DNA of 64,000 nucleotides from Kribbella sp. NBC_01245 (lineage in GTDB: Bacteria > Actinomycetota > Actinomycetes > Propionibacteriales > Kribbellaceae). The notes beneath the pieces are model-generated. The model was given only the letters and a program-made list of their open reading frames with translations. It was not told where the DNA came from and searched no databases. The stretch covers positions 6,572,001 to 6,636,000 of the forward strand of contig NZ_CP108487.1 in NCBI RefSeq assembly GCF_036226525.1. The letters run 5' to 3'. Made by a program: the position numbers and the translations under genes. Below, one piece after another: positions 1 to 64,000 of this stretch (positions within the stretch are counted from its first letter, which is position 1; every line of letters begins with the position of its first letter).

Positions 1-268
1 GCACCTGCCGCGCAGCAGGCCGAATCGCCGCGTCGACCCGCCCCAGCAGCGCCCGATACGCCGGAACACTCAACGGTTTAGGCGCCTCAACCGTCGTACT
101 GACCGACGGCGTCGCGGCCGGCGCCGTACTCGGGGCACTGGCGGTCGGCGTGGCACCAGGTGCGGATGGCTCGGGCTGACTCCGTGGCTCATCGGAACCA
201 CTGCAGGCGGACAAGGAGAAGACGACCAGAACGGCGATCCAGGGCAGTGGGCGGATGAGCAGGGGCAT
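1..268 (-). CDS. Partial lipoprotein, N-terminal part
   Basis: Leftward gene whose 3' end lies outside the window. The first 22 residues form a lipoprotein signal peptide: Arg6, a hydrophobic core, then the lipobox Leu-Ser-Ala-Cys with Cys22 as the lipidated residue. A low-complexity Ser/Thr/Pro/Ala linker follows (about residues 24-60), then the start of a folded part. The mature protein should be anchored on the outer face of the membrane. No function can be assigned from this fragment. It is divergent from the small membrane protein gene at 472. Confidence 0.75.
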   Translation of the reverse strand, partial: MPLLIRPLPWIAVLVVFSLSACSGSDEPRSQPEPSAPGATPTASAPSTAPAATPSVSTTVEAPKPLSVPAYRALLGRVDAAIRPAARQV

Positions 269-471
269 GTGCCACCTCAATCCATCAGGCTCGGTCAAAC
301 CTCTTATAAACAAGCCTAATCGCCAGCACCGACACTTTCCGGATCTGTCGTGTTGCTGCCATCAAACGCTCGCTTCCCCCGAGTCGCTGTTCGAGCTGTC
401 GCCGACGTCGGCGTGCCCGGGCGACCGCCTGATACAGTCCCGCTCACCCCTCGAACGCAAGGAATCGACTG

Positions 472-660
472 ATGATCGCCCAGCTGGCTCGCTACACCCG
501 GCACATGGTCCTGTTGATCATCGTCGGCGTCCTTCTGATCCTCGTCTCCCAGATGGGTTCGTCCCCGTCGGCAGGCTTCCTTGGCATGGGAATCGCGGTC
601 ACCCTGCTCGGAGTCGTACTCCTGGTCGTCACCAAGCTGGGCGGTCAGAAGCGCCAATAG
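472..660 (+). CDS. Small two-helix membrane protein
   Basis: A 62-residue protein with two hydrophobic segments, about residues 12-27 and 35-55, separated by a short Ser/Pro/Gly loop, and a basic C-terminus (Lys-Arg-Gln). It should be an integral membrane protein with both ends on the same side. An AGGA element lies a few bases before the ATG. I do not recognise a family; short actinobacterial proteins of this shape are usually annotated as hypothetical. The gene converges on the alpha/beta hydrolase gene that ends at 670. Confidence 0.65.
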   Translation: MIAQLARYTRHMVLLIIVGVLLILVSQMGSSPSAGFLGMGIAVTLLGVVLLVVTKLGGQKRQ

Positions 661-669
661 TCGCGTCGG

Positions 670-1500
670 TCAGCCGGGCGAACTGCCTTCGAGCAGCACG
701 CGCGCGACCAAGTCCGGGCTGTCGTTCATCGGCACGTGTCCGCACGCTGGCAGGCTCACCATCCGCGCGGCCGGGATCTGCTGACGGGCGCGAGCGGTTT
801 GGCGTGGTTGAAGGATCCGGTCGTGCGTACCCCACGCGATGGTCACCGGCACCTCCGGTACGTCGCCCTCGAACACCACGCCGCTCCGGCCGAGCGCGAG
901 TACCCGGTCGAAGGCGGGCGCGTTCGCCAGCGCGGCAGTCTCGGCGATGACCGCGGCCGGTTCGCGCAGAGCCGGACGGTGATAGATCATGCCGGTCATC
1001 GCCCGGCGGCCCGCCCTGCTCCGGGCCAGACGCGCCACGGCGATCGGCGGCGTACGGCGGGCCGCTTGCCGCATCGTGTTGAGGATCGTGAGGGCACGAG
1101 CGCGTTGGCCGGAGGTCCACAGGCCGGCCGGGGACAAGGCGGTCACCGACTGGACGACTCCGGCCTGACCGAGCAGCAGGCTGATCAGTCCGCCCATCGA
1201 GTTGCCCGCGACATGCGGCCGATCGAGGTCGACGGCCTCGAAGAACGCCGTCATCGCGCGGACGTACACCGAAACCTCGTCGGCGATGCCCGTCGGCACA
1301 TCAGGCGACTCCCCGAAGCCGGGGAAGTCGATCGCGATCACGTCGCGTTCCACCGCCAGTCGGTCGATCACCGGATCCCAGGCCTGCCGGTGATGCCCGA
1401 TGCCGTGCATCAGCACCAGCGGCTCGCCGGAGCCCGTCCGCTCGTACGCGATCTCGACCCCGTTAACCCCGTCGACCGTCACGGTCGCCTTAGCGCTCAT
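670..1500 (-). CDS. Alpha/beta-fold hydrolase
   Basis: A 276-residue cytoplasmic hydrolase. The oxyanion-hole region His-Gly-Ile-Gly-His-His is near residue 31, and the nucleophile elbow Gly-Asn-Ser-Met-Gly-Gly places Ser101 as catalytic. The C-terminal Gly-His-Val-Pro motif supplies the His. The layout matches the epoxide-hydrolase/haloperoxidase-like branch; the substrate is not readable. I chose the ATG at 1500, preceded by a G-rich ribosome site, over the upstream in-frame ATG at 1539, because the family fold starts at about residue 8 from here. Confidence 0.85.
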   Translation of the reverse strand: MSAKATVTVDGVNGVEIAYERTGSGEPLVLMHGIGHHRQAWDPVIDRLAVERDVIAIDFPGFGESPDVPTGIADEVSVYVRAMTAFFEAVDLDRPHVAGNSMGGLISLLLGQAGVVQSVTALSPAGLWTSGQRARALTILNTMRQAARRTPPIAVARLARSRAGRRAMTGMIYHRPALREPAAVIAETAALANAPAFDRVLALGRSGVVFEGDVPEVPVTIAWGTHDRILQPRQTARARQQIPAARMVSLPACGHVPMNDSPDLVARVLLEGSSPG

Positions 1501-1550
1501 ACCCCCATCGTGATCCGGCCCGAACGCCACTGTCATCACGCCATGCCGAA

Positions 1551-1631
1551 TGTCACACTCCCGATGTCACAAACAACCTGGTCACAAGAGCCCGATGAAC
1601 CACGACACGCCTGGTCACAAGGGCCCGACGA
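1551..1631. promoter_or_regulatory. Cluster of four GTCACA boxes
   Basis: Between two divergent genes there are four GTCACA boxes: TGTCACA at 1551-1557 and 1565-1571, and GGTCACA at 1580-1586 and 1613-1619. The last two belong to a near-perfect 22-bp direct repeat (1577-1598 and 1610-1631) with a 33-bp period, about three helical turns. The position suits an operator for the hydrolase or phosphatase promoter. The regulator is unknown. Confidence 0.35.
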
Positions 1632-1641
1632 TCTGGTTCTT

Positions 1642-1680
1642 CCCCGCGAGTGGTCGGGTATGACGCGACCACTCGCGGGG
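1642..1680. repeat. Perfect 15-bp-stem hairpin
   Basis: CCCCGCGAGTGGTCG at 1642-1656 pairs perfectly with 1666-1680 around a 9-base loop. No T-run follows on either strand. It lies upstream of both divergent genes, so it is not an obvious terminator. Confidence 0.5.
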
Positions 1681-1702
1681 AGGTTCGCAGGCGGCCGGCT
1701 CG

Positions 1703-1801
1703 TTTCTTTGCGTTCATTCGTCGGAATCCGCCCTCTGAGCACAGCGGACATGCACAGGTCCATGGCGGGAGGGCGGATTCCGACGAATGAACGCAAAGAA
1801 A
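1703..1801. repeat. Family-1 long palindrome, copy 1
   Basis: A perfect 33-bp inverted repeat (arms 1703-1735 and 1769-1801) around a 33-base loop. The inner 25 bases of each arm (CGTTCATTCGTCGGAATCCG plus CCCTC) are identical in copies 2 and 3 of this window. The outer arm bases differ between copies but always pair. The element ends 17 bases before the phosphatase start codon, so it is part of that gene's leader or promoter region. Confidence 0.85.
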
Positions 1802-1818
1802 GGCGGGAGGATGGGGGT

Positions 1819-2505
1819 GTGGCGAATCATCTGGAGTGGGCGGGTTGTGTGAATGTGCGGGAGCTAGGGGGGATGGGTGGGGTGGTGCGGGGGATGGCGT
1901 TGATTCGGGCGGATAGTTTGCAGTTCCTCGGGGAGGACGGGGTGCGGACGGTTCGGGCGGCTGGGGTTTCGCGGGTGGTGGATCTGCGGAATCCGGGTGA
2001 GTGTGAGGCGGGCCCAACCCCGTTCGCCGATCAGCCCGAGTGGGTCAACCAACCGGTGCACGGCCCGGATGACCCGGTCGGGCCGACTATGGCTGCGACG
2101 TACGTCGTGATGCTGGATAACAACCCGGCAGGCTTTGCCAAGGCGGTTGCGGCCATTGCCGACGCGCCGCCCGGAGGCGTGGTCGTGCACTGCCACGGCG
2201 GCAAGGACCGGACCGGCCTCGTCGTCGCGCTCGTACTCCGCCTGCTCGGTGTCGACGATGACGAGATCCTCGACGACTACGCGCTCACCCAGGAACGTCT
2301 CGCGGGCCGCCTCGCCGAACAGCTCGAAGGTGTTACCGACCCGGCAATCCGGGCCGAGAAACTCGAGATGCTCGACACCCGCCGCGAGACCCTCGCGCAC
2401 GCTCTCGCGCACCTCGACGAGAAGTACGGCGGCGCCGAGGCCTACCTGACGCAAGCAGGTCTGACCTCAACCCAAGTCACTGCCCTCAAGGCGCGCCTGA
2501 CCTAA
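1819..2505 (+). CDS. Tyrosine/phosphoinositide phosphatase, MptpB-like
   Basis: A 228-residue member of the Y_phosphatase3 family (MptpB/PtpB type). The phosphate-binding loop His-Cys-His-Gly-Gly-Lys-Asp-Arg-Thr-Gly gives the CX5R signature, with Cys125 as nucleophile and Arg131 for phosphate binding; the Lys-Asp within the loop is typical of MptpB-like lipid/protein phosphatases. The N-terminal Asn-Val-Arg-Glu-Leu-Gly-Gly motif (about residues 9-15) is also typical. I chose GTG 1819 because GGGAGG precedes it by 8 bases; the upstream in-frame extension runs into the palindrome and then antisense to the hydrolase gene. Confidence 0.85.
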   Translation: MANHLEWAGCVNVRELGGMGGVVRGMALIRADSLQFLGEDGVRTVRAAGVSRVVDLRNPGECEAGPTPFADQPEWVNQPVHGPDDPVGPTMAATYVVMLDNNPAGFAKAVAAIADAPPGGVVVHCHGGKDRTGLVVALVLRLLGVDDDEILDDYALTQERLAGRLAEQLEGVTDPAIRAEKLEMLDTRRETLAHALAHLDEKYGGAEAYLTQAGLTSTQVTALKARLT

Positions 2506-2525
2506 ACGCCAAGCAACCTAAGCGT

Positions 2526-5500
2526 CTAGTGCCGCGCGGCGGGCCGGACGAAGGGGAAGGCCAGGGTGGCGCGGATGTTCTGCCCGGTCAGCAGCATGAT
2601 CAAGCGGTCGACGCCGATGCCGAGACCACCCGTCGGAGGCATCGCGTACTCCAGTGCCGTCAGGAAATCCTCGTCCAGCGACATCGCCTCGGGATCGCCC
2701 GCGGCCGCCTTGAGTGACTGTTCCGTGAGTCGGCGCCTTTGCTCGACCGGATCGACCAGCTCCGAGTACGCCGTACCGATCTCGGCGCCGAAGGCCACCA
2801 AATCCCAGCGCTCGGCCAGCCGCGGGTCGCTCCGATGCGTGCGGGTCAACGGCGACGTCTCGAGCGGGAAGTCGGTATAGAAGGTCGGGAAGCCCGTCTC
2901 GCCTTCGACCAGTTCGTCGTACAGCTCGAGCACGAGCTCGCCGGCGGACTGCCCGAAACCCGCGTGTACGCCGTGGTCGGCGCAGACCTCGCGCAGGCGC
3001 TGGACGCTCGTGCCCGGGTCGATCGCGCAGCCCGCGGCCTGGGCGACGGCGTCGTGCACCGAGATGACCGGCCAGTCGCCGGAGATGTCGATCTCGCCGT
3101 CGGGCCGGAGCACGATGGGTTTTCCGAAGACGGCTGTCGCGGCCTCGATCACCAGTTGGCGCGTCAGCTCGCGCATGTCGGTGTAGTCCGCATACGGCTG
3201 GTAGGCCTCGACCGAGGTGAACTCCGGGTTGTGCGTCGCGTCCGCGCCCTCGTTGCGGAAGTTCCGGTTGAGCTCGAAGACCCGGCCGAGACCGCCGACG
3301 CTGAGGCGTTTGAGGAACAGCTCGGGCGCGATCCGCAGGAACAGCTCGGTGTCGTACGCGTTGATGTGGGTGGCGAACGGCCGGGCGTTCGCGCCACCGT
3401 GTACGGCCTGCAGCATCGGCGTCTCGACCTCGATGAAACCGCGCGACTCGAACCCGTCCCGCAGCGCGCGCACCGCCGTACTGCGCCAGTGCATCATCCG
3501 CAGGGCGTCCTGGTTCATCACCAGATCGAGGTGACGCTGGCGGACCCGCGCCTCGGGATCGGTGAAGCCGTGCCGCTTGTCCGGCAAGGGATGCAGGCAC
3601 TTCGCGGCCATCACCCAGTCCGTCACGGCGATGGTCAACTCGCCATGCCGGGTCGTGATCACCTCGCCACTGACGCCGACATGGTCACCGATGTCGACCA
3701 GATGCCGCCAGTTGCCCAGGGCAACTGAGCCACAAGCTTCTACGGACAAGAGGATCTGGAGATCGTTGCATCCGTCCCGCAAATCCGCGAAGGCCAGACC
3801 GCCATGGTTGCGCAGCCGCATCACCCGGCCGGTCGTGGAGATCTTCTTGCCGGTCCGATGGTCGGGCGGCAGCCCTTCATGCTCGGCGCGGATCCGCCCG
3901 AGCGAATCGGTGAACGGTACGCCGACCGGGTAGGGCGCCATCCCGATCGCGGCGAGCTGCTCAAGTTTGCCGCGACGGACCAGCTCCTGTTCGGTCAGCT
4001 TGCGCTCGGGCAGAGCCGGTCGCAGGAGTTCTTCCTCCTGTGAACGAACGAAGGTCGCGAAGCTGGTGCGGTCCGGCGCCGCGATCGAGTGATAGAGAGC
4101 GGCTTCCACCCGGTCGATCCGGGTCCACGGACGCGGTGCGGGCACGAAGCCTTCCGCCGTACCGGCCGCTATCAAGACCTGCGGCAGCGAGCCACCACGC
4201 GAGTAGCAGATCAGCCGAGGCGACCAACGTGGCAAGTACTTCTCGTTGGACAGGTACAGGCTCTCCAACTGCCAGAAGCGCGAGGCCGCGGTCAGCGTGG
4301 CGTTGGTGAGCCGCAGCACCGGACCGGCGCCGACGCGTTCGGCATCGCTGAAGATCTCGCGGAACATCGCGAAGTTGAGCGAGATCCGGTGTACGCCGAG
4401 ATCGGTGCAGGCGTCGATCAGCGAGGTGACCATGAACTCCATCAGGCCGTTCGCCGACTCCGGGTCGCGGCGCATCAGGTCGAGCGAGACACCACGCACA
4501 CCCCATGGCACGAACGACAGCAGCCCGCGCACCTCACCGGCGGCATCCCGCGCGATCACCATCACGCAACGCGCGTCGGCGCCATCACCGAGCCGCCCGA
4601 GCGCCATCGAGAATCCACGCTCGGTCCTGGTTCCGCGCCACTTGTCCGCGAGATCGACGTACTGCTGGAGCTCTGACGGGGAAAGGTCGCCATGCCGTAC
4701 GACGGTCGCGTGGTACCCGGCGCGCTGGACCCGGGTGACGGCCTGCCGGACCGGGCGCATCGTCCGGCCCTCGAGGGTGAAGTCGGCGACGTCGATGATC
4801 GCCTCGTCGCCCATCGAGAGCGCGCGCAACCCGGCACCGACGTACGCGTGCGCGGCCTCCTCGCTCACCGACAGCGCGGCCGGCGACCAGCCATACGTAC
4901 GGGCTTCCGCGAGCCACACCTGGATCGCGCCGCGCCAGGCGGCCGGATCGCCGATAGGGTCACCGCTGGCCAGGCTGACGCCGTTGATCACCCGGTACGC
5001 GATGGCGGCGTCACCGGTGGGGGAGAAGACGACGGCCTTGTCGCGACGGGTGGCGAAGTAGCCGAGGGAGTCGCGTTCGCCGTGCTCGAGCAGGAGTTTG
5101 CGGAGCCGGAGCTCTTCGGTCTGGCTCAGGTACCGGATTTTGCGCACGGAGCGCAGGAAGATCGCGAAGGCCAGCGACAGCGTGGTGGCCGACATCGCGC
5201 CCACCACCAGCGCGACCCAGGCGTGCCCTTGCTCGCCGACTTCCAGCGGGCCGGAGCGACCAATGGCGGCGTTCACGGCCCAGATGATCTTGTGCTTCTG
5301 GCCGGTCAGGGTGTTGTCGAAGAGCTCGGTGAGCGCGACCGACACGCTGGCCGACAGCAGCAGGCCGGCGACCAGCGTGATCACGGCCAGTCGGCGCGAA
5401 CCCGGTGTGACCCGGGCCGGGAACTGGGCCCGCACCTTCCACAGCAGCACGATCAGCGCGCAGGTCACGGCGACCTGGGCGATCGCGCCGGCCAGCTCGA

Positions 5501-5864
5501 CCGGGGAGCTGCGGCCGAACTCGTCGATCAGTGCGGCGTCACCCGGCATCACCAGGGTGCTGGTGTCGACGACCAGGATGCCAAGCCCGCCGAACAGCCA
5601 GAGGATCTCCCAGACGCCGATGACCCAGAGCAGGGCTGCCCGCTTGCCGCGGACCAAGGCGCTGCCGACCACCGCGAGGTAGACCGCGGAGAAGAACGTG
5701 TGCCCGGCCGGAATTCCGAGGAACTGGAAGACCTGGTCGACCTTGGTCACCCAGGTGGGGAAGGCAAGGTGCAGCGGGATCGCGACGAACGACCAAACGG
5801 TCGCCAGGACCACGGTTCGGGTGAACAACCCCGCGAACCGCGCCTGCCAAGAATGGGCCTGCAC
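2526..5864 (-). CDS. lysX: Bifunctional lysylphosphatidylglycerol synthetase/lysyl-tRNA synthetase LysX
   Basis: A 1112-residue fusion like mycobacterial LysX (slightly longer there). Residues about 1-250 hold six or more membrane helices. About 250-560 is the MprF-like DUF2156 transferase domain. About 620-720 is an OB-fold anticodon domain, and the class II synthetase core follows, with motif 2 around Phe-Arg-Asn-Glu-Gly-Ala-Asp and motif 3 around Gly-Ile-Gly-Val-Asp-Arg-Leu. It charges tRNA with lysine and moves the lysine onto phosphatidylglycerol, giving cationic lipid that lowers sensitivity to cationic peptides. It converges with the phosphatase gene with only 20 bases between stops. 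Resistance to cationic peptides in a lanthipeptide producer is plausible but inferred. Confidence 0.93.
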   Translation of the reverse strand: MQAHSWQARFAGLFTRTVVLATVWSFVAIPLHLAFPTWVTKVDQVFQFLGIPAGHTFFSAVYLAVVGSALVRGKRAALLWVIGVWEILWLFGGLGILVVDTSTLVMPGDAALIDEFGRSSPVELAGAIAQVAVTCALIVLLWKVRAQFPARVTPGSRRLAVITLVAGLLLSASVSVALTELFDNTLTGQKHKIIWAVNAAIGRSGPLEVGEQGHAWVALVVGAMSATTLSLAFAIFLRSVRKIRYLSQTEELRLRKLLLEHGERDSLGYFATRRDKAVVFSPTGDAAIAYRVINGVSLASGDPIGDPAAWRGAIQVWLAEARTYGWSPAALSVSEEAAHAYVGAGLRALSMGDEAIIDVADFTLEGRTMRPVRQAVTRVQRAGYHATVVRHGDLSPSELQQYVDLADKWRGTRTERGFSMALGRLGDGADARCVMVIARDAAGEVRGLLSFVPWGVRGVSLDLMRRDPESANGLMEFMVTSLIDACTDLGVHRISLNFAMFREIFSDAERVGAGPVLRLTNATLTAASRFWQLESLYLSNEKYLPRWSPRLICYSRGGSLPQVLIAAGTAEGFVPAPRPWTRIDRVEAALYHSIAAPDRTSFATFVRSQEEELLRPALPERKLTEQELVRRGKLEQLAAIGMAPYPVGVPFTDSLGRIRAEHEGLPPDHRTGKKISTTGRVMRLRNHGGLAFADLRDGCNDLQILLSVEACGSVALGNWRHLVDIGDHVGVSGEVITTRHGELTIAVTDWVMAAKCLHPLPDKRHGFTDPEARVRQRHLDLVMNQDALRMMHWRSTAVRALRDGFESRGFIEVETPMLQAVHGGANARPFATHINAYDTELFLRIAPELFLKRLSVGGLGRVFELNRNFRNEGADATHNPEFTSVEAYQPYADYTDMRELTRQLVIEAATAVFGKPIVLRPDGEIDISGDWPVISVHDAVAQAAGCAIDPGTSVQRLREVCADHGVHAGFGQSAGELVLELYDELVEGETGFPTFYTDFPLETSPLTRTHRSDPRLAERWDLVAFGAEIGTAYSELVDPVEQRRRLTEQSLKAAAGDPEAMSLDEDFLTALEYAMPPTGGLGIGVDRLIMLLTGQNIRATLAFPFVRPAARH

Positions 5865-5947
5865 GAATCGATCATTCCACTATTGGGCGGCGCCGTCGGC
5901 CAGGGTGTGGGAATCTTGAGCGGTGGCGGCGCGGAGTTGAGATCACA

Positions 5948-6697
5948 ATGACACAGGCACGGCGCTGGGTGGTGCTGCCCGGACTCGCTGAGACCGCCGA
6001 GGAATTCGAAGGCGTGATCGACCTGCTGCCCGAGTCGTACGACGTCCAGGTGGTCGACCCCTGGCTCGTCCCGGTCACCGCCTCGGTCGACTCGTTGCGG
6101 CAGGCAACCGGGGTCGACGGCGACGGCCCGATCGGGCTGGTCGGCCACTCGATCGGCGGCCTCGCCGCTATGCGCTGGGCGTTGTCCCGGCCGGCCGAGG
6201 TGGATCGCCTGGTGCTGGTCGATACCAGCCTGGCGAACGAGACCGGGCATCGTCTGCTCTACCCCGGCCGGATCGGCGATCGCCTGGTGCGCAAGGGATT
6301 ACGCGGCCTCGGCCATCTCGGCGTACCGGCGTTGATCGGCCCGATCGTGCGTGGTTGGCTGCTCCGGATGAGTACCGAGACGGACCGCGATCCGTTGCAC
6401 CGTGCAACGGTCCGCGAGCGGTACGGATCACCCGGCTCGTGGGTCCAGTTCTGGGACGAATTGGCCGCCAGCTGGCCGATGGCGGTCGAGGTCGGCCAAC
6501 TGCTCGAGTCCCCGGTCGAGGCGCCCGCGACGGTCCAACTGGTAGGCGTCGGCCCCAGCTCCGCCCGCTGCCGCCTAGGCCCCCAGCGCGCCCTCGCGGC
6601 CCGCCTCAAGGCCAACCTGCAAACCCTCCAGGACTCCGCCCACCTGGTCCACCTGGACCGCCCCGACGCCATAGCCAAAGCCATCCTCGCCCCCTGA
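5948..6697 (+). CDS. Alpha/beta hydrolase
   Basis: A 249-residue hydrolase divergent from lysX. The nucleophile elbow Gly-His-Ser-Ile-Gly-Gly places Ser68 as catalytic, Asp is expected after strand 6, and the late Ser-Ala-His-Leu-Val-His supplies the His. Cytoplasmic: no signal peptide or helices in the membrane. The ribosome site is weak. The substrate cannot be read; it may be an esterase, thioesterase or lipase-like enzyme. Confidence 0.8.
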   Translation: MTQARRWVVLPGLAETAEEFEGVIDLLPESYDVQVVDPWLVPVTASVDSLRQATGVDGDGPIGLVGHSIGGLAAMRWALSRPAEVDRLVLVDTSLANETGHRLLYPGRIGDRLVRKGLRGLGHLGVPALIGPIVRGWLLRMSTETDRDPLHRATVRERYGSPGSWVQFWDELAASWPMAVEVGQLLESPVEAPATVQLVGVGPSSARCRLGPQRALAARLKANLQTLQDSAHLVHLDRPDAIAKAILAP

Positions 6698-6802
6698 CCC
6701 TGATCGAAGAGGGAATGCAGCGATGGCCCCGATTCCGCGGGCTCCCGTAGGGGAACTGCGGGATGGCGCGGGGGCCAGCCCGCCTGAAATGCCGCGAGAG
6801 AG

Positions 6803-6830
6803 CTATACCCACCCCTATGGCCGGGTATAG
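6803..6830. promoter_or_regulatory. Inverted repeat upstream of SARP-type regulator gene
   Basis: CTATACCC at 6803-6810 and its exact complement GGGTATAG at 6823-6830 are separated by 12 bases. The repeat ends 10 bases before the chosen start codon, so a protein bound here would block transcription or initiation. Autoregulation by the downstream gene is a guess. Confidence 0.4.
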
Positions 6831-6840
6831 GTTCGGATCG

Positions 6841-8703
6841 ATGGCGCTGGCGATCCACCTGCTCGGGAAACCGACCGTTCATCGGGACGGCGAGCCTGTC
6901 GCGGGCCCGAAGGGTCGCAAGGCGTGGGCGCTGCTCGCCTATCTCGTCTGTTCCGAGCTCCCCACGAGCCGTGAGCACCTCGCCGAGCTGTTGTTCTACG
7001 AGGCGGACGATCCCCTCGGCGCGCTGCGCTGGAACCTCTCACAGGTACGCCGGCTCCTCGGCCAGCCCCATGCCCTGCGGGGTGAACCGCTCGACCTGTG
7101 CCTGCCGCGCGACACGTTCGTCGACGTCGAGGTGGTCACCCGGGGGACATGGCTGGAGGGCATCAGGGTTCCGGGATTGGGACGCGAATTGCTTGAAGGG
7201 ATGCACTTCGGTACGAGCCCGGCCTTCGAGGCGTGGCTGATGTCGGAGCGGCGCCATGTCCGGGCCGCCACGGAGGCGATGCTCCGCGAAGCCGGGCTCG
7301 CCCATCTGGGCGCGGGGGATCCCCGAGGCAGCGCCCGGCTCGCCACAAGGCTGGTCCAGCTCAACCCCTTGGACGAGGGCTTCCAGGCGCTGCTGATCCG
7401 GTCCCTGGCCCTGGCCGGGGAGCGCACCGCGGCCAAGCAGCACTACGACGCGTGCGTCGAGCTGCTCAGGACCGAGCTCGGAGTCGACCCCGGCCCCGAG
7501 GTCGTCGCCGCCTATGCCGCTGTCGAAGCGGTCTCTGAGCCGGCCACCTCGTCAACCGTTTCTACGCCGAGCGCGGCGCGCTCGGAGCTCGATGCCGGGC
7601 AGGCGGCCCTCGCGCACGGTGATGTCGAACCGGGGCTCCGGCACCTCCGCCGTGCGGTGGCCGAGGCACACCGGTGCGGTGGCGTCGAGACGCAGGTGGA
7701 GGCGCTCATCGCACTGGGGTCGAGCCTCATCAGCGTGGTGCGGAGCAGGGACGACGAAGGAGCGGCGGCGCTTCACGAGGCGATCTCGCTCGCTGTCGAG
7801 TCCGGGCAGCAGTCGCTGACCGCGGCCGCCTATCGCGAATTGGGCTTCATCGAGTTCCTGCGGGGCCGATACCAGCGGGCCGAGTTGCTCCTCCAGGAAG
7901 CCCTGGCAGTCGGTGGTGACCAGCGGTCGGGAGACGCCACTGCGCTGGTTCTGCTCGGCGCCTGCGCCACGGACACAGCCCACTACCGCACGGCGCTGGA
8001 GCGTCTCGCCAAGGCGGTCGAGCTGGCCGAAGGGGTCCAGGACCCCCGACCACTGGCGCGTGCCCTGGCTTTCAGTGCCCGGGCGCACCTGCTGAGGAGG
8101 GACCTCGCCGCGGCCCGCGATGCGGCGTCACGCTCGCTCGACATCGCCCGTGCGTCCTGGCCGACGTACCTGCCGTGGCCGGCGAGCCTGCTCGCCGAGG
8201 TGGACCTCGAGGAGGGCGACCTCGACCGGGCCGGCCGAGGGTTCCAGCAAGCGTTCGACCAGGGCTGCCGGTTGGGCGACCCGTGCTGGGAGGCCATGGG
8301 GGCCCGCGGATTGGGACTGGTCGAAGCCGTGCATGGAGACGCTGGCGCTGCGTTGGAGTGGCTCCTCGATGCCAACGTCCGGGCCGCGCGGCTGACGGAC
8401 TCCTACCTATGGGCGCAGGCCTACGCGCTGGATGCCCTGTGTGCCGTGGCCGTCAACCACGGAGCCGGGAACGTCGCGAAGTGGATCACCGACATGGAGG
8501 CGCTCACCGCCCGGACGGGCATGCGGGAGCTCCTGGCACGTGCCTACCTGCACCGCTACCGGCTCGGGGACCACGCTGCGCGGAGCGCGGCCGTACTGCT
8601 CATCGACAAGATCGACAACCCGGTTCTTCGGGACCTCCTCCCCGCCGGCCCGCAGACGCCGCGTGGCTCACACGTCCGCTCACACGCCCCGGCCCCAGAC
8701 TGA
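6841..8703 (+). CDS. SARP/BTAD-type transcriptional regulator with TPR tail
   Basis: A 620-residue regulator. Residues about 1-95 are an OmpR-like winged helix (Gly-Arg-Lys-Ala-Trp-Ala-Leu-Leu-Ala-Tyr core), about 95-240 the bacterial transcriptional activation domain (BTAD), and about 265-600 Ala/Leu-rich TPR-like helical repeats. There is no ATPase domain, so it is a mid-sized member. I chose ATG 6841 because the winged helix starts right there; ATG 6817 and 6763 are upstream alternatives. It is followed after 44 bases by the YdhR-like gene with a strong ribosome site, and the two probably form one operon; the regulator may control it. Confidence 0.8.
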   Translation: MALAIHLLGKPTVHRDGEPVAGPKGRKAWALLAYLVCSELPTSREHLAELLFYEADDPLGALRWNLSQVRRLLGQPHALRGEPLDLCLPRDTFVDVEVVTRGTWLEGIRVPGLGRELLEGMHFGTSPAFEAWLMSERRHVRAATEAMLREAGLAHLGAGDPRGSARLATRLVQLNPLDEGFQALLIRSLALAGERTAAKQHYDACVELLRTELGVDPGPEVVAAYAAVEAVSEPATSSTVSTPSAARSELDAGQAALAHGDVEPGLRHLRRAVAEAHRCGGVETQVEALIALGSSLISVVRSRDDEGAAALHEAISLAVESGQQSLTAAAYRELGFIEFLRGRYQRAELLLQEALAVGGDQRSGDATALVLLGACATDTAHYRTALERLAKAVELAEGVQDPRPLARALAFSARAHLLRRDLAAARDAASRSLDIARASWPTYLPWPASLLAEVDLEEGDLDRAGRGFQQAFDQGCRLGDPCWEAMGARGLGLVEAVHGDAGAALEWLLDANVRAARLTDSYLWAQAYALDALCAVAVNHGAGNVAKWITDMEALTARTGMRELLARAYLHRYRLGDHAARSAAVLLIDKIDNPVLRDLLPAGPQTPRGSHVRSHAPAPD

Positions 8704-8747
8704 CGGCTGGGGCTCCGGCAGTGGGCCCTCGCTCAGAAGGAGGAGCG

Positions 8748-9080
8748 ATGTCCTCAGTGCTGTTCGTCCGCATCAAGAGCGATCTCGAGACGGCGGAGTT
8801 CGATCGGCGGCTGCTCGCCCGACGGCCGCTGTTCCACGACGTGCCTGGACTCGTCCAGAAGGTCTACGGCAGGGAGCCGATGACGGGCGACGTGTGCGGA
8901 ATCTACTTCTTCCAGGATGCCGAAGCGCTCGCCACCTTCCGCGAGTCCGAGCTGGCTATGGGAATTCCCGGCGCGTACGAGGCCCGGGACGTCCGTCGCG
9001 AAGCCTTCGAGGTGCTCTACAGCCTGCGGCCCGAGCGGGGGCCGTTCCTGCAGGAGGATCGGCTGGCCGAGACGCCCTAG
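8748..9080 (+). CDS. YdhR-like putative monooxygenase
   Basis: A 110-residue single-domain protein with the ferredoxin-like alpha+beta barrel pattern of YdhR-family putative monooxygenases: an N-terminal strand Val-Leu-Phe-Val-Arg-Ile-Lys, the Pro-Gly-Leu-Val-Gln-Lys motif near residue 40, and the Tyr-Phe-Phe-Gln-Asp strand near 60. These proteins usually act as dimers on small aromatic or quinone-like compounds; the substrate here is unknown. The ribosome site AGAAGGAGGAG is excellent. Probably co-transcribed with the preceding regulator. Confidence 0.75.
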   Translation: MSSVLFVRIKSDLETAEFDRRLLARRPLFHDVPGLVQKVYGREPMTGDVCGIYFFQDAEALATFRESELAMGIPGAYEARDVRREAFEVLYSLRPERGPFLQEDRLAETP

Positions 9081-9221
9081 CCGCGTGCCGAGCCACGGTC
9101 CCGCCACGAACCCATCACCGGACTTGCACTTTTGACGACGCCCCGCCAGCCGAGCTGATTCGTCAAAGTAGCCCGCGTGGAGTCCGCCGATCTTCCCTGC
9201 ATCTCGACAAGGCGCCTCGGA

Positions 9222-10451
9222 CTACGGGGTGGCGAGGGCGGGTTGGGGGAGTTTGCGGGCCCAGACGTCGTCTAGGGCCATGCGCATGGCGCCGGTGACG
9301 ACGGCGTCTTCGGCCAGGGCGGAGAGCTCCAGCTTGGGGTGGTTGAGGGTGAGGCTGCGGAGGTGGTCGTTGATGGCGTCGAGCAGTACGGCGCCGGCGC
9401 GGGCCACGCCGCCACCGATGACGACGGCGGTCGGGTCGAGGACCAGGACGGCGGGCGCGAGGGCGCGGGCGAAGGCGCGGGCCACCTGCTGGACGACGGC
9501 CTGGGCCGCCGGGTCGCGATCGGCCGCGGCGGCGAAGACGTCGGCCGTGCCGAGTTTGTGGTCCTTGCCGAGCTGGGCCAGTTTCGACTCGGGATGGGCC
9601 TGCACCGCCTGGCGGCCGAGCTGGGCGATCGCTTCGGAGCCGACGGCCCGTTCCAGCGGACCGCGGCTGTCGTCGGGGTCGATCACGTCGTCGGGGTCGG
9701 GCGCGATGAAGCCGATCTCGCCGGCGGCGCCGGTGCCGCGGTGCAGGCGGCCGTCGATCACAATGCCGGCGCCGAGTCGCTCACCCCACTGGACGGCGAG
9801 CAGCGTGCCGGTGCCACCGCGGGCGGCGGCGATCGCGAGGGCGGCCAGGTTGGCGTCGTTGTCGAGCATCACCGGGCAGTCGAGCAGGCTGCGCACGTGC
9901 TTGATCAGGTCGATCGCGGACCAGCCGGGCACGCTGGGCACCAGCCGGACGCGGCCGGTGTGCTCGTCCACGATGCCGGGGCTGGCGGCGACGGCGGCGG
10001 CGATGTCCTCGGCGGGCACCTCGGCCTCGGCCAGGGCTTCCGCGATCACCTCGGTGATGACGCCGAGCAGTTCCTGAGCGGTCCAGCCGGGCCCGGAGCG
10101 TCGTACCAGGGCCAGCTTCCGGCCGGCCAGATCGGAGACGCCGACGGTCACGCGGTGCGGGCCGACGTCCAGCCCGAGCACGGGTGCGGCGCGGCCGCGC
10201 AGAGAGACGCGGATGGCCGGGCGGCCGAGTGAGCGGTCGGCGGAGTCGGGGCCGTGCTGTTGCAGCCAGCCCGCGTCGAGCAGTTCGTCGACGGCCTGGG
10301 CCACGGTCGGCCGGGCGAGTCCGGTGCGCTCGACGAGCTCCGCCACCCGCAACGGAGCAGGCGCCGAACGCCGGACGGCGTCGAGCACCGCTGCCACGTT
10401 GATCCGGCGCAGCATCGTCGTACCGCCGCCACCCGCGGTTGCCTTGTTCAT
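9222..10451 (-). CDS. ROK-family transcriptional repressor
   Basis: An N-terminal winged-helix DNA-binding domain (about residues 12-75) precedes a ROK/ASKHA sugar-kinase-like domain with the phosphate-binding Gly-Leu-Asp-Val-Gly-Pro motif and Asp-Asn-Asp-Ala-Asn-Leu-Ala-Ala, which carries the sugar-site Asp. The Cys-rich zinc motif of classical ROK proteins (CxCGxxGC) is absent. It is probably a carbohydrate-responsive repressor rather than a kinase. I chose ATG 10451, which has GAGGGG upstream; ATG 10478 and 10493 are alternatives. No sugar operon sits beside it. Confidence 0.82.
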   Translation of the reverse strand: MNKATAGGGGTTMLRRINVAAVLDAVRRSAPAPLRVAELVERTGLARPTVAQAVDELLDAGWLQQHGPDSADRSLGRPAIRVSLRGRAAPVLGLDVGPHRVTVGVSDLAGRKLALVRRSGPGWTAQELLGVITEVIAEALAEAEVPAEDIAAAVAASPGIVDEHTGRVRLVPSVPGWSAIDLIKHVRSLLDCPVMLDNDANLAALAIAAARGGTGTLLAVQWGERLGAGIVIDGRLHRGTGAAGEIGFIAPDPDDVIDPDDSRGPLERAVGSEAIAQLGRQAVQAHPESKLAQLGKDHKLGTADVFAAAADRDPAAQAVVQQVARAFARALAPAVLVLDPTAVVIGGGVARAGAVLLDAINDHLRSLTLNHPKLELSALAEDAVVTGAMRMALDDVWARKLPQPALATP

Positions 10452-10538
10452 ATCCGACCCCTCGCTACCGCTCAGCATGCCTCCGCCCACCATATATTGA
10501 AGCGAACATTCGTAAGTGGAACCCGTGCCGGATCGTGA

Positions 10539-13448
10539 CTAACCCGCCAGCACCTGGCGAACGAAGCCGCTCAACGACTCACGGTCATTCTGCTGGGTTT
10601 TCGCCATCAGACTAGCGACATGCTTCTCCACCGTGCGGTGTGAGATGAACAACCTTTCCGCGATGGTCTTGTTCCCAATCCGCTCGACCAGCAACCGGCA
10701 GACCTCATATTCGCGCGCGGTCACCCCGAGTTGCCGCAGCGCCGGCGGGATCTGGTCGGAGCCACTCCGGCGTTGCTGGACCGACGCGCCGAACTGCCGC
10801 AACAGTCCTCGGCAGGCGCTCGCCACCGGCGCGATCTCGGCCGCGTGGAAGTACGTCTCGGCCTCGCGCAACCACTCGACCGGCGTACCCCAACCGTGCT
10901 TCTGCGCCTCCTCGGCCACCAGCCGGCGACCCAGGTGCCGGGCCATCGGGAACAGCGCGGACGCGTCGCCGAGTGCTGCCGAGGCCTTGTCCACCTGGCC
11001 GTCTCTGCCGAGTAGTACGGCGTGGGCGAGTTCCACGAACTGACGGTTCCACCGCATCTTGCTGGCGGCTGACGTCGTCACAGCCTCGTAGTGCTGCCAC
11101 CCCGCACGTCCAGCCAGTACGCCGAGTAGGAGGTTCAGGCCGTTCTTCCCGGCGACGTGGAAGGTTGTCGGGTTCTCTGCGTCGTAGGTGAGCGCCTGAG
11201 CGAGTTCACGGCCCGCGAGCTCCCGGTCTTCCTCCAGCAGCGCACAGAACGTCCGAGCCAGTCCGTAGGCCAGTGACAACTCATACGCGGCACCAGTGCC
11301 AGTGCGGTCCAGCTCTTCCAGTGCCTCTTCCATGGCCCGGCGACGACCTTGGTGGGCGGCGAGCGTCCCCTTCGTCACGAGGATGTACGAACGCGTCTGG
11401 CCGACCTGCATCCGCTCCGCCAGGTCGAGGCTGCTCGCGACCATGTCAGCGGCGACCGCGTAGTTCCCGGTCAAGACGGTCTGCATGGCCATGATCCCGT
11501 CGGCGATGTACGCCAAGGGCATCGCGCCGATCCGCAGTGCCGCCGTACGGGCCCGGTCCATCTCCTCGACCGTCCCGTCGGCCAGGTACGTCGTACCGGC
11601 CTTGAGCACGAGCGAATAGGCGCGCGCGATCGGCAGGCCGTGCTCGTCCGCAAACTTCTCGGCCCTCTCGAAGTGCGCGTTCGCCTCTTCGAGGTCATGC
11701 TCCCGCGCAAGTACGCCGAGGAGCTGCCACGCCTCGCAAGCCACCACTGGAAGGGGAACGCGCTCAGCGGCCGCGGCGGCCTTACGGGCAAGAGTGGCCG
11801 CCGTCTTCAGCCGGTCTGGCCCAGGGATGCTCAGGGCCAGGTGAGCGGCAATAGCGTCCACTGGCGCCGCATCCCGGTCTGACGGGTTGGAACCGAGTAG
11901 AGCCTTGGCGATCGCGACGTGTTTGTTGGCCTCTTCCCAACGGGCTGCGAGATCTCCGATGGCTCCAAGCCGCGCGTGTAAGGCAGAGAGCCTCACACGG
12001 GATAGGCCCGCAGAGTCGAGACGGTCGAGCCGATCGGCCAGGGAGAACGCGCGATCGAAGTGACCGGTTTCGCCGAGTGCAAGCAGCAGTGACTCCAGTA
12101 CGTCGGCACGCTCGTCCGGGTCGGCGTCGTCGGCCAGTAGCTGGTCTGACCGGTCCAGCAGGGTCACGGCCGAGAGGACGGCGCCACTCTTTAGAGCGCG
12201 TCTACCGGCCATGGCGTACAACTGCCCGGCCCTAGTCGAATCGCCCGCGCTGAGACGGAGCTCCGCTACCAGGGGACACCACTCGTCCGGTAGCTCCGGG
12301 TAGAGCTTCTCGATCGCAGCAGCGGCCTGTTCCGACAGGTCGGCCCTCTCCGTCGGAGTCAGGTCTGCCAGCAACGCCTCGGCCGTGAGCGGATGGCGGA
12401 ACGCGTACCAATCAGGAGCGGGCTCATCCGGCCCGACGATCTGTGCGGCCATTCCCGCGTGCAACGTGGCAAGCAGCGTCCGCTCGTCTGTGCCGGTTGC
12501 CTCTCGCACTACCGGTAGAGAGAACCTGTGCCCGACCACGGCCGCCAGAGTGAGTAGACGCGTCGCCTCCGGCCCAAGCTGGCCAGTCCGGCTAGAGATG
12601 CTCCGAACGACTGCACTCGGCACGCCAGTCGCAAGATCGTCCACGACCTGCCAGCCATCTCCGGTCGGGATGAGATGGCCGGAGTCGGTGACGTCCTGCA
12701 GGAGTTCTTCGACCACGAACGGCACACCCGCGCTGTCGGTCCAGATCCGCTCGGTCAAGGCCTCCGGTACGTCGTCCGGGCTGATCGCGAGACACGACGA
12801 GATCATCGTGGCGGTGTCGACGCGATTCAGCCGACGTAGTTCCAGGACGGCGCCAGTGCCGTCGCGGGCGGCCTGGTGCGCCATGTCGAGCGCACTGCAG
12901 GGTTGAGCCCGCACTGTGCCGACAAGTAGCACCGGCAGCGTCGCGAGGTTGTCGACCAAGTACTCCAGGATGGCGAGCGTCTCCGCGTCAGCCGCGTGCA
13001 AGTCCTCAAGGACGAGTAGGCAACCGCGCCCATGACCGATCAACCCGAGTAGCCGCAGCAACGCCTCGGCCAGCACCACGATCGAGGGAGATTCGGCCTC
13101 GGTCGTCTCGGTCCGCCACTCGGGGATCAGCCGGCCGAGCACATTCCGGTATGGCCCGAGCTCGTCGACGTTCACCAGTTCACCCCGGCGCAACAGCGAC
13201 AGCAGCGCCTCGGTCAACGGCCGGAACGGGACCATCGGGCCGACCGTTCCGACCCGTCCGCGCAGGGTGACGATGCCGTCCTCGAGGCCGAGCGAGGTGA
13301 CCGTATTGGTCAGCCGGGTCTTGCCGATCCCGGGTTCGCCGACTAGGAAGATCGCGCTGCCCAGACCCGTTCGGGCAGAACTCAGAGCCAGCCGGAGCTG
13401 GTCCAGTTCTCGGTCCCTGCCGACTACAGCCGGTGCTCGGGTGCGCAT
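10539..13448 (-). CDS. LAL-type LuxR regulator with AAA ATPase domain
   Basis: A 969-residue large ATP-binding LuxR regulator. The Walker A motif Gly-Glu-Pro-Gly-Ile-Gly-Lys-Thr is at residues 37-44, and the Walker B region Leu-Leu-Val-Leu-Glu-Asp-Leu-His is near 145. A long helical TPR-like sensor region follows (about 380-890), and a LuxR helix-turn-helix ends the protein (about 903-965: Leu-Gly-Val-Thr-Ala-Arg-Glu at its start, then Ile-Ser-His-Arg-Thr-Val-Glu-Lys-His). Such proteins are pathway activators in actinomycetes. The target is not evident; lanthipeptide island 1 starts 2 kb upstream of this gene. Confidence 0.88.
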   Translation of the reverse strand: MRTRAPAVVGRDRELDQLRLALSSARTGLGSAIFLVGEPGIGKTRLTNTVTSLGLEDGIVTLRGRVGTVGPMVPFRPLTEALLSLLRRGELVNVDELGPYRNVLGRLIPEWRTETTEAESPSIVVLAEALLRLLGLIGHGRGCLLVLEDLHAADAETLAILEYLVDNLATLPVLLVGTVRAQPCSALDMAHQAARDGTGAVLELRRLNRVDTATMISSCLAISPDDVPEALTERIWTDSAGVPFVVEELLQDVTDSGHLIPTGDGWQVVDDLATGVPSAVVRSISSRTGQLGPEATRLLTLAAVVGHRFSLPVVREATGTDERTLLATLHAGMAAQIVGPDEPAPDWYAFRHPLTAEALLADLTPTERADLSEQAAAAIEKLYPELPDEWCPLVAELRLSAGDSTRAGQLYAMAGRRALKSGAVLSAVTLLDRSDQLLADDADPDERADVLESLLLALGETGHFDRAFSLADRLDRLDSAGLSRVRLSALHARLGAIGDLAARWEEANKHVAIAKALLGSNPSDRDAAPVDAIAAHLALSIPGPDRLKTAATLARKAAAAAERVPLPVVACEAWQLLGVLAREHDLEEANAHFERAEKFADEHGLPIARAYSLVLKAGTTYLADGTVEEMDRARTAALRIGAMPLAYIADGIMAMQTVLTGNYAVAADMVASSLDLAERMQVGQTRSYILVTKGTLAAHQGRRRAMEEALEELDRTGTGAAYELSLAYGLARTFCALLEEDRELAGRELAQALTYDAENPTTFHVAGKNGLNLLLGVLAGRAGWQHYEAVTTSAASKMRWNRQFVELAHAVLLGRDGQVDKASAALGDASALFPMARHLGRRLVAEEAQKHGWGTPVEWLREAETYFHAAEIAPVASACRGLLRQFGASVQQRRSGSDQIPPALRQLGVTAREYEVCRLLVERIGNKTIAERLFISHRTVEKHVASLMAKTQQNDRESLSGFVRQVLAG

Positions 13449-13514
13449 GGCCCCAGACTGTAACCCGGCAGCAGCCGCCAGTAACGGGCTAACAGAAAAT
13501 CACTGGGCAAAACC

Positions 13515-14081
13515 TCAGGGCCGAAGGACGCGGTAACGGAGGTGGTGCACACCCGGCCCGTCCAGCGCACGGACCAGCTCGAGCTCGGTGTGTTCTGTCG
13601 ATAGGTTGTCGAACAGCCGTCGCCCCTGCCCGAGCAGGACCGGTACGACGTGCAGTTCCAGCTCGTCGAGCTCCCCGGCCACCAGCAGCGCCTGCGCGGC
13701 CCCGGCCCCATGCACCATCACCTCGCCGTCCCCGGCGGCCTCGCGGGCCTGTGCGGCAGCCTCGCGCACTTCGGTGACGAAGCGGACGCTGCCCGGCGGC
13801 GGGTCAGCCGGTACGTCGTGGGTGAGGACGAAGATCGGTACGCCGTCGTGGTGGTCGCCCTGCCAATGGTCGGCCAGCTCATAGGTACGGCGACCGGAGA
13901 TGAAGGCGCGAGTCGCCATCGCCTCGCTGTACACCTGCCCGCTCGGCCCCGGGTCAAAGCGCTGGTCGAGCCAATTGAAAAGCCGGAACCCGCCGACGCC
14001 CATCGGCGCGTCCGCGCTGTCCTCCGGCCCGGCGACGAAGCCGTCGAGGGACATGGTCATATAAAGCCGAATGGTTGCCAT
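13515..14081 (-). CDS. RibD C-terminal/dihydrofolate reductase-like protein
   Basis: A 188-residue single-domain reductase of the RibD-C/DHFR-like superfamily. The N-terminal Met-Ser-Leu-Asp-Gly-Phe-Val-Ala-Gly motif (about residues 9-17) is the family hallmark, followed by the Gly-Arg-Arg-Thr-Tyr-Glu motif and the NADPH-site Val-His-Gly-Ala-Gly. Substrates of these actinobacterial proteins are mostly unknown. The start at 14081 places the first strand correctly; a longer in-frame N-terminus reaching past 15000 is antisense to the LuxR gene and rejected. Divergent from that regulator. Confidence 0.85.
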   Translation of the reverse strand: MATIRLYMTMSLDGFVAGPEDSADAPMGVGGFRLFNWLDQRFDPGPSGQVYSEAMATRAFISGRRTYELADHWQGDHHDGVPIFVLTHDVPADPPPGSVRFVTEVREAAAQAREAAGDGEVMVHGAGAAQALLVAGELDELELHVVPVLLGQGRRLFDNLSTEHTELELVRALDGPGVHHLRYRVLRP

Positions 14082-14165
14082 GCGCCCAACCCTGCGGCAT
14101 GGGGGCGACGGATTGAATCCCAGTTTTCTGGGACGGCGGCCCCGTGGCCGACGTACATTCGCCGC

Positions 14166-15263
14166 ATGGTCAACGCGGTGGCGGCGCAGGCGCGCGTCCG
14201 CGACGACATCGTGAGGCTGGTGCACCGCGGGTTGCCGGTGCCGGAGTTCTCGCGGGCCGTCGGCGAGGCGTTGGCCCGGGCTGTGCCCGCCGAGGGCAGC
14301 TGTCTGATGACGGTCGATCCGGCGACCTTGCTGCCGACCGCCGAGTTCGTCGAGAACGGACTGCCTGCGGCCGAGTTGCTCCGGCTCGTCGAGATCGAAG
14401 TGCGTGAGCCGGACTTCAACAAGTGGGTTCAGCTGGCCCACGCGGACGGCCCGGCGGCCAGCCTGAGCGACGTCACCGCGGGCGATCTCGACCGCAGCCT
14501 GCGCCAGCGGGAGATCCGTCGTCCGGGTGGTTTCTCGGACGAGCTGCGGGTGGTGCTCGGCGGCGGCATGGGGACCTGGGGAGAGCTGACCGTGTTCCGC
14601 GAGGCGAAACGTCCCTACTTCACGCCCGCCGAGGTGAAGTTCGTATCGTCGATGGCCGGAGTGATCGCCGATGGCCTCCGGCGGGGGCTGTTGCTCGGCG
14701 ACGCACAGGCTGGGCATGGCGACGTCGGCCTGCTGGTCCTCGACGCCGATGACGGCGTGAGCATGTCGAACCAGGCAGCGGACCGCTGGCTGGACGGGTT
14801 GGGCACCGGCGACAGAGCAGGCGCTCAACTGCCACTGGTGGTTCCGGCCGTTGCCCGCCAGGCTCGTGCCCTCTGCGGCACCACAACGCCGACCGATCTC
14901 CGGCCGGCGAAGGCGCGAGTGCGCACCCGGTCCGGTCAATGGCTGATCGTCCGGGGATCGCTCATGGGTGACGGTCCGGACTCGCCGGTCGCGGTGATGC
15001 TCGAAGCGGCTCGTCCGGCCGAGATGGCGCCGCTGATGGTCGCTGCCTACGGCTTCACCGATAGCGAGCGCCGGGTCACCGAGTTGGTCGCGCAAGGCCT
15101 GTCCACCAAGCAGATCGCGGGCCGGCTGCAGGTGACGTCGTACACCGTGCAGGACCACCTGAAGTCGATCTTCACCAAATCCGGCAGCGCGTCACGGGGC
15201 GACCTGGTCGCCCGGCTGTTCCTCGATCACTATGCCGCGTCCCTGACTTCGGGCGACAAATAA
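14166..15263 (+). CDS. GAF-domain LuxR-family regulator
   Basis: A 365-residue regulator. About residues 10-170 resemble a GAF-type sensor, a PAS-like segment follows (about 185-290), and the C-terminal LuxR helix-turn-helix (about 298-360) contains Leu-Ser-Thr-Lys-Gln-Ile-Ala-Gly and Val-Gln-Asp-His-Leu-Lys. There is no phospho-receiver domain, so it likely senses a small molecule. It is followed by a strong terminator and converges with the small lanM-coupled gene, so it is a candidate pathway regulator of lanthipeptide island 1. Confidence 0.8.
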   Translation: MVNAVAAQARVRDDIVRLVHRGLPVPEFSRAVGEALARAVPAEGSCLMTVDPATLLPTAEFVENGLPAAELLRLVEIEVREPDFNKWVQLAHADGPAASLSDVTAGDLDRSLRQREIRRPGGFSDELRVVLGGGMGTWGELTVFREAKRPYFTPAEVKFVSSMAGVIADGLRRGLLLGDAQAGHGDVGLLVLDADDGVSMSNQAADRWLDGLGTGDRAGAQLPLVVPAVARQARALCGTTTPTDLRPAKARVRTRSGQWLIVRGSLMGDGPDSPVAVMLEAARPAEMAPLMVAAYGFTDSERRVTELVAQGLSTKQIAGRLQVTSYTVQDHLKSIFTKSGSASRGDLVARLFLDHYAASLTSGDK

Positions 15264-15264
15264 A

Positions 15265-15299
15265 CCGGGCCGGGAAGCTCATACGGCTTCCCGGCCCGG
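15265..15299. terminator. Bidirectional terminator hairpin
   Basis: CCGGGCCGGGAAGC (15265-15278) pairs with GCTTCCCGGCCCGG (15286-15299) around a short loop between two convergent genes: the GAF-LuxR gene ends at 15263 and the small lanM-linked gene at 15323. Confidence 0.8.
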
Positions 15300-15322
15300 C
15301 CCCTCCCCCCGGAGTCAGATGG

Positions 15323-15574
15323 TCAGTGTTCCGGGCAGCCGGCCACGATGTCGTTGCCGTCCGGCGCGATCGGATCGCAGGTCGTCTGCTTGGCGTGGCC
15401 GGGCAGGACGCCGGCGGCGATGCCGATGGCCAGCGTTCCGGCGGCGAAGCCGGCCAGGGCGCGGGCACGACGGCCCCGGCGCTCCGCGCGACCCACGGTG
15501 ATCGCACCGATCGGGCTCACCTCAGCGTCGGTGGCCGCACACTCGGACTCAGCGGCCTGGTACTTCTCGGTCAT
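15323..15574 (-). CDS. Small Cys-containing protein coupled to LanM; candidate atypical precursor
   Basis: An 83-residue protein. Its ATG overlaps the lanM stop (ATGA), and AGGGGAGA lies upstream within lanM, so it is translationally coupled. It has an acidic N-terminus with one Cys, an Arg-rich stretch (about residues 29-39), a hydrophobic Ala/Gly/Ile segment (about 40-60), then a hydrophilic tail with Thr-Thr-Cys and a final Gly-Cys-Pro-Glu-His. The tail has two Thr and two Cys, enough for lanthionine rings, but the leader lacks the usual acidic helix and Gly-Gly cleavage site. It may instead be a single-pass membrane accessory or immunity protein. No closer family recognised. Confidence 0.6.
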   Translation of the reverse strand: MTEKYQAAESECAATDAEVSPIGAITVGRAERRGRRARALAGFAAGTLAIGIAAGVLPGHAKQTTCDPIAPDGNDIVAGCPEH

Positions 15575-18495
15575 GGTGTCTCCCCTTTGACATTCTTTGT
15601 TCGCACGGGCCTCTGGGCGGTGACCGTGACGTTTGGTGGGTGCATCAGCAGCGCCGACGGGACCTCGGGGAACCCAAGCCTGAGCAGGCCGTACCCGATC
15701 CCGGCCAGGCCGGTGAGCAGACCGGGTGAGGGCACGCCATCCGGCGTACCGCACCGCGGTCCGTGCAGGTCGATGGCGCCGAGCACCTGACCGGCGGCCC
15801 GGGCCCGCAGCGCCTCCGCGCTCGGATCGCCCTGGGCGGCCAGCTCGATCAGTGGTTCGAGGGCGCCGAGTTCGCCGTGGCACAGGCTCATCTCCCGCAG
15901 CGCGGGCCGAGCCGCCGTGTCCAGCAAGTACGACGTGATGGGTCCGCGCCATCCCGCGGCCATCGCGGCCACGGTGATACCGGCACGACCCGAGCACCAG
16001 CCGAGATCTGCGTCGGGCAGACCCTCGGACGGCAACGGCTCGAGATGTACGCCGGCCTTCCGCAGCACGGCCAGACCGGCCTCGCGATGCTTTTCCGCGG
16101 GCGAGCGCAGCAGCGCCCAGCCGATCCCCGTCGAACCGCGGGCGAACCCGGTGCCGGGCAGTTCCGCAGTCAGCAGCTTGTCGGCATACCTGCGAGCGAG
16201 CTCGGCCGCCAGTGGGTGATCGATCGCCAGCATCGCCGCGAGACCACCCGCTTCACCCTCGAAGTACGACGGCTCGGCATCCGGGTCGTCGTCGGGCATT
16301 GCCGCGGCGATCGCGAGGGCCTGGTCGAGCCAGCCAGCGAGTTCGGTGTTGTCCGGGTCGAGCGCGATACCGCGGGCGAGCATGTACGCGATCCCGCCCA
16401 GCCCAACGTATCCAGGCCCGATCGCCGCCGCGAGATCGGCGTCCGCGGCCATCGCGTCGAGCAGTCGCGGCAGCGGCCGGAGAGCGTCCCGCGCGAGTTC
16501 GACGTACCGCTCGGCGCCGGTCATCGAGGCGAGTCGGGTGAGGAACAACGCCGTGCCGGTGTAGCCGCTCGGCAGGCCCGCGCCCATCGGCAGCAGGGCC
16601 CAGTCCAGGTCGTCGACGAGTTCCAGGCCGAGCCAGTTCGCGCGGCCGTGCCGGCTGATCGAACGCGCCAGGATCTCGTCGGCGATACCGGTCGCGGCCA
16701 TCAGCAGGCGTTCCGGATCCGGCGGTACGGCGACCGCAGGCATCCGGCGCCCGGCCAGTCCCCGGTGCTCGACCGGTGCCGAACGCGTCGCCAGCGTGGC
16801 GCCGATGATCCACTCCTGCGCGTGCCGGTCGACCTCGCCGAGGCGGGCGATCTTGGCTCGCGCCGAGGCGAGTCCGGTCGTACCGAGTAGTCCCGGCAGG
16901 CAGCCGCCGGCCGCGGTCCAGATCGCGCGCGACCCGGGCTTGGTGGTGAACAGCGGGATGTCGCCGGCCCACAGGTCGGCCAGCTCTGCCGGGACCAGTT
17001 GCCGCCGGACGTCATCCTCAGCCTGGTCGTACAGCAGGCTGAAGAGGTTGTCCCGGGCGTCCGCGTCGCGTAGAGCGTCTGGGTGAGTCGACTCGTCCAG
17101 CAACGTCGCGTACATCGAAGTGGCCTGGGCGACCAGCCGTACCTCGTCGTCGGCGCAAGCCTCGAGAAGAGGGCCGGCAAGTTCGTCGCGGTGTCGTGCG
17201 ATCGCGTTGTAGGCAGTGGCGAACCCAGCGAGCAAGGCGCTCTGGTGCTGCCTCGGCTCGCTCGCGTGGCCGGAGAGCATCGGACGGTTGCTTGCGGCTT
17301 TGGTGATGCCAGGGCGACGTACGAGGCGCATTGTGTCTAGGCCGGCGTCTAGCCAGGTCACGACTGTTGTAGGCAGTACTGCATCGTCATCGCCGCCTAG
17401 GCCGGACATGTCGGCAGAACCCTGGTCGCCGAGCATCAGTAGCGGCAGTAGCGCGGTCTGGTAGACGGAGCTGGTCAGAGCCTCCGTAGCCGGGTCCGGC
17501 CCGATCAGAGATGGCACGTTCAGCACTGGGTGGAAGAGCGTCTCCACGTCCACAATCACCGGATGCTCGCCTGCTGCGATCAGGTTCTCGTAGTGCATGT
17601 CCGTGCCGTCTAGTACGTACAGGAGCGCGAGTAGAGCGCCTTGGCGGTAGTAGAAGCGGCGGACCGAAGAGACGTCCGTACAGGCTGTGTGTTCGACGAA
17701 CTCGAGCCAGCCGTAGCCCTGGCGCGGCAAGAGCCGCACAATACGCAGATCCAGGTGCGCGCGGTCGTTGAGCCAGTCGACGATCGCGTTGAAGTGCCCG
17801 TGCAGGTCAAGCGGCCTGGGCCGGTAGACGAGCTTGGCGCCGGTCTCGAACGTCAGGATCGCAACAGCCCGGCCGCCGCGGTGGGTATCGCCAGTGACGG
17901 CTGCAGAGACTAGAAGGCCCGGGTCGTTCGCTAGGAAGTCGACCAGGTCGGCACGGTCGGCTGCGAGCCGGTCCAGCAGTTCGAGGTGCGCACTGACCGC
18001 CGTACGGCACGTCTGGCCCAGCACCCGGGCGAGAACGGGGTAGCGGCGTAGGAGCGGTACAAGACCGCCTTCGCTCAGCTGCCGCGTGAAGTACTCGAAA
18101 CGGTCCGCGGAGGTTGTGCCCACCAGCTGCTGGTTCTTCCGGGCACGGTTCAGTTCCAGCACCAGTGTCCGCGCTGCCAGCCGCACGAGTCGTCGTCCGA
18201 GGTGTGCCACGAATTCGGCGGTGACGGCCGCGTTGTCGACGCCGTCGTACTGCCGGCGCAGGTCCGCGCGTACGCCGTCCAGTAGGGGTTGAAGCGCGTC
18301 CGCGAGGCCTTCGCCGGTAGAGGTGCTGTAGGCGGGCAGGCGGTCTACGTACAGCGCCCAGCCCGGGGCCAGCGCGTCGTACTCACGCGGCGCCAGCCCG
18401 GCCTGCCACCACGGTGGCGGCGTCCGGGCGATCAATGGCGGCGCTGAGAACTGGAACACCTGCACACGATGACATCGGCTGACCGGTCGGTACAT
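15571..18495 (-). CDS. lanM: Class II lanthipeptide synthetase LanM
   Basis: A 974-residue bifunctional synthetase. The N-terminal DUF4135 dehydratase domain contains Gly-Thr-Asp-Met-His-Tyr-Glu-Asn and Asp-Val-Glu-Thr-Leu-Phe-His; it phosphorylates and eliminates Ser/Thr. The C-terminal LanC-like cyclase has zinc ligands Cys834 (Trp-Cys-Ser-Gly-Arg-Ala-Gly) and Cys872-His873 (Leu-Cys-His-Gly-Glu), so both activities look intact. No ribosome site is evident before ATG 18495; GTG 18465 is an alternative start. Divergent from the lanA-lanKC operon across a 200-bp control region. No canonical class II precursor is seen nearby; the coupled downstream small gene is the only candidate. Confidence 0.93.
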   Translation of the reverse strand: MYRPVSRCHRVQVFQFSAPPLIARTPPPWWQAGLAPREYDALAPGWALYVDRLPAYSTSTGEGLADALQPLLDGVRADLRRQYDGVDNAAVTAEFVAHLGRRLVRLAARTLVLELNRARKNQQLVGTTSADRFEYFTRQLSEGGLVPLLRRYPVLARVLGQTCRTAVSAHLELLDRLAADRADLVDFLANDPGLLVSAAVTGDTHRGGRAVAILTFETGAKLVYRPRPLDLHGHFNAIVDWLNDRAHLDLRIVRLLPRQGYGWLEFVEHTACTDVSSVRRFYYRQGALLALLYVLDGTDMHYENLIAAGEHPVIVDVETLFHPVLNVPSLIGPDPATEALTSSVYQTALLPLLMLGDQGSADMSGLGGDDDAVLPTTVVTWLDAGLDTMRLVRRPGITKAASNRPMLSGHASEPRQHQSALLAGFATAYNAIARHRDELAGPLLEACADDEVRLVAQATSMYATLLDESTHPDALRDADARDNLFSLLYDQAEDDVRRQLVPAELADLWAGDIPLFTTKPGSRAIWTAAGGCLPGLLGTTGLASARAKIARLGEVDRHAQEWIIGATLATRSAPVEHRGLAGRRMPAVAVPPDPERLLMAATGIADEILARSISRHGRANWLGLELVDDLDWALLPMGAGLPSGYTGTALFLTRLASMTGAERYVELARDALRPLPRLLDAMAADADLAAAIGPGYVGLGGIAYMLARGIALDPDNTELAGWLDQALAIAAAMPDDDPDAEPSYFEGEAGGLAAMLAIDHPLAAELARRYADKLLTAELPGTGFARGSTGIGWALLRSPAEKHREAGLAVLRKAGVHLEPLPSEGLPDADLGWCSGRAGITVAAMAAGWRGPITSYLLDTAARPALREMSLCHGELGALEPLIELAAQGDPSAEALRARAAGQVLGAIDLHGPRCGTPDGVPSPGLLTGLAGIGYGLLRLGFPEVPSALLMHPPNVTVTAQRPVRTKNVKGETP

Positions 18496-18582
18496 GGGTG
18501 TAGTGCACCCATATTCCCGAGGCGGGGTGCGGTGGGTGCAGGGGGTGGGTGCGGCCGGCTGAATGTGGGTGCTGGCAACCCA
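18494..18582. promoter_or_regulatory. GGGTGC-box control region between lanM and lanA
   Basis: An inverted repeat ATGGGTG-TAGTG-CACCCAT (18494-18512) overlaps the lanM start. GGGTGC follows four times, at 18525, 18534, 18547 and 18567, and the last is part of TGGGT-N7-ACCCA (18566-18582). Such a box array between divergent operons suggests a shared regulator of both synthetases. Confidence 0.5.
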
Positions 18583-18694
18583 TGTGGCGCCGGCCCGATC
18601 GGAGTTGACTTCAGGTCATCGGGAGACGCCGCACCGGCCCTTCCGCCCCAAGGACCGGACACCTCGTCCGGCTCCCAACACCTGAGGAGAAATC

Positions 18695-18793
18695 ATGGCT
18701 GAGCTTCTTGACCTGCAGATCCTGACCGACGAGGTCGCCGTGGACGTCGAGGTCATCCACACCGACGGCAGCGGCGTCAGCTACAACTGCTGA
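18695..18793 (+). CDS. lanA: Class III lanthipeptide precursor, avionin-type
   Basis: A 32-residue peptide, GAGGAG before its ATG. The N-terminal Leu-Leu-Asp-Leu-Gln (residues 4-8) is the recognition helix typical of class III leaders, followed by an acidic stretch (Thr-Asp-Glu-Val-Ala-Val-Asp-Val-Glu). The C-terminal half reads Ile-His-Thr-Asp-Gly-Ser-Gly-Val-Ser-Tyr-Asn-Cys: Ser26-x2-Ser29-x2-Cys32 is a labionin-forming pattern, and Cys32 is the last residue, as required for oxidative decarboxylation by the LanD-like protein two genes down. The peptide is unusually short. His22 and Asp24 are candidate targets for the JmjC oxygenase. It lies directly ahead of lanKC, separated by a hairpin. 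Confidence 0.88.
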   Translation: MAELLDLQILTDEVAVDVEVIHTDGSGVSYNC

Positions 18794-18805
18794 TTTTCGC
18801 CCTTA

Positions 18806-18837
18806 CCAGGGCCCGGGGCCCCCAACCCGGGCCCTGG
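18806..18837 (+). terminator. Attenuator hairpin after lanA
   Basis: CCAGGGCCCGGG (18806-18817) pairs perfectly with CCCGGGCCCTGG (18826-18837) over an 8-base loop, 13 bases after the precursor stop and 51 before the synthetase start. No T-run. Partial termination here would give more precursor than enzyme transcript. Confidence 0.65.
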
Positions 18838-18888
18838 CGCTGTTCTGCCCCTCGCTGTCTTGAGGGCCGGCGCCAGGAAGAGGAAGAG

Positions 18889-21435
18889 ATGATCGACTCG
18901 TTCAGGGCCTACACGGTCAGCGACCCGCAGTACTACGACCGCGTCGAGCGGTCCTCCGAACCCGGCGAGTTCCTCGAGCTGTTGCGCGACCGGTTGACCG
19001 GCCGGGCCGACACGATCGACGGCGGTGGCGTCTGGGCGCGATGCCTGGACCGGCCGCTGGCCGACCTGCCCGAGTACGGGTGGAAGCTGCACATCTCCGC
19101 ACGTCCGGACGACCTACGGGAGATCGTCGCGGCCGTGATCGACGAGTACGAGGTCGAGGCCTTCAGCTTCAAGTGCGTCCGCTCGCCCGAGCTCGGCCTG
19201 GCCCAGCTCAGCCGGTGGTGGGCGCGCGGCGGTGCGGGTAAGGCCGTCACCGTCTACCCCCTGTCAGAGGCCCACGCGCGGGAACTGGCCGACCGGCTGT
19301 CCGCGCGGTTGCAGGGCTTCCAGGGCTCACATGTTCTGACCGACCGCCGTTACCCGGGCAGCGACGTGGTGCAGTACCGCTACGGCACCTTCCGCAAACC
19401 GCCGGGTATCGACGACGAGGGCCGGCCCAGCAGCGTGGTCAACGGCCCGGACGGCAAACCGTGGAACGACTCGCGCACACCGAGTTTCACCTTGCCCCAT
19501 TGGGTTTCCGTTGATCCCTTCGATGACGGCTCGGGCGCTGGGGAAGACCCGACTGGCCTGCTCAAGCGGTACCGAGTGACGTCCGTGCTGAGGCACTCGA
19601 CCGCGGGCGGCGTCTACCTCGCGAAGGGTGAGGACGGCGCCGAGTACATCCTCAAGGAGGCGCGGCCGCATACGGCCTTCGCCCCGGACGGCTCGGACGC
19701 GCCGACCCGGTTGCAGCGCGAGTACGACTACCTCAAGCAGCTCGAAGGCACCGGCGTAGCCCCGCGCGCGATCGAGATCGCCAAGGTCTGGGAACACACC
19801 TTCCTGGTACAGAGCAAGGTCCCGGGAATCACCTTCCAGGTCTGGCTTTCCCGCAATCACCCGTTCGCCACCGGCGTCCCGGACGAGACCTATCCGGCCC
19901 GCGCGCAGGCGATCCTCGCGCAGGTCCGCCAGGCGCTGACGACTTGCCTCGACCAGGGCGTGGTCTACAGCGACACCTCGTTGACGAACATCCTGATCGA
20001 CGACACCGACACCGTGCACCTGGTCGACTTCGAGGCCTGCCGCCCGGCCGGATCGGACCCCGCGTCGTACCCCCGGACCAGCGGGTTCGCTCCCGAGCCC
20101 GGCACCGAGGCGTGGACTACGGATGCGGCGTACGTCGCCTATGCGGCCGACGCGGTCGAGGCCGCCACCGTGATGCCGCGCAACGCCTTGCTGGCCTTCC
20201 GTCCCGAGGTGTTCGGCCGCGCCCTGGACACTACCGCCCGCCAACTCGGTACGCCGCTCGGCGATCTGCCCCGACGTCTCGGCCTGCCAAGAGGCGTGAC
20301 GAGTGATGCCGAGCTGCTGGCTGATATCGCCCGCGGACTGCGCAACGCCGCGACGCCCGATCGCGACGACCGGCTCTTCCCAGGGCATCCCGAGCAGTTC
20401 CGGTCGAACGCGCTCTCCATCGCGTACGGCGCGGCCGGCGTACTGCGGGTGCTCAAGACCCTCGACGGCTGGGTGGATCCCGAGCTCACGCGCTGGCTGA
20501 TCGCCCGCCTCGACGAGGATCGTCCGCTGCCGATGGGCCTGTACGTCGGACGCGCGGGTATTGCCACCACCCTGCTCGAACTCGGTCTCGAGGACCGCGG
20601 CCTGCTCGCCTCGGCAACCGCGGACGCACTCGGCTCGGCGGCCAAGCCCGCGGGCGTCGCGACCGGCCTGGCCGGCGTCGGTTTGTCCCTGCTCAGCGCA
20701 CACCGTATGACGGGGGAGCAGGGCCACCTCGACCACGCCCGCGCCATCGCCGATGGCTTGATCGACCGGGCCTCCGACGATGGCACGGGCCTCTGGTGGC
20801 CGGTTGACCGCCATCCGCTCGGGTTCCTCTACGGCTCGTCCGGCGTGGCCGTCTTCCTCACCGAACTCGGGACGCTCCTCGGCGACAACGTGCTGGTGAA
20901 GCTCGGCCGTCGCGCGCTGGCGTTCGACCTGTCCCGTGGACGGGTTCGCGCGAACGGCGGCACTGGCTTCGGTGCTTACGCGGAGGGCGTCGCCTTCGAG
21001 CCGTACCTGATCCGCGGTGGTTCCGGCGTCGGTATGGCCGTCGCGCATCACCTACGGCTGACGGGTGACGAGAGCTTGGTCAAGCCGTTGCAGTCGATCG
21101 TGCGGGGTGTCGCGATGCCGTTCACGGTCAATCCCGGTTTGTTCTCGGGGATGAGCGGGTTGATCGAGTTCCTGCTCGACAGCCAGGCCGTGCTGCCGGA
21201 CTCGGACGGGTTCCTCGATCTGGCCGTGAACCGCTTGTTCGAACAGGTCCTCGCGCTGCGCTGTGTGGACGAGTCCGGGACCGGATTCCCCGGCGACGGG
21301 CTGATGCGGAAGAGCTGCGACGTCGCCTCCGGCAGTGCCGGTGTCGCGATGATGCTGCACCGCCTGCAGCATGGCGGCGAGACGCTCGACGTCCGCTACG
21401 GGCGGCCGATGGGGGTGTTGAGTCATGCCGGCTGA
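18889..21435 (+). CDS. lanKC: Class III lanthipeptide synthetase LanKC (island 1)
   Basis: An 848-residue three-domain enzyme: N-terminal phosphoSer/Thr lyase (about 1-200), Ser/Thr-type kinase (about 220-400) and C-terminal LanC-like cyclase (about 480-840). Kinase residues visible: Lys256 in Ile-Leu-Lys-Glu-Ala-Arg, catalytic Asp362 in Tyr-Ser-Asp-Thr-Ser-Leu-Thr-Asn, and Asp380 of an Asp-Phe-Glu motif replacing Asp-Phe-Gly. The cyclase lacks the Cys-Cys-His zinc site, which separates class III from class IV. It should phosphorylate and dehydrate Ser26/Ser29 and cyclise onto Cys32. Its last 11 bases overlap the flavoprotein gene. Confidence 0.92.
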   Translation: MIDSFRAYTVSDPQYYDRVERSSEPGEFLELLRDRLTGRADTIDGGGVWARCLDRPLADLPEYGWKLHISARPDDLREIVAAVIDEYEVEAFSFKCVRSPELGLAQLSRWWARGGAGKAVTVYPLSEAHARELADRLSARLQGFQGSHVLTDRRYPGSDVVQYRYGTFRKPPGIDDEGRPSSVVNGPDGKPWNDSRTPSFTLPHWVSVDPFDDGSGAGEDPTGLLKRYRVTSVLRHSTAGGVYLAKGEDGAEYILKEARPHTAFAPDGSDAPTRLQREYDYLKQLEGTGVAPRAIEIAKVWEHTFLVQSKVPGITFQVWLSRNHPFATGVPDETYPARAQAILAQVRQALTTCLDQGVVYSDTSLTNILIDDTDTVHLVDFEACRPAGSDPASYPRTSGFAPEPGTEAWTTDAAYVAYAADAVEAATVMPRNALLAFRPEVFGRALDTTARQLGTPLGDLPRRLGLPRGVTSDAELLADIARGLRNAATPDRDDRLFPGHPEQFRSNALSIAYGAAGVLRVLKTLDGWVDPELTRWLIARLDEDRPLPMGLYVGRAGIATTLLELGLEDRGLLASATADALGSAAKPAGVATGLAGVGLSLLSAHRMTGEQGHLDHARAIADGLIDRASDDGTGLWWPVDRHPLGFLYGSSGVAVFLTELGTLLGDNVLVKLGRRALAFDLSRGRVRANGGTGFGAYAEGVAFEPYLIRGGSGVGMAVAHHLRLTGDESLVKPLQSIVRGVAMPFTVNPGLFSGMSGLIEFLLDSQAVLPDSDGFLDLAVNRLFEQVLALRCVDESGTGFPGDGLMRKSCDVASGSAGVAMMLHRLQHGGETLDVRYGRPMGVLSHAG

Positions 21436-21976
21436 TCGCCTCGCGGTGGTCTGCACCGGCGCGAGTGCCGCGCTGGACCTGCCGTCCCACCTCGCGCACT
21501 GGCGCAAGGAGGTGAGCGGGCCGATGTCGGTGATGCTGACGCACTCGGCCCTCACTTTCGTCCAGCCGTCCGCGGTCGGCCTGATCGCCGACGAGGTCTT
21601 CGAGCCGGGTGGACCGGTCGTCAACCCGGTCGCTTTCGCCAACCAGGCAAGGCTTTTCGTGGTCGCACCCTGTACGGCGAACTTCCTCGTCTCGGCCGCC
21701 CTCGGTCTCGCCTCGTCACCCGCCTTGACCGCGATGCTGGCCACGCCCGCGCCGCGGATCGTCTTCCCGCACATGAACCCGCGGATGTGGCAGGCGCCGA
21801 CCACGCAGCAGGCCGTCCGGTCGTTGCGTGAGCAGGACGTCATCGTGGTTTCGCCCGAGGACACCACCGTACTGACCTTGTGGAGTGGCGAGTTCGAGCC
21901 CAGCAAGGCGATGCCCGCTCCCGCGCGAACGGCGACGGTCATCTCGGCGCATTGGCGAAACCTGGTCGCGGCATGA
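21425..21976 (+). CDS. lanD: Flavoprotein cysteine decarboxylase homologue (LanD/HFCD family)
   Basis: A 183-residue homo-oligomeric flavoprotein of the EpiD/MrsD/Dfp family. Visible are the FMN-site Val-Ala-Pro-Cys-Thr-Ala-Asn (EpiD has Pro-Ala-Ser-Ala-Asn-Thr) and the substrate-clamp motif Pro-His-Met-Asn-Pro-Arg-Met-Trp (Pro-x-Met-Asn-x-x-Met-Trp). It should oxidatively decarboxylate the precursor's C-terminal Cys to an enethiol, the donor for aminovinylcysteine or avionin. By eye, the position of the family's catalytic His is Asn67 (Val-Asn-Pro-Val-Ala), which is odd. Overlaps lanKC by 11 bases and the MFS gene by 4. Confidence 0.85.
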   Translation: MPADRLAVVCTGASAALDLPSHLAHWRKEVSGPMSVMLTHSALTFVQPSAVGLIADEVFEPGGPVVNPVAFANQARLFVVAPCTANFLVSAALGLASSPALTAMLATPAPRIVFPHMNPRMWQAPTTQQAVRSLREQDVIVVSPEDTTVLTLWSGEFEPSKAMPAPARTATVISAHWRNLVAA

Positions 21977-23238
21977 CCGGACGCGCGGCGTTGTTGAGGG
22001 ATAACCGGGACTTCAGCCGGTTTTGGTGGGGTCAGGCGCTCACGGCGCTCGGTGCCCGGGTGAGCGATATCTGCCTGCCCTTGCTGGTGCTGGACATCAC
22101 CGGTTCTCCTTTGTGGGCAGGGGCGCTCGCCACCGCGCGCCTCGTCGCCCTGAACGTCGCGCGCCTACCTGCCGGAGCGCTGGCCGATCGCTGGGACCGC
22201 CGGACCGTGATGATTCGGGTCGACCTGACCAAGGCTGTGCTCTGGGGGATGCTAGCGCTTTTGGTTGCCTTCGGCACCGGGTCGGTTTGGCCGTTGGTCG
22301 TCATCGGTGTGCTCGACGGGTTGGTGAGTTCGGTCTACAACCCATCCCTGGCGGCGGCACTTAGGCACTTGATCCGGCCGGACGAAATCACGAAAGCCGT
22401 TTCCTTGAACGAATCCCGGTCTTACGCTGCCAGTTTGATCGGACCGGCCGCTGGTGGAGGGCTTTACGCGTTGGCGCATTGGATTCCGTTTGCGGTCAAT
22501 GCCGTCACGTTTCTTCTTTGTGCCGTGCTGGTTGCACGGATCACGGCTGGGCTGGGCGGCAGTAACGCTTCTGTAGAACGTCTTTCCGCCGATGTTGCTC
22601 ATGGTATTCGCTATGTCTTCAACCAGCCTTTCCTTCGTACGTTGACGATTTGGTCAGCCGTGCTGAACTTTGCGACGGCTGCTGCGTTCTTCGGGATGGT
22701 GCCGATGTTGTCCGGGCTGGATACGCCAGCACCGGTGATCGGCGCCATGTCCGGTGTCGTCGCGGCCGGCGCCTTGCTGGGTTCACTGGTTGCGCCTCGC
22801 ATAGTTGCCGCAGGCCCCTACCGTGCAGTCGTTGCCGGTGGACTGGTCGTGGCCGGTGTGACCCTGGCGGTAGCGGCAGTGCCTGTGTTGCCGGTGGTCG
22901 TCGCCGCGCTTGCGTTGCTCGGTGCGACCGCGCCGGTGCTGATCATCGCGATGACCGCCGAGGTGTACAAGGTGGTCGACGACTCGATGATGGCGCGGGC
23001 GCAGAGCACGATGACGCTCGTCGGCTCGCTGTTCTACCCCGTGAGCTTCCTGGCGATGGGCTGGCTGTTGCAGCGGTTCGGCCCGGGTCCGTCGTACGGC
23101 GTATTGGCCGGCGCGCTCGCCGCCTGCGTCCTGTTCACCCTGGCCCGGCCGGTCCGGGCTCAGCTCTCACCCGAGCCCGCCAGCTCGGGCATCAGGTCAA
23201 ACTCGGAACTCGGGTCAAAGGAGTTGCATCATGCGTAG
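21973..23238 (+). CDS. MFS transporter, probable lanthipeptide exporter
   Basis: A 421-residue major facilitator with about 12 membrane helices. The loop 2-3 motif Leu-Ala-Asp-Arg-Trp-Asp-Arg-Arg is the MFS motif A variant of the MFS_3/enterobactin-exporter-like (EntS) group. The start ATG overlaps the stop of the flavoprotein gene (ATGA), and the end overlaps the JmjC gene by 8 bases, so it is translationally coupled in the lanthipeptide operon. It is the likely exporter or immunity pump for the modified peptide; no ABC exporter is present in this operon. Confidence 0.88.
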   Translation: MTGRAALLRDNRDFSRFWWGQALTALGARVSDICLPLLVLDITGSPLWAGALATARLVALNVARLPAGALADRWDRRTVMIRVDLTKAVLWGMLALLVAFGTGSVWPLVVIGVLDGLVSSVYNPSLAAALRHLIRPDEITKAVSLNESRSYAASLIGPAAGGGLYALAHWIPFAVNAVTFLLCAVLVARITAGLGGSNASVERLSADVAHGIRYVFNQPFLRTLTIWSAVLNFATAAAFFGMVPMLSGLDTPAPVIGAMSGVVAAGALLGSLVAPRIVAAGPYRAVVAGGLVVAGVTLAVAAVPVLPVVVAALALLGATAPVLIIAMTAEVYKVVDDSMMARAQSTMTLVGSLFYPVSFLAMGWLLQRFGPGPSYGVLAGALAACVLFTLARPVRAQLSPEPASSGIRSNSELGSKELHHA

Positions 23239-24427
23239 TGAGGCCTTGTCCAGCTTGATTCCCGACCCGTCGGCCTTTCTCGCTCAGCCGCCGGCCGAGG
23301 CCACGGTATGGCGTCAGGCCGCGTCGTTGGCGTTCGGTCTGGCCGAGGCGGGGGAGTTGCTCGACCACGGTTCCCTGCAGCGGCAGATGGTCAGCCTGGT
23401 GAAGGACGCCAAACGCGTCGCCCCGACGTCGTACACCTGGGCAGGTCAGCCGATCCAGCCCGGCTTCTCCGACGTCGCCCGGTCCACCAAGATCTCGGCG
23501 TACATCGCTGAAGGTGCCACCACCGTCCTGGAGTCTCTGCACCGGACGTGGAAGCCCATTGGCGACCTGTGCCGCCGACTGAGCTTCGAGACGGGCCTGC
23601 CGATCAGTGCCAACGCATACCTCACGCCGTCCGGAAGTCAGGGTTTTGCCCACCACTACGACACGCACTCCGTGCTGATCGTCCAGACGGCCGGTAGTAA
23701 GACCTGGCAACTGCACACGCCGGTGTACGACGATCCGCTGGAGCACCAGCCGTGGAACGCCGCGAAGGTCTCGCAGGACGAGTGGGAGCGCCTTCGCAAC
23801 GCAACGCCGTTCCTGGAGGTGACGTTGAAGCCTGGCGACAGCCTTTGGATTCCGCGGGGCTGGATCCACAACGGCTTCGCCACCGACGACCACTCGCTGC
23901 ACGTGAGCTTCTCCTTTCCGACGCTCACGCCGTACTGGATCGCCAACGAGCTCGTACGGCGTCTGGGCTCGGAGCGCGCGTTCCGTACCGAACTGCCCTG
24001 GGGATTCGGCCAGTCGGCGGAAGTCCGTGCCGAGGCGCTCGAGACGACGGCGAAGCTCCTGGCCGAGCACTTCGTCGCCTTCGACCCGGTCGTGGGGGAG
24101 GAGTTGGCGGACGACTATCGCCGGTTCTCGCTGGAGTCGGCTCGTCGTCCGATGGACAACTTCCTGCCTGCTCCGACCGCGAGTACGCCGGTCCGCACGG
24201 TCGCCGAGTCGGCCGTTGGGACCAGCTGGACCGACGAGGGCTCGCTGCGGGTTCATCTCGGCGACAGCGTGGTGCTCTTCGAGGCCGACGTGGCCCCGGC
24301 GGTTGCCGCGCTGATCGAAGCCGACTCGCCGTCGCCGTGGACCGCGGCCGATCTGGGCCTGCCGTCCGGCGCCGCCCTCGAGCTGGTGACCACGTTGCTG
24401 CGCACTGGAATGGCGGTGCGCGTCTGA
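23231..24427 (+). CDS. JmjC/cupin-4 Fe(II)/2-oxoglutarate oxygenase
   Basis: A 398-residue member of the ribosomal-oxygenase-like JmjC/cupin_4 family. The iron triad is visible: His142-Tyr-Asp144 in His-His-Tyr-Asp-Thr-His, and the distal His213 in Pro-Arg-Gly-Trp-Ile-His. The Thr-Trp-Gln-Leu-His segment after the first site and a C-terminal dimerisation/winged-helix-like part (about 270-398) fit YcfD/MINA-type enzymes, which hydroxylate Arg or His side chains. As the last, overlapping gene of the lanthipeptide operon it probably hydroxylates the precursor (His22 or Asp24 are candidates). Substrate is inference. Confidence 0.88.
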   Translation: MRSEALSSLIPDPSAFLAQPPAEATVWRQAASLAFGLAEAGELLDHGSLQRQMVSLVKDAKRVAPTSYTWAGQPIQPGFSDVARSTKISAYIAEGATTVLESLHRTWKPIGDLCRRLSFETGLPISANAYLTPSGSQGFAHHYDTHSVLIVQTAGSKTWQLHTPVYDDPLEHQPWNAAKVSQDEWERLRNATPFLEVTLKPGDSLWIPRGWIHNGFATDDHSLHVSFSFPTLTPYWIANELVRRLGSERAFRTELPWGFGQSAEVRAEALETTAKLLAEHFVAFDPVVGEELADDYRRFSLESARRPMDNFLPAPTASTPVRTVAESAVGTSWTDEGSLRVHLGDSVVLFEADVAPAVAALIEADSPSPWTAADLGLPSGAALELVTTLLRTGMAVRV

Positions 24428-24430
24428 CCT

Positions 24431-24472
24431 CCCACGCCCCGGCTCACCCCGTTCGATTGGCCGGGGCGTGGG
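24431..24472 (+). terminator. Operon terminator of lanthipeptide island 1
   Basis: CCCACGCCCCGG (24431-24442) pairs with CCGGGGCGTGGG (24461-24472), right after the JmjC stop. A second GC-rich hairpin (GGCGGACCG at 24555-24563 with 24582-24590) follows before the family-1 palindrome. No gene is seen in 24473-24801. Confidence 0.75.
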
Positions 24473-24616
24473 TCCTTACTTCCGCGGGATCGGTCCTGCC
24501 CGCCGGTCCCGCGGAACTGCTCTGACGAACCGTGGCACGGCGCGCGCCGGGCGCGGCGGACCGACCGACATCTGGGGTCGCCGGTCCGCCCCGTCCGGCG
24601 CCCGCCGTTCCCGCTG

Positions 24617-24720
24617 CTTCTTTTGCGTTCATTCGTCGGAATCCGCCCTCTTGCCGCCGCTCACCTGTACTGCTCCGCTGAGGTGAGAGGGCGGATTCCG
24701 ACGAATGAACGCAAAAGAAG
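24617..24720. repeat. Family-1 long palindrome, copy 2
   Basis: A perfect 34-bp inverted repeat (24617-24650 and 24687-24720) around a 36-base loop. The loop itself contains TCACCT/AGGTGA (24661-24666 and 24681-24686), so the structure can extend inward. The inner arm sequence is identical to copies 1 and 3; the base of the stem differs but still pairs. It lies about 80 bp upstream of the yegP-like gene. Confidence 0.85.
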
Positions 24721-24801
24721 TGCCGAGGTGTCGCCGGGCGTGTCCAGTGGTGGAGTCCTAAGGTGCCAAGGGAGTTGTTCCTTACAGAACGGGAGTGCGT
24801 C

Positions 24802-24981
24802 ATGGCGGGTAAGTTCGAGATCTACGAGGACAAGGCGGGCAAGTTCCGCTTCCGGCTCAAGGCCGGCAACGGCGAGATCGTCGCCAGCGGCGAGGCTTAC
24901 GAGACGAAGGCGGGCGCGCACGCGGGCGCCGAGTCGGTCCAGCGTGCCGCCGCCGACGCGACGATCGTCGACGCCGACTGA
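24802..24981 (+). CDS. YegP-family (DUF1508/UPF0339) protein
   Basis: A 59-residue protein with the single DUF1508 repeat: Phe-Glu-Ile-Tyr-Glu-Asp-Lys-Ala-Gly-Lys-Phe-Arg-Phe-Arg-Leu-Lys, the Gly-Glu-Ile-Val-Ala-Ser-Gly-Glu motif, and a closing helix. Many homologues carry two repeats; this one carries one. The biochemical function is unknown. I chose ATG 24802, which has GGGAG upstream, over the in-frame ATG at 24763, which would add a tail not seen in the family. Confidence 0.85.
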   Translation: MAGKFEIYEDKAGKFRFRLKAGNGEIVASGEAYETKAGAHAGAESVQRAAADATIVDAD

Positions 24982-24998
24982 CGCGTCAGCAAACCCCC

Positions 24999-25036
24999 GG
25001 AAACGCCCTGCGAGCTTAGAGCCGCGGGGCGTTTCC
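24999..25036. terminator. Hairpin terminator after yegP-like gene
   Basis: GGAAACGCCC (24999-25008) pairs with GGGCGTTTCC (25027-25036), 18 bases after the stop codon and upstream of the dehydrogenase gene. Confidence 0.65.
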
Positions 25037-25080
25037 AATCAGTGCCTAAGGTGGGATCAGTCGTCGAGCTGGAGGTTGTG

Positions 25081-26538
25081 ATGTCCCGCGAGCAGGATGT
25101 CGTCGAGGCGTGTCCGCACCAGTTGTTCATCGGGGGCGAATGGCGTTCCGGCGAAGGCGGTAGGACGCTGGCCGTCGAGGACCCGTCGACCGGCGCGACG
25201 TTGTGCGATGTGGCCGATGCCAGTCCGGCCGACGGCTTGGCGGCGCTCGACGCGGCCGTCGCGGCGCAGGCGGAGTGGGCGGCTCATCCGCCGCGGGAGC
25301 GCGGGGAGATCCTGCGCCGGACGTACGAGCTGATGACCGAGCGGACCGACGAGCTCGCCCTGCTGATGACGCTGGAGATGGGCAAACCCGTCGCCGAGTC
25401 GAAGGCGGAGATCGCGTACGCGGCCGAGTTCTTCCGCTGGTTCGCCGAGGAGGCCGTCCGGATCGAGGGCGGTTACCAGGTCGCGCCGAACGGCAAGGGC
25501 CGCTTCATGGTGATGCGGCAGCCGGTCGGGCCGTGCCTGCTGATCACGCCCTGGAACTTCCCGGCCGCGATGGGCGCGCGCAAGATCGGTCCGGCCGTCG
25601 CCGCGGGCTGCACGATGGTGATCAAGCCGGCCTCGCAGACGCCGCTCTCGATGCTGAAACTGGCCGAGCTGATGACCGAGGCGGGCCTGCCGCCCGGCGT
25701 ACTGAACGTCATCACCACCAGCGACTCCGGCGGTGTGATGGAGCCGCTGATCCGGGACGGCCGGGCCCGCAAGTTGTCGTTCACCGGCTCCACCGAGGTC
25801 GGCCGCAAGCTGATCGAGCAAGCCGCGGACCAGGTGCTGCGGACCAGCATGGAGCTCGGCGGCAACGCACCACTGATCGTGTTCGGTGACGCCGACCTGG
25901 ACCAGGCCGTCGACGGCGCGATGCTGGCGAAGATGCGCAACGGCGGTGAGGCCTGTACGGCGGCCAACCGGATGTACGTGCACTCGTCGGTGATGGGGGC
26001 GTTCGCCGATCGGCTGACCGAGAAGATGTCGGCGCTGAAGGTCGGCCGTGGTGCCGAGGAAGGCGTGGACGTCGGCCCGCTGATCGACGCCAAGCAACGG
26101 GACAAGGTGGCGGAGCTGGTCGACGACGCCGTGTCGCTCGGCGCCGAGGTTCGTACCGGTGGCAAGGCGCTCGACGGCGATGGCTATTTCTACCCGCCGA
26201 CCGTTCTCGCCGGCGTACCGCATGAGGCTCGCCTGCAGAAGGAGGAGATCTTCGGCCCGGTCGCGCCGCTCACGCCGTTCGAAACCGAGGACGAGGTGAT
26301 CGCGATGGCCAACGACACCGTCTTCGGCCTCGTCTCGTACCTCTTCACCAACGACCTCAGCCGCGCTCTCCGGGTGGCGGAAAAGCTCGAGACCGGCATG
26401 ATCGGCCTCAACCAGGGCATCGTCTCCAACCCCGCGGCCCCGTTCGGCGGCGTCAAGCAATCCGGCCTCGGCCGCGAAGGCGGCACCGTCGGCATCGACG
26501 AATACCTCGAGGTCAAGTACGTCGCGATAAACGTCTAG
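25081..26538 (+). CDS. gabD: NAD(P)-dependent succinate-semialdehyde dehydrogenase
   Basis: A 485-residue aldehyde dehydrogenase. The catalytic Cys292 lies in Gly-Gly-Glu-Ala-Cys-Thr-Ala-Ala-Asn, the general-base Glu258 in Met-Glu-Leu-Gly-Gly-Asn-Ala-Pro, and the cofactor motif Phe-Thr-Gly-Ser-Thr-Glu-Val-Gly-Arg is intact. The motif pattern fits the GabD subfamily, which oxidises succinate semialdehyde to succinate in GABA catabolism, although related semialdehydes are possible. ATG 25081 has GGAGG 5 bases upstream; the in-frame upstream ATG at 25042 is less likely. Monocistronic by spacing. Confidence 0.88.
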   Translation: MSREQDVVEACPHQLFIGGEWRSGEGGRTLAVEDPSTGATLCDVADASPADGLAALDAAVAAQAEWAAHPPRERGEILRRTYELMTERTDELALLMTLEMGKPVAESKAEIAYAAEFFRWFAEEAVRIEGGYQVAPNGKGRFMVMRQPVGPCLLITPWNFPAAMGARKIGPAVAAGCTMVIKPASQTPLSMLKLAELMTEAGLPPGVLNVITTSDSGGVMEPLIRDGRARKLSFTGSTEVGRKLIEQAADQVLRTSMELGGNAPLIVFGDADLDQAVDGAMLAKMRNGGEACTAANRMYVHSSVMGAFADRLTEKMSALKVGRGAEEGVDVGPLIDAKQRDKVAELVDDAVSLGAEVRTGGKALDGDGYFYPPTVLAGVPHEARLQKEEIFGPVAPLTPFETEDEVIAMANDTVFGLVSYLFTNDLSRALRVAEKLETGMIGLNQGIVSNPAAPFGGVKQSGLGREGGTVGIDEYLEVKYVAINV

Positions 26539-26644
26539 CGGCACTGCAGGTTGGTGCAGTTTCCTTGCTCCCCGATGCCTTTCCTCATTAGCTTCGGCGT
26601 GTCGCATCGGATGACTTTCCGGGCGGGATGACGAGGAGCCGAAA

Positions 26645-27052
26645 ATGCTGAAGAAATCCGTTCGAGCCGCATTGTTGGTGGCTGCCGCAGTGGCCGTGAC
26701 AGCTCAGCCGATCGCCGCAGGCGCAACTGAAGCCGACGTTACCGCCGATTCCGCGATCACCGCAGATTCCGCAATGGCTACAGCAGTTGCGGATCAGTAC
26801 GGCTGCGTGAAGACGGTGATTGCCGGCGCGCCGTATCCCGGTGGCCAGGTCACCTGTCCGATCGGACGGCCGGCCTACGTGATTGTCCTGCTTTGCAAGA
26901 AGGGCCCCTTCGATTCTCGCTGGACGTCGTACAGCGGAAGTCGCTATGTCAACGCGCCGGGTAAATCCATTGCGTATTGCACCGCGAGCTATCCGGCCGT
27001 TTACCAAATTCAGTACAACTTCGCCGGCCCGCCGGTGGCCCCGGCCAACTGA
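26645..27052 (+). CDS. Small secreted protein
   Basis: A 135-residue protein with a clear Sec signal peptide: Lys-Lys-x-x-Arg, then an Ala/Val core, cleavage near Ala25-Gly-Ala. The mature part (about 108 residues) has four Cys and Tyr/Pro-rich strands, suggesting a disulfide-stabilised extracellular fold. GAGGAG lies before the ATG. I recognise no family. It is convergent with the marR-type gene, six bases apart. Confidence 0.7.
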   Translation: MLKKSVRAALLVAAAVAVTAQPIAAGATEADVTADSAITADSAMATAVADQYGCVKTVIAGAPYPGGQVTCPIGRPAYVIVLLCKKGPFDSRWTSYSGSRYVNAPGKSIAYCTASYPAVYQIQYNFAGPPVAPAN

Positions 27053-27058
27053 CCTGGG

Positions 27059-27523
27059 TCAGCGGGAGCGGCGGCGGCTCTTCCGCGCGGTTCGAGTCGG
27101 TGTGTGGTTCGACGTCCAAGTCGCGTTGAGGAGGTTGATCGAGTGCAGGGCGGTTTCGACCTGGGCGTCGGTCCACTTGGCGAAGGCGTCGGTGAAGACG
27201 GCTGCGCCTGCGGCGACGGATTCCTTCAGCGCGCGCCGGCCTTCGGCGGTCGGCGCGACCAGGAAGGTGCGTCCGTCGGCCGGGTCGACGGTGAGTGTGA
27301 CCTGGCCGTCGTCCTCCAAAGCGGCGAGGTGTCGGCTTACCGTGGGCGCGGTCAGGTTGAGCTCGAACGCGATCTCGCCCGGCCGGACCGGACCTCGCAC
27401 GGCAACCGTCGCCAGCACCTTCAGCCGGACCAGATCGAGCGTCTTGCTGATTCGCCGATGCCCGGTATCGACCAGATCCAGCATTGCCATCGCCAGTGCG
27501 ACCCGGTCATTTCGTTCCGACAT
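27059..27523 (-). CDS. MarR-family transcriptional regulator
   Basis: A 154-residue winged-helix regulator with the MarR wing signature Asp-Pro-Ala-Asp-Gly-Arg-Thr (about residues 80-86) and the recognition helix Ala-Pro-Thr-Val-Ser-Arg-His-Leu-Ala-Ala-Leu. The C-terminus is Arg/Lys-rich and may be disordered. It lies 33 bases upstream of the ygiC-like gene's stop on the same strand, with its own start; it is likely a local repressor of unknown ligand. Confidence 0.85.
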   Translation of the reverse strand: MSERNDRVALAMAMLDLVDTGHRRISKTLDLVRLKVLATVAVRGPVRPGEIAFELNLTAPTVSRHLAALEDDGQVTLTVDPADGRTFLVAPTAEGRRALKESVAAGAAVFTDAFAKWTDAQVETALHSINLLNATWTSNHTPTRTARKSRRRSR

Positions 27524-27556
27524 GAAACAAAACTACCCTGCTCACCGGGGTAATCC

Positions 27557-28765
27557 TTACTCGGCGAGCCAGGCCTGAATGGTTTCTTCGGACGGCCGGG
27601 CTTCCATTGCGATCGCGTGCGGGACGAAGCGGGCGTAGTAATCGGTGATCGGGCCGTCGGACTCGCGCACCATCATTCCCGCGGCGACGCCGTCGACCAC
27701 CCAGCTGCCGATGACCGCGCGATTGCCCTCGAACGACGGCAGCGGATACCACTGCTGGTAGACGCAGTTCTCCGTGTCGTACGGCCCGTCCTGCACGTGC
27801 TCGCCCTCATCCGTATGGATGCGGATATTGCTGCCCTCGCGCCCGTGCAGGGGCTTCGCCACCCACTCGGTCAGCTCGCCCGGATGACCGAAGTACGCCG
27901 GGAGCAGGTTCGGGTGGTCGGGATAGAGCTCCCACAACACCGGCAGGATCGCCTTGGTCGAGAGCATCGTCTTCCACACCGGCTCGATCCACGTCACCGG
28001 CGCTTTCTCGATGCCGCCGAGGATGAAGCTGCCGAACTCCTCGTCGAGCATGTCCTCCCACGGATACAGCTTGAACGCCGTCCGCACCACCCGGCCGCCC
28101 ATGTCGACGAACTCCCGCGTCGCCGAGTTCCAGCCGAGCTCCTCGATCACATGCCCGTACGTCTGCAGCCCGGCCATCGCCGCGGTGTCCCGCATATAGG
28201 CGACGGTCATCTCCTCCTCGCCCGTCGTCTCGGACGCGGAGTTGAAGAAGTGCGCCTCGTTGCCGGGGAAGCGTTGCTCGGACCACCACTTGACCAGGCG
28301 ATCGTGCACCGAGTTCCACTGGTCCGAATCGGGGAAGACGTCCTCGAGCCAGTTCCACTGGATCACGGCCGACTCGACCAGACCGGTCGGCGTATCGCCG
28401 TTGATCTCCAGCATCTTCGGCTCGGGCCCGTTCCACGCGAGGTCGAACCGCGCGTACACCGACGGGTCCTCCCGGCGCAGCGACTCCCGCACCAACGGCA
28501 ACGTGCCCGAGGCCAGACCGAGCTGCGTATCGCTGAAGCGGTCGCCGGTCGCCATCACCTCGGCCGCGTGCCGGCACATGCCGTACAGCTCTTCGGTGAC
28601 GCGCTCGAGGTGCAGCACCTCGTCCATCGAAACCTCGTACCAGGCGCTCTCATTCCAGTACGGCGTCTCGCTGCCGTCGGGCAGATCGGTCATCGGGAAA
28701 ACCAGGCCTTGCTCGATCACCCGGTCCTTCCAGCCGTCCCGGGCTTTGATCAGGTGGCGCCACAT
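27557..28765 (-). CDS. YgiC-like ATP-grasp ligase (glutathionylspermidine synthase family)
   Basis: A 402-residue ATP-grasp protein of the glutathionylspermidine synthase C-terminal family. The N-terminal motif Leu-Glu-Ile-Asn-Gly-Asp-Thr-Pro-Thr-Gly-Leu (near 120) and the late Lys-Pro-Leu-His-Gly-Arg-Glu-Gly-Ser-Asn (near 290) are family hallmarks. E. coli YgiC, of similar length, lacks the amidase domain and its amide product is not established. The start codon overlaps the stop of the ygiB-like lipoprotein gene (TGATG), giving coupling. A peptide- or polyamine-type amide ligase is expected. Confidence 0.82.
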   Translation of the reverse strand: MWRHLIKARDGWKDRVIEQGLVFPMTDLPDGSETPYWNESAWYEVSMDEVLHLERVTEELYGMCRHAAEVMATGDRFSDTQLGLASGTLPLVRESLRREDPSVYARFDLAWNGPEPKMLEINGDTPTGLVESAVIQWNWLEDVFPDSDQWNSVHDRLVKWWSEQRFPGNEAHFFNSASETTGEEEMTVAYMRDTAAMAGLQTYGHVIEELGWNSATREFVDMGGRVVRTAFKLYPWEDMLDEEFGSFILGGIEKAPVTWIEPVWKTMLSTKAILPVLWELYPDHPNLLPAYFGHPGELTEWVAKPLHGREGSNIRIHTDEGEHVQDGPYDTENCVYQQWYPLPSFEGNRAVIGSWVVDGVAAGMMVRESDGPITDYYARFVPHAIAMEARPSEETIQAWLAE

Positions 28766-29184
28766 CAGCCTCCACTGCCTCCCTTGCTGCTCTTGCCGAA
28801 TCCGCCCCGGCTGATCGTGCCGATGTCGCCGCCTTTGGTATCGAGGCCGCCGCGCTGCACGCTGACCGGCCGGCCCTGGCTGTTGCGCAGGGTCGAGACC
28901 GTGTACGTGCCGTCGCGGGCGGCATACCGCCCACCGACCGGAGGCACCAGCGCGGAACCACGCGTCGCCATGTAGAACCAGAAGAACCCGCTGCCGGAGC
29001 CGTGGTACTCCCGATCGTCAACACACTCGTCGTCGCGGACCCGCTCCTCGGTCTCAGGGTTCACGCAGATCGCGGCGTAGTCCTTCGGCTCCTCGCTGGA
29101 GCAGCCGGTCAACGAGGCCGCCATCAACGCGGTCAGGCCAAGGGTTACCGCGGCGCTGCGCATTCGCCGGCGTGGTTCGCTCAT
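28765..29184 (-). CDS. YgiB-like lipoprotein
   Basis: A 139-residue lipoprotein: basic N-terminus, hydrophobic core, lipobox Ser-Leu-Thr-Gly-Cys with Cys28. The mature part has an acidic Cys-containing segment and ends with Arg-Gly-Gly-Phe-Gly-Lys-Ser plus Gly/Ser residues, reminiscent of the Arg-Gly-Gly-Phe-Gly C-terminus of E. coli YgiB (DUF1190). The gene order ygiB-ygiC is also kept. GGAAGGAGAT precedes the ATG; the start overlaps the permease stop (ATGA). Role unknown, probably working with the ligase at the membrane. Confidence 0.72.
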   Translation of the reverse strand: MSEPRRRMRSAAVTLGLTALMAASLTGCSSEEPKDYAAICVNPETEERVRDDECVDDREYHGSGSGFFWFYMATRGSALVPPVGGRYAARDGTYTVSTLRNSQGRPVSVQRGGLDTKGGDIGTISRGGFGKSSKGGSGG

Positions 29185-30536
29185 TCCGGATCTCCTTCCG
29201 GAGTATGCGGTTTCATCGAGAACATGACCGCCGCGCCAACCGCCAGACTGACGCCCACCACGACCAGAGGGCCCACGCCCACATCGAACACGGCGAGCAC
29301 CAGCACCATCGCGAAACACACCGCCGCCAGCACCGGCACGACCAGCCGCTGCACTAAGCGTCCATCCAGAGAACCCTTGAAATAAAGCGGTACGGCGATC
29401 GCCGTCGCCAGATAGTAGAGCGAGACGAGCACCGAGATCGCCGCCACCGAATCCGCCAGCACCGCCTCGGACGTGAGCACCAGCAGGACGTAGATCAACG
29501 CGCTCGCGACCGCGAAGGCCCAAGTCGAAACGGTCGGCGTCTGGTACTTCGCCGAGATCCGCGCGAACTGCCCCGGGAACGCGTCCCGCCGGGCCATCGA
29601 GAGCATCGTCCGGGCCGTCGGCAGGATGGTCGTCTGGGGCGACGCGAGTGCCGAGATCAGCACCGCCCCGATCAGCACCCGGCCTCCCGTCGTACCAAGG
29701 AGGTCGTCGCTCAACGTCGCGAAGAAGTCGTCCTCGCCCACCCCCGAGAGCCGATCCAGGCCCGCATACGCGACGGCGGCCCACGCCACCACGACGTACA
29801 CCAGAACCAGTGCGGCATTCGTCAGCAGGGCGCCGATCGCCGGGGTCCGGTTGGGCTCGACGCTCTCCTCGTTGATGCTGAACGACGAATCCCAACCCCA
29901 GTAGAGGAAGATCGCGACCAGAACCGCCGCAGCCCACGAGCCCGAACCGGTTGTCGTCGGCAACGAAATTGAATCAGCGCCCGCGAAGGCCTTGATGGCG
30001 AAGTAGAGCAAGGCGGCGAGCTCGAGGCAGACCAGCGCGATCTGCATCCGCGCGGCGATTCGCACACCCCGGTAGGCGAGGTAGGCCATCACCCCGATCA
30101 TCGCCGTACCAAGCACTGCCTGGCCGACCCGCGACTCCGCGAGGCCGTCCAACCCGAGCAACGTGTACGTGTAGATCGCAGCCACCTGAGCCAGGTTGCT
30201 CATCACCAGCACGCAGGCCATCACCGTGGTCCAGCCGACCATCCGCCCGGTCGCCAGCCCGAAGGCCTTCTCGGTCCAGGCGAAGTTGGTACCGCAGTCG
30301 GGCTCGGTCCGGTTCAGCTCGCGGAAGCACAACGCCACCAGCACCACCGGGATGGCGCTCAGCGCGAGCACGAGTGGCGCGGCCCCACCGGCGTACGCCG
30401 CGAGCAGGCCGACGGACACCGCCAGCGAGTACGCCGGGGCGGTCGAGGCGATCCCGATCGCGGTCGACGACCCGATGCCGATCGACTTCTCCCGAAGCCG
30501 GCGGCCCCGGGAGCGTGATGCGGTTGGTGTCGACAC
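29181..30536 (-). CDS. APC-family amino acid/amine permease
   Basis: A 451-residue permease with about 12 membrane helices. The first helix carries the broken-helix Gly-Ile-Gly-Ser-Ser-Thr-Ala-Ile-Gly segment typical of the amino acid-polyamine-organocation family, and the Gly-Thr-Asn-Phe-Ala-Trp region follows in helix 3. As the first gene of a three-gene overlapping operon with ygiB- and ygiC-like genes it may import the amine or amino acid used by the ligase; that link is inference. Confidence 0.85.
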   Translation of the reverse strand: MSTPTASRSRGRRLREKSIGIGSSTAIGIASTAPAYSLAVSVGLLAAYAGGAAPLVLALSAIPVVLVALCFRELNRTEPDCGTNFAWTEKAFGLATGRMVGWTTVMACVLVMSNLAQVAAIYTYTLLGLDGLAESRVGQAVLGTAMIGVMAYLAYRGVRIAARMQIALVCLELAALLYFAIKAFAGADSISLPTTTGSGSWAAAVLVAIFLYWGWDSSFSINEESVEPNRTPAIGALLTNAALVLVYVVVAWAAVAYAGLDRLSGVGEDDFFATLSDDLLGTTGGRVLIGAVLISALASPQTTILPTARTMLSMARRDAFPGQFARISAKYQTPTVSTWAFAVASALIYVLLVLTSEAVLADSVAAISVLVSLYYLATAIAVPLYFKGSLDGRLVQRLVVPVLAAVCFAMVLVLAVFDVGVGPLVVVGVSLAVGAAVMFSMKPHTPEGDPE

Positions 30537-30569
30537 GTCAGTTGCGTCCTTCGGTCAGCATCAAGGGTG

Positions 30570-31457
30570 TCAGCTCATCAGGTCCGTGACCGTGACGAGC
30601 TGATAACCCTGCGCGCGCAGTTTGCGCACGATCGGTTCAACGGCCTTACCCGTGAGTGGGGCCGTATCGCCGCCGTGCATGTGCAGTACGACGATGGAAC
30701 CACCTTTGGCGTTCCGTACCACCTGGTCAACGATCGAACGCGCCGATTTCGCGAATCCGTCCGCTCCCGCGACATCGAGTTGTACGGCGGTCAACCGGGC
30801 CGGCGCCAGCTCGTGCAGCGCCGTACCGTCGTAGCAACCGCCGGGAAACCGGAACCACCTCGTCGCGTCGGGATCGAGCCGATCGAGGATCGTCACAGCA
30901 TGCCGTACGTCGCTGAGCATCGCGCGCTTCGGCACGGACGCGAGCGTGTAGCAGTCCTTGGTGAACGCCTTGTGGGCGTAACTGTGAGTGGCGAGCTCGA
31001 ACAGGGGATCGGCGGCGAGTTCGCGCGTCCGCCCGGGATATTGCTCCATCCACATCCCGGTGAGGAACAGCGTCGCCGGGACCTTCAGCCTGCGGAGGTT
31101 CCCGATCAACTCGGCGTTGTAGTACGACTTCACCTTCCCAGAGGTGAGGCGCTTCCGCATGGCGGCGGTCAGATCCGCATCAAAGGTCAGCGCGATCTTT
31201 TTCGTCCCCCGCGCCCCATGCCGAACCACCGGCATCAACGTCCCAACCTCAGACTCTCCCGGCCGCTTCCCCGTCGGCTCAGCGGTCGGCACCTCGGTCG
31301 GCGTCCTCTCCGGAGCAACCGGCGTAAGGGTGGGGGTGTTCCGCAGCGGACTGATCGCCGGCCCCGAGCCAGGCGTATCCCCACAACTCGTCATCACCGC
31401 CCCCGCCACCAACGCCAAACCCAACGCCACCACCCGAAAACCCCGACGCCCCGTCAC
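30570..31457 (-). CDS. Polysaccharide deacetylase family lipoprotein
   Basis: A 295-residue lipoprotein (lipobox Val-Met-Thr-Ser-Cys, Cys25) with a Pro/Thr-rich linker to about residue 75 and a NodB-type domain. Thr-Phe-Asp-Ala-Asp holds the first catalytic/metal Asp pair, His-Ser-Tyr-Ala-His the metal histidines, and the late Val-Leu-His-Met-His is motif 5. It should remove acetyl groups from cell-wall polysaccharide or peptidoglycan on the cell surface. It starts just upstream of the permease operon on the same strand. Confidence 0.87.
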   Translation of the reverse strand: MTGRRGFRVVALGLALVAGAVMTSCGDTPGSGPAISPLRNTPTLTPVAPERTPTEVPTAEPTGKRPGESEVGTLMPVVRHGARGTKKIALTFDADLTAAMRKRLTSGKVKSYYNAELIGNLRRLKVPATLFLTGMWMEQYPGRTRELAADPLFELATHSYAHKAFTKDCYTLASVPKRAMLSDVRHAVTILDRLDPDATRWFRFPGGCYDGTALHELAPARLTAVQLDVAGADGFAKSARSIVDQVVRNAKGGSIVVLHMHGGDTAPLTGKAVEPIVRKLRAQGYQLVTVTDLMS

Positions 31458-31487
31458 ACGGCCCGAGTATGCCGGTCCAGAGGTCTA

Positions 31488-31592
31488 CCTTCTTTTTCGT
31501 TCATTCGTCGGAATCCGCCCTCTGCTCACAGCGGACCTGTACCGGCCCGCGGCGGGAGAGGGCGGATTCCGACGAATGAACGAAAAAGAAGG
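31488..31592. repeat. Family-1 long palindrome, copy 3
   Basis: A perfect 35-bp inverted repeat (31488-31522 and 31558-31592) around a 35-base loop. It ends 13 bases from the stop codon of the GNAT gene and 30 bases from the deacetylase start. Its stem base has CTTTTTCG where copies 1 and 2 have CTTTGCG and CTTTTGCG, each mirrored in the opposite arm. Confidence 0.85.
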
Positions 31593-31605
31593 CGGCAGCC
31601 GCCAA

Positions 31606-32160
31606 CTATGCCCAGGGGCGGGTTTGCCAGTCGGGGGCGAGGAGGGACCAGACTTCGAGGTCTTGGCGGATGGGGCCCACCGGGAACGCCGCGCGGAGGA
31701 CGCCTTCGTGGGTCAGGCCTAGGCGGCGGGCGACGGCCTTGCTCGGTTCGTTGTCGGTCGAGCACTTCCACTCGAGGCGGTAGATGCCGCGTTCGCCGAT
31801 CGCCCAGTCGATCAGGACCTGGCAGGCGCGGGTGATCAGCCCCTTGCCCTGGGCATCGGCGTTGAGCCAGACACCAATCTCACACGTGCCGAAGCGCAGG
31901 TCGAAGGTCCGGAACAGCACACCCCCGACGAGTTCGCCGCCCAGCCAGATCCCGTCGATGCGCCCGGTATCGGCCGCCTGCCGATCGGCGTACGCCTGCA
32001 AGAACGAGCGAGCCGACGACTCGTCCACGACGACCGCCGCCCACGGGATGTACTGGACGATATCCGCCCGGGCCTTCTCCACATGGGCGAGGAACTCGGC
32101 GGCATGCCTCGGCTCGAGCGGGCATAGCTCGGCGTCGGCGGTGAGCTGAACGGCGTACAT
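31606..32160 (-). CDS. GNAT N-acetyltransferase, RimL-like
   Basis: A 184-residue acetyltransferase. The acetyl-CoA loop is Asn-Ala-Asp-Ala-Gln-Gly-Lys-Gly-Leu-Ile-Thr (about 108-118; consensus Gln/Arg-x-x-Gly-x-Gly/Ala), and the closing Arg-Leu-Gly-Leu-Thr-His-Glu-Gly segment is typical of RimJ/RimL ribosomal-protein acetyltransferases. Target unknown. ATG 32160 has GGAGG upstream; an in-frame ATG at 32190 is less likely. Confidence 0.87.
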   Translation of the reverse strand: MYAVQLTADAELCPLEPRHAAEFLAHVEKARADIVQYIPWAAVVVDESSARSFLQAYADRQAADTGRIDGIWLGGELVGGVLFRTFDLRFGTCEIGVWLNADAQGKGLITRACQVLIDWAIGERGIYRLEWKCSTDNEPSKAVARRLGLTHEGVLRAAFPVGPIRQDLEVWSLLAPDWQTRPWA

Positions 32161-32238
32161 GCGACCTCCGGTAGCGCGGGCGGACACCAACAGCGAACAC
32201 CCGCGCGAACCAGAGGCCCGATGGATTGCCGAGATCTG

Positions 32239-32994
32239 TTATTCCACGACGATCGTCAGCCGTTGGATGCCCCAGTTGTCGGCCGCCGGGCCGGGTGGGA
32301 ACCAGACGTCCACGATGTCGTCCTTGATCCAGCTACCGATATCGGCCGCGTAGCAATGCCCATATCCCGGCACGTAGAACCGCGTACCCCACGGGATGAT
32401 CCGGGCGTCGACCGCGCAGACCCCGGTCCCGGCGTTGTACCCGGACGCCGTCTGGGCCACGTCGTTGTACGCCGAGACCCGATAGCTGAACGTCGTACCA
32501 GCGGCCAAGGCGAACGACGCCAGTTGGTTCGACGAGTTCAGCCGGTACGACGTACTGAGCTGGCCTGCCGACGCGGCCGACGAGTCATCGGTCCTCATCG
32601 CGTAGACCTGGTAGTGCGCACCCTGACAGGGATTGGCGTCCGTGACGGTCAGGGTTGGCTGGCCCCAATCGCTGATCCACTGCAGCGCCTGCCCATTCCG
32701 GAACGCGCGATACGCCGCGGCGCCGGCGACCCGGTTGAACGTGAACGTCACGCGTCCATCCGAACCAAGGCCGCCGGTCACCCCGCTAGGCGGAGGGAGT
32801 CGATCACTGACGCTGTACGCCGGAGCGACCTGGCCGTTGCCGTGGCCGCCGGAAATGGGTCGATCGGGGATTGGCCCGGTGTAGAAGTGCGCGCATCCGG
32901 GCAACGCGGCGGCAGCGGTGGAAGGTGTTGTGAGCAGTACGACGATACTGAGCAGGGCAAGCGAAAACCCTTGTAGACAACGGCTTTTGGGCAT
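32239..32994 (-). CDS. Secreted 3D-domain protein
   Basis: A 251-residue exported protein: signal peptide to about residue 27 (cleavage Thr-Ala-Ala-Ala), a central fibronectin-III-like beta region (about 60-165), and a C-terminal 3D (double-psi barrel) domain with Asp-Ala-Arg-Ile-Ile-Pro-Trp-Gly-Thr, Ala-Ala-Asp-Ile-Gly and Asp-Ile-Val-Asp-Val-Trp, which hold the three conserved aspartates. Such domains occur in lytic transglycosylases and Rpf-like cell-wall proteins. Extracellular cell-wall hydrolase activity is likely but not proved. Confidence 0.8.
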   Translation of the reverse strand: MPKSRCLQGFSLALLSIVVLLTTPSTAAAALPGCAHFYTGPIPDRPISGGHGNGQVAPAYSVSDRLPPPSGVTGGLGSDGRVTFTFNRVAGAAAYRAFRNGQALQWISDWGQPTLTVTDANPCQGAHYQVYAMRTDDSSAASAGQLSTSYRLNSSNQLASFALAAGTTFSYRVSAYNDVAQTASGYNAGTGVCAVDARIIPWGTRFYVPGYGHCYAADIGSWIKDDIVDVWFPPGPAADNWGIQRLTIVVE

Positions 32995-33078
32995 GACGAA
33001 CAGACCTCCAGAGCGGGCGGATCTCACGAGGTGGCAATCCACAGCGTGAGCCCGCCGCCCTACTTAGTCAAGGTCTCG

Positions 33079-35541
33079 TCATAAATCGACGGAGCCCACC
33101 AGGTCGTTGACGCTCCGCAGCACCGGTACGTCGATAGGCCCTTCCGGCGCAACCGTGCTGCTCACCCGGAAGGTGTGCGACTCGCCCGCGCTGAGCGTGA
33201 CCAGGCCCGAGTCCACCCGCGCGGCCGGGTCCAGCCGGTCGGGGAACAGTGCGAGATCCTTCACCAGCGCAAGCGCCTCGACCGTCACCTCGTACCCGCC
33301 ATCGGTGGCCTTCGTCGCAACCGTGTAAGCCTGCTCCGGCGGCAGCAGTTGCAGCGTCGTGTCCTCGACGAAATACCAGTACGCCGCAAGGCCGTCGTCC
33401 GTCAGCACCTCGACGTACTCCGCCTTCCCATCCAGCGAAGTCGCGATCGCCGCAGGCAACAAAACGGTCAAAGCCGCGCGAGCCTCGACCGTGACCTCGA
33501 CCTCCTCGGTCGCCAGAACCTCCGAGCCGACCGTCCGACGCCGAAGCGTCAACCGCGTCGACCAGACCTCGTCCGAATCGTTGTGCAAGGCAACGACCGG
33601 GCCGTCGGGCCGAGGCTGCACGCTGATCAGGCGATCGGCGAAGACGCGGCGAAGCGCGTACCACAAGGGTTTGCGGATGCCGTGGCCGTCGACGGCCGCC
33701 CACGAGATGACCGGCCAGTTGTCGTTCAGCTGCCACACCATCGAGCCGGTGTTGAGCGGGAACAGACTGCGGAAGTGCTCGATGCCGAAGGCAACAGCCC
33801 GCGCCTGGTTCAGTTGTGTCGACCAGTGCCAGTCGTCGATGTTCGACCAGACCGGCAGGTGTTCCCCTAAACCTCGCTCGAGCTTGAGATTGCCCTCGAA
33901 CGCCTTCTGGTGCACGAGCATCTGCTCGGCATACGGATCGAGCGGCTCGTCATGCACGACCGACGTCAGCGTCGACCAGGCCGGCGGACCTTGGAACCCG
34001 AACTCCGCGACGAACCGCGGCTTGTAGTCGCGATACACCGAGTAGTCGACCTGGTTCCAGACGTCCCAGATGTGCATCGTGCCGAAGCGCTCGTCGTTCG
34101 GGTGGATGAAGTTGCTGTAGGAGAAAGGGCTGCCGGCCGAGTACGGCGTGCGCGGATCCAGCTCCGCGACGATCTTCGGCAGCAGGTCCAGGTAGTACCC
34201 CTCACCCCAGGTCCGGCCGGCGAGCGGCACGCGCCAGGACCATTCGACGTACCCCCAAATGTTCTCGTTGTTCCCGTTCCAGACCGCGATGCTGGCGTGC
34301 TGGCTGAGCCGCGTGACGGCCTGCCGGGCCTCGGCTTCGACCTCGCCACGCAACGGCTCCTCCTCGGAGTACGCCGCGCAGGCGAAGAGGAAGTCCTGCC
34401 AGACGAGGACGCCGAGCTCGTCGCAGATGTCGTAGAAGTCTTCGGTCTCGTAGATGCCGCCGCCCCAGACGCGCAGCATGTTCATGTTCGCGTCGATCGC
34501 GTCGCGGATGCTGCGCTCGTACGTCTGCCGGTCGAGCCGGGTGACGAACGCGTCGTCCGGGATCCAGTTCGCGCCGCGGATGTAGACCTTGCGCCCGTTC
34601 ACTGTAAGGTCGAACGGGCTGCCGTGCTCGTCCGGAGCGACGTCCAGCTCGACCGTCCGGAACCCGACCCGCCCTTCCCAGACGTCGGACCCGAGCGCCA
34701 CCTCAACGTCGTACAACGGCTGCTCGCCGTACCCGCGCGGCCACCAGAGGTCGACGTTCGCGACGGTGTTCCGCAGTACGACGCACTCGGTCCCAGGGAG
34801 GACGGTGGCCTCCGCGGTGGTGCCGCCGATCCGAACTGCGACGACCTCCGCCATCGCGCCGGGGCTCCAGGCCAGGTCGACGTGGGTTTCGAGCAAGCCG
34901 GCGCCGTCGGCGAGCGGTCGGACGGCGGCCAGGCGGGCGCCGGACCAGGACTCGAGGGCGATCGGCTGCCAGATGCCGACGGTCGCGACATCCGGTCCCC
35001 AGTCCCAGCCGAAGTTGCTCGCCATCTTGCGGATCGCGTTGTACGGATGCGTGTTGGTGCCCGGCCGAGGTCCGCCCGCCTCGGACAAAGCGACGGCCGT
35101 GTCCACCGGCGCGGCGAACTCGACCACCAGCTCGTTGCTGCCAGCAACCAAAGCGGAAGTGACGTTGAACCGGTAAGCCCTGTGTTGGTTGCAGGTCCGG
35201 CCGAGCTCGGTGCCGTTCAGGATGACCGTGGCGGCGGTATCGAGGCCGTCGGCAACGAGCTCCTGGACGGCGTGACCGTCCGGCTCCCACTCGAAGGTCG
35301 TCCGGTAGCTCCAGCCTGTCCGGCCGATCCACGCGAGCAGGCCCTCGTTGACGCCGTCGACCGGGTCGTCGATCAACCCGGCGGAGAGGAGATCGGTGTG
35401 CACCTCGCCCGGCACCGTCGCGGGTGACGGTTCGCTGAGCAGGCGCTCCAGCTCCGGCGGCACCGGCCCACTGGTGGCTCGCACGGTCCAGGTGCTGCCC
35501 GTCGCGCTGCCGAGCGGAACCCTACTCAGGGATGTCGTCAC
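33079..35541 (-). CDS. GH2 beta-mannosidase
   Basis: An 820-residue glycoside hydrolase family 2 enzyme with a sugar-binding jelly roll (about 1-190), an Ig-like domain (about 190-300) and a TIM barrel. The Asn-Phe-Gly-Trp-Asp-Trp-Gly-Pro motif marks the beta-mannosidase branch. Acid/base Glu426 lies in Asn-Gly-Asn-Asn-Glu-Asn, nucleophile Glu513 in Glu-Phe-Gly-Phe-Gln-Gly. There is no signal peptide, so it acts inside the cell on imported manno-oligosaccharides. Neighbours are an SGNH esterase and a LacI regulator sharing an operator-like sequence with its promoter. Confidence 0.92.
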   Translation of the reverse strand: MTTSLSRVPLGSATGSTWTVRATSGPVPPELERLLSEPSPATVPGEVHTDLLSAGLIDDPVDGVNEGLLAWIGRTGWSYRTTFEWEPDGHAVQELVADGLDTAATVILNGTELGRTCNQHRAYRFNVTSALVAGSNELVVEFAAPVDTAVALSEAGGPRPGTNTHPYNAIRKMASNFGWDWGPDVATVGIWQPIALESWSGARLAAVRPLADGAGLLETHVDLAWSPGAMAEVVAVRIGGTTAEATVLPGTECVVLRNTVANVDLWWPRGYGEQPLYDVEVALGSDVWEGRVGFRTVELDVAPDEHGSPFDLTVNGRKVYIRGANWIPDDAFVTRLDRQTYERSIRDAIDANMNMLRVWGGGIYETEDFYDICDELGVLVWQDFLFACAAYSEEEPLRGEVEAEARQAVTRLSQHASIAVWNGNNENIWGYVEWSWRVPLAGRTWGEGYYLDLLPKIVAELDPRTPYSAGSPFSYSNFIHPNDERFGTMHIWDVWNQVDYSVYRDYKPRFVAEFGFQGPPAWSTLTSVVHDEPLDPYAEQMLVHQKAFEGNLKLERGLGEHLPVWSNIDDWHWSTQLNQARAVAFGIEHFRSLFPLNTGSMVWQLNDNWPVISWAAVDGHGIRKPLWYALRRVFADRLISVQPRPDGPVVALHNDSDEVWSTRLTLRRRTVGSEVLATEEVEVTVEARAALTVLLPAAIATSLDGKAEYVEVLTDDGLAAYWYFVEDTTLQLLPPEQAYTVATKATDGGYEVTVEALALVKDLALFPDRLDPAARVDSGLVTLSAGESHTFRVSSTVAPEGPIDVPVLRSVNDLVGSVDL

Positions 35542-35588
35542 AGAGATCTCTCTTCCGAGAATGCACTGACAATATTTCGCCCCGACGC

Positions 35589-35606
35589 TACTTGACCGGT
35601 TCAGTA
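35589..35606. promoter_or_regulatory. LacI-type operator candidate, beta-mannosidase promoter
   Basis: An 18-bp near-palindrome with TACT/AGTA outer arms and ACCGGT core (14 of 18 positions symmetric, central CG as in LacI-family operators). The 10-mer ACCGGTTCAG (35595-35604) recurs in front of the lacI-type and esterase genes. Confidence 0.6.
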
Positions 35607-35646
35607 ACGATCAAGAGCCCGCCCACGGAACGAATAGAGGCCGAAG

Positions 35647-36267
35647 TCAGGCGGTGTGGAGAGTGCGGCGCCAGATCTCCGCGATCAGCCGATGGCCAAG
35701 GGCGGTCGGGTGCACGCCGTCGTCGGCGATCGCGACCGCGCCGAGCGATTCCGCGCGCTTGTTCAGCTCGGTATCGGTCGGCACCAGTACCGTGCCGTAC
35801 TCCGCGGCCAGCCGGCCCACCACCTCGATCTTCGGGTCGAGGTCCTCGCGCCAGGCGTGCTGCTCCGGCTTGACCGCCAGCAGGAACGGCTCCATCAGCA
35901 CGATCCGCGCCCGGGCCGCGCGCAACGGCGCCAGCAAACGGCGGTACGACGCCTCGTAGGCCTCCACCGTGGTCGGGTCGGACTTGTCGAACCGCCGCCA
36001 GGTGTCGTTGATACCGATCATGATCGAGACGAGGTCCGGCTCGTGCCTCAGTACGTCGGTCTGCCAGCGCTTGACCAGATCGGCGGCCCGGTTGCCGCTG
36101 ATCCCGGCGTTCACGATGCGCGGTGCGCGCGAACCGAGATCGACCTTGAGCTGGCGGACATAACCGCGGCCGAGACCGGCGCGCCAGTCGTCCCGGCGGC
36201 CGCAATCGGTGACACTGTCACCGGCGAAGACCAGCGTCGCGCGGGGATCCAGGATCGCCGTACTCAT
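35647..36267 (-). CDS. SGNH/GDSL-family esterase
   Basis: A 206-residue cytoplasmic SGNH hydrolase: block I Gly-Asp-Ser-Val-Thr-Asp (Ser nucleophile near residue 18), block II Gly (Ala-Gly-Ile-Ser-Gly-Asn), block III Gly-Ile-Asn-Asp, block V Asp-Gly-Val-His-Pro with catalytic Asp and His. Given the beta-mannosidase next door, removal of acetyl groups from manno-oligosaccharides is a reasonable guess. ATG 36267 has GAGGA at good spacing; ATG 36279 is directly against it and less likely. Confidence 0.85.
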   Translation of the reverse strand: MSTAILDPRATLVFAGDSVTDCGRRDDWRAGLGRGYVRQLKVDLGSRAPRIVNAGISGNRAADLVKRWQTDVLRHEPDLVSIMIGINDTWRRFDKSDPTTVEAYEASYRRLLAPLRAARARIVLMEPFLLAVKPEQHAWREDLDPKIEVVGRLAAEYGTVLVPTDTELNKRAESLGAVAIADDGVHPTALGHRLIAEIWRRTLHTA

Positions 36268-36337
36268 CGCATTCCTCACATTCCAGCCGTTACCCAGGAC
36301 AAAGAAATCCCGCCGAAACCAGGGTCATTTAGGATAA

Positions 36338-36349
36338 GAACCGGTTCAG
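36338..36349. promoter_or_regulatory. LacI-type operator candidate, esterase/lacI intergenic region
   Basis: The perfect palindrome GAACCGGTTC (36338-36347) with the same ACCGGTTCAG 10-mer (36340-36349) as the beta-mannosidase promoter. It lies in the 157-bp divergent region between the esterase and the lacI-type regulator, so both could be controlled. Confidence 0.6.
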
Positions 36350-36424
36350 CGAGAGAACTCACCGAAACCTATCCCACCGAACGGGCGGGAGGCGATCGGT
36401 AGACCAGATTCCGGAGGAGCCACT

Positions 36425-37438
36425 GTGCCCCGAGTGACCATCAAGGAGATCGCCCGTCGTGCGGGCGTCTCGAAGGGTGCCGTCTCCTACGCGCTGAACG
36501 GTCAGCCGGGCGTGTCCGACGCGACCCGGGCGCGGGTGCTCAAGGTCGCCGAGGAGCTCGAGTGGGTGCCGAACCGCGCCGCCCGGATGCTGTCCGCCGC
36601 GCGCAGCGAAACGTTCGGCCTGGTGCTGGCCCGGACCGCGAAGACGCTCAGCGAGGAGCCCTTCTACATGGGCTTCATCGGCGGCGTCGAGTCCGTGCTC
36701 AGCACCAAGGGCTACGCGCTGACCATCCAGGTGGTGCCGGACCTCGAGACCGAGATGGCGGCGTACCGCAAGTGGTCGGCCGAGCGCCGGGTGGATGCGG
36801 TCATCGTGGTCGACCTGCGGGTGAAGGACCCTCGCATCCCGCTGCTGAAAAAGCTGGAACTGCCCGCCCTGGTCGTCGGCGATCCGAGCCTGGCCGGCGG
36901 CCTGACCGCGGTCTGGACCGACAGCCGGACGGCGATGACCGAGGCCGTCGAGCACGTCGCCGAGCTGGGGCATCGCCGGGTCGCCCGGGTGGCCGGACCG
37001 CCTGAGCACGGGCACGTGTGGATGCGCGACCAGGCGTTCAACGCGGCGGCCGAGCGGCTCGGTCTGACCGGCAGCATCCTGCACACCGACTTCTCCGGCG
37101 ACGAAGGCGCGAGCGCGACCCGGGAGCTGATGACGGCCGACGATCGCCCGACCGCGGTGATCTACGACAACGACCTGATGGCGGTCGCCGGTCTGGGCAC
37201 CATCCAGGAGCTCGGTCTGACCGTGCCGGGTGACGTCATGATCATCGCCTGGGACGACTCGACCCTGTGCCGCATCACGCATCCGACCCTGTCGGCGATG
37301 AGCCACGACATCGTCGCGTACGGCGGCCGCGTGGCGGGCCACCTCTTCGACCTACTGGACGGCGCCGAGCCCGCCGCCCACCTCAACTCGACGCCCAAGC
37401 TCCAGATCCGCGGCTCATCCGGCCCACCTCGGGCCTAA
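36425..37438 (+). CDS. LacI-family transcriptional regulator
   Basis: A 337-residue repressor. The N-terminal helix-turn-helix (Thr-Ile-Lys-Glu-Ile-Ala-Arg-Arg-Ala-Gly-Val-Ser, residues 5-16) and the hinge-helix region (near 50-60) are intact, followed by the periplasmic-binding-protein-like sensor domain. GTG start with GGAGGAG upstream. The neighbouring beta-mannosidase and esterase and the shared ACCGGTTCAG boxes suggest control of mannoside utilisation with a manno-oligosaccharide inducer (inference). Its stop overlaps that of the convergent molybdoenzyme gene by 4 bases. Confidence 0.92.
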   Translation: MPRVTIKEIARRAGVSKGAVSYALNGQPGVSDATRARVLKVAEELEWVPNRAARMLSAARSETFGLVLARTAKTLSEEPFYMGFIGGVESVLSTKGYALTIQVVPDLETEMAAYRKWSAERRVDAVIVVDLRVKDPRIPLLKKLELPALVVGDPSLAGGLTAVWTDSRTAMTEAVEHVAELGHRRVARVAGPPEHGHVWMRDQAFNAAAERLGLTGSILHTDFSGDEGASATRELMTADDRPTAVIYDNDLMAVAGLGTIQELGLTVPGDVMIIAWDDSTLCRITHPTLSAMSHDIVAYGGRVAGHLFDLLDGAEPAAHLNSTPKLQIRGSSGPPRA

Positions 37439-39549
37439 GGGCAGGCGGTGATGGTGACCGGGACGCCGTTCAGCGCGGCGGTTCCGGCCACGTCGTCGAG
37501 CAGGGCCGGGTCGGTCAGGTCGTTCGCGCTGACGCCGAGGACCTTGTTCGCCACCGACAACCGGGTGCCTTCCTTACTGTGGCCGAACCCGTGCGGCAGG
37601 CTCACCACGCCCGGCATCATGTCCTCGGTCGCCGCCACCTCGACGTCGACCGTGCCGGATGCCGAGGTGATGCGCACCTTCTGCCCGTCGGCAAGCTCGC
37701 GCCGACTCAGATCGCCCGGGTTCATCAGCAGTTGATGCCGGGGCTTGCCCTTCGTCAACCGGGTGGAGTTGTGCATCCACGAGTTGTTGCTACGCAGATG
37801 CCGCCGCCCGATCAGCAACAGCCCGTCGCCCTCGGAATCCCTGTCCAGCAAGGCCTTCCGCGCGCGATCCAGGTCGTCCATCAGTAGTGCCGGCACGAGG
37901 TCGATCCGCTTGTTCCGCGTCCGCAACCGCTCCGGGAACGACGGCTGCAACGGCCCAAGGTCGATCCCGCCCGCGGACTTCCGCACCTTGCGCAGACTCA
38001 ACTTGTACGGCCCGGTGCGCAGGCCCGCCGCCACGATCAGACGCGGGTTGAGCCGCAATGTGGCCAGCGACGGCAACGCCTTCTTCAGCCGCTTGGCGTC
38101 GAACGTCGCCTTGGTATACGCGTAACCGAGACCGCGGAAGATCTCCCAGTCATGGCGAGCGTCGTCCGGTCGCGGCAGCACGGCCGCGTTCCAGCGGGCC
38201 GTGTTGCGCACGGCCAACTGGTGGAAGACGAGGTCGTAGTGGTCCCGCTCCAACGGTGGTGTCGGCGGCAGAATCACGTCGGCATGACGAGTCGTCTCGT
38301 TGATGTACGGGTCGACGGCCACCATGAAGTCCAGCGTGCCCAGGGCCTCGTCGAGCCGGCGGCCGTTCGGCGTGGACAGCACGGGGTTGCCCGCGATCGT
38401 CACCATCGCGCGGATCCGCCCGTCGCCCTCGGTCAGGATCTCCTCGGCGATACTCGCGGCGGGCAGCTCGCCACCGAACTCGGGCAGTCCGCGCACCCGG
38501 CTCTTCCAAACGCCCGCATGACCACGGCTCATCCGGCTCAGGATGTCCACGGCCGGCTTCGGGACCAGCGTGCCGCCCGGGCGATCGAGGTTGCCCGTCA
38601 CTATGTTGAGCAGCTGGACGGCCCATTGGCAGACCGCGCCGAACCGCTGGGCCGATACGCCGAGCCGGCCGTAACAGGCAGCCCGATCCGCCGCCGCGAA
38701 CTCGCGCGCGATCCGGCGGATGACGTCGGCGTCGATACCGGTGATCGGTGCGGCCCGTTCCGGCGTCCACCCGGCGAGGGCTTCGCGGAGTTCCGCCAGC
38801 CCATCGACGTACGGCGCTGTGTCCTCGACGCCGTCGGCCAGCACCTGGTGGACCAGCGCGAGCAGGAACGCGGCGTCGGTCCCCGGCCGGATGAAGTGGT
38901 GCTCATCGGCAACGGCGGCCGTCTCGGTCCGACGCGGGTCGATCACGATCACCCGGCCGCCACGCGCCCGTACTTCCTTGAGGCGTTTGGCGAAACCGGG
39001 CGCGGTCATCATGCTGCCGTTCGACGCGAGCGGGTTGGCGCCGAGCATCAGCAGGTACGACGTACGGTCGATATCGGCCACCGGGATCATCAGCTGATGC
39101 CCGTACAGCAGGTACGACGCGAGCATGTGCGGCAATTGGTCGACCGAGGTCGCGCTGAACCGGTTGCGCGTGCGCAGGAGCCGGACCAGCGGCGGCATAT
39201 GCGTCAGAGCGCCGAGGCTGTGCACGTTCGGATTGCCCAGGTAGACGCCGACCGCGTTCTTCCCGTGCTCACGCTGGATCGTCGCGAGCCGTTCCGCGAC
39301 CAGGTCGTACGCCGCCTGCCAGGAGAGCTCTTCCCACCCATCAGCCGTACGTCGTACCGGGCGTTGCAGCCGATCGGGATCGTCCTGGAGGTCGCGCAGC
39401 GCCACCGCCTTGGGACAGATGTGCCCGCGCGAAAGCGGGTCCGACTCGTCGCCGCGGATGTCGGTGACCCGGCCGTTGTCGACCGTGACCAGCACTCCGC
39501 AGATCGCCTCGCACAGGTTGCAGGATGTCCGCCGTACCGTCGCCGTCAT
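37435..39549 (-). CDS. Molybdopterin-dependent oxidoreductase, 4Fe-4S type
   Basis: A 704-residue member of the DMSO-reductase/formate-dehydrogenase superfamily. The N-terminal Cys-Asn-Leu-Cys-Glu-Ala-Ile-Cys-Gly, with a later Cys-Pro-Lys, binds the 4Fe-4S cluster; residues about 55-520 form the molybdopterin domain and about 590-700 the dinucleotide-binding domain (Leu-Met-Asn-Pro-Gly-Asp region). There is no Tat signal, so it is cytoplasmic. Substrate not evident, and no small electron-transfer subunit adjoins it. The molybdate importer at 57.9-60.5 kb would supply its metal. Confidence 0.88.
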   Translation of the reverse strand: MTATVRRTSCNLCEAICGVLVTVDNGRVTDIRGDESDPLSRGHICPKAVALRDLQDDPDRLQRPVRRTADGWEELSWQAAYDLVAERLATIQREHGKNAVGVYLGNPNVHSLGALTHMPPLVRLLRTRNRFSATSVDQLPHMLASYLLYGHQLMIPVADIDRTSYLLMLGANPLASNGSMMTAPGFAKRLKEVRARGGRVIVIDPRRTETAAVADEHHFIRPGTDAAFLLALVHQVLADGVEDTAPYVDGLAELREALAGWTPERAAPITGIDADVIRRIAREFAAADRAACYGRLGVSAQRFGAVCQWAVQLLNIVTGNLDRPGGTLVPKPAVDILSRMSRGHAGVWKSRVRGLPEFGGELPAASIAEEILTEGDGRIRAMVTIAGNPVLSTPNGRRLDEALGTLDFMVAVDPYINETTRHADVILPPTPPLERDHYDLVFHQLAVRNTARWNAAVLPRPDDARHDWEIFRGLGYAYTKATFDAKRLKKALPSLATLRLNPRLIVAAGLRTGPYKLSLRKVRKSAGGIDLGPLQPSFPERLRTRNKRIDLVPALLMDDLDRARKALLDRDSEGDGLLLIGRRHLRSNNSWMHNSTRLTKGKPRHQLLMNPGDLSRRELADGQKVRITSASGTVDVEVAATEDMMPGVVSLPHGFGHSKEGTRLSVANKVLGVSANDLTDPALLDDVAGTAALNGVPVTITACP

Positions 39550-39608
39550 CCCCTCAACCTACCCACAGGTAGCCCTCGCGTCACGAGGTCAAGGTCACGG
39601 CTGGAAGG

Positions 39609-40217
39609 TCAGGGTTGGGAGGTCAGCTCGGCGAGGTGGCTTTTGAGGATCGCGCGGACCCGGGCCGGCGTCGCGCGGGTGTGCTGGGTGGCGGCATGCA
39701 GGGAGAGGCCGTCGATCAGGGCGTGCAGGCGGTCGGCTTCGGCGTCGAGGTCGAGGCCTTCGCGCAGGGCGCCCGCCTCGGCCATGCCGGTCAGGACGGA
39801 CGCGCAGAGACCTCGAAGACTTTCGTGCACGGGGGTGAGGTGCTCGCGCAACAGCGTGCTGGCCTCGTTGTGCGCGCTGGCCTGGGCGACGAACGCGAGC
39901 CAGACGTCGAACTCGACCCGGCGCTCCTCGTCGAGCGGGATGACCTCCTCGAGGTACTGCATGGCCCAGCTGCTCGGCGGGCCGGACGGCTCCACGGCCG
40001 AGACCCGTTCGGTGACTCGGCGCGAGACCAGCTCCATCGCGAAGCTGAGCAGGCCGGCCTGGTCGGGGAAGTAGTACCGCACGGCGCCGGGCGAACTGCC
40101 GGCCTCGGCGGCGACGGTCCGGACCGAGACGGCCGGGATGCCGTCGCGTCGGACGATGCGCCAGAGCGCCTGCGCGATCTCCTCGCGGCGGGCGTCGTGG
40201 TCAACGATCTTGGGCAT
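39609..40217 (-). CDS. TetR-family repressor
   Basis: A 202-residue regulator with the TetR DNA-binding domain at about residues 10-55 (Ser-Ser-Pro-Gly-Ala-Val-Arg-Tyr-Tyr-Phe is the recognition helix) and a helical ligand domain. The start at 40217 gives the normal N-terminal length; ATG 40232 is an alternative. Divergent from the three-gene membrane/methyltransferase operon at 40294, with two similar operator-like repeats between. Confidence 0.87.
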   Translation of the reverse strand: MPKIVDHDARREEIAQALWRIVRRDGIPAVSVRTVAAEAGSSPGAVRYYFPDQAGLLSFAMELVSRRVTERVSAVEPSGPPSSWAMQYLEEVIPLDEERRVEFDVWLAFVAQASAHNEASTLLREHLTPVHESLRGLCASVLTGMAEAGALREGLDLDAEADRLHALIDGLSLHAATQHTRATPARVRAILKSHLAELTSQP

Positions 40218-40225
40218 GTCCCTTT

Positions 40226-40269
40226 TTAGCACGGTCGTGTTATCGTTGCTCGAAGCACAGTCGTACTAA
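40226..40269. promoter_or_regulatory. Tandem TetR operator candidate
   Basis: TTAGCACGGTCGTGTTA (40226-40242, with CACG/CGTG symmetry) and the related GCACAGTCGTACTAA (40255-40269) lie in the divergent region between the tetR-type gene and the membrane protein gene. Their similarity and position suit binding by the TetR protein. Confidence 0.55.
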
Positions 40270-40293
40270 ATAAACTGAGACAAGGGGACTCTC

Positions 40294-40893
40294 GTGTTGC
40301 TCGCCGTCATCGCCGCCTGTGAGATCGGGTTCTGGGTGCTGCTGGCCGCCGGTCTGGCTGTGCGCTACCTGCTGCGGATGCCTCGGCTCGGCCTGGTGCT
40401 GCTCGCGGGTGTGCCGTTGGTGGACGTCGTCATGCTGGTCGCGAGCGTGATCGACCTGCAGAGTGGCGGTGAGCCGTCCGGCAAGCACTCGCTGGCCGCC
40501 ATCTTCATCGGCGTGAGCGTCGGCTTCGGGCATCAGTCGATCAAGTGGGCCGATGGTTGGGCCGCCTACAAGTTCGCCGGTGCGCCGCGGCCGGTGAAGC
40601 CGCCGAAGGGTGGTCCGGAGCGCGCCCGGCGGGAGCGCCAGGGCTGGTTCCGGCATCTGCTCGCCTGGTCGATCGGCTGCGGTTTGATGCTGGCCGGCGG
40701 GCTGCTCGCGGGCGGCGTCGATCAGGCCGGCGCCCTGCTCGGCCCGGCAACGACGTGGACGCTCGTGCTGGTCATCGACGGCCTTGTCTCCTTCAGCTAC
40801 GGCATCGGTAAGGGCACAGGCGGCGGCACAGGCGGCAGAGGCTCTGGTGAAGGTGACCGCGAGTCGCGGCCCGAGGCGTCGTTGAGGTCGTAG
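40294..40893 (+). CDS. Integral membrane protein, TetR-controlled
   Basis: A 199-residue protein with about five hydrophobic helices (near 5-23, 33-52, 65-80, 122-142 and 150-170), a basic cytoplasmic loop (about 93-115) and a Gly/Arg-rich tail. GTG start with AAGGGGA upstream. Divergence from the TetR gene suggests drug- or stress-inducible expression. I recognise no specific family; it is not a classical efflux pump by length. Confidence 0.75.
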   Translation: MLLAVIAACEIGFWVLLAAGLAVRYLLRMPRLGLVLLAGVPLVDVVMLVASVIDLQSGGEPSGKHSLAAIFIGVSVGFGHQSIKWADGWAAYKFAGAPRPVKPPKGGPERARRERQGWFRHLLAWSIGCGLMLAGGLLAGGVDQAGALLGPATTWTLVLVIDGLVSFSYGIGKGTGGGTGGRGSGEGDRESRPEASLRS

Positions 40894-40902
40894 ATTGACT
40901 GC

Positions 40903-41559
40903 ATGGCCTCTAAGCAGCTGGTCGGGCGGGTCTGGTTCGCCGGCACCGCCCTAGTCGTTGCCGTTGGCATCATCCTGCAGTTGGTCGTCACCGGGGGATC
41001 GGCCGGCAATGGTGTCGGGTTCTATCAAGAGAATCCCGAGCGCGTGCTGAACGTCTTGGTCTTTTTCACCATCCAGTCGAACCTGTTGCTCGGGGCCACC
41101 ACTCTGCTGCTGGCCATCCGGCCCGAGCGAACATCCCTGCTGTTTCGCACTCTGCGGTTGAACGGCGTGCTCGGCATCGCGGTCACCGGCATCGTCTACC
41201 ACCTCGTGCTGGCCGATCTCGACGACCTGTCGGGTGGTGCCGCCGTCGCGAACCTGCTGCTGCACACGGCGACCCCAATCCTCGGTGTGCTCGGCTGGCT
41301 GATCTTCGGCCCGCGCGGTCAGACGGACGAGCGAGCCGCCGCCTGGTCGGTAGTGTTTCCCGTTGTCTGGTTGGTGTTCACGCTGATCCGTGGTGAGTTC
41401 ACCGAGTTCTACCCGTATCCGTTCGTGGACGTGAACGAGCACGGCATGCCGACGGTCTTGCTGAACTGCCTGCTGATCGCCGTACTGCTCCTCGGCCTCG
41501 CGGTAGGCGCCGCCCTACTCGATCGAAGGATCCGGGTCGATCGAGCGACCCGTCCATAA
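40903..41559 (+). CDS. Pr6Pr/FAR-17a-like membrane protein
   Basis: A 218-residue protein with six predicted helices and short loops, resembling actinobacterial Pr6Pr-family membrane proteins, which are distantly like FAR-17a/AIG1 hydrolases. The Gln-Ser-Asn-Leu-Leu and the late Tyr-Pro-Tyr-Pro-Phe-Val-Asp-Val-Asn motifs are characteristic. Starts 9 bases after the previous gene and overlaps the next by one base (TAATG), so these genes form one operon. Function not established. Confidence 0.75.
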   Translation: MASKQLVGRVWFAGTALVVAVGIILQLVVTGGSAGNGVGFYQENPERVLNVLVFFTIQSNLLLGATTLLLAIRPERTSLLFRTLRLNGVLGIAVTGIVYHLVLADLDDLSGGAAVANLLLHTATPILGVLGWLIFGPRGQTDERAAAWSVVFPVVWLVFTLIRGEFTEFYPYPFVDVNEHGMPTVLLNCLLIAVLLLGLAVGAALLDRRIRVDRATRP

Positions 41560-42206
41560 TGCTCATCACGTCCAGGTCGTACGCCGAATACGAGGCGATG
41601 TTCGACCTCACCACTTTGCCGGCCTCGGTACTGGACTGCTGCGCCGGCGGCTCGGGTTTCACCGCCGAGGCGTCGCGTCGTGGTGCCGAGGCGGTCGCGG
41701 CCGATCCGGCGTACGACTTGCCGCGCGCTGAGCTGGCCGACGCCATCCGGTGGAGTGCGACCACAGGGCTGTCGATTGTCGACCAGAACGTGGATGACTT
41801 CGTCTGGGATTGGTATGGCACACCCGCGGCGCGTGACGAGATGCGCGCCCAAGCAGCGCAGGCCTTCCTGACCCATTGGGAGGAGCAGCCCGAGCGGTAC
41901 GTGGGTGCGGGGCTTCCCGATCTACCGTTCGCGACTGGTCAATTCGAACTGGTGTTGTGCTCGCATCTGCTCTTCACGTGGGCCGGCAAGTTCGACCTCG
42001 ACTGGCATTTGCAGGCGTTGCGCGAGTTGGTCCGGGTCTCCGACGGCGAGGTGCGGGTCTTCCCGCTGGTCCACCAGGGCGCGGGCGAGCCGGTCGCCTT
42101 CCTGCCGGAACTACTCGAGCGACTGGCCCTGCCCAGCGAGATCCGCAAGGTGCCGTACGAGTTCCAGCGGCACGCCGACGAGATGCTCGTACTCAGCAAA
42201 CTCTGA
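41559..42206 (+). CDS. SAM-dependent methyltransferase-like protein
   Basis: A 215-residue class I methyltransferase-like protein. Motif I is Val-Leu-Asp-Cys-Cys-Ala-Gly-Gly-Ser-Gly-Phe (near 24-34), a variant of the Asp-x-x-x-Gly-x-Gly loop, with the acidic Ala-Ala-Asp-Pro-Ala-Tyr after strand 2 and Phe-Glu-Leu-Val-Leu-Cys-Ser-His as motif IV. Substrate unknown. Last gene of the TetR-divergent operon, followed by a strong terminator. Confidence 0.78.
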   Translation: MLITSRSYAEYEAMFDLTTLPASVLDCCAGGSGFTAEASRRGAEAVAADPAYDLPRAELADAIRWSATTGLSIVDQNVDDFVWDWYGTPAARDEMRAQAAQAFLTHWEEQPERYVGAGLPDLPFATGQFELVLCSHLLFTWAGKFDLDWHLQALRELVRVSDGEVRVFPLVHQGAGEPVAFLPELLERLALPSEIRKVPYEFQRHADEMLVLSKL

Positions 42207-42221
42207 AAGGTTGGTCCCGAC

Positions 42222-42260
42222 GCCAACGAGCCCCGGCGTAGGGTGCCGGGGCTCGTTGGC
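42222..42260. terminator. Bidirectional terminator
   Basis: GCCAACGAGCCCCGGC (42222-42237) pairs perfectly with 42245-42260 (16-bp stem, 7-base loop) between the convergent methyltransferase and LysM/Rpf-like genes. Confidence 0.88.
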
Positions 42261-42303
42261 TGAGGGGTTTCAGTCGACCGGAAAAGCTATCGGAGACGGT
42301 GTA

Positions 42304-42945
42304 CTACCGGAGGAAGCGGCCGCACACCGGCCACGGCTGGCTGCCGCGCTGCGCGTAGAGCTTCTTGGCTCGCATGTACTGCTCGGCTGCCGACGCGTCG
42401 ATCGGGTTGCCGGTGCCACCAACGCTGCGCCAAGTCTGCTTGTCGAACTGGAACAGGCCGTAGTAGCCGGCGGGGTTCACCGCACGCGGGTTCAGGCTGG
42501 ACTCGCAGTTGGCGACCTTGCGCCAAGCGGCGGTCATCTCGGCGCTGCCGCCGGTGGAGCGCTCGCTGGACCGGCTGGTGCGCTTGGTGGTGCGCTTGCG
42601 CTCGGTCTTCTCCGCGGCGGGACGCTTCTTGACGATCTTGGCGGGAGCTTTCCGCTCGGTCTGCTTGCGCGGCGTCGCGACCTGCTTGCCATCGAGGGAG
42701 AGCTGCTGACCGATCAGGATCAGGTCCGGGTCGGCGAGCTTGTTGACGCGGGCGAGCTCGTGCCAGTCCAGACCGCGCTGCGCGGCGATCTCGGAGAGGG
42801 TGTCGCCCGGCTTGACGGTGTAGTCGGCGGACGCGAAAGCGGCACCGGCTCCAGTAGCGGCAATACCGGCCCCGAGGCCGGTGATGGAAAGGGTCCGTAC
42901 CACGTGGCGGGAACGCCTGGGACGGGCATGACGTGCTTTGGACAT
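42304..42945 (-). CDS. Secreted LysM and Rpf-like transglycosylase protein
   Basis: A 213-residue exported protein. A basic N-terminus and signal segment run to about residue 40, then comes a LysM domain (Tyr-Thr-Val-Lys-Pro-Gly-Asp-Thr-Leu-Ser-Glu-Ile, about 43-85), a Lys/Arg-rich linker and a C-terminal Rpf/transglycosylase-like domain (Trp-Arg-Lys-Val-Ala-Asn-Cys-Glu-Ser-Ser-Leu-Asn, with the Glu as catalytic acid; then Tyr-Tyr-Gly-Leu-Phe-Gln-Phe). It should bind and cleave peptidoglycan and may promote regrowth from dormancy. ATG 42945 has GAGGAG upstream. It has an unusually long leader. Confidence 0.87.
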   Translation of the reverse strand: MSKARHARPRRSRHVVRTLSITGLGAGIAATGAGAAFASADYTVKPGDTLSEIAAQRGLDWHELARVNKLADPDLILIGQQLSLDGKQVATPRKQTERKAPAKIVKKRPAAEKTERKRTTKRTSRSSERSTGGSAEMTAAWRKVANCESSLNPRAVNPAGYYGLFQFDKQTWRSVGGTGNPIDASAAEQYMRAKKLYAQRGSQPWPVCGRFLR

Positions 42946-43500
42946 GGTGTTTCTGCTCCTCACGAGCTGGATTTAGGCAAACTTCTTCCAGCCCGGCCGA
43001 TACAGCCTTGTGCGCACTTTCCCCGAGATCCCGCGAATTTCCGTCGTGCGTGACGCGGATGGCGAGACGGTGGTGGTCGTCACCTGGTGCGTGGGGCTCG
43101 GATCGTCGGCGGTTTCCCCAAAGGAACCAGCCGTACCGGGCTCCGCAATCTGGTGAGGTACCACTCCCTTCGGGCAGCAGGGGAAATGGCACCGGGAAAG
43201 GTTCACCCGGTGATCACGTAACGGTAACGACGCGACCGACACATCGTGCGGGACGATTCGGCGGAAAACAAGAGATGCGTGATCTTGGTCGCACCAAATT
43301 CAGGCAAAAGCACGCAAAGTGATCAACGCCGAGCGCAACGCTGAAGTGGATTTCACGCTAAGCGACCGAATTCTCACCGCCCGCGGCGCATTCGATCGCC
43401 CCTGGTGATGAGCCTGCCGTTCAGAGGGTGACGGGCCGGCGGCAGGCCGTAACCCCCACTCGTTGATTACAGAGGGGTGACAAACATCTCTCGACAACTC
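42946..43500 (-). promoter_or_regulatory. Long leader of Rpf-like gene; possible c-di-AMP riboswitch
   Basis: About 550 bases without a convincing gene precede the Rpf-like gene. On the minus strand, 43080-43240 is rich in short pairing segments, for example CACCGGGTGAACC followed by CCCGGTGCC, and GGTTCC-TTT-GGGGAAACC (near 43111-43128). Actinobacterial rpf and LysM genes commonly carry a ydaO-type c-di-AMP riboswitch at this place. I cannot confirm its consensus by eye. Confidence 0.3.
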
Positions 43501-43501
43501 A

Positions 43502-43516
43502 CACTGACAGTGACTG
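43502..43516. promoter_or_regulatory. CAGTCAC-containing box upstream of ramR-like gene
   Basis: CACTG-A-CAGTG palindrome (43502-43512) extended to CTGACAGTGACTG (43504-43516); its complement contains CAGTCAC, which also occurs twice upstream of lanKC of the same cluster (52334-52379). A shared binding site is possible. Confidence 0.35.
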
Positions 43517-43595
43517 ATTTGAGACGGCTCCGGTACTCTACGGAACCGAGGAGTCTCCGAATCGGGCGATGCATGACGCCAGGGGGGCGGAGGCG

Positions 43596-44195
43596 GTGAT
43601 CCGGGTAGCTATCGGGCATCGCGGCAATTTAGTGCGTGGAGCACTGGCCGCGGTTTTGTCCAGAGAGACCGATTTGACCGTGGTCGCGGAGTTGGAGAGT
43701 GCGGATGACGTGCTCATCTCCGCCAGCGGTCCGCATGTCATCGTGCTCGATCCACTCCTGCCGGGCGATATCGGCATAGAGGAGTTATGCCGGCGCCTGG
43801 CCGGTCCTGGGGTGCTGATCCTGATCGAGCGGGACGAGGCGACCAGCTCGCTGGCGCTGGCACTGCTGCGTCAATCGCCGCGGGTCGGTTTGCTCGCGAC
43901 GGACGCGTCTCCGGACGATCTCGTGGACGCCGTACGGCAGGTGGCGACCGGGAAACCCGTGCTGGATATCGAGCTGGCCATGGCTGCGCTCAAGGCGGGT
44001 GACAATCCCTTGACCGGACGTGAGGCCGAGGTGCTGCGAATGGTCCGGACGGGTGCGACCGTGCCGGAGATCGCGCGCACTCTGTGCCTCAGTGCCGGCA
44101 CCGTCCGGAACTACATGTCCCGGATTCTCTCGAAGACCGGCGCGCGTAGCCGGATCGACGCGATCCGCAAGGCTCAGGACGCCGGCTGGATCTGA
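43596..44195 (+). CDS. ramR: RamR-like orphan LuxR response regulator
   Basis: A 199-residue protein with an atypical receiver domain (about 1-115) and a C-terminal LuxR/NarL helix-turn-helix (Leu-Thr-Gly-Arg-Glu-Ala-Glu-Val-Leu near 138, then Leu-Ser-Ala-Gly-Thr-Val-Arg-Asn-Tyr). The Asp of Val-Leu-Asp-Pro is kept, but the acidic pair after strand 1 is Gly-His and the usual Lys is Thr, so phosphorylation is doubtful. RamR activates the SapB-type ramCSAB operon in Streptomyces, and this gene converges on the equivalent operon here (22-base overlap). GTG 43596 has a better ribosome site than ATG 43569. Confidence 0.82.
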   Translation: MIRVAIGHRGNLVRGALAAVLSRETDLTVVAELESADDVLISASGPHVIVLDPLLPGDIGIEELCRRLAGPGVLILIERDEATSSLALALLRQSPRVGLLATDASPDDLVDAVRQVATGKPVLDIELAMAALKAGDNPLTGREAEVLRMVRTGATVPEIARTLCLSAGTVRNYMSRILSKTGARSRIDAIRKAQDAGWI

Positions 44196-45847
44196 TCGCC
44201 CTGCTGCCAGTGGCCGACCAGCTCGCGGTAGAGCGGCGACTCGGCCAGCAGGCTCGTGTGGGTCCCTACAGTCGGGTGCCGCCCGTCGAGCACGAGGACC
44301 CGGCGGGCGCGGAGGGCCGAGCTGACCCGGTGGGCGATGACGATCAGGCCGCCCGACCGTGCGGCGAAGGATTCCTCGGCCCGGCGTTCGGCCTCGGGAT
44401 CGAGATGGCAGGTGGCCTCGTCCAGGATGACCAGCGGCGCCGGCGACAGGTAGGCCCGGGTGAGGGCGATGAGTTGGCGCTCGGCAGGGGACAGCTGCCC
44501 GGGACGGACACACGCGTCGAGACCGCCCAGGCGTCGTACCAGGGCGGTGGCGCCGACGGCCTCGATCGCGGCGTCTACGTCGGCCGGTGTGGCGGTGGGG
44601 CGTAGGTAGACCAGGTTGTCCCGGACGGTGGCCGAGAAGACGTAGGCCTCCTGTGGGATCAGCACGCGGGTCTCGGGCGCAGCCTGTACGGCGGGTACGC
44701 CGCCGACGTGGATCCGCCCGCTGGTCGGCGGCATCAGCCCGCAGATCAGCGCCGCGAGGGTCGACTTGCCGATGCCGCTCGGACCCACGACCGCAAGATG
44801 CTCGTTCTCGGCGATGTCCAGGTCGAGGCGTTCCAGCACTGGCTCGGCGTCCGGTCCGTAGGCGAAGGACACGTTCCTGATCCGGACCTGATGTCCGCGG
44901 GTCGCGGTCTGGGGTGGCGAGGTCTGGGTGGGGCTGGTGTCGAGGATGCGGCCGAGCGTCACGACGTACCGCAGGCCGCTGTCGCCGAGCGCCGCCATGA
45001 TCGTGCCGAGGGCCGGCTGCAACCCGAGCAGGACGTACGTCAGCCCGCCGAGCAGGGTGCCCGTGCTGACGCCTCGGCCGGCCAGCCAGGGTGCGGCCGC
45101 GAGCAGGATGAGTAATGGCAGCCAGCCGCCGACGGCGAAGCAGAGCGTCCGCAGGGCCGCGACCTTGGCGAGCGCCCGTTCGGCCGCCGCATGCGCCTCG
45201 ATCGGTACGCCGACGAGACCCGCGGCGTACTCCTCGGCGCCCGCGGCCGTCACATCGCGAATCCCCGCGAAGGCCATTCCGGCGGTGACAGCCAGGTCCT
45301 CATCGGCACGGATCGACGCTCTGACCCGGCCCGCGGCAAGCCCGAGCACGGCCAGCGACAGCGCGAAGCCCAGCAAGAACGGGGGAATCACGAGGGCCGC
45401 GATGATCGGTTTGAGCGAGAGCAGGCCGACGACGACGCCGATCACGGTGACCAGGAAGTTCCGGACGACCAGGATCAGCCCGGCGTACGTGTCCCGGACG
45501 ATCTCCACCTGCCGGTTCAGCCTGGCCACCGCGCCGTCGTCCCGTGTCCGGCTCAGCGCGCCTTCGACCACCCGGCCGACCAGGGTGTCGCGGAACGGTT
45601 CGACCAGGTCGCCAAGCCGTCGGTAGACCCGGCCGGCGCCGATCGCCCCTACGCACGCCGCCACGACCAGACTGCCCAGCCACGCGAGGCCCCTCGCCGT
45701 ACGGCCGTCCAGGAACGCGTCAGTCGCATGGGCAACGGCCAATCCGTAGCACAGCGTCGGCAGGATTTCCGGCACGGACCAGGCGGCCAGTACGACGGTC
45801 GGCCGCCGCCGCATCGCGTGAAGTCCGAAGGCCAATTCCCGGTTCAC
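44174..45847 (-). CDS. ABC half-transporter (RamB-like)
   Basis: A 557-residue fusion of a six-helix membrane domain and an ATPase. Walker A is Gly-Pro-Ser-Gly-Ile-Gly-Lys-Ser-Thr, the Q-loop Ile-Pro-Gln-Glu-Ala-Tyr, Walker B Leu-Val-Ile-Leu-Asp-Glu-Ala-Thr; the signature motif is degenerate (Leu-Ser-Pro-Ala-Glu instead of Leu-Ser-Gly-Gly-Gln). GTG start overlapping the stop of the partner gene (GTGA). With that partner it forms a heterodimeric exporter for the SapB-type peptide. Last gene of the operon. Confidence 0.87.
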   Translation of the reverse strand: MNRELAFGLHAMRRRPTVVLAAWSVPEILPTLCYGLAVAHATDAFLDGRTARGLAWLGSLVVAACVGAIGAGRVYRRLGDLVEPFRDTLVGRVVEGALSRTRDDGAVARLNRQVEIVRDTYAGLILVVRNFLVTVIGVVVGLLSLKPIIAALVIPPFLLGFALSLAVLGLAAGRVRASIRADEDLAVTAGMAFAGIRDVTAAGAEEYAAGLVGVPIEAHAAAERALAKVAALRTLCFAVGGWLPLLILLAAAPWLAGRGVSTGTLLGGLTYVLLGLQPALGTIMAALGDSGLRYVVTLGRILDTSPTQTSPPQTATRGHQVRIRNVSFAYGPDAEPVLERLDLDIAENEHLAVVGPSGIGKSTLAALICGLMPPTSGRIHVGGVPAVQAAPETRVLIPQEAYVFSATVRDNLVYLRPTATPADVDAAIEAVGATALVRRLGGLDACVRPGQLSPAERQLIALTRAYLSPAPLVILDEATCHLDPEAERRAEESFAARSGGLIVIAHRVSSALRARRVLVLDGRHPTVGTHTSLLAESPLYRELVGHWQQGDQIQPAS

Positions 45848-47448
45848 TGGAAGGCCTTCCGGTATGCCGGGTCCTGCAATAACTGCTCGTGCGGGGCGAA
45901 CCCGCGGACCTGGCCGCGCTGCAACCAGATCACCAGGTCTGCTCGCGCGGCCGTGGCGGCCCGATGCGTCACGATCAGTTTGGTACGGCGTAAGGGGTCG
46001 TTCGCCAGGGTCTGGCTGATCTGGAGTTCGGTAGCGGTGTCGAGGCTCGAGGTGGCGTCGTCGAGGACCAGCAGACGACGGGCGTGCCATGCTCTGGCGA
46101 GTCCCAATCGTTGCCGTTCGCCCCCTGACATAGGTGCTTCGAGCAACGGAGTCTGATAGCCCTGCGGTAACCGGCTGACGAAGTCGTGTGCGCGGGTCGC
46201 CCGGGCCGAGGCCAACGTCCGCAGCGGATTGACCGCGCCTCCGGAAATCGCCTCGCCCACCGTCGCGCCGACCAGCGTTGGCCGCTCGAACGCGCAACCC
46301 ACGGCGGAGCTCAGCGCCTGGGAACTCAAGGCCTGCAAGGGAATTCCGTCCAGCAGCACCAGTCCGTCCGACGGATCACGAAGGCGTGCGGCCAGCTCGG
46401 CCAGCACCGATTTGCCCGCGCCGCCTGGTCCGACGACGGCCACGGTCGATCCGCCCGGCACCTCCAAGTCGATTCGCAGTCCGTCCGCGGTCACCTCATC
46501 GAAGGTCAGCCGGCCGGGGCCGGGTGGTAGCGAAAGGGTGCCATGGGCAATGGGTTCGATGTCCAGGCTGATTCGCTGCAGGCCGGCGCGGGATCGGGCC
46601 AATTCGCCCAGGACACCGGTGAGGCTGCCGAGGCCCGCGCCGAGTACGGCGTACTGGGCGGCGGCAAAGAGATCGCCCGCGGTGATGCGGTGGTTCGCGA
46701 GCTCGATACCGGCGACGGCCAGAACGGAGATGAGGACGAGTGGTCCGGCAACGGCGGCCTGAGCACCGGATCGCGCGAGCACTCGCCAGGTTTCCAGGCC
46801 GTGCCGGTGGAGTTCGGGTAGCAGTGCGAGGATGCGGCGTTTCTCGACCGAGGTGGTCCGCGCAGCGGTGATCGTCCGGATGCCTGCCAGGGATTCCGTC
46901 AGGAGGGCCGCGATCCGGCCCTGGGTTTCTGCGTACGCGAGGCTGACCTCGGCGGTTCGCCGGGCGAAGAGCCAGAGCACACCGATGACGAGCAGGACGC
47001 CTAGGAAGAAGGCAACCGCGAGCCACGGGTCGATCCGTATCAGCAGGACGAGACTCCCCGCAGGCGGGATGATCGCGGCGAAAGCGGTGACCCGGGCGAT
47101 ACCGGCCTGAGCTGCGTCGACCGCGCTACCCGAGACGCGGCTGACCAGGTCGCCGGTATCGCATTCGCGGACGCCGGCGGGACCGCCCGCCAGGACGCGA
47201 CGTACCAGTTGGTGGCGTAGCCCAGCCGTCGTACCGGCTTCGTAGGCCGTGCCCGCGAAGGAGTCCACGAGGCTGCAGGTGATACCGAGGACGACCAGCC
47301 CGGTGGCGATCGCCAACCAGCCTTGGACGTTGCCATTGGCAACGATTGTGTCGATCGTCCGGCCCAGTACCGATGGCAGCGCGAGTGCCACACCGCTGCC
47401 CAGCAAGGCGGTGAGGCCGATCACGGGCAACCAGCCGCGGCCGCGCAT
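45844..47448 (-). CDS. ABC half-transporter (RamA-like)
   Basis: A 534-residue membrane-ATPase fusion: helices over residues 1-300, Walker A Gly-Pro-Gly-Gly-Ala-Gly-Lys-Ser, a canonical Met-Ser-Gly-Gly-Glu-Arg-Gln signature, and Walker B Leu-Leu-Val-Leu-Asp-Asp in which the catalytic Glu is Asp. This complements the partner's degenerate signature, as usual in asymmetric heterodimers with one competent ATP site. ATG overlaps the peptidase stop (TGATG). I chose 47448 because the membrane domain starts there; the longer in-frame version lies antisense within the peptidase gene. Confidence 0.87.
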   Translation of the reverse strand: MRGRGWLPVIGLTALLGSGVALALPSVLGRTIDTIVANGNVQGWLAIATGLVVLGITCSLVDSFAGTAYEAGTTAGLRHQLVRRVLAGGPAGVRECDTGDLVSRVSGSAVDAAQAGIARVTAFAAIIPPAGSLVLLIRIDPWLAVAFFLGVLLVIGVLWLFARRTAEVSLAYAETQGRIAALLTESLAGIRTITAARTTSVEKRRILALLPELHRHGLETWRVLARSGAQAAVAGPLVLISVLAVAGIELANHRITAGDLFAAAQYAVLGAGLGSLTGVLGELARSRAGLQRISLDIEPIAHGTLSLPPGPGRLTFDEVTADGLRIDLEVPGGSTVAVVGPGGAGKSVLAELAARLRDPSDGLVLLDGIPLQALSSQALSSAVGCAFERPTLVGATVGEAISGGAVNPLRTLASARATRAHDFVSRLPQGYQTPLLEAPMSGGERQRLGLARAWHARRLLVLDDATSSLDTATELQISQTLANDPLRRTKLIVTHRAATAARADLVIWLQRGQVRGFAPHEQLLQDPAYRKAFQ

Positions 47449-49394
47449 CAGGTCAGCCCGGTGTTGGCGCCGAGGAAGGCGAGCATGTCCGCGGCCAGAC
47501 CGACGCCACGGCTGACCGTGCCGTTGCCGTGGCCGACGCCGCTCTCGGCCCGGAGCAGAATGGGCCGCGATCCGCCGGTCGCGTGCTGGAGCGCGGCGCA
47601 CATCTTGCGGGCGTGCCACGGATCGACCCGGGTATCGCCGTCGAACACGGTGAACAGCGTGGCCGGATAGTCGGTGCCCTCGGTCACCCGGTGGTACGGC
47701 GAATAGGCCAGGAGGTGGGCGATCTGCGCGGGGTCTTCGGCCGACCCGTATTCGGGCACCCAGGATGGCCCGAGGCCCGAACGTTCGTAGCGGATCATGT
47801 CGAGCACCGGCGCCGAGCAAACCGCAGCCGCGAAGAGGTCCGGCCGCTGCGTGATCGCCGCGCCGACCAATAGGCCGCCGTTCGACTCGCCGCACAACCC
47901 GAGCTGCCGCGAAGTCGTCCACCCCTCGGCGATCAGGGTCTCGGCCGCGGCGAGGTAGTCGTCGATGACGTTCTGCTTGCGGTCAAGAACTCCAGCTCGA
48001 TGCCACTCGGCACCTTCCTCGCCACCGCCGCGCAGGTTGGCCGTCGCGAACACCCCACCGGCCTCGACCCACGCCATCGTGAATGCGGAATAGGTGGGGG
48101 TGAGCGACAGCCCGAAACCGCCGTACCCATAGAGGATCGCCGGTCGCGGGTCGGCGCCGGGTTTGGCCAGCACCACCATCCGGACCGTCGTACCGTCCTT
48201 GGAGGTGAACGAGATCTGGTGCGACTGGATCCCCTCGACCGGGCTCGGCGTCCCGTCCCACAACTCGACTGCGCCCGAGCGTGCGTCGTACCGGTAGACG
48301 GCCCCGGGCGTGACGCTGTCCGTGTAGCCGAACCAGGCCTCCGAACCCCCCGTCGGCCGACTGGTGAGCCCACCGACCGAGCCGAGGCCGGGCAGCGGTA
48401 CGTCGCCAAGGCGCGCGCCCGTCTTCCGATCGTGACAGCCGATCTCGCTCAGCGCGTGCCTACTCCGGCCGACCAGCAACAAGTCATCCAGCACGGCGAT
48501 CTCGGTCAGCGGTGCACCCGGAACCTCGGAGACCAGCTCCTGCCAGTGCTCCAGCTCGGGATGGAACGGATCGCCCACGCAGATCCGCCCGCTCGGCGCC
48601 TTGTGCGTGGTCGCGACGTACAGCCGCCCATCCGGTCCCACCGTCATCGCGGTTTGTGCGTCGACGCCATCTTGGACGACGCGGAGGTCGTGACCCGGCT
48701 CGGCCAGATCGACCAGCCAGAGGTCATTGCGCGAACCCTCCGCGGCCGAGATCGTCAGCCAGCGGCCGTCCGTACTGAGCTCCAGCCCGTACGACGCCGG
48801 CGCCGCTCGCACCACGAGGTCATCGCGACTACCGAGGTGGTGCCGCAGGACCTGGCGATTGCGAACGAAGTAGAACGCACGGCAGTCGGGCAACCAGGCG
48901 ACTGGGGAGTACCGGCAACCATCGATCGGATCATCGGCCGGATCGCCGGTCTCGACATCGAGGATGTGCAAGGTGGATTGCTCGGTACCACCTCTCGAGA
49001 TCTGGTAGGCGAGCAGGCGGCCGTTCGGGGACGGCTCCCAGTGGTCGAGAGTGGTCTGGCCGGTCGGATCCAGGTGCGTCGGATCGACCAGGGCCTGCTC
49101 GACGCCCGCGCGGACGACGTACAGGACAGGGTGGTCCTGCCCGGCGCGGCGGCGCAGGAAGAAGTGCCGATCACCACGCCAGACGGGCGGCGAGACCATG
49201 CCGGTCCGGGTTCGGGCGGCGACCTTGGTGCGGAAGGCGTAGCGCCCGGGCAGCGTCGCGGCGTACGTCAGCCATCGCTCGTCCTGCGCGGCCCGCCAGG
49301 CCACGGTATCGGGATCAGCGGTGTCCTCTAGCCATCGATACGGGTCCGCGACGACATGGCCGTGCAGCACCTCGACGATGTCTGAACGCCTCAC
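47448..49394 (-). CDS. Prolyl oligopeptidase, probable lanthipeptide leader peptidase
   Basis: A 648-residue S9A peptidase: N-terminal lid, seven-bladed propeller (about 70-390) and C-terminal hydrolase domain. The triad is Ser504 (Gly-Glu-Ser-Asn-Gly-Gly), Asp587 (Gly-Asp-Thr-Arg-Val-Asp) and His622 (Gly-Val-Gly-His-Gly). No signal peptide, so cytoplasmic. Prolyl oligopeptidases of the FlaP/AplP type cut class III leaders after Pro, and the precursor here has Pro12 at the leader/core border region. GTG 49394 has GGAGGAGG 8 bases upstream. Coupled to the ABC genes downstream. Confidence 0.9.
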   Translation of the reverse strand: MRRSDIVEVLHGHVVADPYRWLEDTADPDTVAWRAAQDERWLTYAATLPGRYAFRTKVAARTRTGMVSPPVWRGDRHFFLRRRAGQDHPVLYVVRAGVEQALVDPTHLDPTGQTTLDHWEPSPNGRLLAYQISRGGTEQSTLHILDVETGDPADDPIDGCRYSPVAWLPDCRAFYFVRNRQVLRHHLGSRDDLVVRAAPASYGLELSTDGRWLTISAAEGSRNDLWLVDLAEPGHDLRVVQDGVDAQTAMTVGPDGRLYVATTHKAPSGRICVGDPFHPELEHWQELVSEVPGAPLTEIAVLDDLLLVGRSRHALSEIGCHDRKTGARLGDVPLPGLGSVGGLTSRPTGGSEAWFGYTDSVTPGAVYRYDARSGAVELWDGTPSPVEGIQSHQISFTSKDGTTVRMVVLAKPGADPRPAILYGYGGFGLSLTPTYSAFTMAWVEAGGVFATANLRGGGEEGAEWHRAGVLDRKQNVIDDYLAAAETLIAEGWTTSRQLGLCGESNGGLLVGAAITQRPDLFAAAVCSAPVLDMIRYERSGLGPSWVPEYGSAEDPAQIAHLLAYSPYHRVTEGTDYPATLFTVFDGDTRVDPWHARKMCAALQHATGGSRPILLRAESGVGHGNGTVSRGVGLAADMLAFLGANTGLT

Positions 49395-49450
49395 CAACTC
49401 GCCTCCTCCCGGTCTCGTTGGCAACTCTCCATGGCTTGGCGACGCCGAGT

Positions 49451-49486
49451 GGTCCTGGGCGGGAATGAGGTGTCCCGCCCAGGACC
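49451..49486 (-). terminator. Attenuator hairpin after lanA (island 2)
   Basis: GGTCCTGGGCGGGA (49451-49464) pairs perfectly with 49473-49486 (14-bp stem, 8-base loop) in the 109-bp gap between precursor and peptidase genes. Probably limits read-through into the peptidase and transporter genes. Confidence 0.72.
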
Positions 49487-49503
49487 TCACTGGATCCGAT
49501 GGA

Positions 49504-49641
49504 TCAGTGGCACAGCAGCACGCTCAGGTTGCTCGGACGCCTGGAACCACAACCGAGGACGGTCAAGGTGCTACCGCCACCATTACTGCCACCGCCGCCA
49601 CCGCTGGGGGCCTCGAGACCTTGCAGGTCGAGAAGTGCCAT
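49504..49641 (-). CDS. ramS: SapB/AmfS-type class III lanthipeptide precursor
   Basis: A 45-residue precursor. The leader has the class III Leu-Leu-Asp-Leu-Gln box (residues 3-7) and Pro12. A Gly-rich spacer (Ser13 to Gly23: eight Gly) follows, then two labionin-type motifs: Ser24-x2-Thr27-x3-Cys31 and Ser37-x2-Ser40-x3-Cys44, with His45 last. The two-ring layout, Leu/Val-rich ring interiors and Cys-x C-terminus match SapB and AmfS, surfactant peptides for aerial growth. The poly-Gly spacer and Thr27 are unusual. GAGGAGGTG precedes the ATG. Lies 22 bases after lanKC. Confidence 0.92.
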   Translation of the reverse strand: MALLDLQGLEAPSGGGGGSNGGGSTLTVLGCGSRRPSNLSVLLCH

Positions 49642-49663
49642 CGTGTACACCTCCTCTCGGGCT

Positions 49664-52177
49664 TCATTCGGGCTCGGACCGCTGGGGTGATCCGAGGAAT
49701 GGAAGGGAGATCCGCTGCGGCCGCAAAGCGGCTGCTCCCATAGCCAGCAAGACGCCGGCCGAACCGGTCGCCAGATCCATTGACAGGCGCAGGAGCTGGT
49801 GACCGGGGAATGTGAGGCCCGTTCCGTCGGGCAGGGCATGCCAGCCGAGACCACGAACCAGCTGATCCCTGGTTTCGTCTTCGGCGGCAGCGAGCAGGAT
49901 GCCGGCGCGGCCCATGAAGAGGTCTGGCTGGACGAAGTAGTCGCACTTGGTGACATCGCGCAGGGCGTCCTGCGCGGCGACCAACTCGTCGTCGGGGCAG
50001 TGCCGCAGATAGCGGTCGAGGACCAGGCTGATACCTGCCGAACCTTCTGCCAGATAAGGCAAAAGCCGCCAGCCCTGGTTGACCTGCAACATTCCCGTGG
50101 CATCTGATGAACAGCGCCGGAGGTCCTGCTGCAGGGCGATCTTCGCCAGGTCGAGCAGGCCGGCATCGGCGAATCGCTCGTAGGCGTGCAGGAAGAGCAG
50201 GGCCGGGCCGGACGAGCCGAACATCAGCCCGGCGCGCGGATTGCCCTCGCCGCTGACCTGCGGCACGTCCTCTGGTCCGCCAAGGCGATCGGCCACCTCG
50301 TCGATCGCCCGGGTCGCCGCCGCCAGGCCGATCTCGTCGGCGAAGTGCAGCAGGTTCAGTCCGATGCCGGCCAGGCCGGAGTGCAGGCCCAATTCGTGCT
50401 CGATTTGTGGCTGGAGGCAACGATCGACCAGGTCGAGCGCCCGGTCACGATGGCCTAGCTCATCGAGCACATGGGCGACGCCGTGCAGGCCGTCGTACAG
50501 GCCCAGCCTGATGTCTTGTGACGTTAAAGTGTGCCGCCAGAGCCACTCCTCGTAGTCCGGGAATCGGCCAGCACCGGTGCGGGCCAAGGCGTAGAGAACG
50601 CCGGCCGCGCCGTACGACAAGTTCACCCCACCACCGGGCTCGAATTGCGCGATATCGCCGGGGAACAGGCGGTCATCTCGTTGCGGAGTGGCGTGGGCGA
50701 CGATGGCCCGGGTGATCGCGTCGCGGGCCTCGGGCCAGTTGGTGACGTCGGCGATGGGCTCCGCGGGGTGGTCGCCGACGATGGTCCGGACGGCTGTGTC
50801 GATCGTTGCCCTAGGCACCGGGAAGGTCTCGGTGATGAGGTCCGCGAGGTGATACGCCTTGGCCGGGTTGAGCTGTAGCAGCATGGTCGTCTGCGGCGCG
50901 AACATGCCGAGTGTGAGACAGGCCAGCGCATACCGGTCGACCTCCACGCCCTGGCGATCACCGGGTGCCGCGTATCCCGGATGCGCCAGTGCCGAACGGG
51001 CCTGCTCGGACGCGAGCGTCGCCACCTCGAAGTCGATCAGGACGAGACGCTCCTCGTGGCCGATCAACACGTTGTCGGGGTGGAGGTCGTTGAACACCAC
51101 ACCCCTTCCGTGCAAGGCCTCGACGGCCGCGGACACCTTGGCGATCATGTCGAGCGCCCACTCGGTGTACGTCGCGAGTTGCTCGGTCGTCGGGTCCGGC
51201 CGGGTCAGCGGGTACTTCGTGACCACCAAGCGCTGCAACGGGTTCGCGTCGACGAACTCCTCCACCAGGAAGTGGTGCTCCCCGAGGGTGAAGTAGTCAT
51301 GCACCGCCGGTACGACGTCCAGGCCCGCGAGCCGCTCGAGGATGTCCCTTTCATGGCCGATCCGGGCCACGGCGTCCCGGCCGGCATCGTCCCACCCTGC
51401 CAGCGGACGGCCTTCCTTCAGCACGACGCGCGCCTTCGACTCGAGGTGATGCCCGAGGTAGACACCGCCACCGTTCGAGAACTGGATCACGCTCTCGATC
51501 GCGTAGGCCAATTCGTTGGTAGTGACGGCGTTCCGGGCCTTGAGATGCGGCTCGAGGAATGACGGCAAAGTCACCCAGGCCGGTACGGCGAAAGTGGCGC
51601 CGCGCACATCCGGAACGAGCCGGCCGTTTCCGTCCTCCAATGCGAGGACGCGCTCGCCGAGATCGCTGAGGCAGTACCTGGTGGCGAATGCGCCGTACCG
51701 CACGAACAGCGCACCTTCACCGAAACGCAGATCGCTAAGAATATAAGGCCCTTTGACGCCAGGCAGTAGGTCATCGAGCTCCTTGAGCACCAGCTCGAGC
51801 TGCGCCTCATCGGCCGGGTAGATGGTGACGAGTTTGCCGCTCGATCCGCGTGTCGCCGACTTCGAGTTGAGCATCACCATCACCGGCAGGTTGCGCAGGA
51901 ACTTGAAGGCGATACCCCGCGGCACGCAGTAGTCCCAAACGACGGCGAGCGTGTGGTCCGCGCCCTCCAGGGAGGATGAGACGTGGATCTTCCATCCCTG
52001 CGGTGGCAGGACCACTCCGGTCGGGGCGTAGTTCATCCAGACGTCGCCAGGCTCGTGATCCCAGCCGGGAGGCACCGGCTGGGTAGTCTGCGCGAAGTCC
52101 GGATAGTCCGCACCACGGTTCGTCGGGGAGTCGTAGAACGTCCGGTCGGCCACGCAGAAGAGCTCGTACTGCGCCAC
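49664..52177 (-). CDS. ramC: Class III lanthipeptide synthetase, RamC/AmfT-like (island 2)
   Basis: An 837-residue lyase-kinase-cyclase. Kinase landmarks: Val-Val-Leu-Lys-Glu-Gly-Arg (ATP Lys), Phe-Asn-Asp364-Leu-His-Pro-Asp-Asn (catalytic loop) and Asp382-Phe-Glu. The cyclase part (about 520-820) has the LanC-like repeats but no Cys-Cys-His zinc site. It should phosphorylate, dehydrate and cyclise the 45-residue precursor encoded just downstream. GTG start preceded by GGGGG. First gene of the operon lanKC-lanA-peptidase-ABC-ABC, the same core order as ramCSAB with a peptidase inserted. Confidence 0.93.
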   Translation of the reverse strand: MAQYELFCVADRTFYDSPTNRGADYPDFAQTTQPVPPGWDHEPGDVWMNYAPTGVVLPPQGWKIHVSSSLEGADHTLAVVWDYCVPRGIAFKFLRNLPVMVMLNSKSATRGSSGKLVTIYPADEAQLELVLKELDDLLPGVKGPYILSDLRFGEGALFVRYGAFATRYCLSDLGERVLALEDGNGRLVPDVRGATFAVPAWVTLPSFLEPHLKARNAVTTNELAYAIESVIQFSNGGGVYLGHHLESKARVVLKEGRPLAGWDDAGRDAVARIGHERDILERLAGLDVVPAVHDYFTLGEHHFLVEEFVDANPLQRLVVTKYPLTRPDPTTEQLATYTEWALDMIAKVSAAVEALHGRGVVFNDLHPDNVLIGHEERLVLIDFEVATLASEQARSALAHPGYAAPGDRQGVEVDRYALACLTLGMFAPQTTMLLQLNPAKAYHLADLITETFPVPRATIDTAVRTIVGDHPAEPIADVTNWPEARDAITRAIVAHATPQRDDRLFPGDIAQFEPGGGVNLSYGAAGVLYALARTGAGRFPDYEEWLWRHTLTSQDIRLGLYDGLHGVAHVLDELGHRDRALDLVDRCLQPQIEHELGLHSGLAGIGLNLLHFADEIGLAAATRAIDEVADRLGGPEDVPQVSGEGNPRAGLMFGSSGPALLFLHAYERFADAGLLDLAKIALQQDLRRCSSDATGMLQVNQGWRLLPYLAEGSAGISLVLDRYLRHCPDDELVAAQDALRDVTKCDYFVQPDLFMGRAGILLAAAEDETRDQLVRGLGWHALPDGTGLTFPGHQLLRLSMDLATGSAGVLLAMGAAALRPQRISLPFLGSPQRSEPE

Positions 52178-52333
52178 GTCGGACCCCCTCGGCTCGTCGG
52201 TGTTCCAGAGCCATCTTGTGTCGTCCGAACAGCCACCGCGTAGTGCCGGGCGTCATCACTGGCATATGAGGAACTCACACGCTACGGATGGGTACGTAAT
52301 GCCGAGCATTCCTACTGGACAGTTCATTCTTGA

Positions 52334-52379
52334 CCGACAGTCACCTTGGAGTATTCCAGGGTCATCCCGACAGTCACCT
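52334..52379. promoter_or_regulatory. Direct repeats upstream of lanKC (island 2)
   Basis: CCGACAGTCACCT occurs at 52334-52346 and 52367-52379, 33 bp apart (about three helical turns), 160-200 bp upstream of the synthetase start and touching the end of the catalase-like gene. Position and spacing suit an activator such as the RamR-like protein, whose own promoter shares CAGTCAC. Confidence 0.45.
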
Positions 52380-53321
52380 CGCGCCGCGGTTTTGCTGACT
52401 CGCAAAGTAGGCGACCTTGCGCGCCCGCATGACCTCGCCAAGTGGCCTGTGTTCCACCAGCGCGTTCCACGGATCGAACCGCTCCGCCTCGACTTCGGCG
52501 TCGAAGGCCTGGTCGCGTTGCTGCGCCGGAATGGTCAGCCGGGCGACGGTCAGATACGGCGTCGGCCAATCGACCGAGGCGTCCTCGATGGGGGTTGTTG
52601 CTTGGTCACTGAAGAACTGGAGTTGTACATCGTGGGTCAGGGGGAGCCGGTTGTAGACGTCCGCGGCCCAATCCTGGTTCGCCTCTGGTGCGGGCTGGTC
52701 GGAAGCCTTCGCGACCTTGACGCGGACGGCATACGGACCACAGGCAATCGGCGCCGCACTGTGAAAGTCATGCGTCGCGAAACCGTCGAACGGTGTCTTC
52801 AGCGCGCCCGTCACGGCGACCAGTTTGGGAATGAGGCCGGGGTTGGACACGACGCGCTTCAAGATCTCGCCTCGGCTGCCAGCACCTCCAGTGGTGACGA
52901 CCTTGGTGAAGACGTCGCTGGTGGGTGAGCTGAACCGCGAGTGGTTGATCAGCGCAAAGTCCTGCGACGCCGCCGAACCCCCGAGTGCGCCCTTACCCGT
53001 GACACCCAGGACTTTGATCGAGAAGCCTCTGATATCCGGAACCTTGTCGGGCGCGTAGTTGAACCCGCCATTCGACAGCCGCAACCAGGCGTCGTACTTA
53101 TGCGGCACCGCGAACAACCCATGCCTCGCCTCATCCGGCAGATCCGGCAACACCTCAAACGTGGCCCGCAACCCGGCCAGTTGCTTGCGATGAAGAGCGC
53201 GACCGATGCCGTACTTCTCGCTCTTCCGACTCTGCATGGCAACGAACTGCGCCGCCTGCTCCTCATGCCGCACCGCTTCATCCGCCCCCACAACTTCCCG
53301 CCACCCGGTACTTGGCTCCAT
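52374..53321 (-). CDS. Catalase-related haem protein
   Basis: A 315-residue protein of the catalase-like superfamily, shorter than true catalases (about 480 or more). The core Leu-Arg-Leu-Ser-Asn-Gly-Gly and Asp-Ile-Arg-Gly-Phe-Ser-Ile-Lys-Val (about 80-105) correspond to the strand region holding the haem-distal pocket, and Gln-Asp-Phe-Ala-Leu-Ile-Asn-His follows. The C-terminal flavodoxin-like domain is absent. Peroxidase or lipid-hydroperoxide activity is possible; the family is poorly characterised. No signal peptide. Confidence 0.72.
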   Translation of the reverse strand: MEPSTGWREVVGADEAVRHEEQAAQFVAMQSRKSEKYGIGRALHRKQLAGLRATFEVLPDLPDEARHGLFAVPHKYDAWLRLSNGGFNYAPDKVPDIRGFSIKVLGVTGKGALGGSAASQDFALINHSRFSSPTSDVFTKVVTTGGAGSRGEILKRVVSNPGLIPKLVAVTGALKTPFDGFATHDFHSAAPIACGPYAVRVKVAKASDQPAPEANQDWAADVYNRLPLTHDVQLQFFSDQATTPIEDASVDWPTPYLTVARLTIPAQQRDQAFDAEVEAERFDPWNALVEHRPLGEVMRARKVAYFASQQNRGAR

Positions 53322-53430
53322 CGCGCGAATCCCGCTTCCCTCGTGGTTGGGTCAGTTTCGATCGTAGGCCGCGGGTTGCGGTCGACCCGGCTTTTGGTGG
53401 ACACCCGTCCCCTGCGCCAGCGATTGGCGG

Positions 53431-53572
53431 GCACCCGTCCCCCTGAAGTCTTGCGAATTGTCAGGCCGGTTCGGGCCGCGTCAAGGGCTTCATCGGCTAG
53501 CGCCGACGCTGACGCGCCCTTGACCCGACCCGAACCGGCCAAGTACGGCGGGCTATTCAGGGGGACGGGTGC
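53431..53572. repeat. Family-2 palindromic element, copy A
   Basis: A 142-bp element with perfect 17-bp terminal inverted repeats (GCACCCGTCCCCCTGAA, 53431-53447, and 53556-53572) and nested inner arms: GGCCGGTTCGGG (53464-53475) with 53529-53540, and GTCAAGGGC with GCCCTTGAC. CTTGCGAATTGTC near the left end recurs, reverse-complemented, in copy B. It encodes no likely protein; MITE-like or cruciform-forming. Confidence 0.75.
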
Positions 53573-53849
53573 AGTCTGACCGTTTGCCACAAGCGATCGC
53601 GCTCACCGATGACGAGCCATTCCTAGTGCAGGGCGCCCGGGCCTTACAGCCGGCGTCTTCCTGAGCGAACCGGACGTTTTTCGGCCCGAAAAACGTCCAG
53701 TCCGCTCGGGAAGACGCCCGTGCTGGCCCTCGCGGAGTTTCTGCCCGCAAATCGGCGGTTATCCCTTGATCTGCTGGGTTCCGGTACCAAGTAACCGGCC
53801 CGGAACCCAGAATCTCAGACGTTAACCCCCCAAGATCCCGGGCTACCCC
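53573..53849. other. Gene-free stretch with a large hairpin at 53652-53718
   Basis: No supportable gene. It contains a 67-bp imperfect palindrome whose ends GGCGTCTTCC/GGAAGACGCC (53652-53661, 53709-53718) and centre GGACGTTTTTCGG/CCGAAAAACGTCC (53672-53684, 53686-53698) pair perfectly. Nothing else is seen before the repeat tract. Confidence 0.6.
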
Positions 53850-54106
53850 ATCCGATCACGAGTGTGAACCCATCACCTCGGCGGCTACCCCTCCACATCG
53901 GAAGCGCCACTCCGAAGTTGGGACAAGCGCCCTCCCAAGTCCGGCTGTGCGCCTCCCTATTCCGAGGGTCGACCTGCGGAATGGGGAGTCGACCCGGCAA
54001 GTTTGGCGAGTCCACCCCCCATTCCGAGGGTCGACACTCGGAATAGGGCGGCGACCGGTCGCCTCGGCGGGAGCACTGGGTGCCGAGGGTGGCTAGCCAT
54101 CCGCGA
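53850..54106. repeat. Left degenerate short-repeat tract
   Basis: About ten imperfect units of 20-25 bp containing variants of CCATTCCGAGGGTCGAC, CACTCCGAAGTTGGGA and CCTCCCAAGTCCGG. Units vary too much for CRISPR repeats. On the complement it resembles the right tract beyond the insertion sequence, so the two face each other. No coding potential seen. Confidence 0.5.
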
Positions 54107-54155
54107 GGTGGGTTACCACCTCGGATTGGCGGTTTCGAGGGGTCGTTGCAACACC
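54107..54155. repeat. Left terminal inverted repeat of IS30-type element
   Basis: Begins GGTGGGTTACCACC and ends GTTGCAACACC, 10 bases before the transposase stop codon. Matches the complement of 55711-55759 at about 43 of 49 positions. Confidence 0.75.
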
Positions 54156-54165
54156 GGGTTGGTTT

Positions 54166-55695
54166 CTAGGTGGTGAGTAGATCACGTAGGCGTTCGGCTG
54201 GGGTGTCCCAGTCGAGCGTTTTGCGTGGTCGCCCGTTGAGTTCTTGGGCGACGTGTTCGAGGTCTTCGGGTCCGTGGATGCTCAGGTCGGTGCCCTTGGG
54301 GAAGTACTGGCGCAGTAGTCCGTTGGTGTTTTCGTTGGTGCCGCGCTGCCAGGGGGAGTGCGGGTCGCAGAAGTAGACGGCCATGTCGGTGGCGATGGAG
54401 AACTGTTTGTGTTTGGCCATTTCGCAGCCCTGGTCCCAGGTCAGCGAGCCGCGCAGATGGCCGGGCAGGGTTTTCATCGTCGCGATGAGACCGTCGCGGA
54501 CCTGTTCGGCGTCGTGGCCGCCGGGCAGGTGGACCAGCATCGTGTAGCGGGTGGTGCGTTCGACCAGGGTGGCGATCGCGGACCGGTTGTTCTCGCCCAT
54601 GATCAGGTCGCCTTCCCAGTGGCCGGGAACCGCGCGATCGTCGGCCTCGGCGGGCCGCTCGGAGATCATGATCATCTCCTCGACGAACCGGTGCTGGCGC
54701 TGGCCGGGCTGGCGTTGTGGTTTGCGGCGGGTCCGTCCGGTGCGCAGCGCGGTCTGGACTTCGCGTTTGAGGCCGCCGCGGGCCTGGAAGTAGAGCGCCT
54801 TGTAGATCGTCTCGTGGCTCACGCGCATGCTCTCGTCGTCGGGGAAGTCCTTGACGAGCCTGTTCGAAATCTGCTCCGGCGACAACTTCCGCTCCAGACC
54901 CAGCTCGACCTGCTCACGCAACGCGGGATCGGTGACCAGCTTTGAGGTCTTGGGCCGGGCCCTGGCGGCCGCAGCGTCGCGGTGGGCCTGGTGGGGCAGG
55001 TAGGTTCCTTCAACACTGTGGGCGCGGATCTCACGAGAGACTGTGGACTTGTCCTTGCCGATGCCGGCCGCGATCGCGGTCAAGGTGAGTTTGTTGACCC
55101 GCCCATCGGCGATCGCCAGCCGCTGGTCCAGGCACAGGTAACGGTCGCTGATCACCGCGTCAGCTGATGGGGTCATGGAAGTGGAGTATCGGGTTGTGGT
55201 GCCGTAGTCCACGACCCGCCCATCGGGATAGACCCGCGTGTTGCCCACCCTGCGGACCCCGTGATGCCAGTCCCGCGCAGTACCCGGATGCACGCCCACC
55301 TCCTTGGCTGCGCGCGTGATGGACCAGCCCGCCTCCAGCAACTCCTCGAGGCGGACCCTGGCCTGGGTCTTGCGTTTCACGGCCCGCACCGCGGGAACCA
55401 GCCCGGCCACGACAAGGATCCGCCGGGCAGTGTCATGCCTCAACCCGCAGGCCGAACCCGCGCCAGTGATGTTCCCCGATTCCTTGAACACCGCGATGAC
55501 CTGCTCCCGCAACGCATCAGTGATCACCGTGCGCGGACGCGAACCACGGCCACGAGCCCGCAAGATCTCATAGCCACGACCACGCCCGATCCCCAACGAC
55601 TCACACGCAGCCGCTACCCCGACCCCCGAATCCACCAGCCGCAACAAGGCAGCACCGTGACGCTCGTTGTCCTCCACAAACGACATAACCATCAC
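54166..55695 (-). CDS. IS30-family DDE transposase
   Basis: A 509-residue transposase, longer than most IS30 enzymes, with several N-terminal helix-turn-helix segments (about 15-60, 85-130 and 185-235) and a C-terminal DDE core: Gly-His-Trp-Glu-Gly-Asp-Leu-Ile-Met-Gly (first Asp), Leu-Thr-Trp-Asp-Gln-Gly (second Asp), and Ser-Pro-Trp-Gln-Arg-Gly-Thr-Asn-Glu-Asn-Thr-Asn-Gly (Glu), followed by Tyr-Phe-Pro-Lys-Gly-Thr-Asp. All catalytic residues are present and the frame is open, so it may be active. It binds the element ends and catalyses transposition. Confidence 0.93.
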   Translation of the reverse strand: MMVMSFVEDNERHGAALLRLVDSGVGVAAACESLGIGRGRGYEILRARGRGSRPRTVITDALREQVIAVFKESGNITGAGSACGLRHDTARRILVVAGLVPAVRAVKRKTQARVRLEELLEAGWSITRAAKEVGVHPGTARDWHHGVRRVGNTRVYPDGRVVDYGTTTRYSTSMTPSADAVISDRYLCLDQRLAIADGRVNKLTLTAIAAGIGKDKSTVSREIRAHSVEGTYLPHQAHRDAAAARARPKTSKLVTDPALREQVELGLERKLSPEQISNRLVKDFPDDESMRVSHETIYKALYFQARGGLKREVQTALRTGRTRRKPQRQPGQRQHRFVEEMIMISERPAEADDRAVPGHWEGDLIMGENNRSAIATLVERTTRYTMLVHLPGGHDAEQVRDGLIATMKTLPGHLRGSLTWDQGCEMAKHKQFSIATDMAVYFCDPHSPWQRGTNENTNGLLRQYFPKGTDLSIHGPEDLEHVAQELNGRPRKTLDWDTPAERLRDLLTT

Positions 55696-55710
55696 AACTC
55701 CTCAAATCGA

Positions 55711-55759
55711 GGTGTTGCAACAACCACGTGAACCCGCCAATCCGAGGTGGTAACCCACC
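55711..55759. repeat. Right terminal inverted repeat of IS30-type element
   Basis: Begins GGTGTTGCAAC 16 bases before the transposase start (in gene orientation) and ends GGTGGTAACCCACC. Complementary to 54107-54155. Confidence 0.75.
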
Positions 55760-56037
55760 CGCACGGTGGCTACCCCTCGCCAGGCAAGAGCATTCCGCGA
55801 CAACCCGGCAACCGAAGCCGGCACCACCCGCCAACTCGAGCACGGCACCGCCCGGCCGCCCGAGCGCGGCGACTCGGCCACTCGAGGACGGCGTGATCTG
55901 GCCACCGAGGTCGGCGCCACCCGGGCCGTCCGTTCACCGCAGCACCCGGCCGCCGACGACCGCACCGCTCGGCCATTCGTGATCGGCATCAGCTGGCCAT
56001 TCGTGGACGGGAGGGCGTGAGGCAAGCGGGCAGACCT
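55760..56037. repeat. Right degenerate short-repeat tract
   Basis: About ten imperfect 20-26 bp units with a loose consensus of CTGGCCATTCGTGGACGGCA (for example 55975-55996 and 55995-56012). No gene with a ribosome site or conserved features is seen. Orientation is opposite to the left tract. Confidence 0.5.
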
Positions 56038-56177
56038 CATTCGTCCCCCTGAATAGCCCGCTGTAGTTGGTGGAGCCGGGTCGGGTCAAGGGCGCGTTAG
56101 CGTCGGCGTCAGCCGATGAAGCCCTTGACGCGACCCGGGTCCACCAGACAATTCGCAAGAACTCAGGGGGACGAGTG
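56038..56177. repeat. Family-2 palindromic element, copy B (inverted)
   Basis: A 140-bp element with terminal repeats CATTCGTCCCCCTGA (56038-56052) and 56163-56177 (14 of 15 pairing). It carries CGTCCCCCTGAATAGCCCGC and GACAATTCGCAAG, which are exact reverse complements of parts of copy A, so the two copies face each other around the IS30 region. Confidence 0.75.
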
Positions 56178-56203
56178 CCACCAACACAACCCCGCCAAAG
56201 ACC

Positions 56204-56950
56204 TCACCCCGGCTTGACCGCAACAACCACAGCATCGTTCCCCCGACGCCAGACAACCTCGGCATGCGCAAACCCAGCCTGGCGGAGCCGATCGACATGC
56301 CAGTCGGCCGGCTCGAGCAAATCGCCGATCCAGTGGGATAGGCGCCGGGATCGTTCTTCCCAGAGACCCGCGTATGCCGGCTCGGCGTAGGCGCGGTGGT
56401 ACCAGTCGTCGCAGCTTTCGGCGCCGGCCGAGAACGTGTCGCGTAGGCGTTGGGCGTGGAGGTCGTCGGCGGCTTGGCGTAGTACCGGATCTGCCAGCGG
56501 CACGTGGTCGGCGTTCGCGAAGACCCCGCCCGGACGCAATAGCCGAGCAGCGCCCGCATACACACCAGCCAAGGCTTCAGGCGGCAACCAGTGCATCGCC
56601 GTTGACGTGAGGATCGCGTCAAACCCAGGCGCCAACCCGGCATCCCAAGCCGGATCAGCCAGTTGCCCCTCAACCACCTCAACCCGTTCATCGCCGGCAA
56701 AAGCAGTACGAGCCAAGTCGAGCAACAACGGATCGATGTCCAGAGCAACCACTTGGGCGAAGGGGAACCGCTGCAACACCCGCCGCGTGATCGAACCAGG
56801 TCCGCACGCGAGATCCAGAACCCGGGCCGGGCGGCCGCTCAACAGCTCGACGTTGTCCAGCATCAACTGAAAGCGGAGCTCACGATCAGGCGCGTGGATG
56901 GATTGCTGCTTCTCCCAGCTGGCGCGCAGTTCTTCGGAAAGTGTTGTCAT
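56204..56950 (-). CDS. Class I SAM-dependent methyltransferase
   Basis: A 248-residue methyltransferase. Motif I Val-Leu-Asp-Leu-Ala-Cys-Gly-Pro-Gly-Ser (about 43-52), the acidic Ala-Leu-Asp-Ile-Asp after strand 2 that holds the SAM ribose, and Thr-Ser-Thr-Ala-Met-His-Trp-Leu as motif IV are all present; the Met-His-Trp-Leu pattern is common in trans-aconitate/ubiquinone-like enzymes. Substrate unknown. I chose ATG 56950 for normal N-terminal length; ATG 57010 is upstream. Divergent from the LysR gene. Confidence 0.85.
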   Translation of the reverse strand: MTTLSEELRASWEKQQSIHAPDRELRFQLMLDNVELLSGRPARVLDLACGPGSITRRVLQRFPFAQVVALDIDPLLLDLARTAFAGDERVEVVEGQLADPAWDAGLAPGFDAILTSTAMHWLPPEALAGVYAGAARLLRPGGVFANADHVPLADPVLRQAADDLHAQRLRDTFSAGAESCDDWYHRAYAEPAYAGLWEERSRRLSHWIGDLLEPADWHVDRLRQAGFAHAEVVWRRGNDAVVVAVKPG

Positions 56951-57021
56951 GATGTTCAGAGTCGGCCCGGGATAGGTTCGGCGTCCAAGACACATTCGCG
57001 CTAGCGTCACAGGATCTGGTT

Positions 57022-57915
57022 ATGGATGTAGATCTGAGGTTGGTCCGCTACTTCCTGGTCATGGCCGAGGAGTTGCACTTCACCGCGGCCGCGCGGCGGT
57101 TGTACGTGTCGCAACCGGCCCTGAGCAACCAGATCCGACGGCTCGAAGCGCAGCTCGGTTTCCAGCTCTTCGACCGTACGTCGCGAGGCGTGACGCTCAC
57201 CCCCGAGGGCGCGGCGTTCGTCCCGCATGCCCAGAAGGCGTTGGCCGCGATCCGCGCGGGCATCGCGGATGCGGCCGCCACGAGCGGGCGTAGCGACGTA
57301 CTGCGTATTGATGTTCTCGAGTCTGCGCTTGCGGCACCGCAGGCGGTGTTGGCCCGGCTACGCGACCGCTTTCCGACCATGCGGCTGGAAGTGAGTAGTC
57401 GCGGCAGCGCCGAGCAGGACCGGCGCCTTCTCGCCGGCGACCTCGATCTCGGCCTCTGCGGAGCCACGGCGACCCAACCGGATGGGCTCGACCAATTGGT
57501 CATCCATCGCGAACCACTCGGCGTTGCCGTACCGGCTGAGCATCGGTTGGCAAAGGCGGACGCGATAAACCTGGCCGATCTCGCGCACGAGTTGCACTAC
57601 CTCCCGCGGGACGACTTCGCGCCGGAGTGGAATGCGCTGGTGGTTGCGCAGTGTGCGGCGGCGGGGTTCAGCCCGCGACGGCATCCCGCGAGTACGGATG
57701 GCACGGGCCCGGCGCTGGAGTTGGTTCGGGCGGGGGAGTGCGTTGCGTTGGGGTTGTTGTCGACGCCTTGTCCGGATGGCGTGGTGGTACGGCCGTTGCG
57801 CGACGCGATCCCGCGGTACGAGTGGGTGGTTCGCTGGCGCCAGCCCGGTACGCAGCGAACTCGCGAGGCAGTCGACGCGATTAGCTCGGGTAGGTCTGGA
57901 TCTCCGTTGCTTTGA
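57022..57915 (+). CDS. LysR-family transcriptional regulator
   Basis: A 297-residue regulator with the N-terminal winged helix (Leu-His-Phe-Thr-Ala-Ala-Ala-Arg-Arg-Leu-Tyr-Val-Ser-Gln-Pro-Ala-Leu-Ser, about 18-35) and the type 2 periplasmic-binding-like sensor domain (about 90-295). Divergent spacing of about 70 bases suggests it controls the methyltransferase gene and itself. Its 3' end overlaps the convergent modC by 35 bases. Confidence 0.9.
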   Translation: MDVDLRLVRYFLVMAEELHFTAAARRLYVSQPALSNQIRRLEAQLGFQLFDRTSRGVTLTPEGAAFVPHAQKALAAIRAGIADAAATSGRSDVLRIDVLESALAAPQAVLARLRDRFPTMRLEVSSRGSAEQDRRLLAGDLDLGLCGATATQPDGLDQLVIHREPLGVAVPAEHRLAKADAINLADLAHELHYLPRDDFAPEWNALVVAQCAAAGFSPRRHPASTDGTGPALELVRAGECVALGLLSTPCPDGVVVRPLRDAIPRYEWVVRWRQPGTQRTREAVDAISSGRSGSPLL

Positions 57916-58930
57916 GCGTGGCCCAGAGCGGTAGACCCGGTCGCAGGCGAAGGTCGGCGACGGCGGCCGGGGTTACGTCGGCGAGTAGCGCGGGTGGTCC
58001 GTCGAGGCGTACGCGGACGGTGTGCGCGTGTTGCTCGACCGTACGCACGATGACGGGCCAGGTGTTCCGCGGACTACCCGACGGGCGTTCGGCGTACAGG
58101 CTGATCGCGGTCGGCGGGAAGGCCACGTGCACCGGGCCGCGAGCCGGTTCGGCGATGGTGATGGTGCCGCCGTCGGCCAGCGCGACCGCGGTACCGTCCG
58201 CGCTACCGCGATAAAGGTTGAGCCCGACCAACTGGGCCACGTAGTCGGTCCGCGGCCGGCGGGCGATCTCGCCGGGTGGTCCCTCCTGGACGATCCGGCC
58301 GTTCTCGATGATGACGAGCCGATCGGCCAGCACCATCGCGTCGAGCGGATCGTGAGTGACCAGCAACGTCCGTCCCTCGAACCGGCTGAGGTGGTGCCCG
58401 AGCTCGGCCCGTACGTGCAAAGTGGTCCCGGCGTCCAGCGCAGCGAGTGGTTCGTCCAGCAGGAGCAACTCCGGCTTCGTCGCGAGAGCCCGCGCCAACG
58501 CCACCCGCTGGGCCTGCCCGCCGGACAACGCGCGCGGTCGTTGGCGCGCGAACGACGCGAGGCCCATCGTCTCCAACCAGCCAAGGGCCTGCGCGCGGGC
58601 GGTATGCCGATCGTTGCCTCGGGCCCGTAATCCGAAGGCGACATTCTCCAACGCCGTAAGGTGATTGAACAACAGGTAGTCCTGGAACACCACGCCGAGC
58701 GGGCGTTTGTCGGCAGGCTGGAACGTCTTGGGTGGTTCGTCCCACGCGTCGTCGCCAAGCCGGATGAACCCATCGGTCAAGGGCAACAAGCCTGCCAGCG
58801 TACGGATCGCGGTTGTCTTGCCGGCGCCGTTTGGCCCGAGCAACGCGACGACTTCCCCCGGCGCGATCGCCAGAGCGATGTCGAGTTGGAAAGACCCGCG
58901 CGTGACCTGGAGCTGGGCGGTGAGGCTCAT
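57881..58930 (-). CDS. modC: Molybdate ABC transporter ATPase ModC
   Basis: A 349-residue ABC ATPase: Walker A Gly-Pro-Asn-Gly-Ala-Gly-Lys-Thr-Thr, signature Leu-Ser-Gly-Gly-Gln-Ala-Gln-Arg, Walker B Leu-Leu-Leu-Leu-Asp-Glu-Pro, H-loop Thr-His-Asp, and a C-terminal TOBE (Mop) domain that binds oxyanion. It drives molybdate uptake with ModB and ModA. Its start overlaps the modB stop (ATGA). Confidence 0.92.
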   Translation of the reverse strand: MSLTAQLQVTRGSFQLDIALAIAPGEVVALLGPNGAGKTTAIRTLAGLLPLTDGFIRLGDDAWDEPPKTFQPADKRPLGVVFQDYLLFNHLTALENVAFGLRARGNDRHTARAQALGWLETMGLASFARQRPRALSGGQAQRVALARALATKPELLLLDEPLAALDAGTTLHVRAELGHHLSRFEGRTLLVTHDPLDAMVLADRLVIIENGRIVQEGPPGEIARRPRTDYVAQLVGLNLYRGSADGTAVALADGGTITIAEPARGPVHVAFPPTAISLYAERPSGSPRNTWPVIVRTVEQHAHTVRVRLDGPPALLADVTPAAVADLRLRPGLPLWATLKATEIQTYPS

Positions 58931-59727
58931 CGCAGACCACTGATCCAACGCTCGCGCAGGCAGGCCAAGACGATGACCGAGACGGCGAGCAGTACGACGC
59001 TGAGTACGATCGCCACGTCCGGGTCCGTCTCGAGCGCGAGGTAGACGGCGAGCGGCATCGTCGTCGTACGGCCGGGCAGATTGCCCGCGAAAGTGATGGT
59101 GGCACCGAACTCGCCAAGTGCCCGGGCCCAGCACAGCACCGCGCCCGCGACCACGCCCGGCGCGATCGACGGCAACGTGACCCGGCGGAACGTCAGCCAG
59201 CGGGATGCCCCGAGCGTCGCGGCCGCCTCCTCGTATCGCGGGTCGGCCGCACGCAACGCGCCTTCAACCGAGATGACCAGGAACGGCATGGCCACAAAGG
59301 TTTCCGCCACGATCACCGCGGCCGTTGTGAAGGGCAACGAATACCCGAACCATAGGTCGATCCGCTCGCCGATCAACCCGCGCCGCCCGAGCACCAGCAG
59401 CAGCGCGACCCCTCCAACCACTGGCGGGAGCACCAGCGGCACGGTCACCAACGCCCGCACGACGCCGCGCCCGGGCAGCTCCGAACGGGCCAGCACCCAG
59501 GCGAGCGGAACTCCGAGCAGCAGGCAGATCACCGTCGCCGCCGACGCGCAGAGCAGGGACAGCCGCAGGGCCTGACCGACTTCGGCGCTGAACAGGCGAT
59601 CCGGCAACGTCGACCAAGGCGCTTCGATCAACAGGCCGATCAGCGGTACGACGAGAAACGCCAACCCCAGCAGGGCCGGTACGACCAGCACCAGCGGCAA
59701 CCGCCCCCCGACCTTCCGCCGGCTCAC
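58927..59727 (-). CDS. modB: Molybdate ABC transporter permease ModB
   Basis: A 266-residue permease with about six helices. The cytoplasmic EAA loop Glu-Ala-Ala-Ala-Thr-Leu-Gly-Ala-Ser and the Gly-Glu-Phe-Gly-Ala segment are typical of ModB. GTG start overlaps the modA stop (GTGA). Forms the membrane channel of the importer. Confidence 0.92.
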   Translation of the reverse strand: MSRRKVGGRLPLVLVVPALLGLAFLVVPLIGLLIEAPWSTLPDRLFSAEVGQALRLSLLCASAATVICLLLGVPLAWVLARSELPGRGVVRALVTVPLVLPPVVGGVALLLVLGRRGLIGERIDLWFGYSLPFTTAAVIVAETFVAMPFLVISVEGALRAADPRYEEAAATLGASRWLTFRRVTLPSIAPGVVAGAVLCWARALGEFGATITFAGNLPGRTTTMPLAVYLALETDPDVAIVLSVVLLAVSVIVLACLRERWISGLR

Positions 59728-60479
59728 GGGACTACGAAGCCTGCCACGGTCAGCACCTTCCGGCCCTGGTCAGACCGGACGAAGTCGACGAAGGCCTTCC
59801 CGCCGACCACGTTCGGCGCCCCACCCAGCACGGCGATCGGGTACTCGTTGACGGCCTTGCCCGCCTCAGCGAACTCGATCCCCTCGACCTCATCGGCGGC
59901 GGCCTTCACGTCCGTGCGATAGACCAGCGCCGCGTCCACCTCGCCCAACCGGACCTTCGTCAGCGCGGCCTTGACGTCCTGCTCGAGGCTGTCCGGCTGG
60001 GCCTTGATCCCGGCCACCTCGAACACCTTGGCCGCGGCGGCACCGCACGGCACCTGCTCGGCGCACAACGCGATCTTCAGCGCCGGCATGCCGAAGTCGG
60101 CCAACCCGGTGATCTTGCCCGGATTCCCTTTAGGTACAGCGATTTCGAGCTGGTTCGTCGCGAAGGTGACGGGGGAGACGACGTCGGTGACCTGCGCCAT
60201 GTTCTTCGGCGCGGCCGAGGCGAAGACGTCAGCGGGCGCGCCCTCGGTGATCTGCTTGGCGAGGGCCGAACTCCCGGCAAAGTTGAAGCTCACTTTCACC
60301 CCAGGGTGTGCGGCCTCGAAGTCCTTGCCCAGTTGGGTGAACGTCCCCGTCAGCGAGGCCGCCGCGAACACGGTCACTGTGCCGGACAGGCCGTCCCCTT
60401 TCGCTGAAGCGTCGCTTCCGCAAGCTGTCGTGATGAGGGCGAGCGTTGCGGTCAAAAAAGCGGCGGTACGGCGGAACAC
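59724..60479 (-). CDS. modA: Molybdate-binding lipoprotein ModA
   Basis: A 251-residue solute-binding lipoprotein: lipobox Thr-Thr-Ala-Cys (Cys20), then Val-Phe-Ala-Ala-Ala-Ser-Leu-Thr (oxyanion-binding Ser) and Phe-Asn-Phe-Ala-Gly-Ser-Ser-Ala, the classic ModA signatures. It captures molybdate or tungstate outside the cell. GTG start directly follows the stop of the HTH-TOBE gene, so the four genes form one operon. Confidence 0.92.
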   Translation of the reverse strand: MFRRTAAFLTATLALITTACGSDASAKGDGLSGTVTVFAAASLTGTFTQLGKDFEAAHPGVKVSFNFAGSSALAKQITEGAPADVFASAAPKNMAQVTDVVSPVTFATNQLEIAVPKGNPGKITGLADFGMPALKIALCAEQVPCGAAAAKVFEVAGIKAQPDSLEQDVKAALTKVRLGEVDAALVYRTDVKAAADEVEGIEFAEAGKAVNEYPIAVLGGAPNVVGGKAFVDFVRSDQGRKVLTVAGFVVP

Positions 60480-60881
60480 TCAGGCCTCCGGAATCTCGAC
60501 AACAACGTGGGTCGACTTGATCGAGGCGACGGCGAGGCTGCCCGGCTCGAGCCCGAGCTCCTCGGCGGCCTCCCGGCTCATCAGCGACACCACCCGGAAC
60601 GGCCCGGCCTGCATCTCGACCTGCGCCATCACGCCGTCCTTGAGTACGCGCGTGACGATGCCGCGCATCCGGTTCCGGGCGCTCGCCGCCTTGGTGCCGC
60701 CCAGCTCCGGCGTCTCGGCCAGCTCCTGCGCGAACGCGGCCAGCGCCTTGCCGTCGATCGCCATCCGCCCGTGCTCGCTCACCGACCGCAACCGCCCCTG
60801 GTCGATCCACCGCCGCACGGTGTCATCACTGACCCCCAACAACGAGGCCGCCTCACTAATCCGCAAATTCGGCACAACCAC
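60480..60881 (-). CDS. HTH-TOBE molybdate-responsive regulator
   Basis: A 133-residue protein: an excisionase/MerR-like helix-turn-helix (Ile-Ser-Glu-Ala-Ala-Ser-Leu-Leu-Gly-Val-Ser-Asp-Asp-Thr-Val-Arg-Arg-Trp, about 7-25) followed by a single TOBE/Mop domain (about 65-130; Ile-Lys-Ser-Thr-His-Val at the end). It probably senses molybdate and controls modABC. Several GTG codons are possible; GTG 60881 sits 7 bases after GGAGG. Confidence 0.87.
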   Translation of the reverse strand: MVVPNLRISEAASLLGVSDDTVRRWIDQGRLRSVSEHGRMAIDGKALAAFAQELAETPELGGTKAASARNRMRGIVTRVLKDGVMAQVEMQAGPFRVVSLMSREAAEELGLEPGSLAVASIKSTHVVVEIPEA

Positions 60882-60942
60882 CACAATACCTCCGCACCTG
60901 CGGCGCCCAGGCCTGCGCCGAGGCAGGCGGTACGTTTGGGGC

Positions 60943-62901
60943 ATGGGTGAATCGGGGCTGCGGGAGTACTTGGATGGGACGTATAAGCAAGCGCGGGATC
61001 AGGCGCGGGTGGGGTTGGCCGAGCACGTCGGCCTGCTGACCGAGGCGCTGGAGCTGCCGCGCGACGCCTACCGCGATCGGGTCCTCGACGTGCTCCGATC
61101 AGCGACGGATGACGGCCAGACCGCCCGCGGCTTCCCGAAGGAATTCGGCGGCGGTGGCGACCTCGGCGGGTTCATCGCGGGCTTCGAGACGCTCGCGTAC
61201 GGCGACCTCTCGCTGTTGATCAAGGCAGGCGTCCAGTTCGGCCTCTTCGCCGGCGCCATCCTGCACCTCGGCACCACCCGCCATCACGAGGCGTACCTCC
61301 CGGACGCGTTGAACGCACACCTGCTCGGCTGTTTCGCGATGACCGAGACGGGCCACGGTTCGAACGTGCAGGCGCTCCGCACCACCGCGACGTACGACCC
61401 GGCGGCGGGCGAATTCGTCATCCACACGCCCGACGTCCAGGCGCGCAAGGACTACATCGGTAACGCGGCCCGCCACGGCCGGATGGCGGCGGTCTTCGCG
61501 CAGCTCGTCGTCGGCGGCGAGACGCATGGCGTGCACTGCCTGCTGGTCCCGATCCGCGACGACGAGGGCAACCCGATGCCCGGCGTGACGATCGGCGATT
61601 GCGGCGAGAAGCTCGGGCTGAACGGTGTCGACAACGGCCGGCTGACGTTCGACCAGGTCCGGGTACCACGCGAGGCGCTGCTCGACCGGTATGCCCAGGT
61701 CGATGCTGATGGCAACTACCTGAGCGAGATCGAGAACCCGGATCGCCGGTTCTTCACCATGCTCGGCACCTTGGTCCAGGGCCGGGTCTCCGTTGGCGGC
61801 GCGGCGATCAACGCCAGCAAGGTCGCCCTCGCGCTCGCCGTACGGTATGGATCGCAGCGGCGGCAGTTCGGTGCGCCGGGCGCCGCGGATGAGGCCCTGC
61901 TGCTGGATTACCGGATGCACCAGCGCAGGTTGTTGCCGTTGCTCGCTCGGACGTACGCCTTGCACTTCGCCCAGGCCGAGCTGGTCGACGAGTTCGTCCG
62001 CATCTTCGGCGCCGAGAACGCCGACGACCCGGACCAGACCAGTGAGCACGACCGTCGCGCGTTGGAGGCCCAGGCCGCCGGTATCAAGGCCCTCGGCACC
62101 TGGCACGCCACCGAGACGATCCAGGCCTGCCGCGAAGCCTGTGGCGGCGCCGGCTATCTGGCCGAGAACCGGTTCGCCACGCTGAAGGCCGATACCGACG
62201 TGTTCACCACCTTCGAGGGCGACAACACGGTCCTGCTGCAACTCGTCGCGAAGGGCCTGCTGACGGGATATCGCGAGTCGTTCGGCAAGCTCGATCCGCT
62301 CGGCGTGGCCAAGTTCGTGACGGCGCAGGCAGTCGAGATCGCGGTGGAGAAGACGGCCGTACGGCAGCTGATCGAGCGGCTGCGCGACGCCGTACCGAGT
62401 CGTGTCGACGAGGGCGACAGCGACGCCGGTCTGCGCGATGACGACTACCACAGCGGCATGGTGCGATTCCGCGAGCAGCACATGCTCGCCGGTGTGGCCC
62501 GCCGGCTGAAGCGGGGGATCGACGACGGCGTCGAGCCGTTCGAGGTCTTCAACCGCTGCCAGGACCACGTCATCGCAGCCGGCCGCGCACACGTCGAGCG
62601 GATCGTGCTGGAGGCCTTCGCGACCGCGGTCGGACGCGCGCCGGAAGGCCCGGCCCGCGAGACGCTCAAGCTCCTGTACGACCTGCATGCGCTGGCCACC
62701 ATCGAGAACGAGCGAGCCTGGTACATGGAGCACGGCCGCCTGTCCGGAGCCCGTTCGAAGGCCATCACCGCCTTGGTGAACGAGCTCGCGGCCCAGGTCC
62801 GGCCCGAAGCGGTCGAGCTGGTGGACGCGTTCGGCATCCCCGCGGCGCTGGTCGACGTACCGATGCTGCCCACAACCAAGCAGGCGGTCACGGCGGGCTG
62901 A
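60943..62901 (+). CDS. Acyl-CoA oxidase/dehydrogenase family protein
   Basis: A 652-residue enzyme of the acyl-CoA oxidase-like family, longer than ordinary acyl-CoA dehydrogenases (about 380-400) because of a C-terminal extension. Visible are Ala-Met-Thr-Glu-Thr-Gly-His-Gly-Ser-Asn (FAD/substrate loop), Gly-Arg-Val-Ser-Val-Gly-Gly-Ala (helical core) and the late Cys-Gly-Gly-Ala-Gly-Tyr and Thr-Thr-Phe-Glu-Gly-Asp-Asn region, where Glu is the catalytic base. It should oxidise acyl-CoA to trans-2-enoyl-CoA in beta-oxidation. ATG 60943 chosen; a longer in-frame N-terminus is antisense to modA. Confidence 0.9.
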   Translation: MGESGLREYLDGTYKQARDQARVGLAEHVGLLTEALELPRDAYRDRVLDVLRSATDDGQTARGFPKEFGGGGDLGGFIAGFETLAYGDLSLLIKAGVQFGLFAGAILHLGTTRHHEAYLPDALNAHLLGCFAMTETGHGSNVQALRTTATYDPAAGEFVIHTPDVQARKDYIGNAARHGRMAAVFAQLVVGGETHGVHCLLVPIRDDEGNPMPGVTIGDCGEKLGLNGVDNGRLTFDQVRVPREALLDRYAQVDADGNYLSEIENPDRRFFTMLGTLVQGRVSVGGAAINASKVALALAVRYGSQRRQFGAPGAADEALLLDYRMHQRRLLPLLARTYALHFAQAELVDEFVRIFGAENADDPDQTSEHDRRALEAQAAGIKALGTWHATETIQACREACGGAGYLAENRFATLKADTDVFTTFEGDNTVLLQLVAKGLLTGYRESFGKLDPLGVAKFVTAQAVEIAVEKTAVRQLIERLRDAVPSRVDEGDSDAGLRDDDYHSGMVRFREQHMLAGVARRLKRGIDDGVEPFEVFNRCQDHVIAAGRAHVERIVLEAFATAVGRAPEGPARETLKLLYDLHALATIENERAWYMEHGRLSGARSKAITALVNELAAQVRPEAVELVDAFGIPAALVDVPMLPTTKQAVTAG

Positions 62902-62938
62902 CGCTGAACCGAAGGCCATGAGGTTGTAGCGTCGTCGT

Positions 62939-63559
62939 ATGAGTGAGCCGAGGGAGGCCGCATCGGCCGCCACTGCCGCCCGGGAACTGGCGAGGATCCT
63001 GATCGAGCAGGCGGATGCGCTGGACTTACACGATCTGCGTGCCACCGTCGCGATCGAGCAGGTGCGGGTGCAGGCCCGCGTGCTCGCCGACGCCGTGCAC
63101 GAGCGAGGCTGGGGCGACCTGTTCCTCGGCATCGACTCCTACGAGCCCGGCGAGTTCGACGACCCGGCGATCAACCCGGACGATTTCGAGGACCCGGACG
63201 ACTATCGCGAATTCGTCGAGGGTGACCTCGAGAACGATCTGCCCGACCTGCCGCTGGTGCCCGAGCATGGCATGCGGCTGTCGTACCAGGCTCGCTACGA
63301 CTTCGTGGTGACCGATCCCGAGGCGTTCGTCGCCTACGCGCAGCGGCTGGCCGAGAGCGCGAACAACGACGACGTGGTGCACGAGATCCACGATGTGGTG
63401 TCCGCGTTCGAGCTGGTCGGCTTCCTGCACGGCATCGGTTCGCGCGATTACGACGACGTCGGGCTGACCCCGGCCGGCGGCGAGGAGTCACACAAAGTGG
63501 TCGACTTCTCACTCTGGGACCTCGATCCCACCCGCAGGGACGACACGTTCCCTTACTGA
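62939..63559 (+). CDS. Acidic protein of unknown function
   Basis: A 206-residue, strongly acidic protein: an N-terminal helical part (about 1-60), then an Asp/Glu-rich segment (about 65-105) and an alpha/beta-looking C-terminal half. No signal peptide or membrane helices. I recognise no domain. It lies 37 bases after the acyl-CoA oxidase gene and may be co-transcribed. Confidence 0.7.
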   Translation: MSEPREAASAATAARELARILIEQADALDLHDLRATVAIEQVRVQARVLADAVHERGWGDLFLGIDSYEPGEFDDPAINPDDFEDPDDYREFVEGDLENDLPDLPLVPEHGMRLSYQARYDFVVTDPEAFVAYAQRLAESANNDDVVHEIHDVVSAFELVGFLHGIGSRDYDDVGLTPAGGEESHKVVDFSLWDLDPTRRDDTFPY

Positions 63560-63584
63560 GCGTGGGAATGTAGCCAAACGTCAC

Positions 63585-63608
63585 TCAATGACTTCGCAAA
63601 GTCATTGA
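63585..63608. repeat. Hairpin after the acidic-protein gene
   Basis: TCAATGACTT (63585-63594) pairs perfectly with AAGTCATTGA (63599-63608) over CGCA. It overlaps GATCAAA/TTTGATC (63607-63613 with 63627-63633), a second small inverted repeat. It could terminate the preceding gene or structure the following transcript. Confidence 0.5.
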
Positions 63609-63616
63609 TCAAATCC

Positions 63617-63847
63617 ATGCAAATGTTTGATCCTGACCGTCGCGGGGAAGCGACGCCACATGAAATTCTTTCGGTTGTCGGCGACGGACGGGTCGCTGAC
63701 AAAACGTGGCCTCCCGCTCCAGGCGTTGCGGGAAGCCATCAGCTGTACAAGGGCTCGTTTCCAGCCCGTGTTGTCGTGGTCGCGGTCACCGGTGAGGTGG
63801 TGACCGCCGCCACGACACTGCTGTTTCTGGGCCCTTTCAATTACTGA
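63617..63847 (+). CDS. Doubtful small gene between hairpins
   Basis: A 76-residue reading frame with no clear ribosome site and moderate hydrophobicity in its C-terminal half (Val/Ala/Thr-rich, ending Gly-Pro-Phe-Asn-Tyr). Its stop codon is immediately followed by a strong terminator, which argues that this stretch is transcribed; base composition is more AT-rich than neighbours. It could equally be a small RNA. No family recognised. Confidence 0.3.
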   Translation: MQMFDPDRRGEATPHEILSVVGDGRVADKTWPPAPGVAGSHQLYKGSFPARVVVVAVTGEVVTAATTLLFLGPFNY

Positions 63848-63882
63848 CCGCCGCTTTCCCTTGGGTTAAAGGAAAGCGGCGG
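63848..63882. terminator. Strong terminator
   Basis: CCGCCGCTTTCC (63848-63859) pairs perfectly with GGAAAGCGGCGG (63871-63882). It lies between the doubtful small gene and the convergent partial gene at the window's end, so it can serve both. Confidence 0.85.
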
Positions 63883-63892
63883 TTGCCTATTC

Positions 63893-64000
63893 TCAGGCCA
63901 GTTCGAGAAGGCTCTTCGGCCGGGCCGGCACCTCGCCGTACGTCGTGGTGCGCTGCCGGGCCGGACGCCCCGCCGCGGTCGCCATCCGGGTCAGCTCCTC
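63893..64000 (-). CDS. Partial gene, C-terminus resembling FO synthase (FbiC)
   Basis: The last 35 codons of a leftward gene. The end Ala-Gly-Arg-Pro-Ala-Arg-Gln-Arg-Thr-Thr-Thr-Tyr-Gly resembles the C-terminal Gly-Arg-x-Pro-Arg-Gln-Arg-Thr-Thr-x-Tyr segment that I recall from FbiC, the radical-SAM enzyme making the F420 precursor FO. Too short for certainty. Confidence 0.5.
   Translation of the reverse strand, partial: EELTRMATAAGRPARQRTTTYGEVPARPKSLLELA

Follow-up and report, generated by a model that had tools for sequence, protein, structure and literature searches.

A Five-Gene Class III Lanthipeptide Operon with a JmjC Oxygenase Gene in Kribbella, Probably a New Avionin-Type Variant

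Results

In the 64,000-nucleotide stretch of DNA analyzed here (the window), the soil bacterium Kribbella sp. NBC_01245 carries a five-gene unit of ~5.7 kb (positions 18695 to 24427, + strand) encoding a precursor peptide, LanKC, LanD, an MFS exporter, and a JmjC oxygenase (Table 1), which confirms the avionin-type class III operon with a JmjC gene described in the initial annotation. The unit is probably best read as a new variant of the class III avionin-type lanthipeptide operon, with hydroxylation and decarboxylation as predicted steps. The fuller reading, that its product is a very small, exported class III lanthipeptide of the avionin type with the JmjC protein serving as a dedicated tailoring oxygenase, has in our estimate an even chance of being correct.

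Table 1. Features of the operon and its upstream region (window coordinates)
Feature	Coordinates	Strand	Evidence
Promoter-like stretch (TTGACTTC...ATCGGGA)	18605..18624	+	Upstream alignment; common to two other Kribbella operons
Precursor peptide, 32 aa, LDLQ leader, core end TDGSGVSYNC	18695..18793	+	Translation; orthologues in 3 species
G+C-rich hairpin, 12 pairs, precursor/LanKC gap	18806..18837	+	Folding, z -2.9
LanKC, class III lanthionine synthetase, 848 aa (lyase, kinase, LanC-like domains)	18889..21435	+	NF038151; PF25816, PF00069, PF05147
LanD, HFCD-type flavoprotein, probable C-terminal cysteine decarboxylase, Pro68	21425..21976	+	PF02441; MrsD/EpiD matches; alignment
MFS exporter (predicted)	21973..23238	+	PF07690, PF05977; orthologues in 3/3 other loci
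JmjC Fe(II)/2-oxoglutarate oxygenase, ribosomal-oxygenase-like, C-terminal winged-helix-like segment	23231..24427	+	PF08007, triad, fold, own clade

The genes had been described as tightly overlapping, which holds for the LanKC/LanD, LanD/MFS, and MFS/JmjC junctions (11, 4, and 8 bp, respectively; the MFS start was fixed by the ATGA overlap, and the domain search used the open reading frame at 21967-23238) but not for the precursor and LanKC genes, which lie 95 bp apart. The hairpin in this gap is strong, with 0 of 200 shuffles folding equally well. G+C-rich hairpins also occupy the corresponding gap at the three further loci described below, where only part of the gap was folded (z -1.6, -1.9, and -3.7; 12, 9, and 0 of 200 shuffles equally good), and in two of these three the hairpin is weaker by z than that of the window. 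A sigma-70 consensus scan scored no site in the conserved stretch upstream of the precursor gene, and we therefore call that stretch only a putative promoter.

The initial annotation had suggested looking for genomes that keep lanKC, lanD, and the JmjC gene together, and the identical gene set was found in the same order in Kribbella sandramycini, K. antibiotica, and Micromonospora rosaria, for a total of four species in two families; the gene combination is therefore real. Absence of the JmjC gene from homologous operons had been named as evidence against the annotation, and all four operons carry the gene; three of them had first been located by searching with JmjC. When the three Kribbella copies are compared, the four larger genes have dN values (0.03 to 0.19) well under their dS values (0.64 to 1.31), and this signal, together with recurrence of the whole unit in three other species, indicates that the unit did not arise by chance. 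The 32-codon precursor gene lacks such a signal (dN, 0.12 to 0.30; dS, 0.12 to 0.26); its variation falls in the leader, while the C-terminal end is fixed. That it is a chance open reading frame is ruled out by the conserved-core orthologues in three species.

Within Kribbella, the operon occurs in two different settings. The window copy adjoins LanM and LuxR-type genes, whereas the K. sandramycini copy is flanked by an aldehyde dehydrogenase gene on one side and DUF1844-infC-rplT on the other, and the K. antibiotica copy resembles the latter as judged by open reading frame layout rather than by Pfam scan. When 38 Kribbella genomes were searched with LanD as the seed, an operon-type LanD was found in three (that of the window and two others, apparently K. 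sandramycini and K. antibiotica), and none of these lacked the JmjC gene. Likewise, no LanKC-LanD pair without JmjC was found in the LanD-seeded loci examined, which include no lipolanthine producer known by name.

Searching across the phylum with LanD returned hits in 373 of 396 genomes; judging by open-frame length, many of these hits are apparently CoaBC. In 29 further loci from this search (L039-L067), tblastn of the short stretches available (2.0 to 3.5 kb each) detected neither LanKC nor JmjC. LanD relatives were also examined at 11 Micromonosporaceae loci other than that of M. rosaria, at 3 and 9 loci of two more genera, on a Rhodococcus plasmid, and at another locus of the window's genome. 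In the stretches available, some of them short contigs, LanKC was not found beside any of these, the sole exception being a single LanC-like match of ~100 residues (L091). A JmjC protein in another genome (G1030, locus L098; E = 1.7e-78) was rejected as evidence of a further such operon, its 11.6-kb contig reading as gatB/gatA-like open reading frames with no LanKC seen on reading through those frames.

LanKC scored 675 bits against NF038151 (cut-off, 575) and 405 bits against the class IV model, under the cut-off of 650, and is 74, 75, and 54% identical to its three orthologues. The score over the curated cut-off and the LxLQ-type leader motif, present as LDLQ or LELQ in 4 of 4 precursors, place the operon in class III; the motif is named in PMC7268733. 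The three nearest other LanKCs, from a draw of 325 class-wide genomes, are generic (~32% identical), and no LanD was found in the stretches examined around them.

Translation of the window copy bears out a 32-residue precursor ending in Ser-x2-Ser-x2-Cys (...HTDGSGVSYNC), and both this motif and the terminal Cys recur in 4 of 4 precursors, in which T23, D24, G25, S26, G27, S29, and C32 are invariant. Since LanKC and LanD are encoded in one operon and the two Ser residues and C-terminal Cys are spaced as in the lipolanthine nocaviogua (residues 2, 5, and 8; PMC10435860), the avionin logic invoked in the initial annotation stands.

The same pairing and spacing would also fit a true lipolanthine, its fatty or polyketide chain then coming from enzymes encoded elsewhere. 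However, as first annotated, no PKS, FAS, or acyltransferase gene adjoins the operon among the selected open reading frames scanned around the window copy and the K. sandramycini copy, and we therefore do not file the operon as a lipolanthine. The window does contain a GNAT gene (31606-32190), but it lies 7 kb away on the opposite strand, and its best match, a RimL model, is under the cut-off. In M. rosaria, a PlsC-type acyltransferase gene 133 bp downstream of the JmjC gene favors the lipolanthine explanation, yet the intervening gap is strongly folded (z -4.5) and the best domain model for the protein (1-acylglycerol-3-phosphate acyltransferase) is under its cut-off, making membership of this gene in the unit possible but unlikely. 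We consider a true lipolanthine very improbable.

Among solved structures, MrsD and EpiD are the best matches to LanD in both sequence and fold (mean pLDDT of the model, 83, which is good). The flavoprotein fold and the PxMNxxMW motif (PHMNPRMW in the window) are both present, but the active-site His of EpiD (His67) is not: Pro68 occupies its column, and a Pro stands there in 4 of 4 orthologues. The initial annotation had missed this substitution. The change in motif to PHTDPVMW (N to D) in M. rosaria, together with the Pro, means that decarboxylation is not assured, and since LanD lacks the EpiD-type His, the loss of 46 Da expected in the initial annotation is less certain than was assumed. 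LanD may thus leave Cys32 intact or perform other chemistry, in which case the product, whether hydroxylated or not, would carry labionin or lanthionine. We find this unlikely, given that no other protein of the unit is as well conserved as LanD (91 and 90% identical to the two Kribbella orthologues), that all four precursors end in Cys, and that the Pro is shared by 22 of 28 aligned LanD-like proteins, as would fit a functional subfamily. This alignment covers 27 of 28 loci (L127, where tblastn found no LanD, was left out) and includes neither loci L039-L067 nor the lipolanthine LanDs (MicD and kin). We infer that LanD probably decarboxylates Cys32.

The JmjC protein matches PF08007 (E = 4e-25), and its annotated HxD...H iron triad (His142, Asp144, and His213) is indeed intact, being invariant in 4 of 4 orthologues. 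By sequence and by its ribosomal-oxygenase fold, it is nearest to NO66, MINA53, and YcfD, although the model is not good (mean pLDDT, 64) and the NO66 alignment used to compare the C-terminal winged helix spans 1..398 at an rmsd of ~15. These closest solved relatives bear ribosomal-protein rather than RiPP names. Their kinship, the winged-helix-like segment, and the infC and rplT genes next to the K. sandramycini operon would suit a self-protection enzyme that modifies a ribosomal protein or some other target of the peptide in the producer. Such a role is improbable, because the window's genome has a separate JmjC gene (39% identical to the operon copy), related genes occur in the other Kribbella genomes searched (in one, only as a 45-residue match), and the operon gene overlaps its upstream neighbor and sits among biosynthetic genes. 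Moreover, the operon JmjC proteins form a clade on a long branch of their own (support, 100/100), separate from the paralogues found in 26 further Kribbella genomes, in a tree that omits the second JmjC proteins of the window's genome, K. sandramycini, and K. antibiotica. Among the paralogues compared, this separation rules out a stray copy of a Kribbella paralogue.

A dedicated peptide hydroxylase would need a target, for which the initial annotation offered His22 and Asp24. Both are present in the window, but only Asp24 is invariant; three of the four precursors have His22, and the one that lacks it is that of M. rosaria, even though the M. rosaria JmjC protein keeps the triad. This pattern rules out His22 as the likely main target and makes Asp24 the better candidate, with Thr23 also left as a candidate from the sequences. 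The T-D-G conservation could instead serve LanKC recognition or target binding. It is fairly unlikely, but less so than the alternatives above, that the JmjC protein acts on the peptide either at another position (Thr23, the aromatic residue at position 30, a residue of the ring, or, in Kribbella alone, His22) or with another outcome (oxidative cross-linking or desaturation). Thr23 is as invariant as Asp24, and by their titles NO66 and MINA53 hydroxylate His; the M. rosaria precursor speaks against His22, however, and residues 30 (Tyr/Phe) and 31 (Asn/Thr) vary.

Discussion

Reasoning from gene content and order, conservation, motifs, family membership, and fold, we would expect LanKC to bind the LDLQ leader and to phosphorylate and eliminate Ser26 and Ser29, while LanD would oxidatively decarboxylate the C-terminal Cys32 to an enethiol. 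LanKC would then close the avionin from these three residues. The JmjC protein would hydroxylate the precursor, most probably at invariant Asp24, next to invariant Gly25; the duramycin hydroxylase DurX requires a Gly beside its target Asp (PMC10373908). A host protease would trim the leader, and the MFS protein would export the product. For the complete, untagged 32-mer, the calculated masses are 3447.642 in linear form, 3411.621 once two waters (2 x 18.011 Da) are lost, 3365.616 with decarboxylation (46.005 Da) added, and 3381.611 if one oxygen (15.995 Da) is then gained. More tentatively, and with somewhat less confidence than in the general reading, we suggest that a ribosomal-oxygenase-like JmjC protein, whose winged-helix-like end perhaps holds the leader, was recruited into a class III operon, where it would beta-hydroxylate Asp24 in a minimal avionin peptide beside a cysteine decarboxylase that has lost the canonical catalytic His.

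The operon resembles those of lipolanthines (microvionin, nocavionin/nocaviogua, and goadvionin) in its LanKC and LanD, its avionin spacing (that of nocaviogua), and its very short core, but no PKS, FAS, or acyltransferase genes were found among the open reading frames scanned next to the Kribbella copies, and MFS and JmjC genes lie inside the unit. With class III systems of the SapB/labyrinthopeptin kind it shares the RamC_N-kinase-LanC-like synthetase and LxLQ leader; such systems are not known to have LanD or JmjC. Noursin-type LanKC(Hbt) systems are also class III with His and Thr in the core. A noursin-like His-Thr cross-link was nevertheless rejected here because order and spacing are wrong: in noursin, residue 8 (from Thr) is linked to His11, whereas in this precursor the His (His22) comes before the Thr (Thr23) and is missing from the M. 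rosaria sequence, so that the histidinobutyrine arrangement is lacking.

Cinnamycin and duramycin would share with the product proposed here a hydroxylated Asp beside Gly, but they are class II LanM peptides, and their hydroxylases, CinX and DurX, belong to a different Fe/2OG family from JmjC. As for the oxygenase itself, it has the JmjC_2 domain, HxD...H motif, and overall fold of NO66, MINA53, and YcfD, which are ribosomal-protein enzymes by title, yet its gene lies in a peptide operon, apart from the Kribbella paralogues. The initial annotation held that a JmjC hydroxylase is not part of the known systems. No paper joining JmjC to a class III operon was found in the literature searched, but JmjC hydroxylation of RiPP precursors has a precedent in BipG/BpmG, the ornithine hydroxylase of biphenomycin operons. 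The tailoring role proposed here would be similar, although the BipG/BpmG product is not a lanthipeptide and its target is ornithine.

If our reading is true, no earlier case of a lanthipeptide tailored by a JmjC enzyme, or of an avionin bearing a hydroxyl group, is to be found in the literature searched, and the operon would bring a new oxygenase family to the lanthipeptide toolbox. An avionin peptide of ~10 residues lacking a lipid tail would help to show what the ring does by itself, and a natural LanD that lacks the EpiD-type His would allow the mechanism of cysteine decarboxylation to be tested, in a system of five genes small enough to be rebuilt in E. coli.

A conserved five-gene operon

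The genome carrying the window spans 8.68 Mb in one contig, and the five-gene unit proposed in the initial annotation was located there as a single run of genes on one strand (see the table), the same gene order being found at all three other operon loci. LanKC, which combines RamC_N, kinase, and LanC-like domains, scored 675 bits against NF038151 (cut-off, 575). The genes had been described as tightly overlapping, and this held at three junctions (LanKC/LanD, 11 bp; LanD/MFS, 4 bp; MFS/JmjC, 8 bp) but not between the precursor and LanKC genes, which are 95 bp apart. Folding predicted a hairpin within this gap at all four loci, clear at two (z = -2.9 and -3.7) and weak at two (z = -1.6 and -1.9), and these hairpins may adjust the dosing of precursor over enzymes.

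Coordinates of the operon and of other features
Feature	Location	Strand
Operon: 32-aa precursor, LanKC, LanD, MFS exporter, JmjC oxygenase	window 18695-24427	+
Class II LanM	window 15571-18495	-
Second class III-like locus	window 45844-52177	-
Prolyl-oligopeptidase-type S9 protease	window 47448-49490	-
Second LanKC-like protein	window 49664-52177	-
L094, second LanD locus of the same genome	G000:C1:8461000-8480900	
PlsC-type acyltransferase, M. rosaria	L037:9331-10080	

A scan for JmjC relatives in one genome per species across 84,980 species, based on exact seeds that distant copies can escape and possibly excluding the window's own record, confirmed three: Kribbella sandramycini (77%), Kribbella antibiotica (75%), and Micromonospora rosaria (50%). 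All three carry the complete unit in identical order, such that the linkage of lanKC, lanD, and the JmjC gene raised in the initial annotation extends to each of these species. When 147 relatives were searched with the JmjC protein, 78 gave some match; matches of at least 76% came from the window genome and two others, and none of the remaining matches covering at least 200 residues exceeded 40% identity. Searching 38 Kribbella genomes with LanD revealed operon-type LanD in three (E about 1e-110), plus a second, distant LanD in the window genome, and a JmjC-less operon in none of the three, consistent with the expectation that homologous operons keep the JmjC gene. Among 350 Micromonosporaceae genomes drawn from a larger group, 12 had LanD matches, and LanKC lay beside LanD (20-kb stretches) in M. 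rosaria only. Two further genera, taken to be Nocardia and Streptomyces, had LanD relatives in 3/148 and 9/195 genomes, none with LanKC nearby within the stretches examined. Across the three Kribbella copies, dN was 0.03-0.19 and dS was 0.64-1.31 for the four larger genes; the precursor (dN, 0.12-0.30; dS, 0.12-0.26) is too short and leader-driven for a verdict. The operon is thus real and conserved.

Flanking genes

The window operon is preceded by a LanM gene and LuxR-type regulator genes and followed by an aldehyde dehydrogenase gene. In K. sandramycini, which K. antibiotica resembles in ORF layout, the operon follows aminotransferase and aldehyde dehydrogenase genes and precedes DUF1844, infC, and rplT genes. 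Since the flanks differ between loci, we infer that the five-gene unit moves as a cassette. The class II LanM gene (678 bits) is oriented away from the operon, with about 200 bp separating it from the precursor gene; no clear LanA emerged for it, and tblastn found no LanM at the three other operon loci. In M. rosaria, a PlsC-type acyltransferase gene lies 133 bp downstream of the JmjC gene, past a strongly folded gap.

LanD and other loci

LanD groups with MrsD and EpiD by sequence and by fold (model mean pLDDT, 83). H67N blocks EpiD, and the EpiD H67N-substrate complex, a structure match, has been solved. We aligned EpiD and MrsD with 28 LanD-like proteins (from the window and 27 of 28 loci); at the EpiD His67 column, 22 of these have Pro, 5 have His, and 1 has Gln, with Pro (Asn-Pro-Val) in each of the four operon enzymes. 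This Pro marks a subfamily and does not prove that the enzymes are inactive, but the 46-Da loss predicted in the initial annotation is less certain than was assumed there.

The L094 LanD keeps the EpiD-type His and is accompanied by a radical SAM gene, a 60-aa peptide with the C-terminal sequence NTNNLC, and an MFS-like gene. Neither LanKC nor LanM was matched within 20 kb, and this locus possibly encodes a further cysteine-decarboxylating RiPP. At three loci taken to be Nocardia (L117-L119) and on a Rhodococcus plasmid (L095), Pro-type LanD is likewise paired with a small cupin-like ORF, which is annotated in the plasmid only, and an MFS gene, with no LanKC within the stretches examined. OlsB/OlsA-like (ornithine-lipid) acyltransferases, below model cut-offs, lie upstream at L117, and similar-looking ORFs occur at L118 and L119. 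At three further loci (L083, L088, and L120), Pro-type LanD relatives adjoin a protein starting like EFHPLTYV..DGITVGR.D..SFALLPEDG, a recurring pair.

The second LanKC-like protein of the window is accompanied by a likely SapB-like precursor (start MALLDLQGLEAPSG) just downstream, the S9 protease, and an ABC transporter; the set resembles a typical class III cluster that encodes a protease of its own.

The JmjC protein and its putative target

The JmjC protein belongs to PF08007, and the intact iron triad noted initially (His142, Asp144, and His213) is invariant in all four orthologues. Among solved structures, its relatives by sequence are NO66 and MINA53, followed by YxbC; by fold, they are NO66, MINA53, and YcfD. 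The model is moderate (mean pLDDT, 64; residues 231-312, below 50). It matched NO66 with a VIA Z of about 22 and an rmsd of about 15, a value that presumably reflects a different arrangement of the domains, and the catalytic part of YcfD with a VIA Z of about 19 and an rmsd of about 3. In a midpoint-rooted, long-branched tree of 32 proteins (4 operon proteins, 26 paralogues from Kribbella, a protein of another family in the order, and one from genome G1030), the operon proteins formed one clade (100/100 support) apart from all others. The last 80 residues are modeled as strands and then helices, winged-helix-like. A leader-binding role for this end, a lead only, would fit PMC12710340, which describes fusions of PF08007 to RRE-like domains in fish and algae, as well as RiPP-like surroundings of bacterial homologues.

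The precursors share a leader pattern, M-x-E-[LV]-L-[DE]-L-Q, and a C-terminal pattern, T-D-G-S-G-[VI]-S-[YF]-[NT]-C, with M1, E3, L5, L7, Q8, T23, D24, G25, S26, G27, S29, and C32 invariant. Their S-x2-S-x2-C spacing equals that of the nocaviogua avionin (residues 2, 5, and 8; PMC10435860). Both His22 and Asp24 had been put forward as targets; Asp24 is invariant, whereas His22 occurs in only three of four precursors. Asp24-Gly25 is the preferred putative hydroxylation site on two grounds: its invariance, and the requirement of DurX, which hydroxylates Asp in duramycin, for Gly beside its target residue (PMC10373908).

A JmjC RiPP hydroxylase is described in biphenomycin operons (PMC12707348; PMC12257519), and JmjC therefore has a precedent among RiPPs. 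For class III, the open-licence literature, as far as it is accessible, yielded no description of JmjC in such an operon, although a paper elsewhere is possible. For JmjC hydroxylases in RiPPs, the biphenomycin work alone appeared relevant in that literature, judging by the listing. Queries pairing class III with cupin, hydroxylation, LanKC, and decarboxylase, or with ketoglutarate and oxygenase, gave reviews and unrelated work among the matches listed. The accessible text of PMC9962454 names class II and III clusters in Kribbella and does not mention JmjC, PF03171 oxygenases occur in lanthipeptide clusters generally (PMC7268733), and noursin is the subject of PMC10206099.

Judged by the gene content seen, the operon is not a lipolanthine operon; it is a new variant of the class III avionin-type lanthipeptide operon, with its product chemistry predicted.
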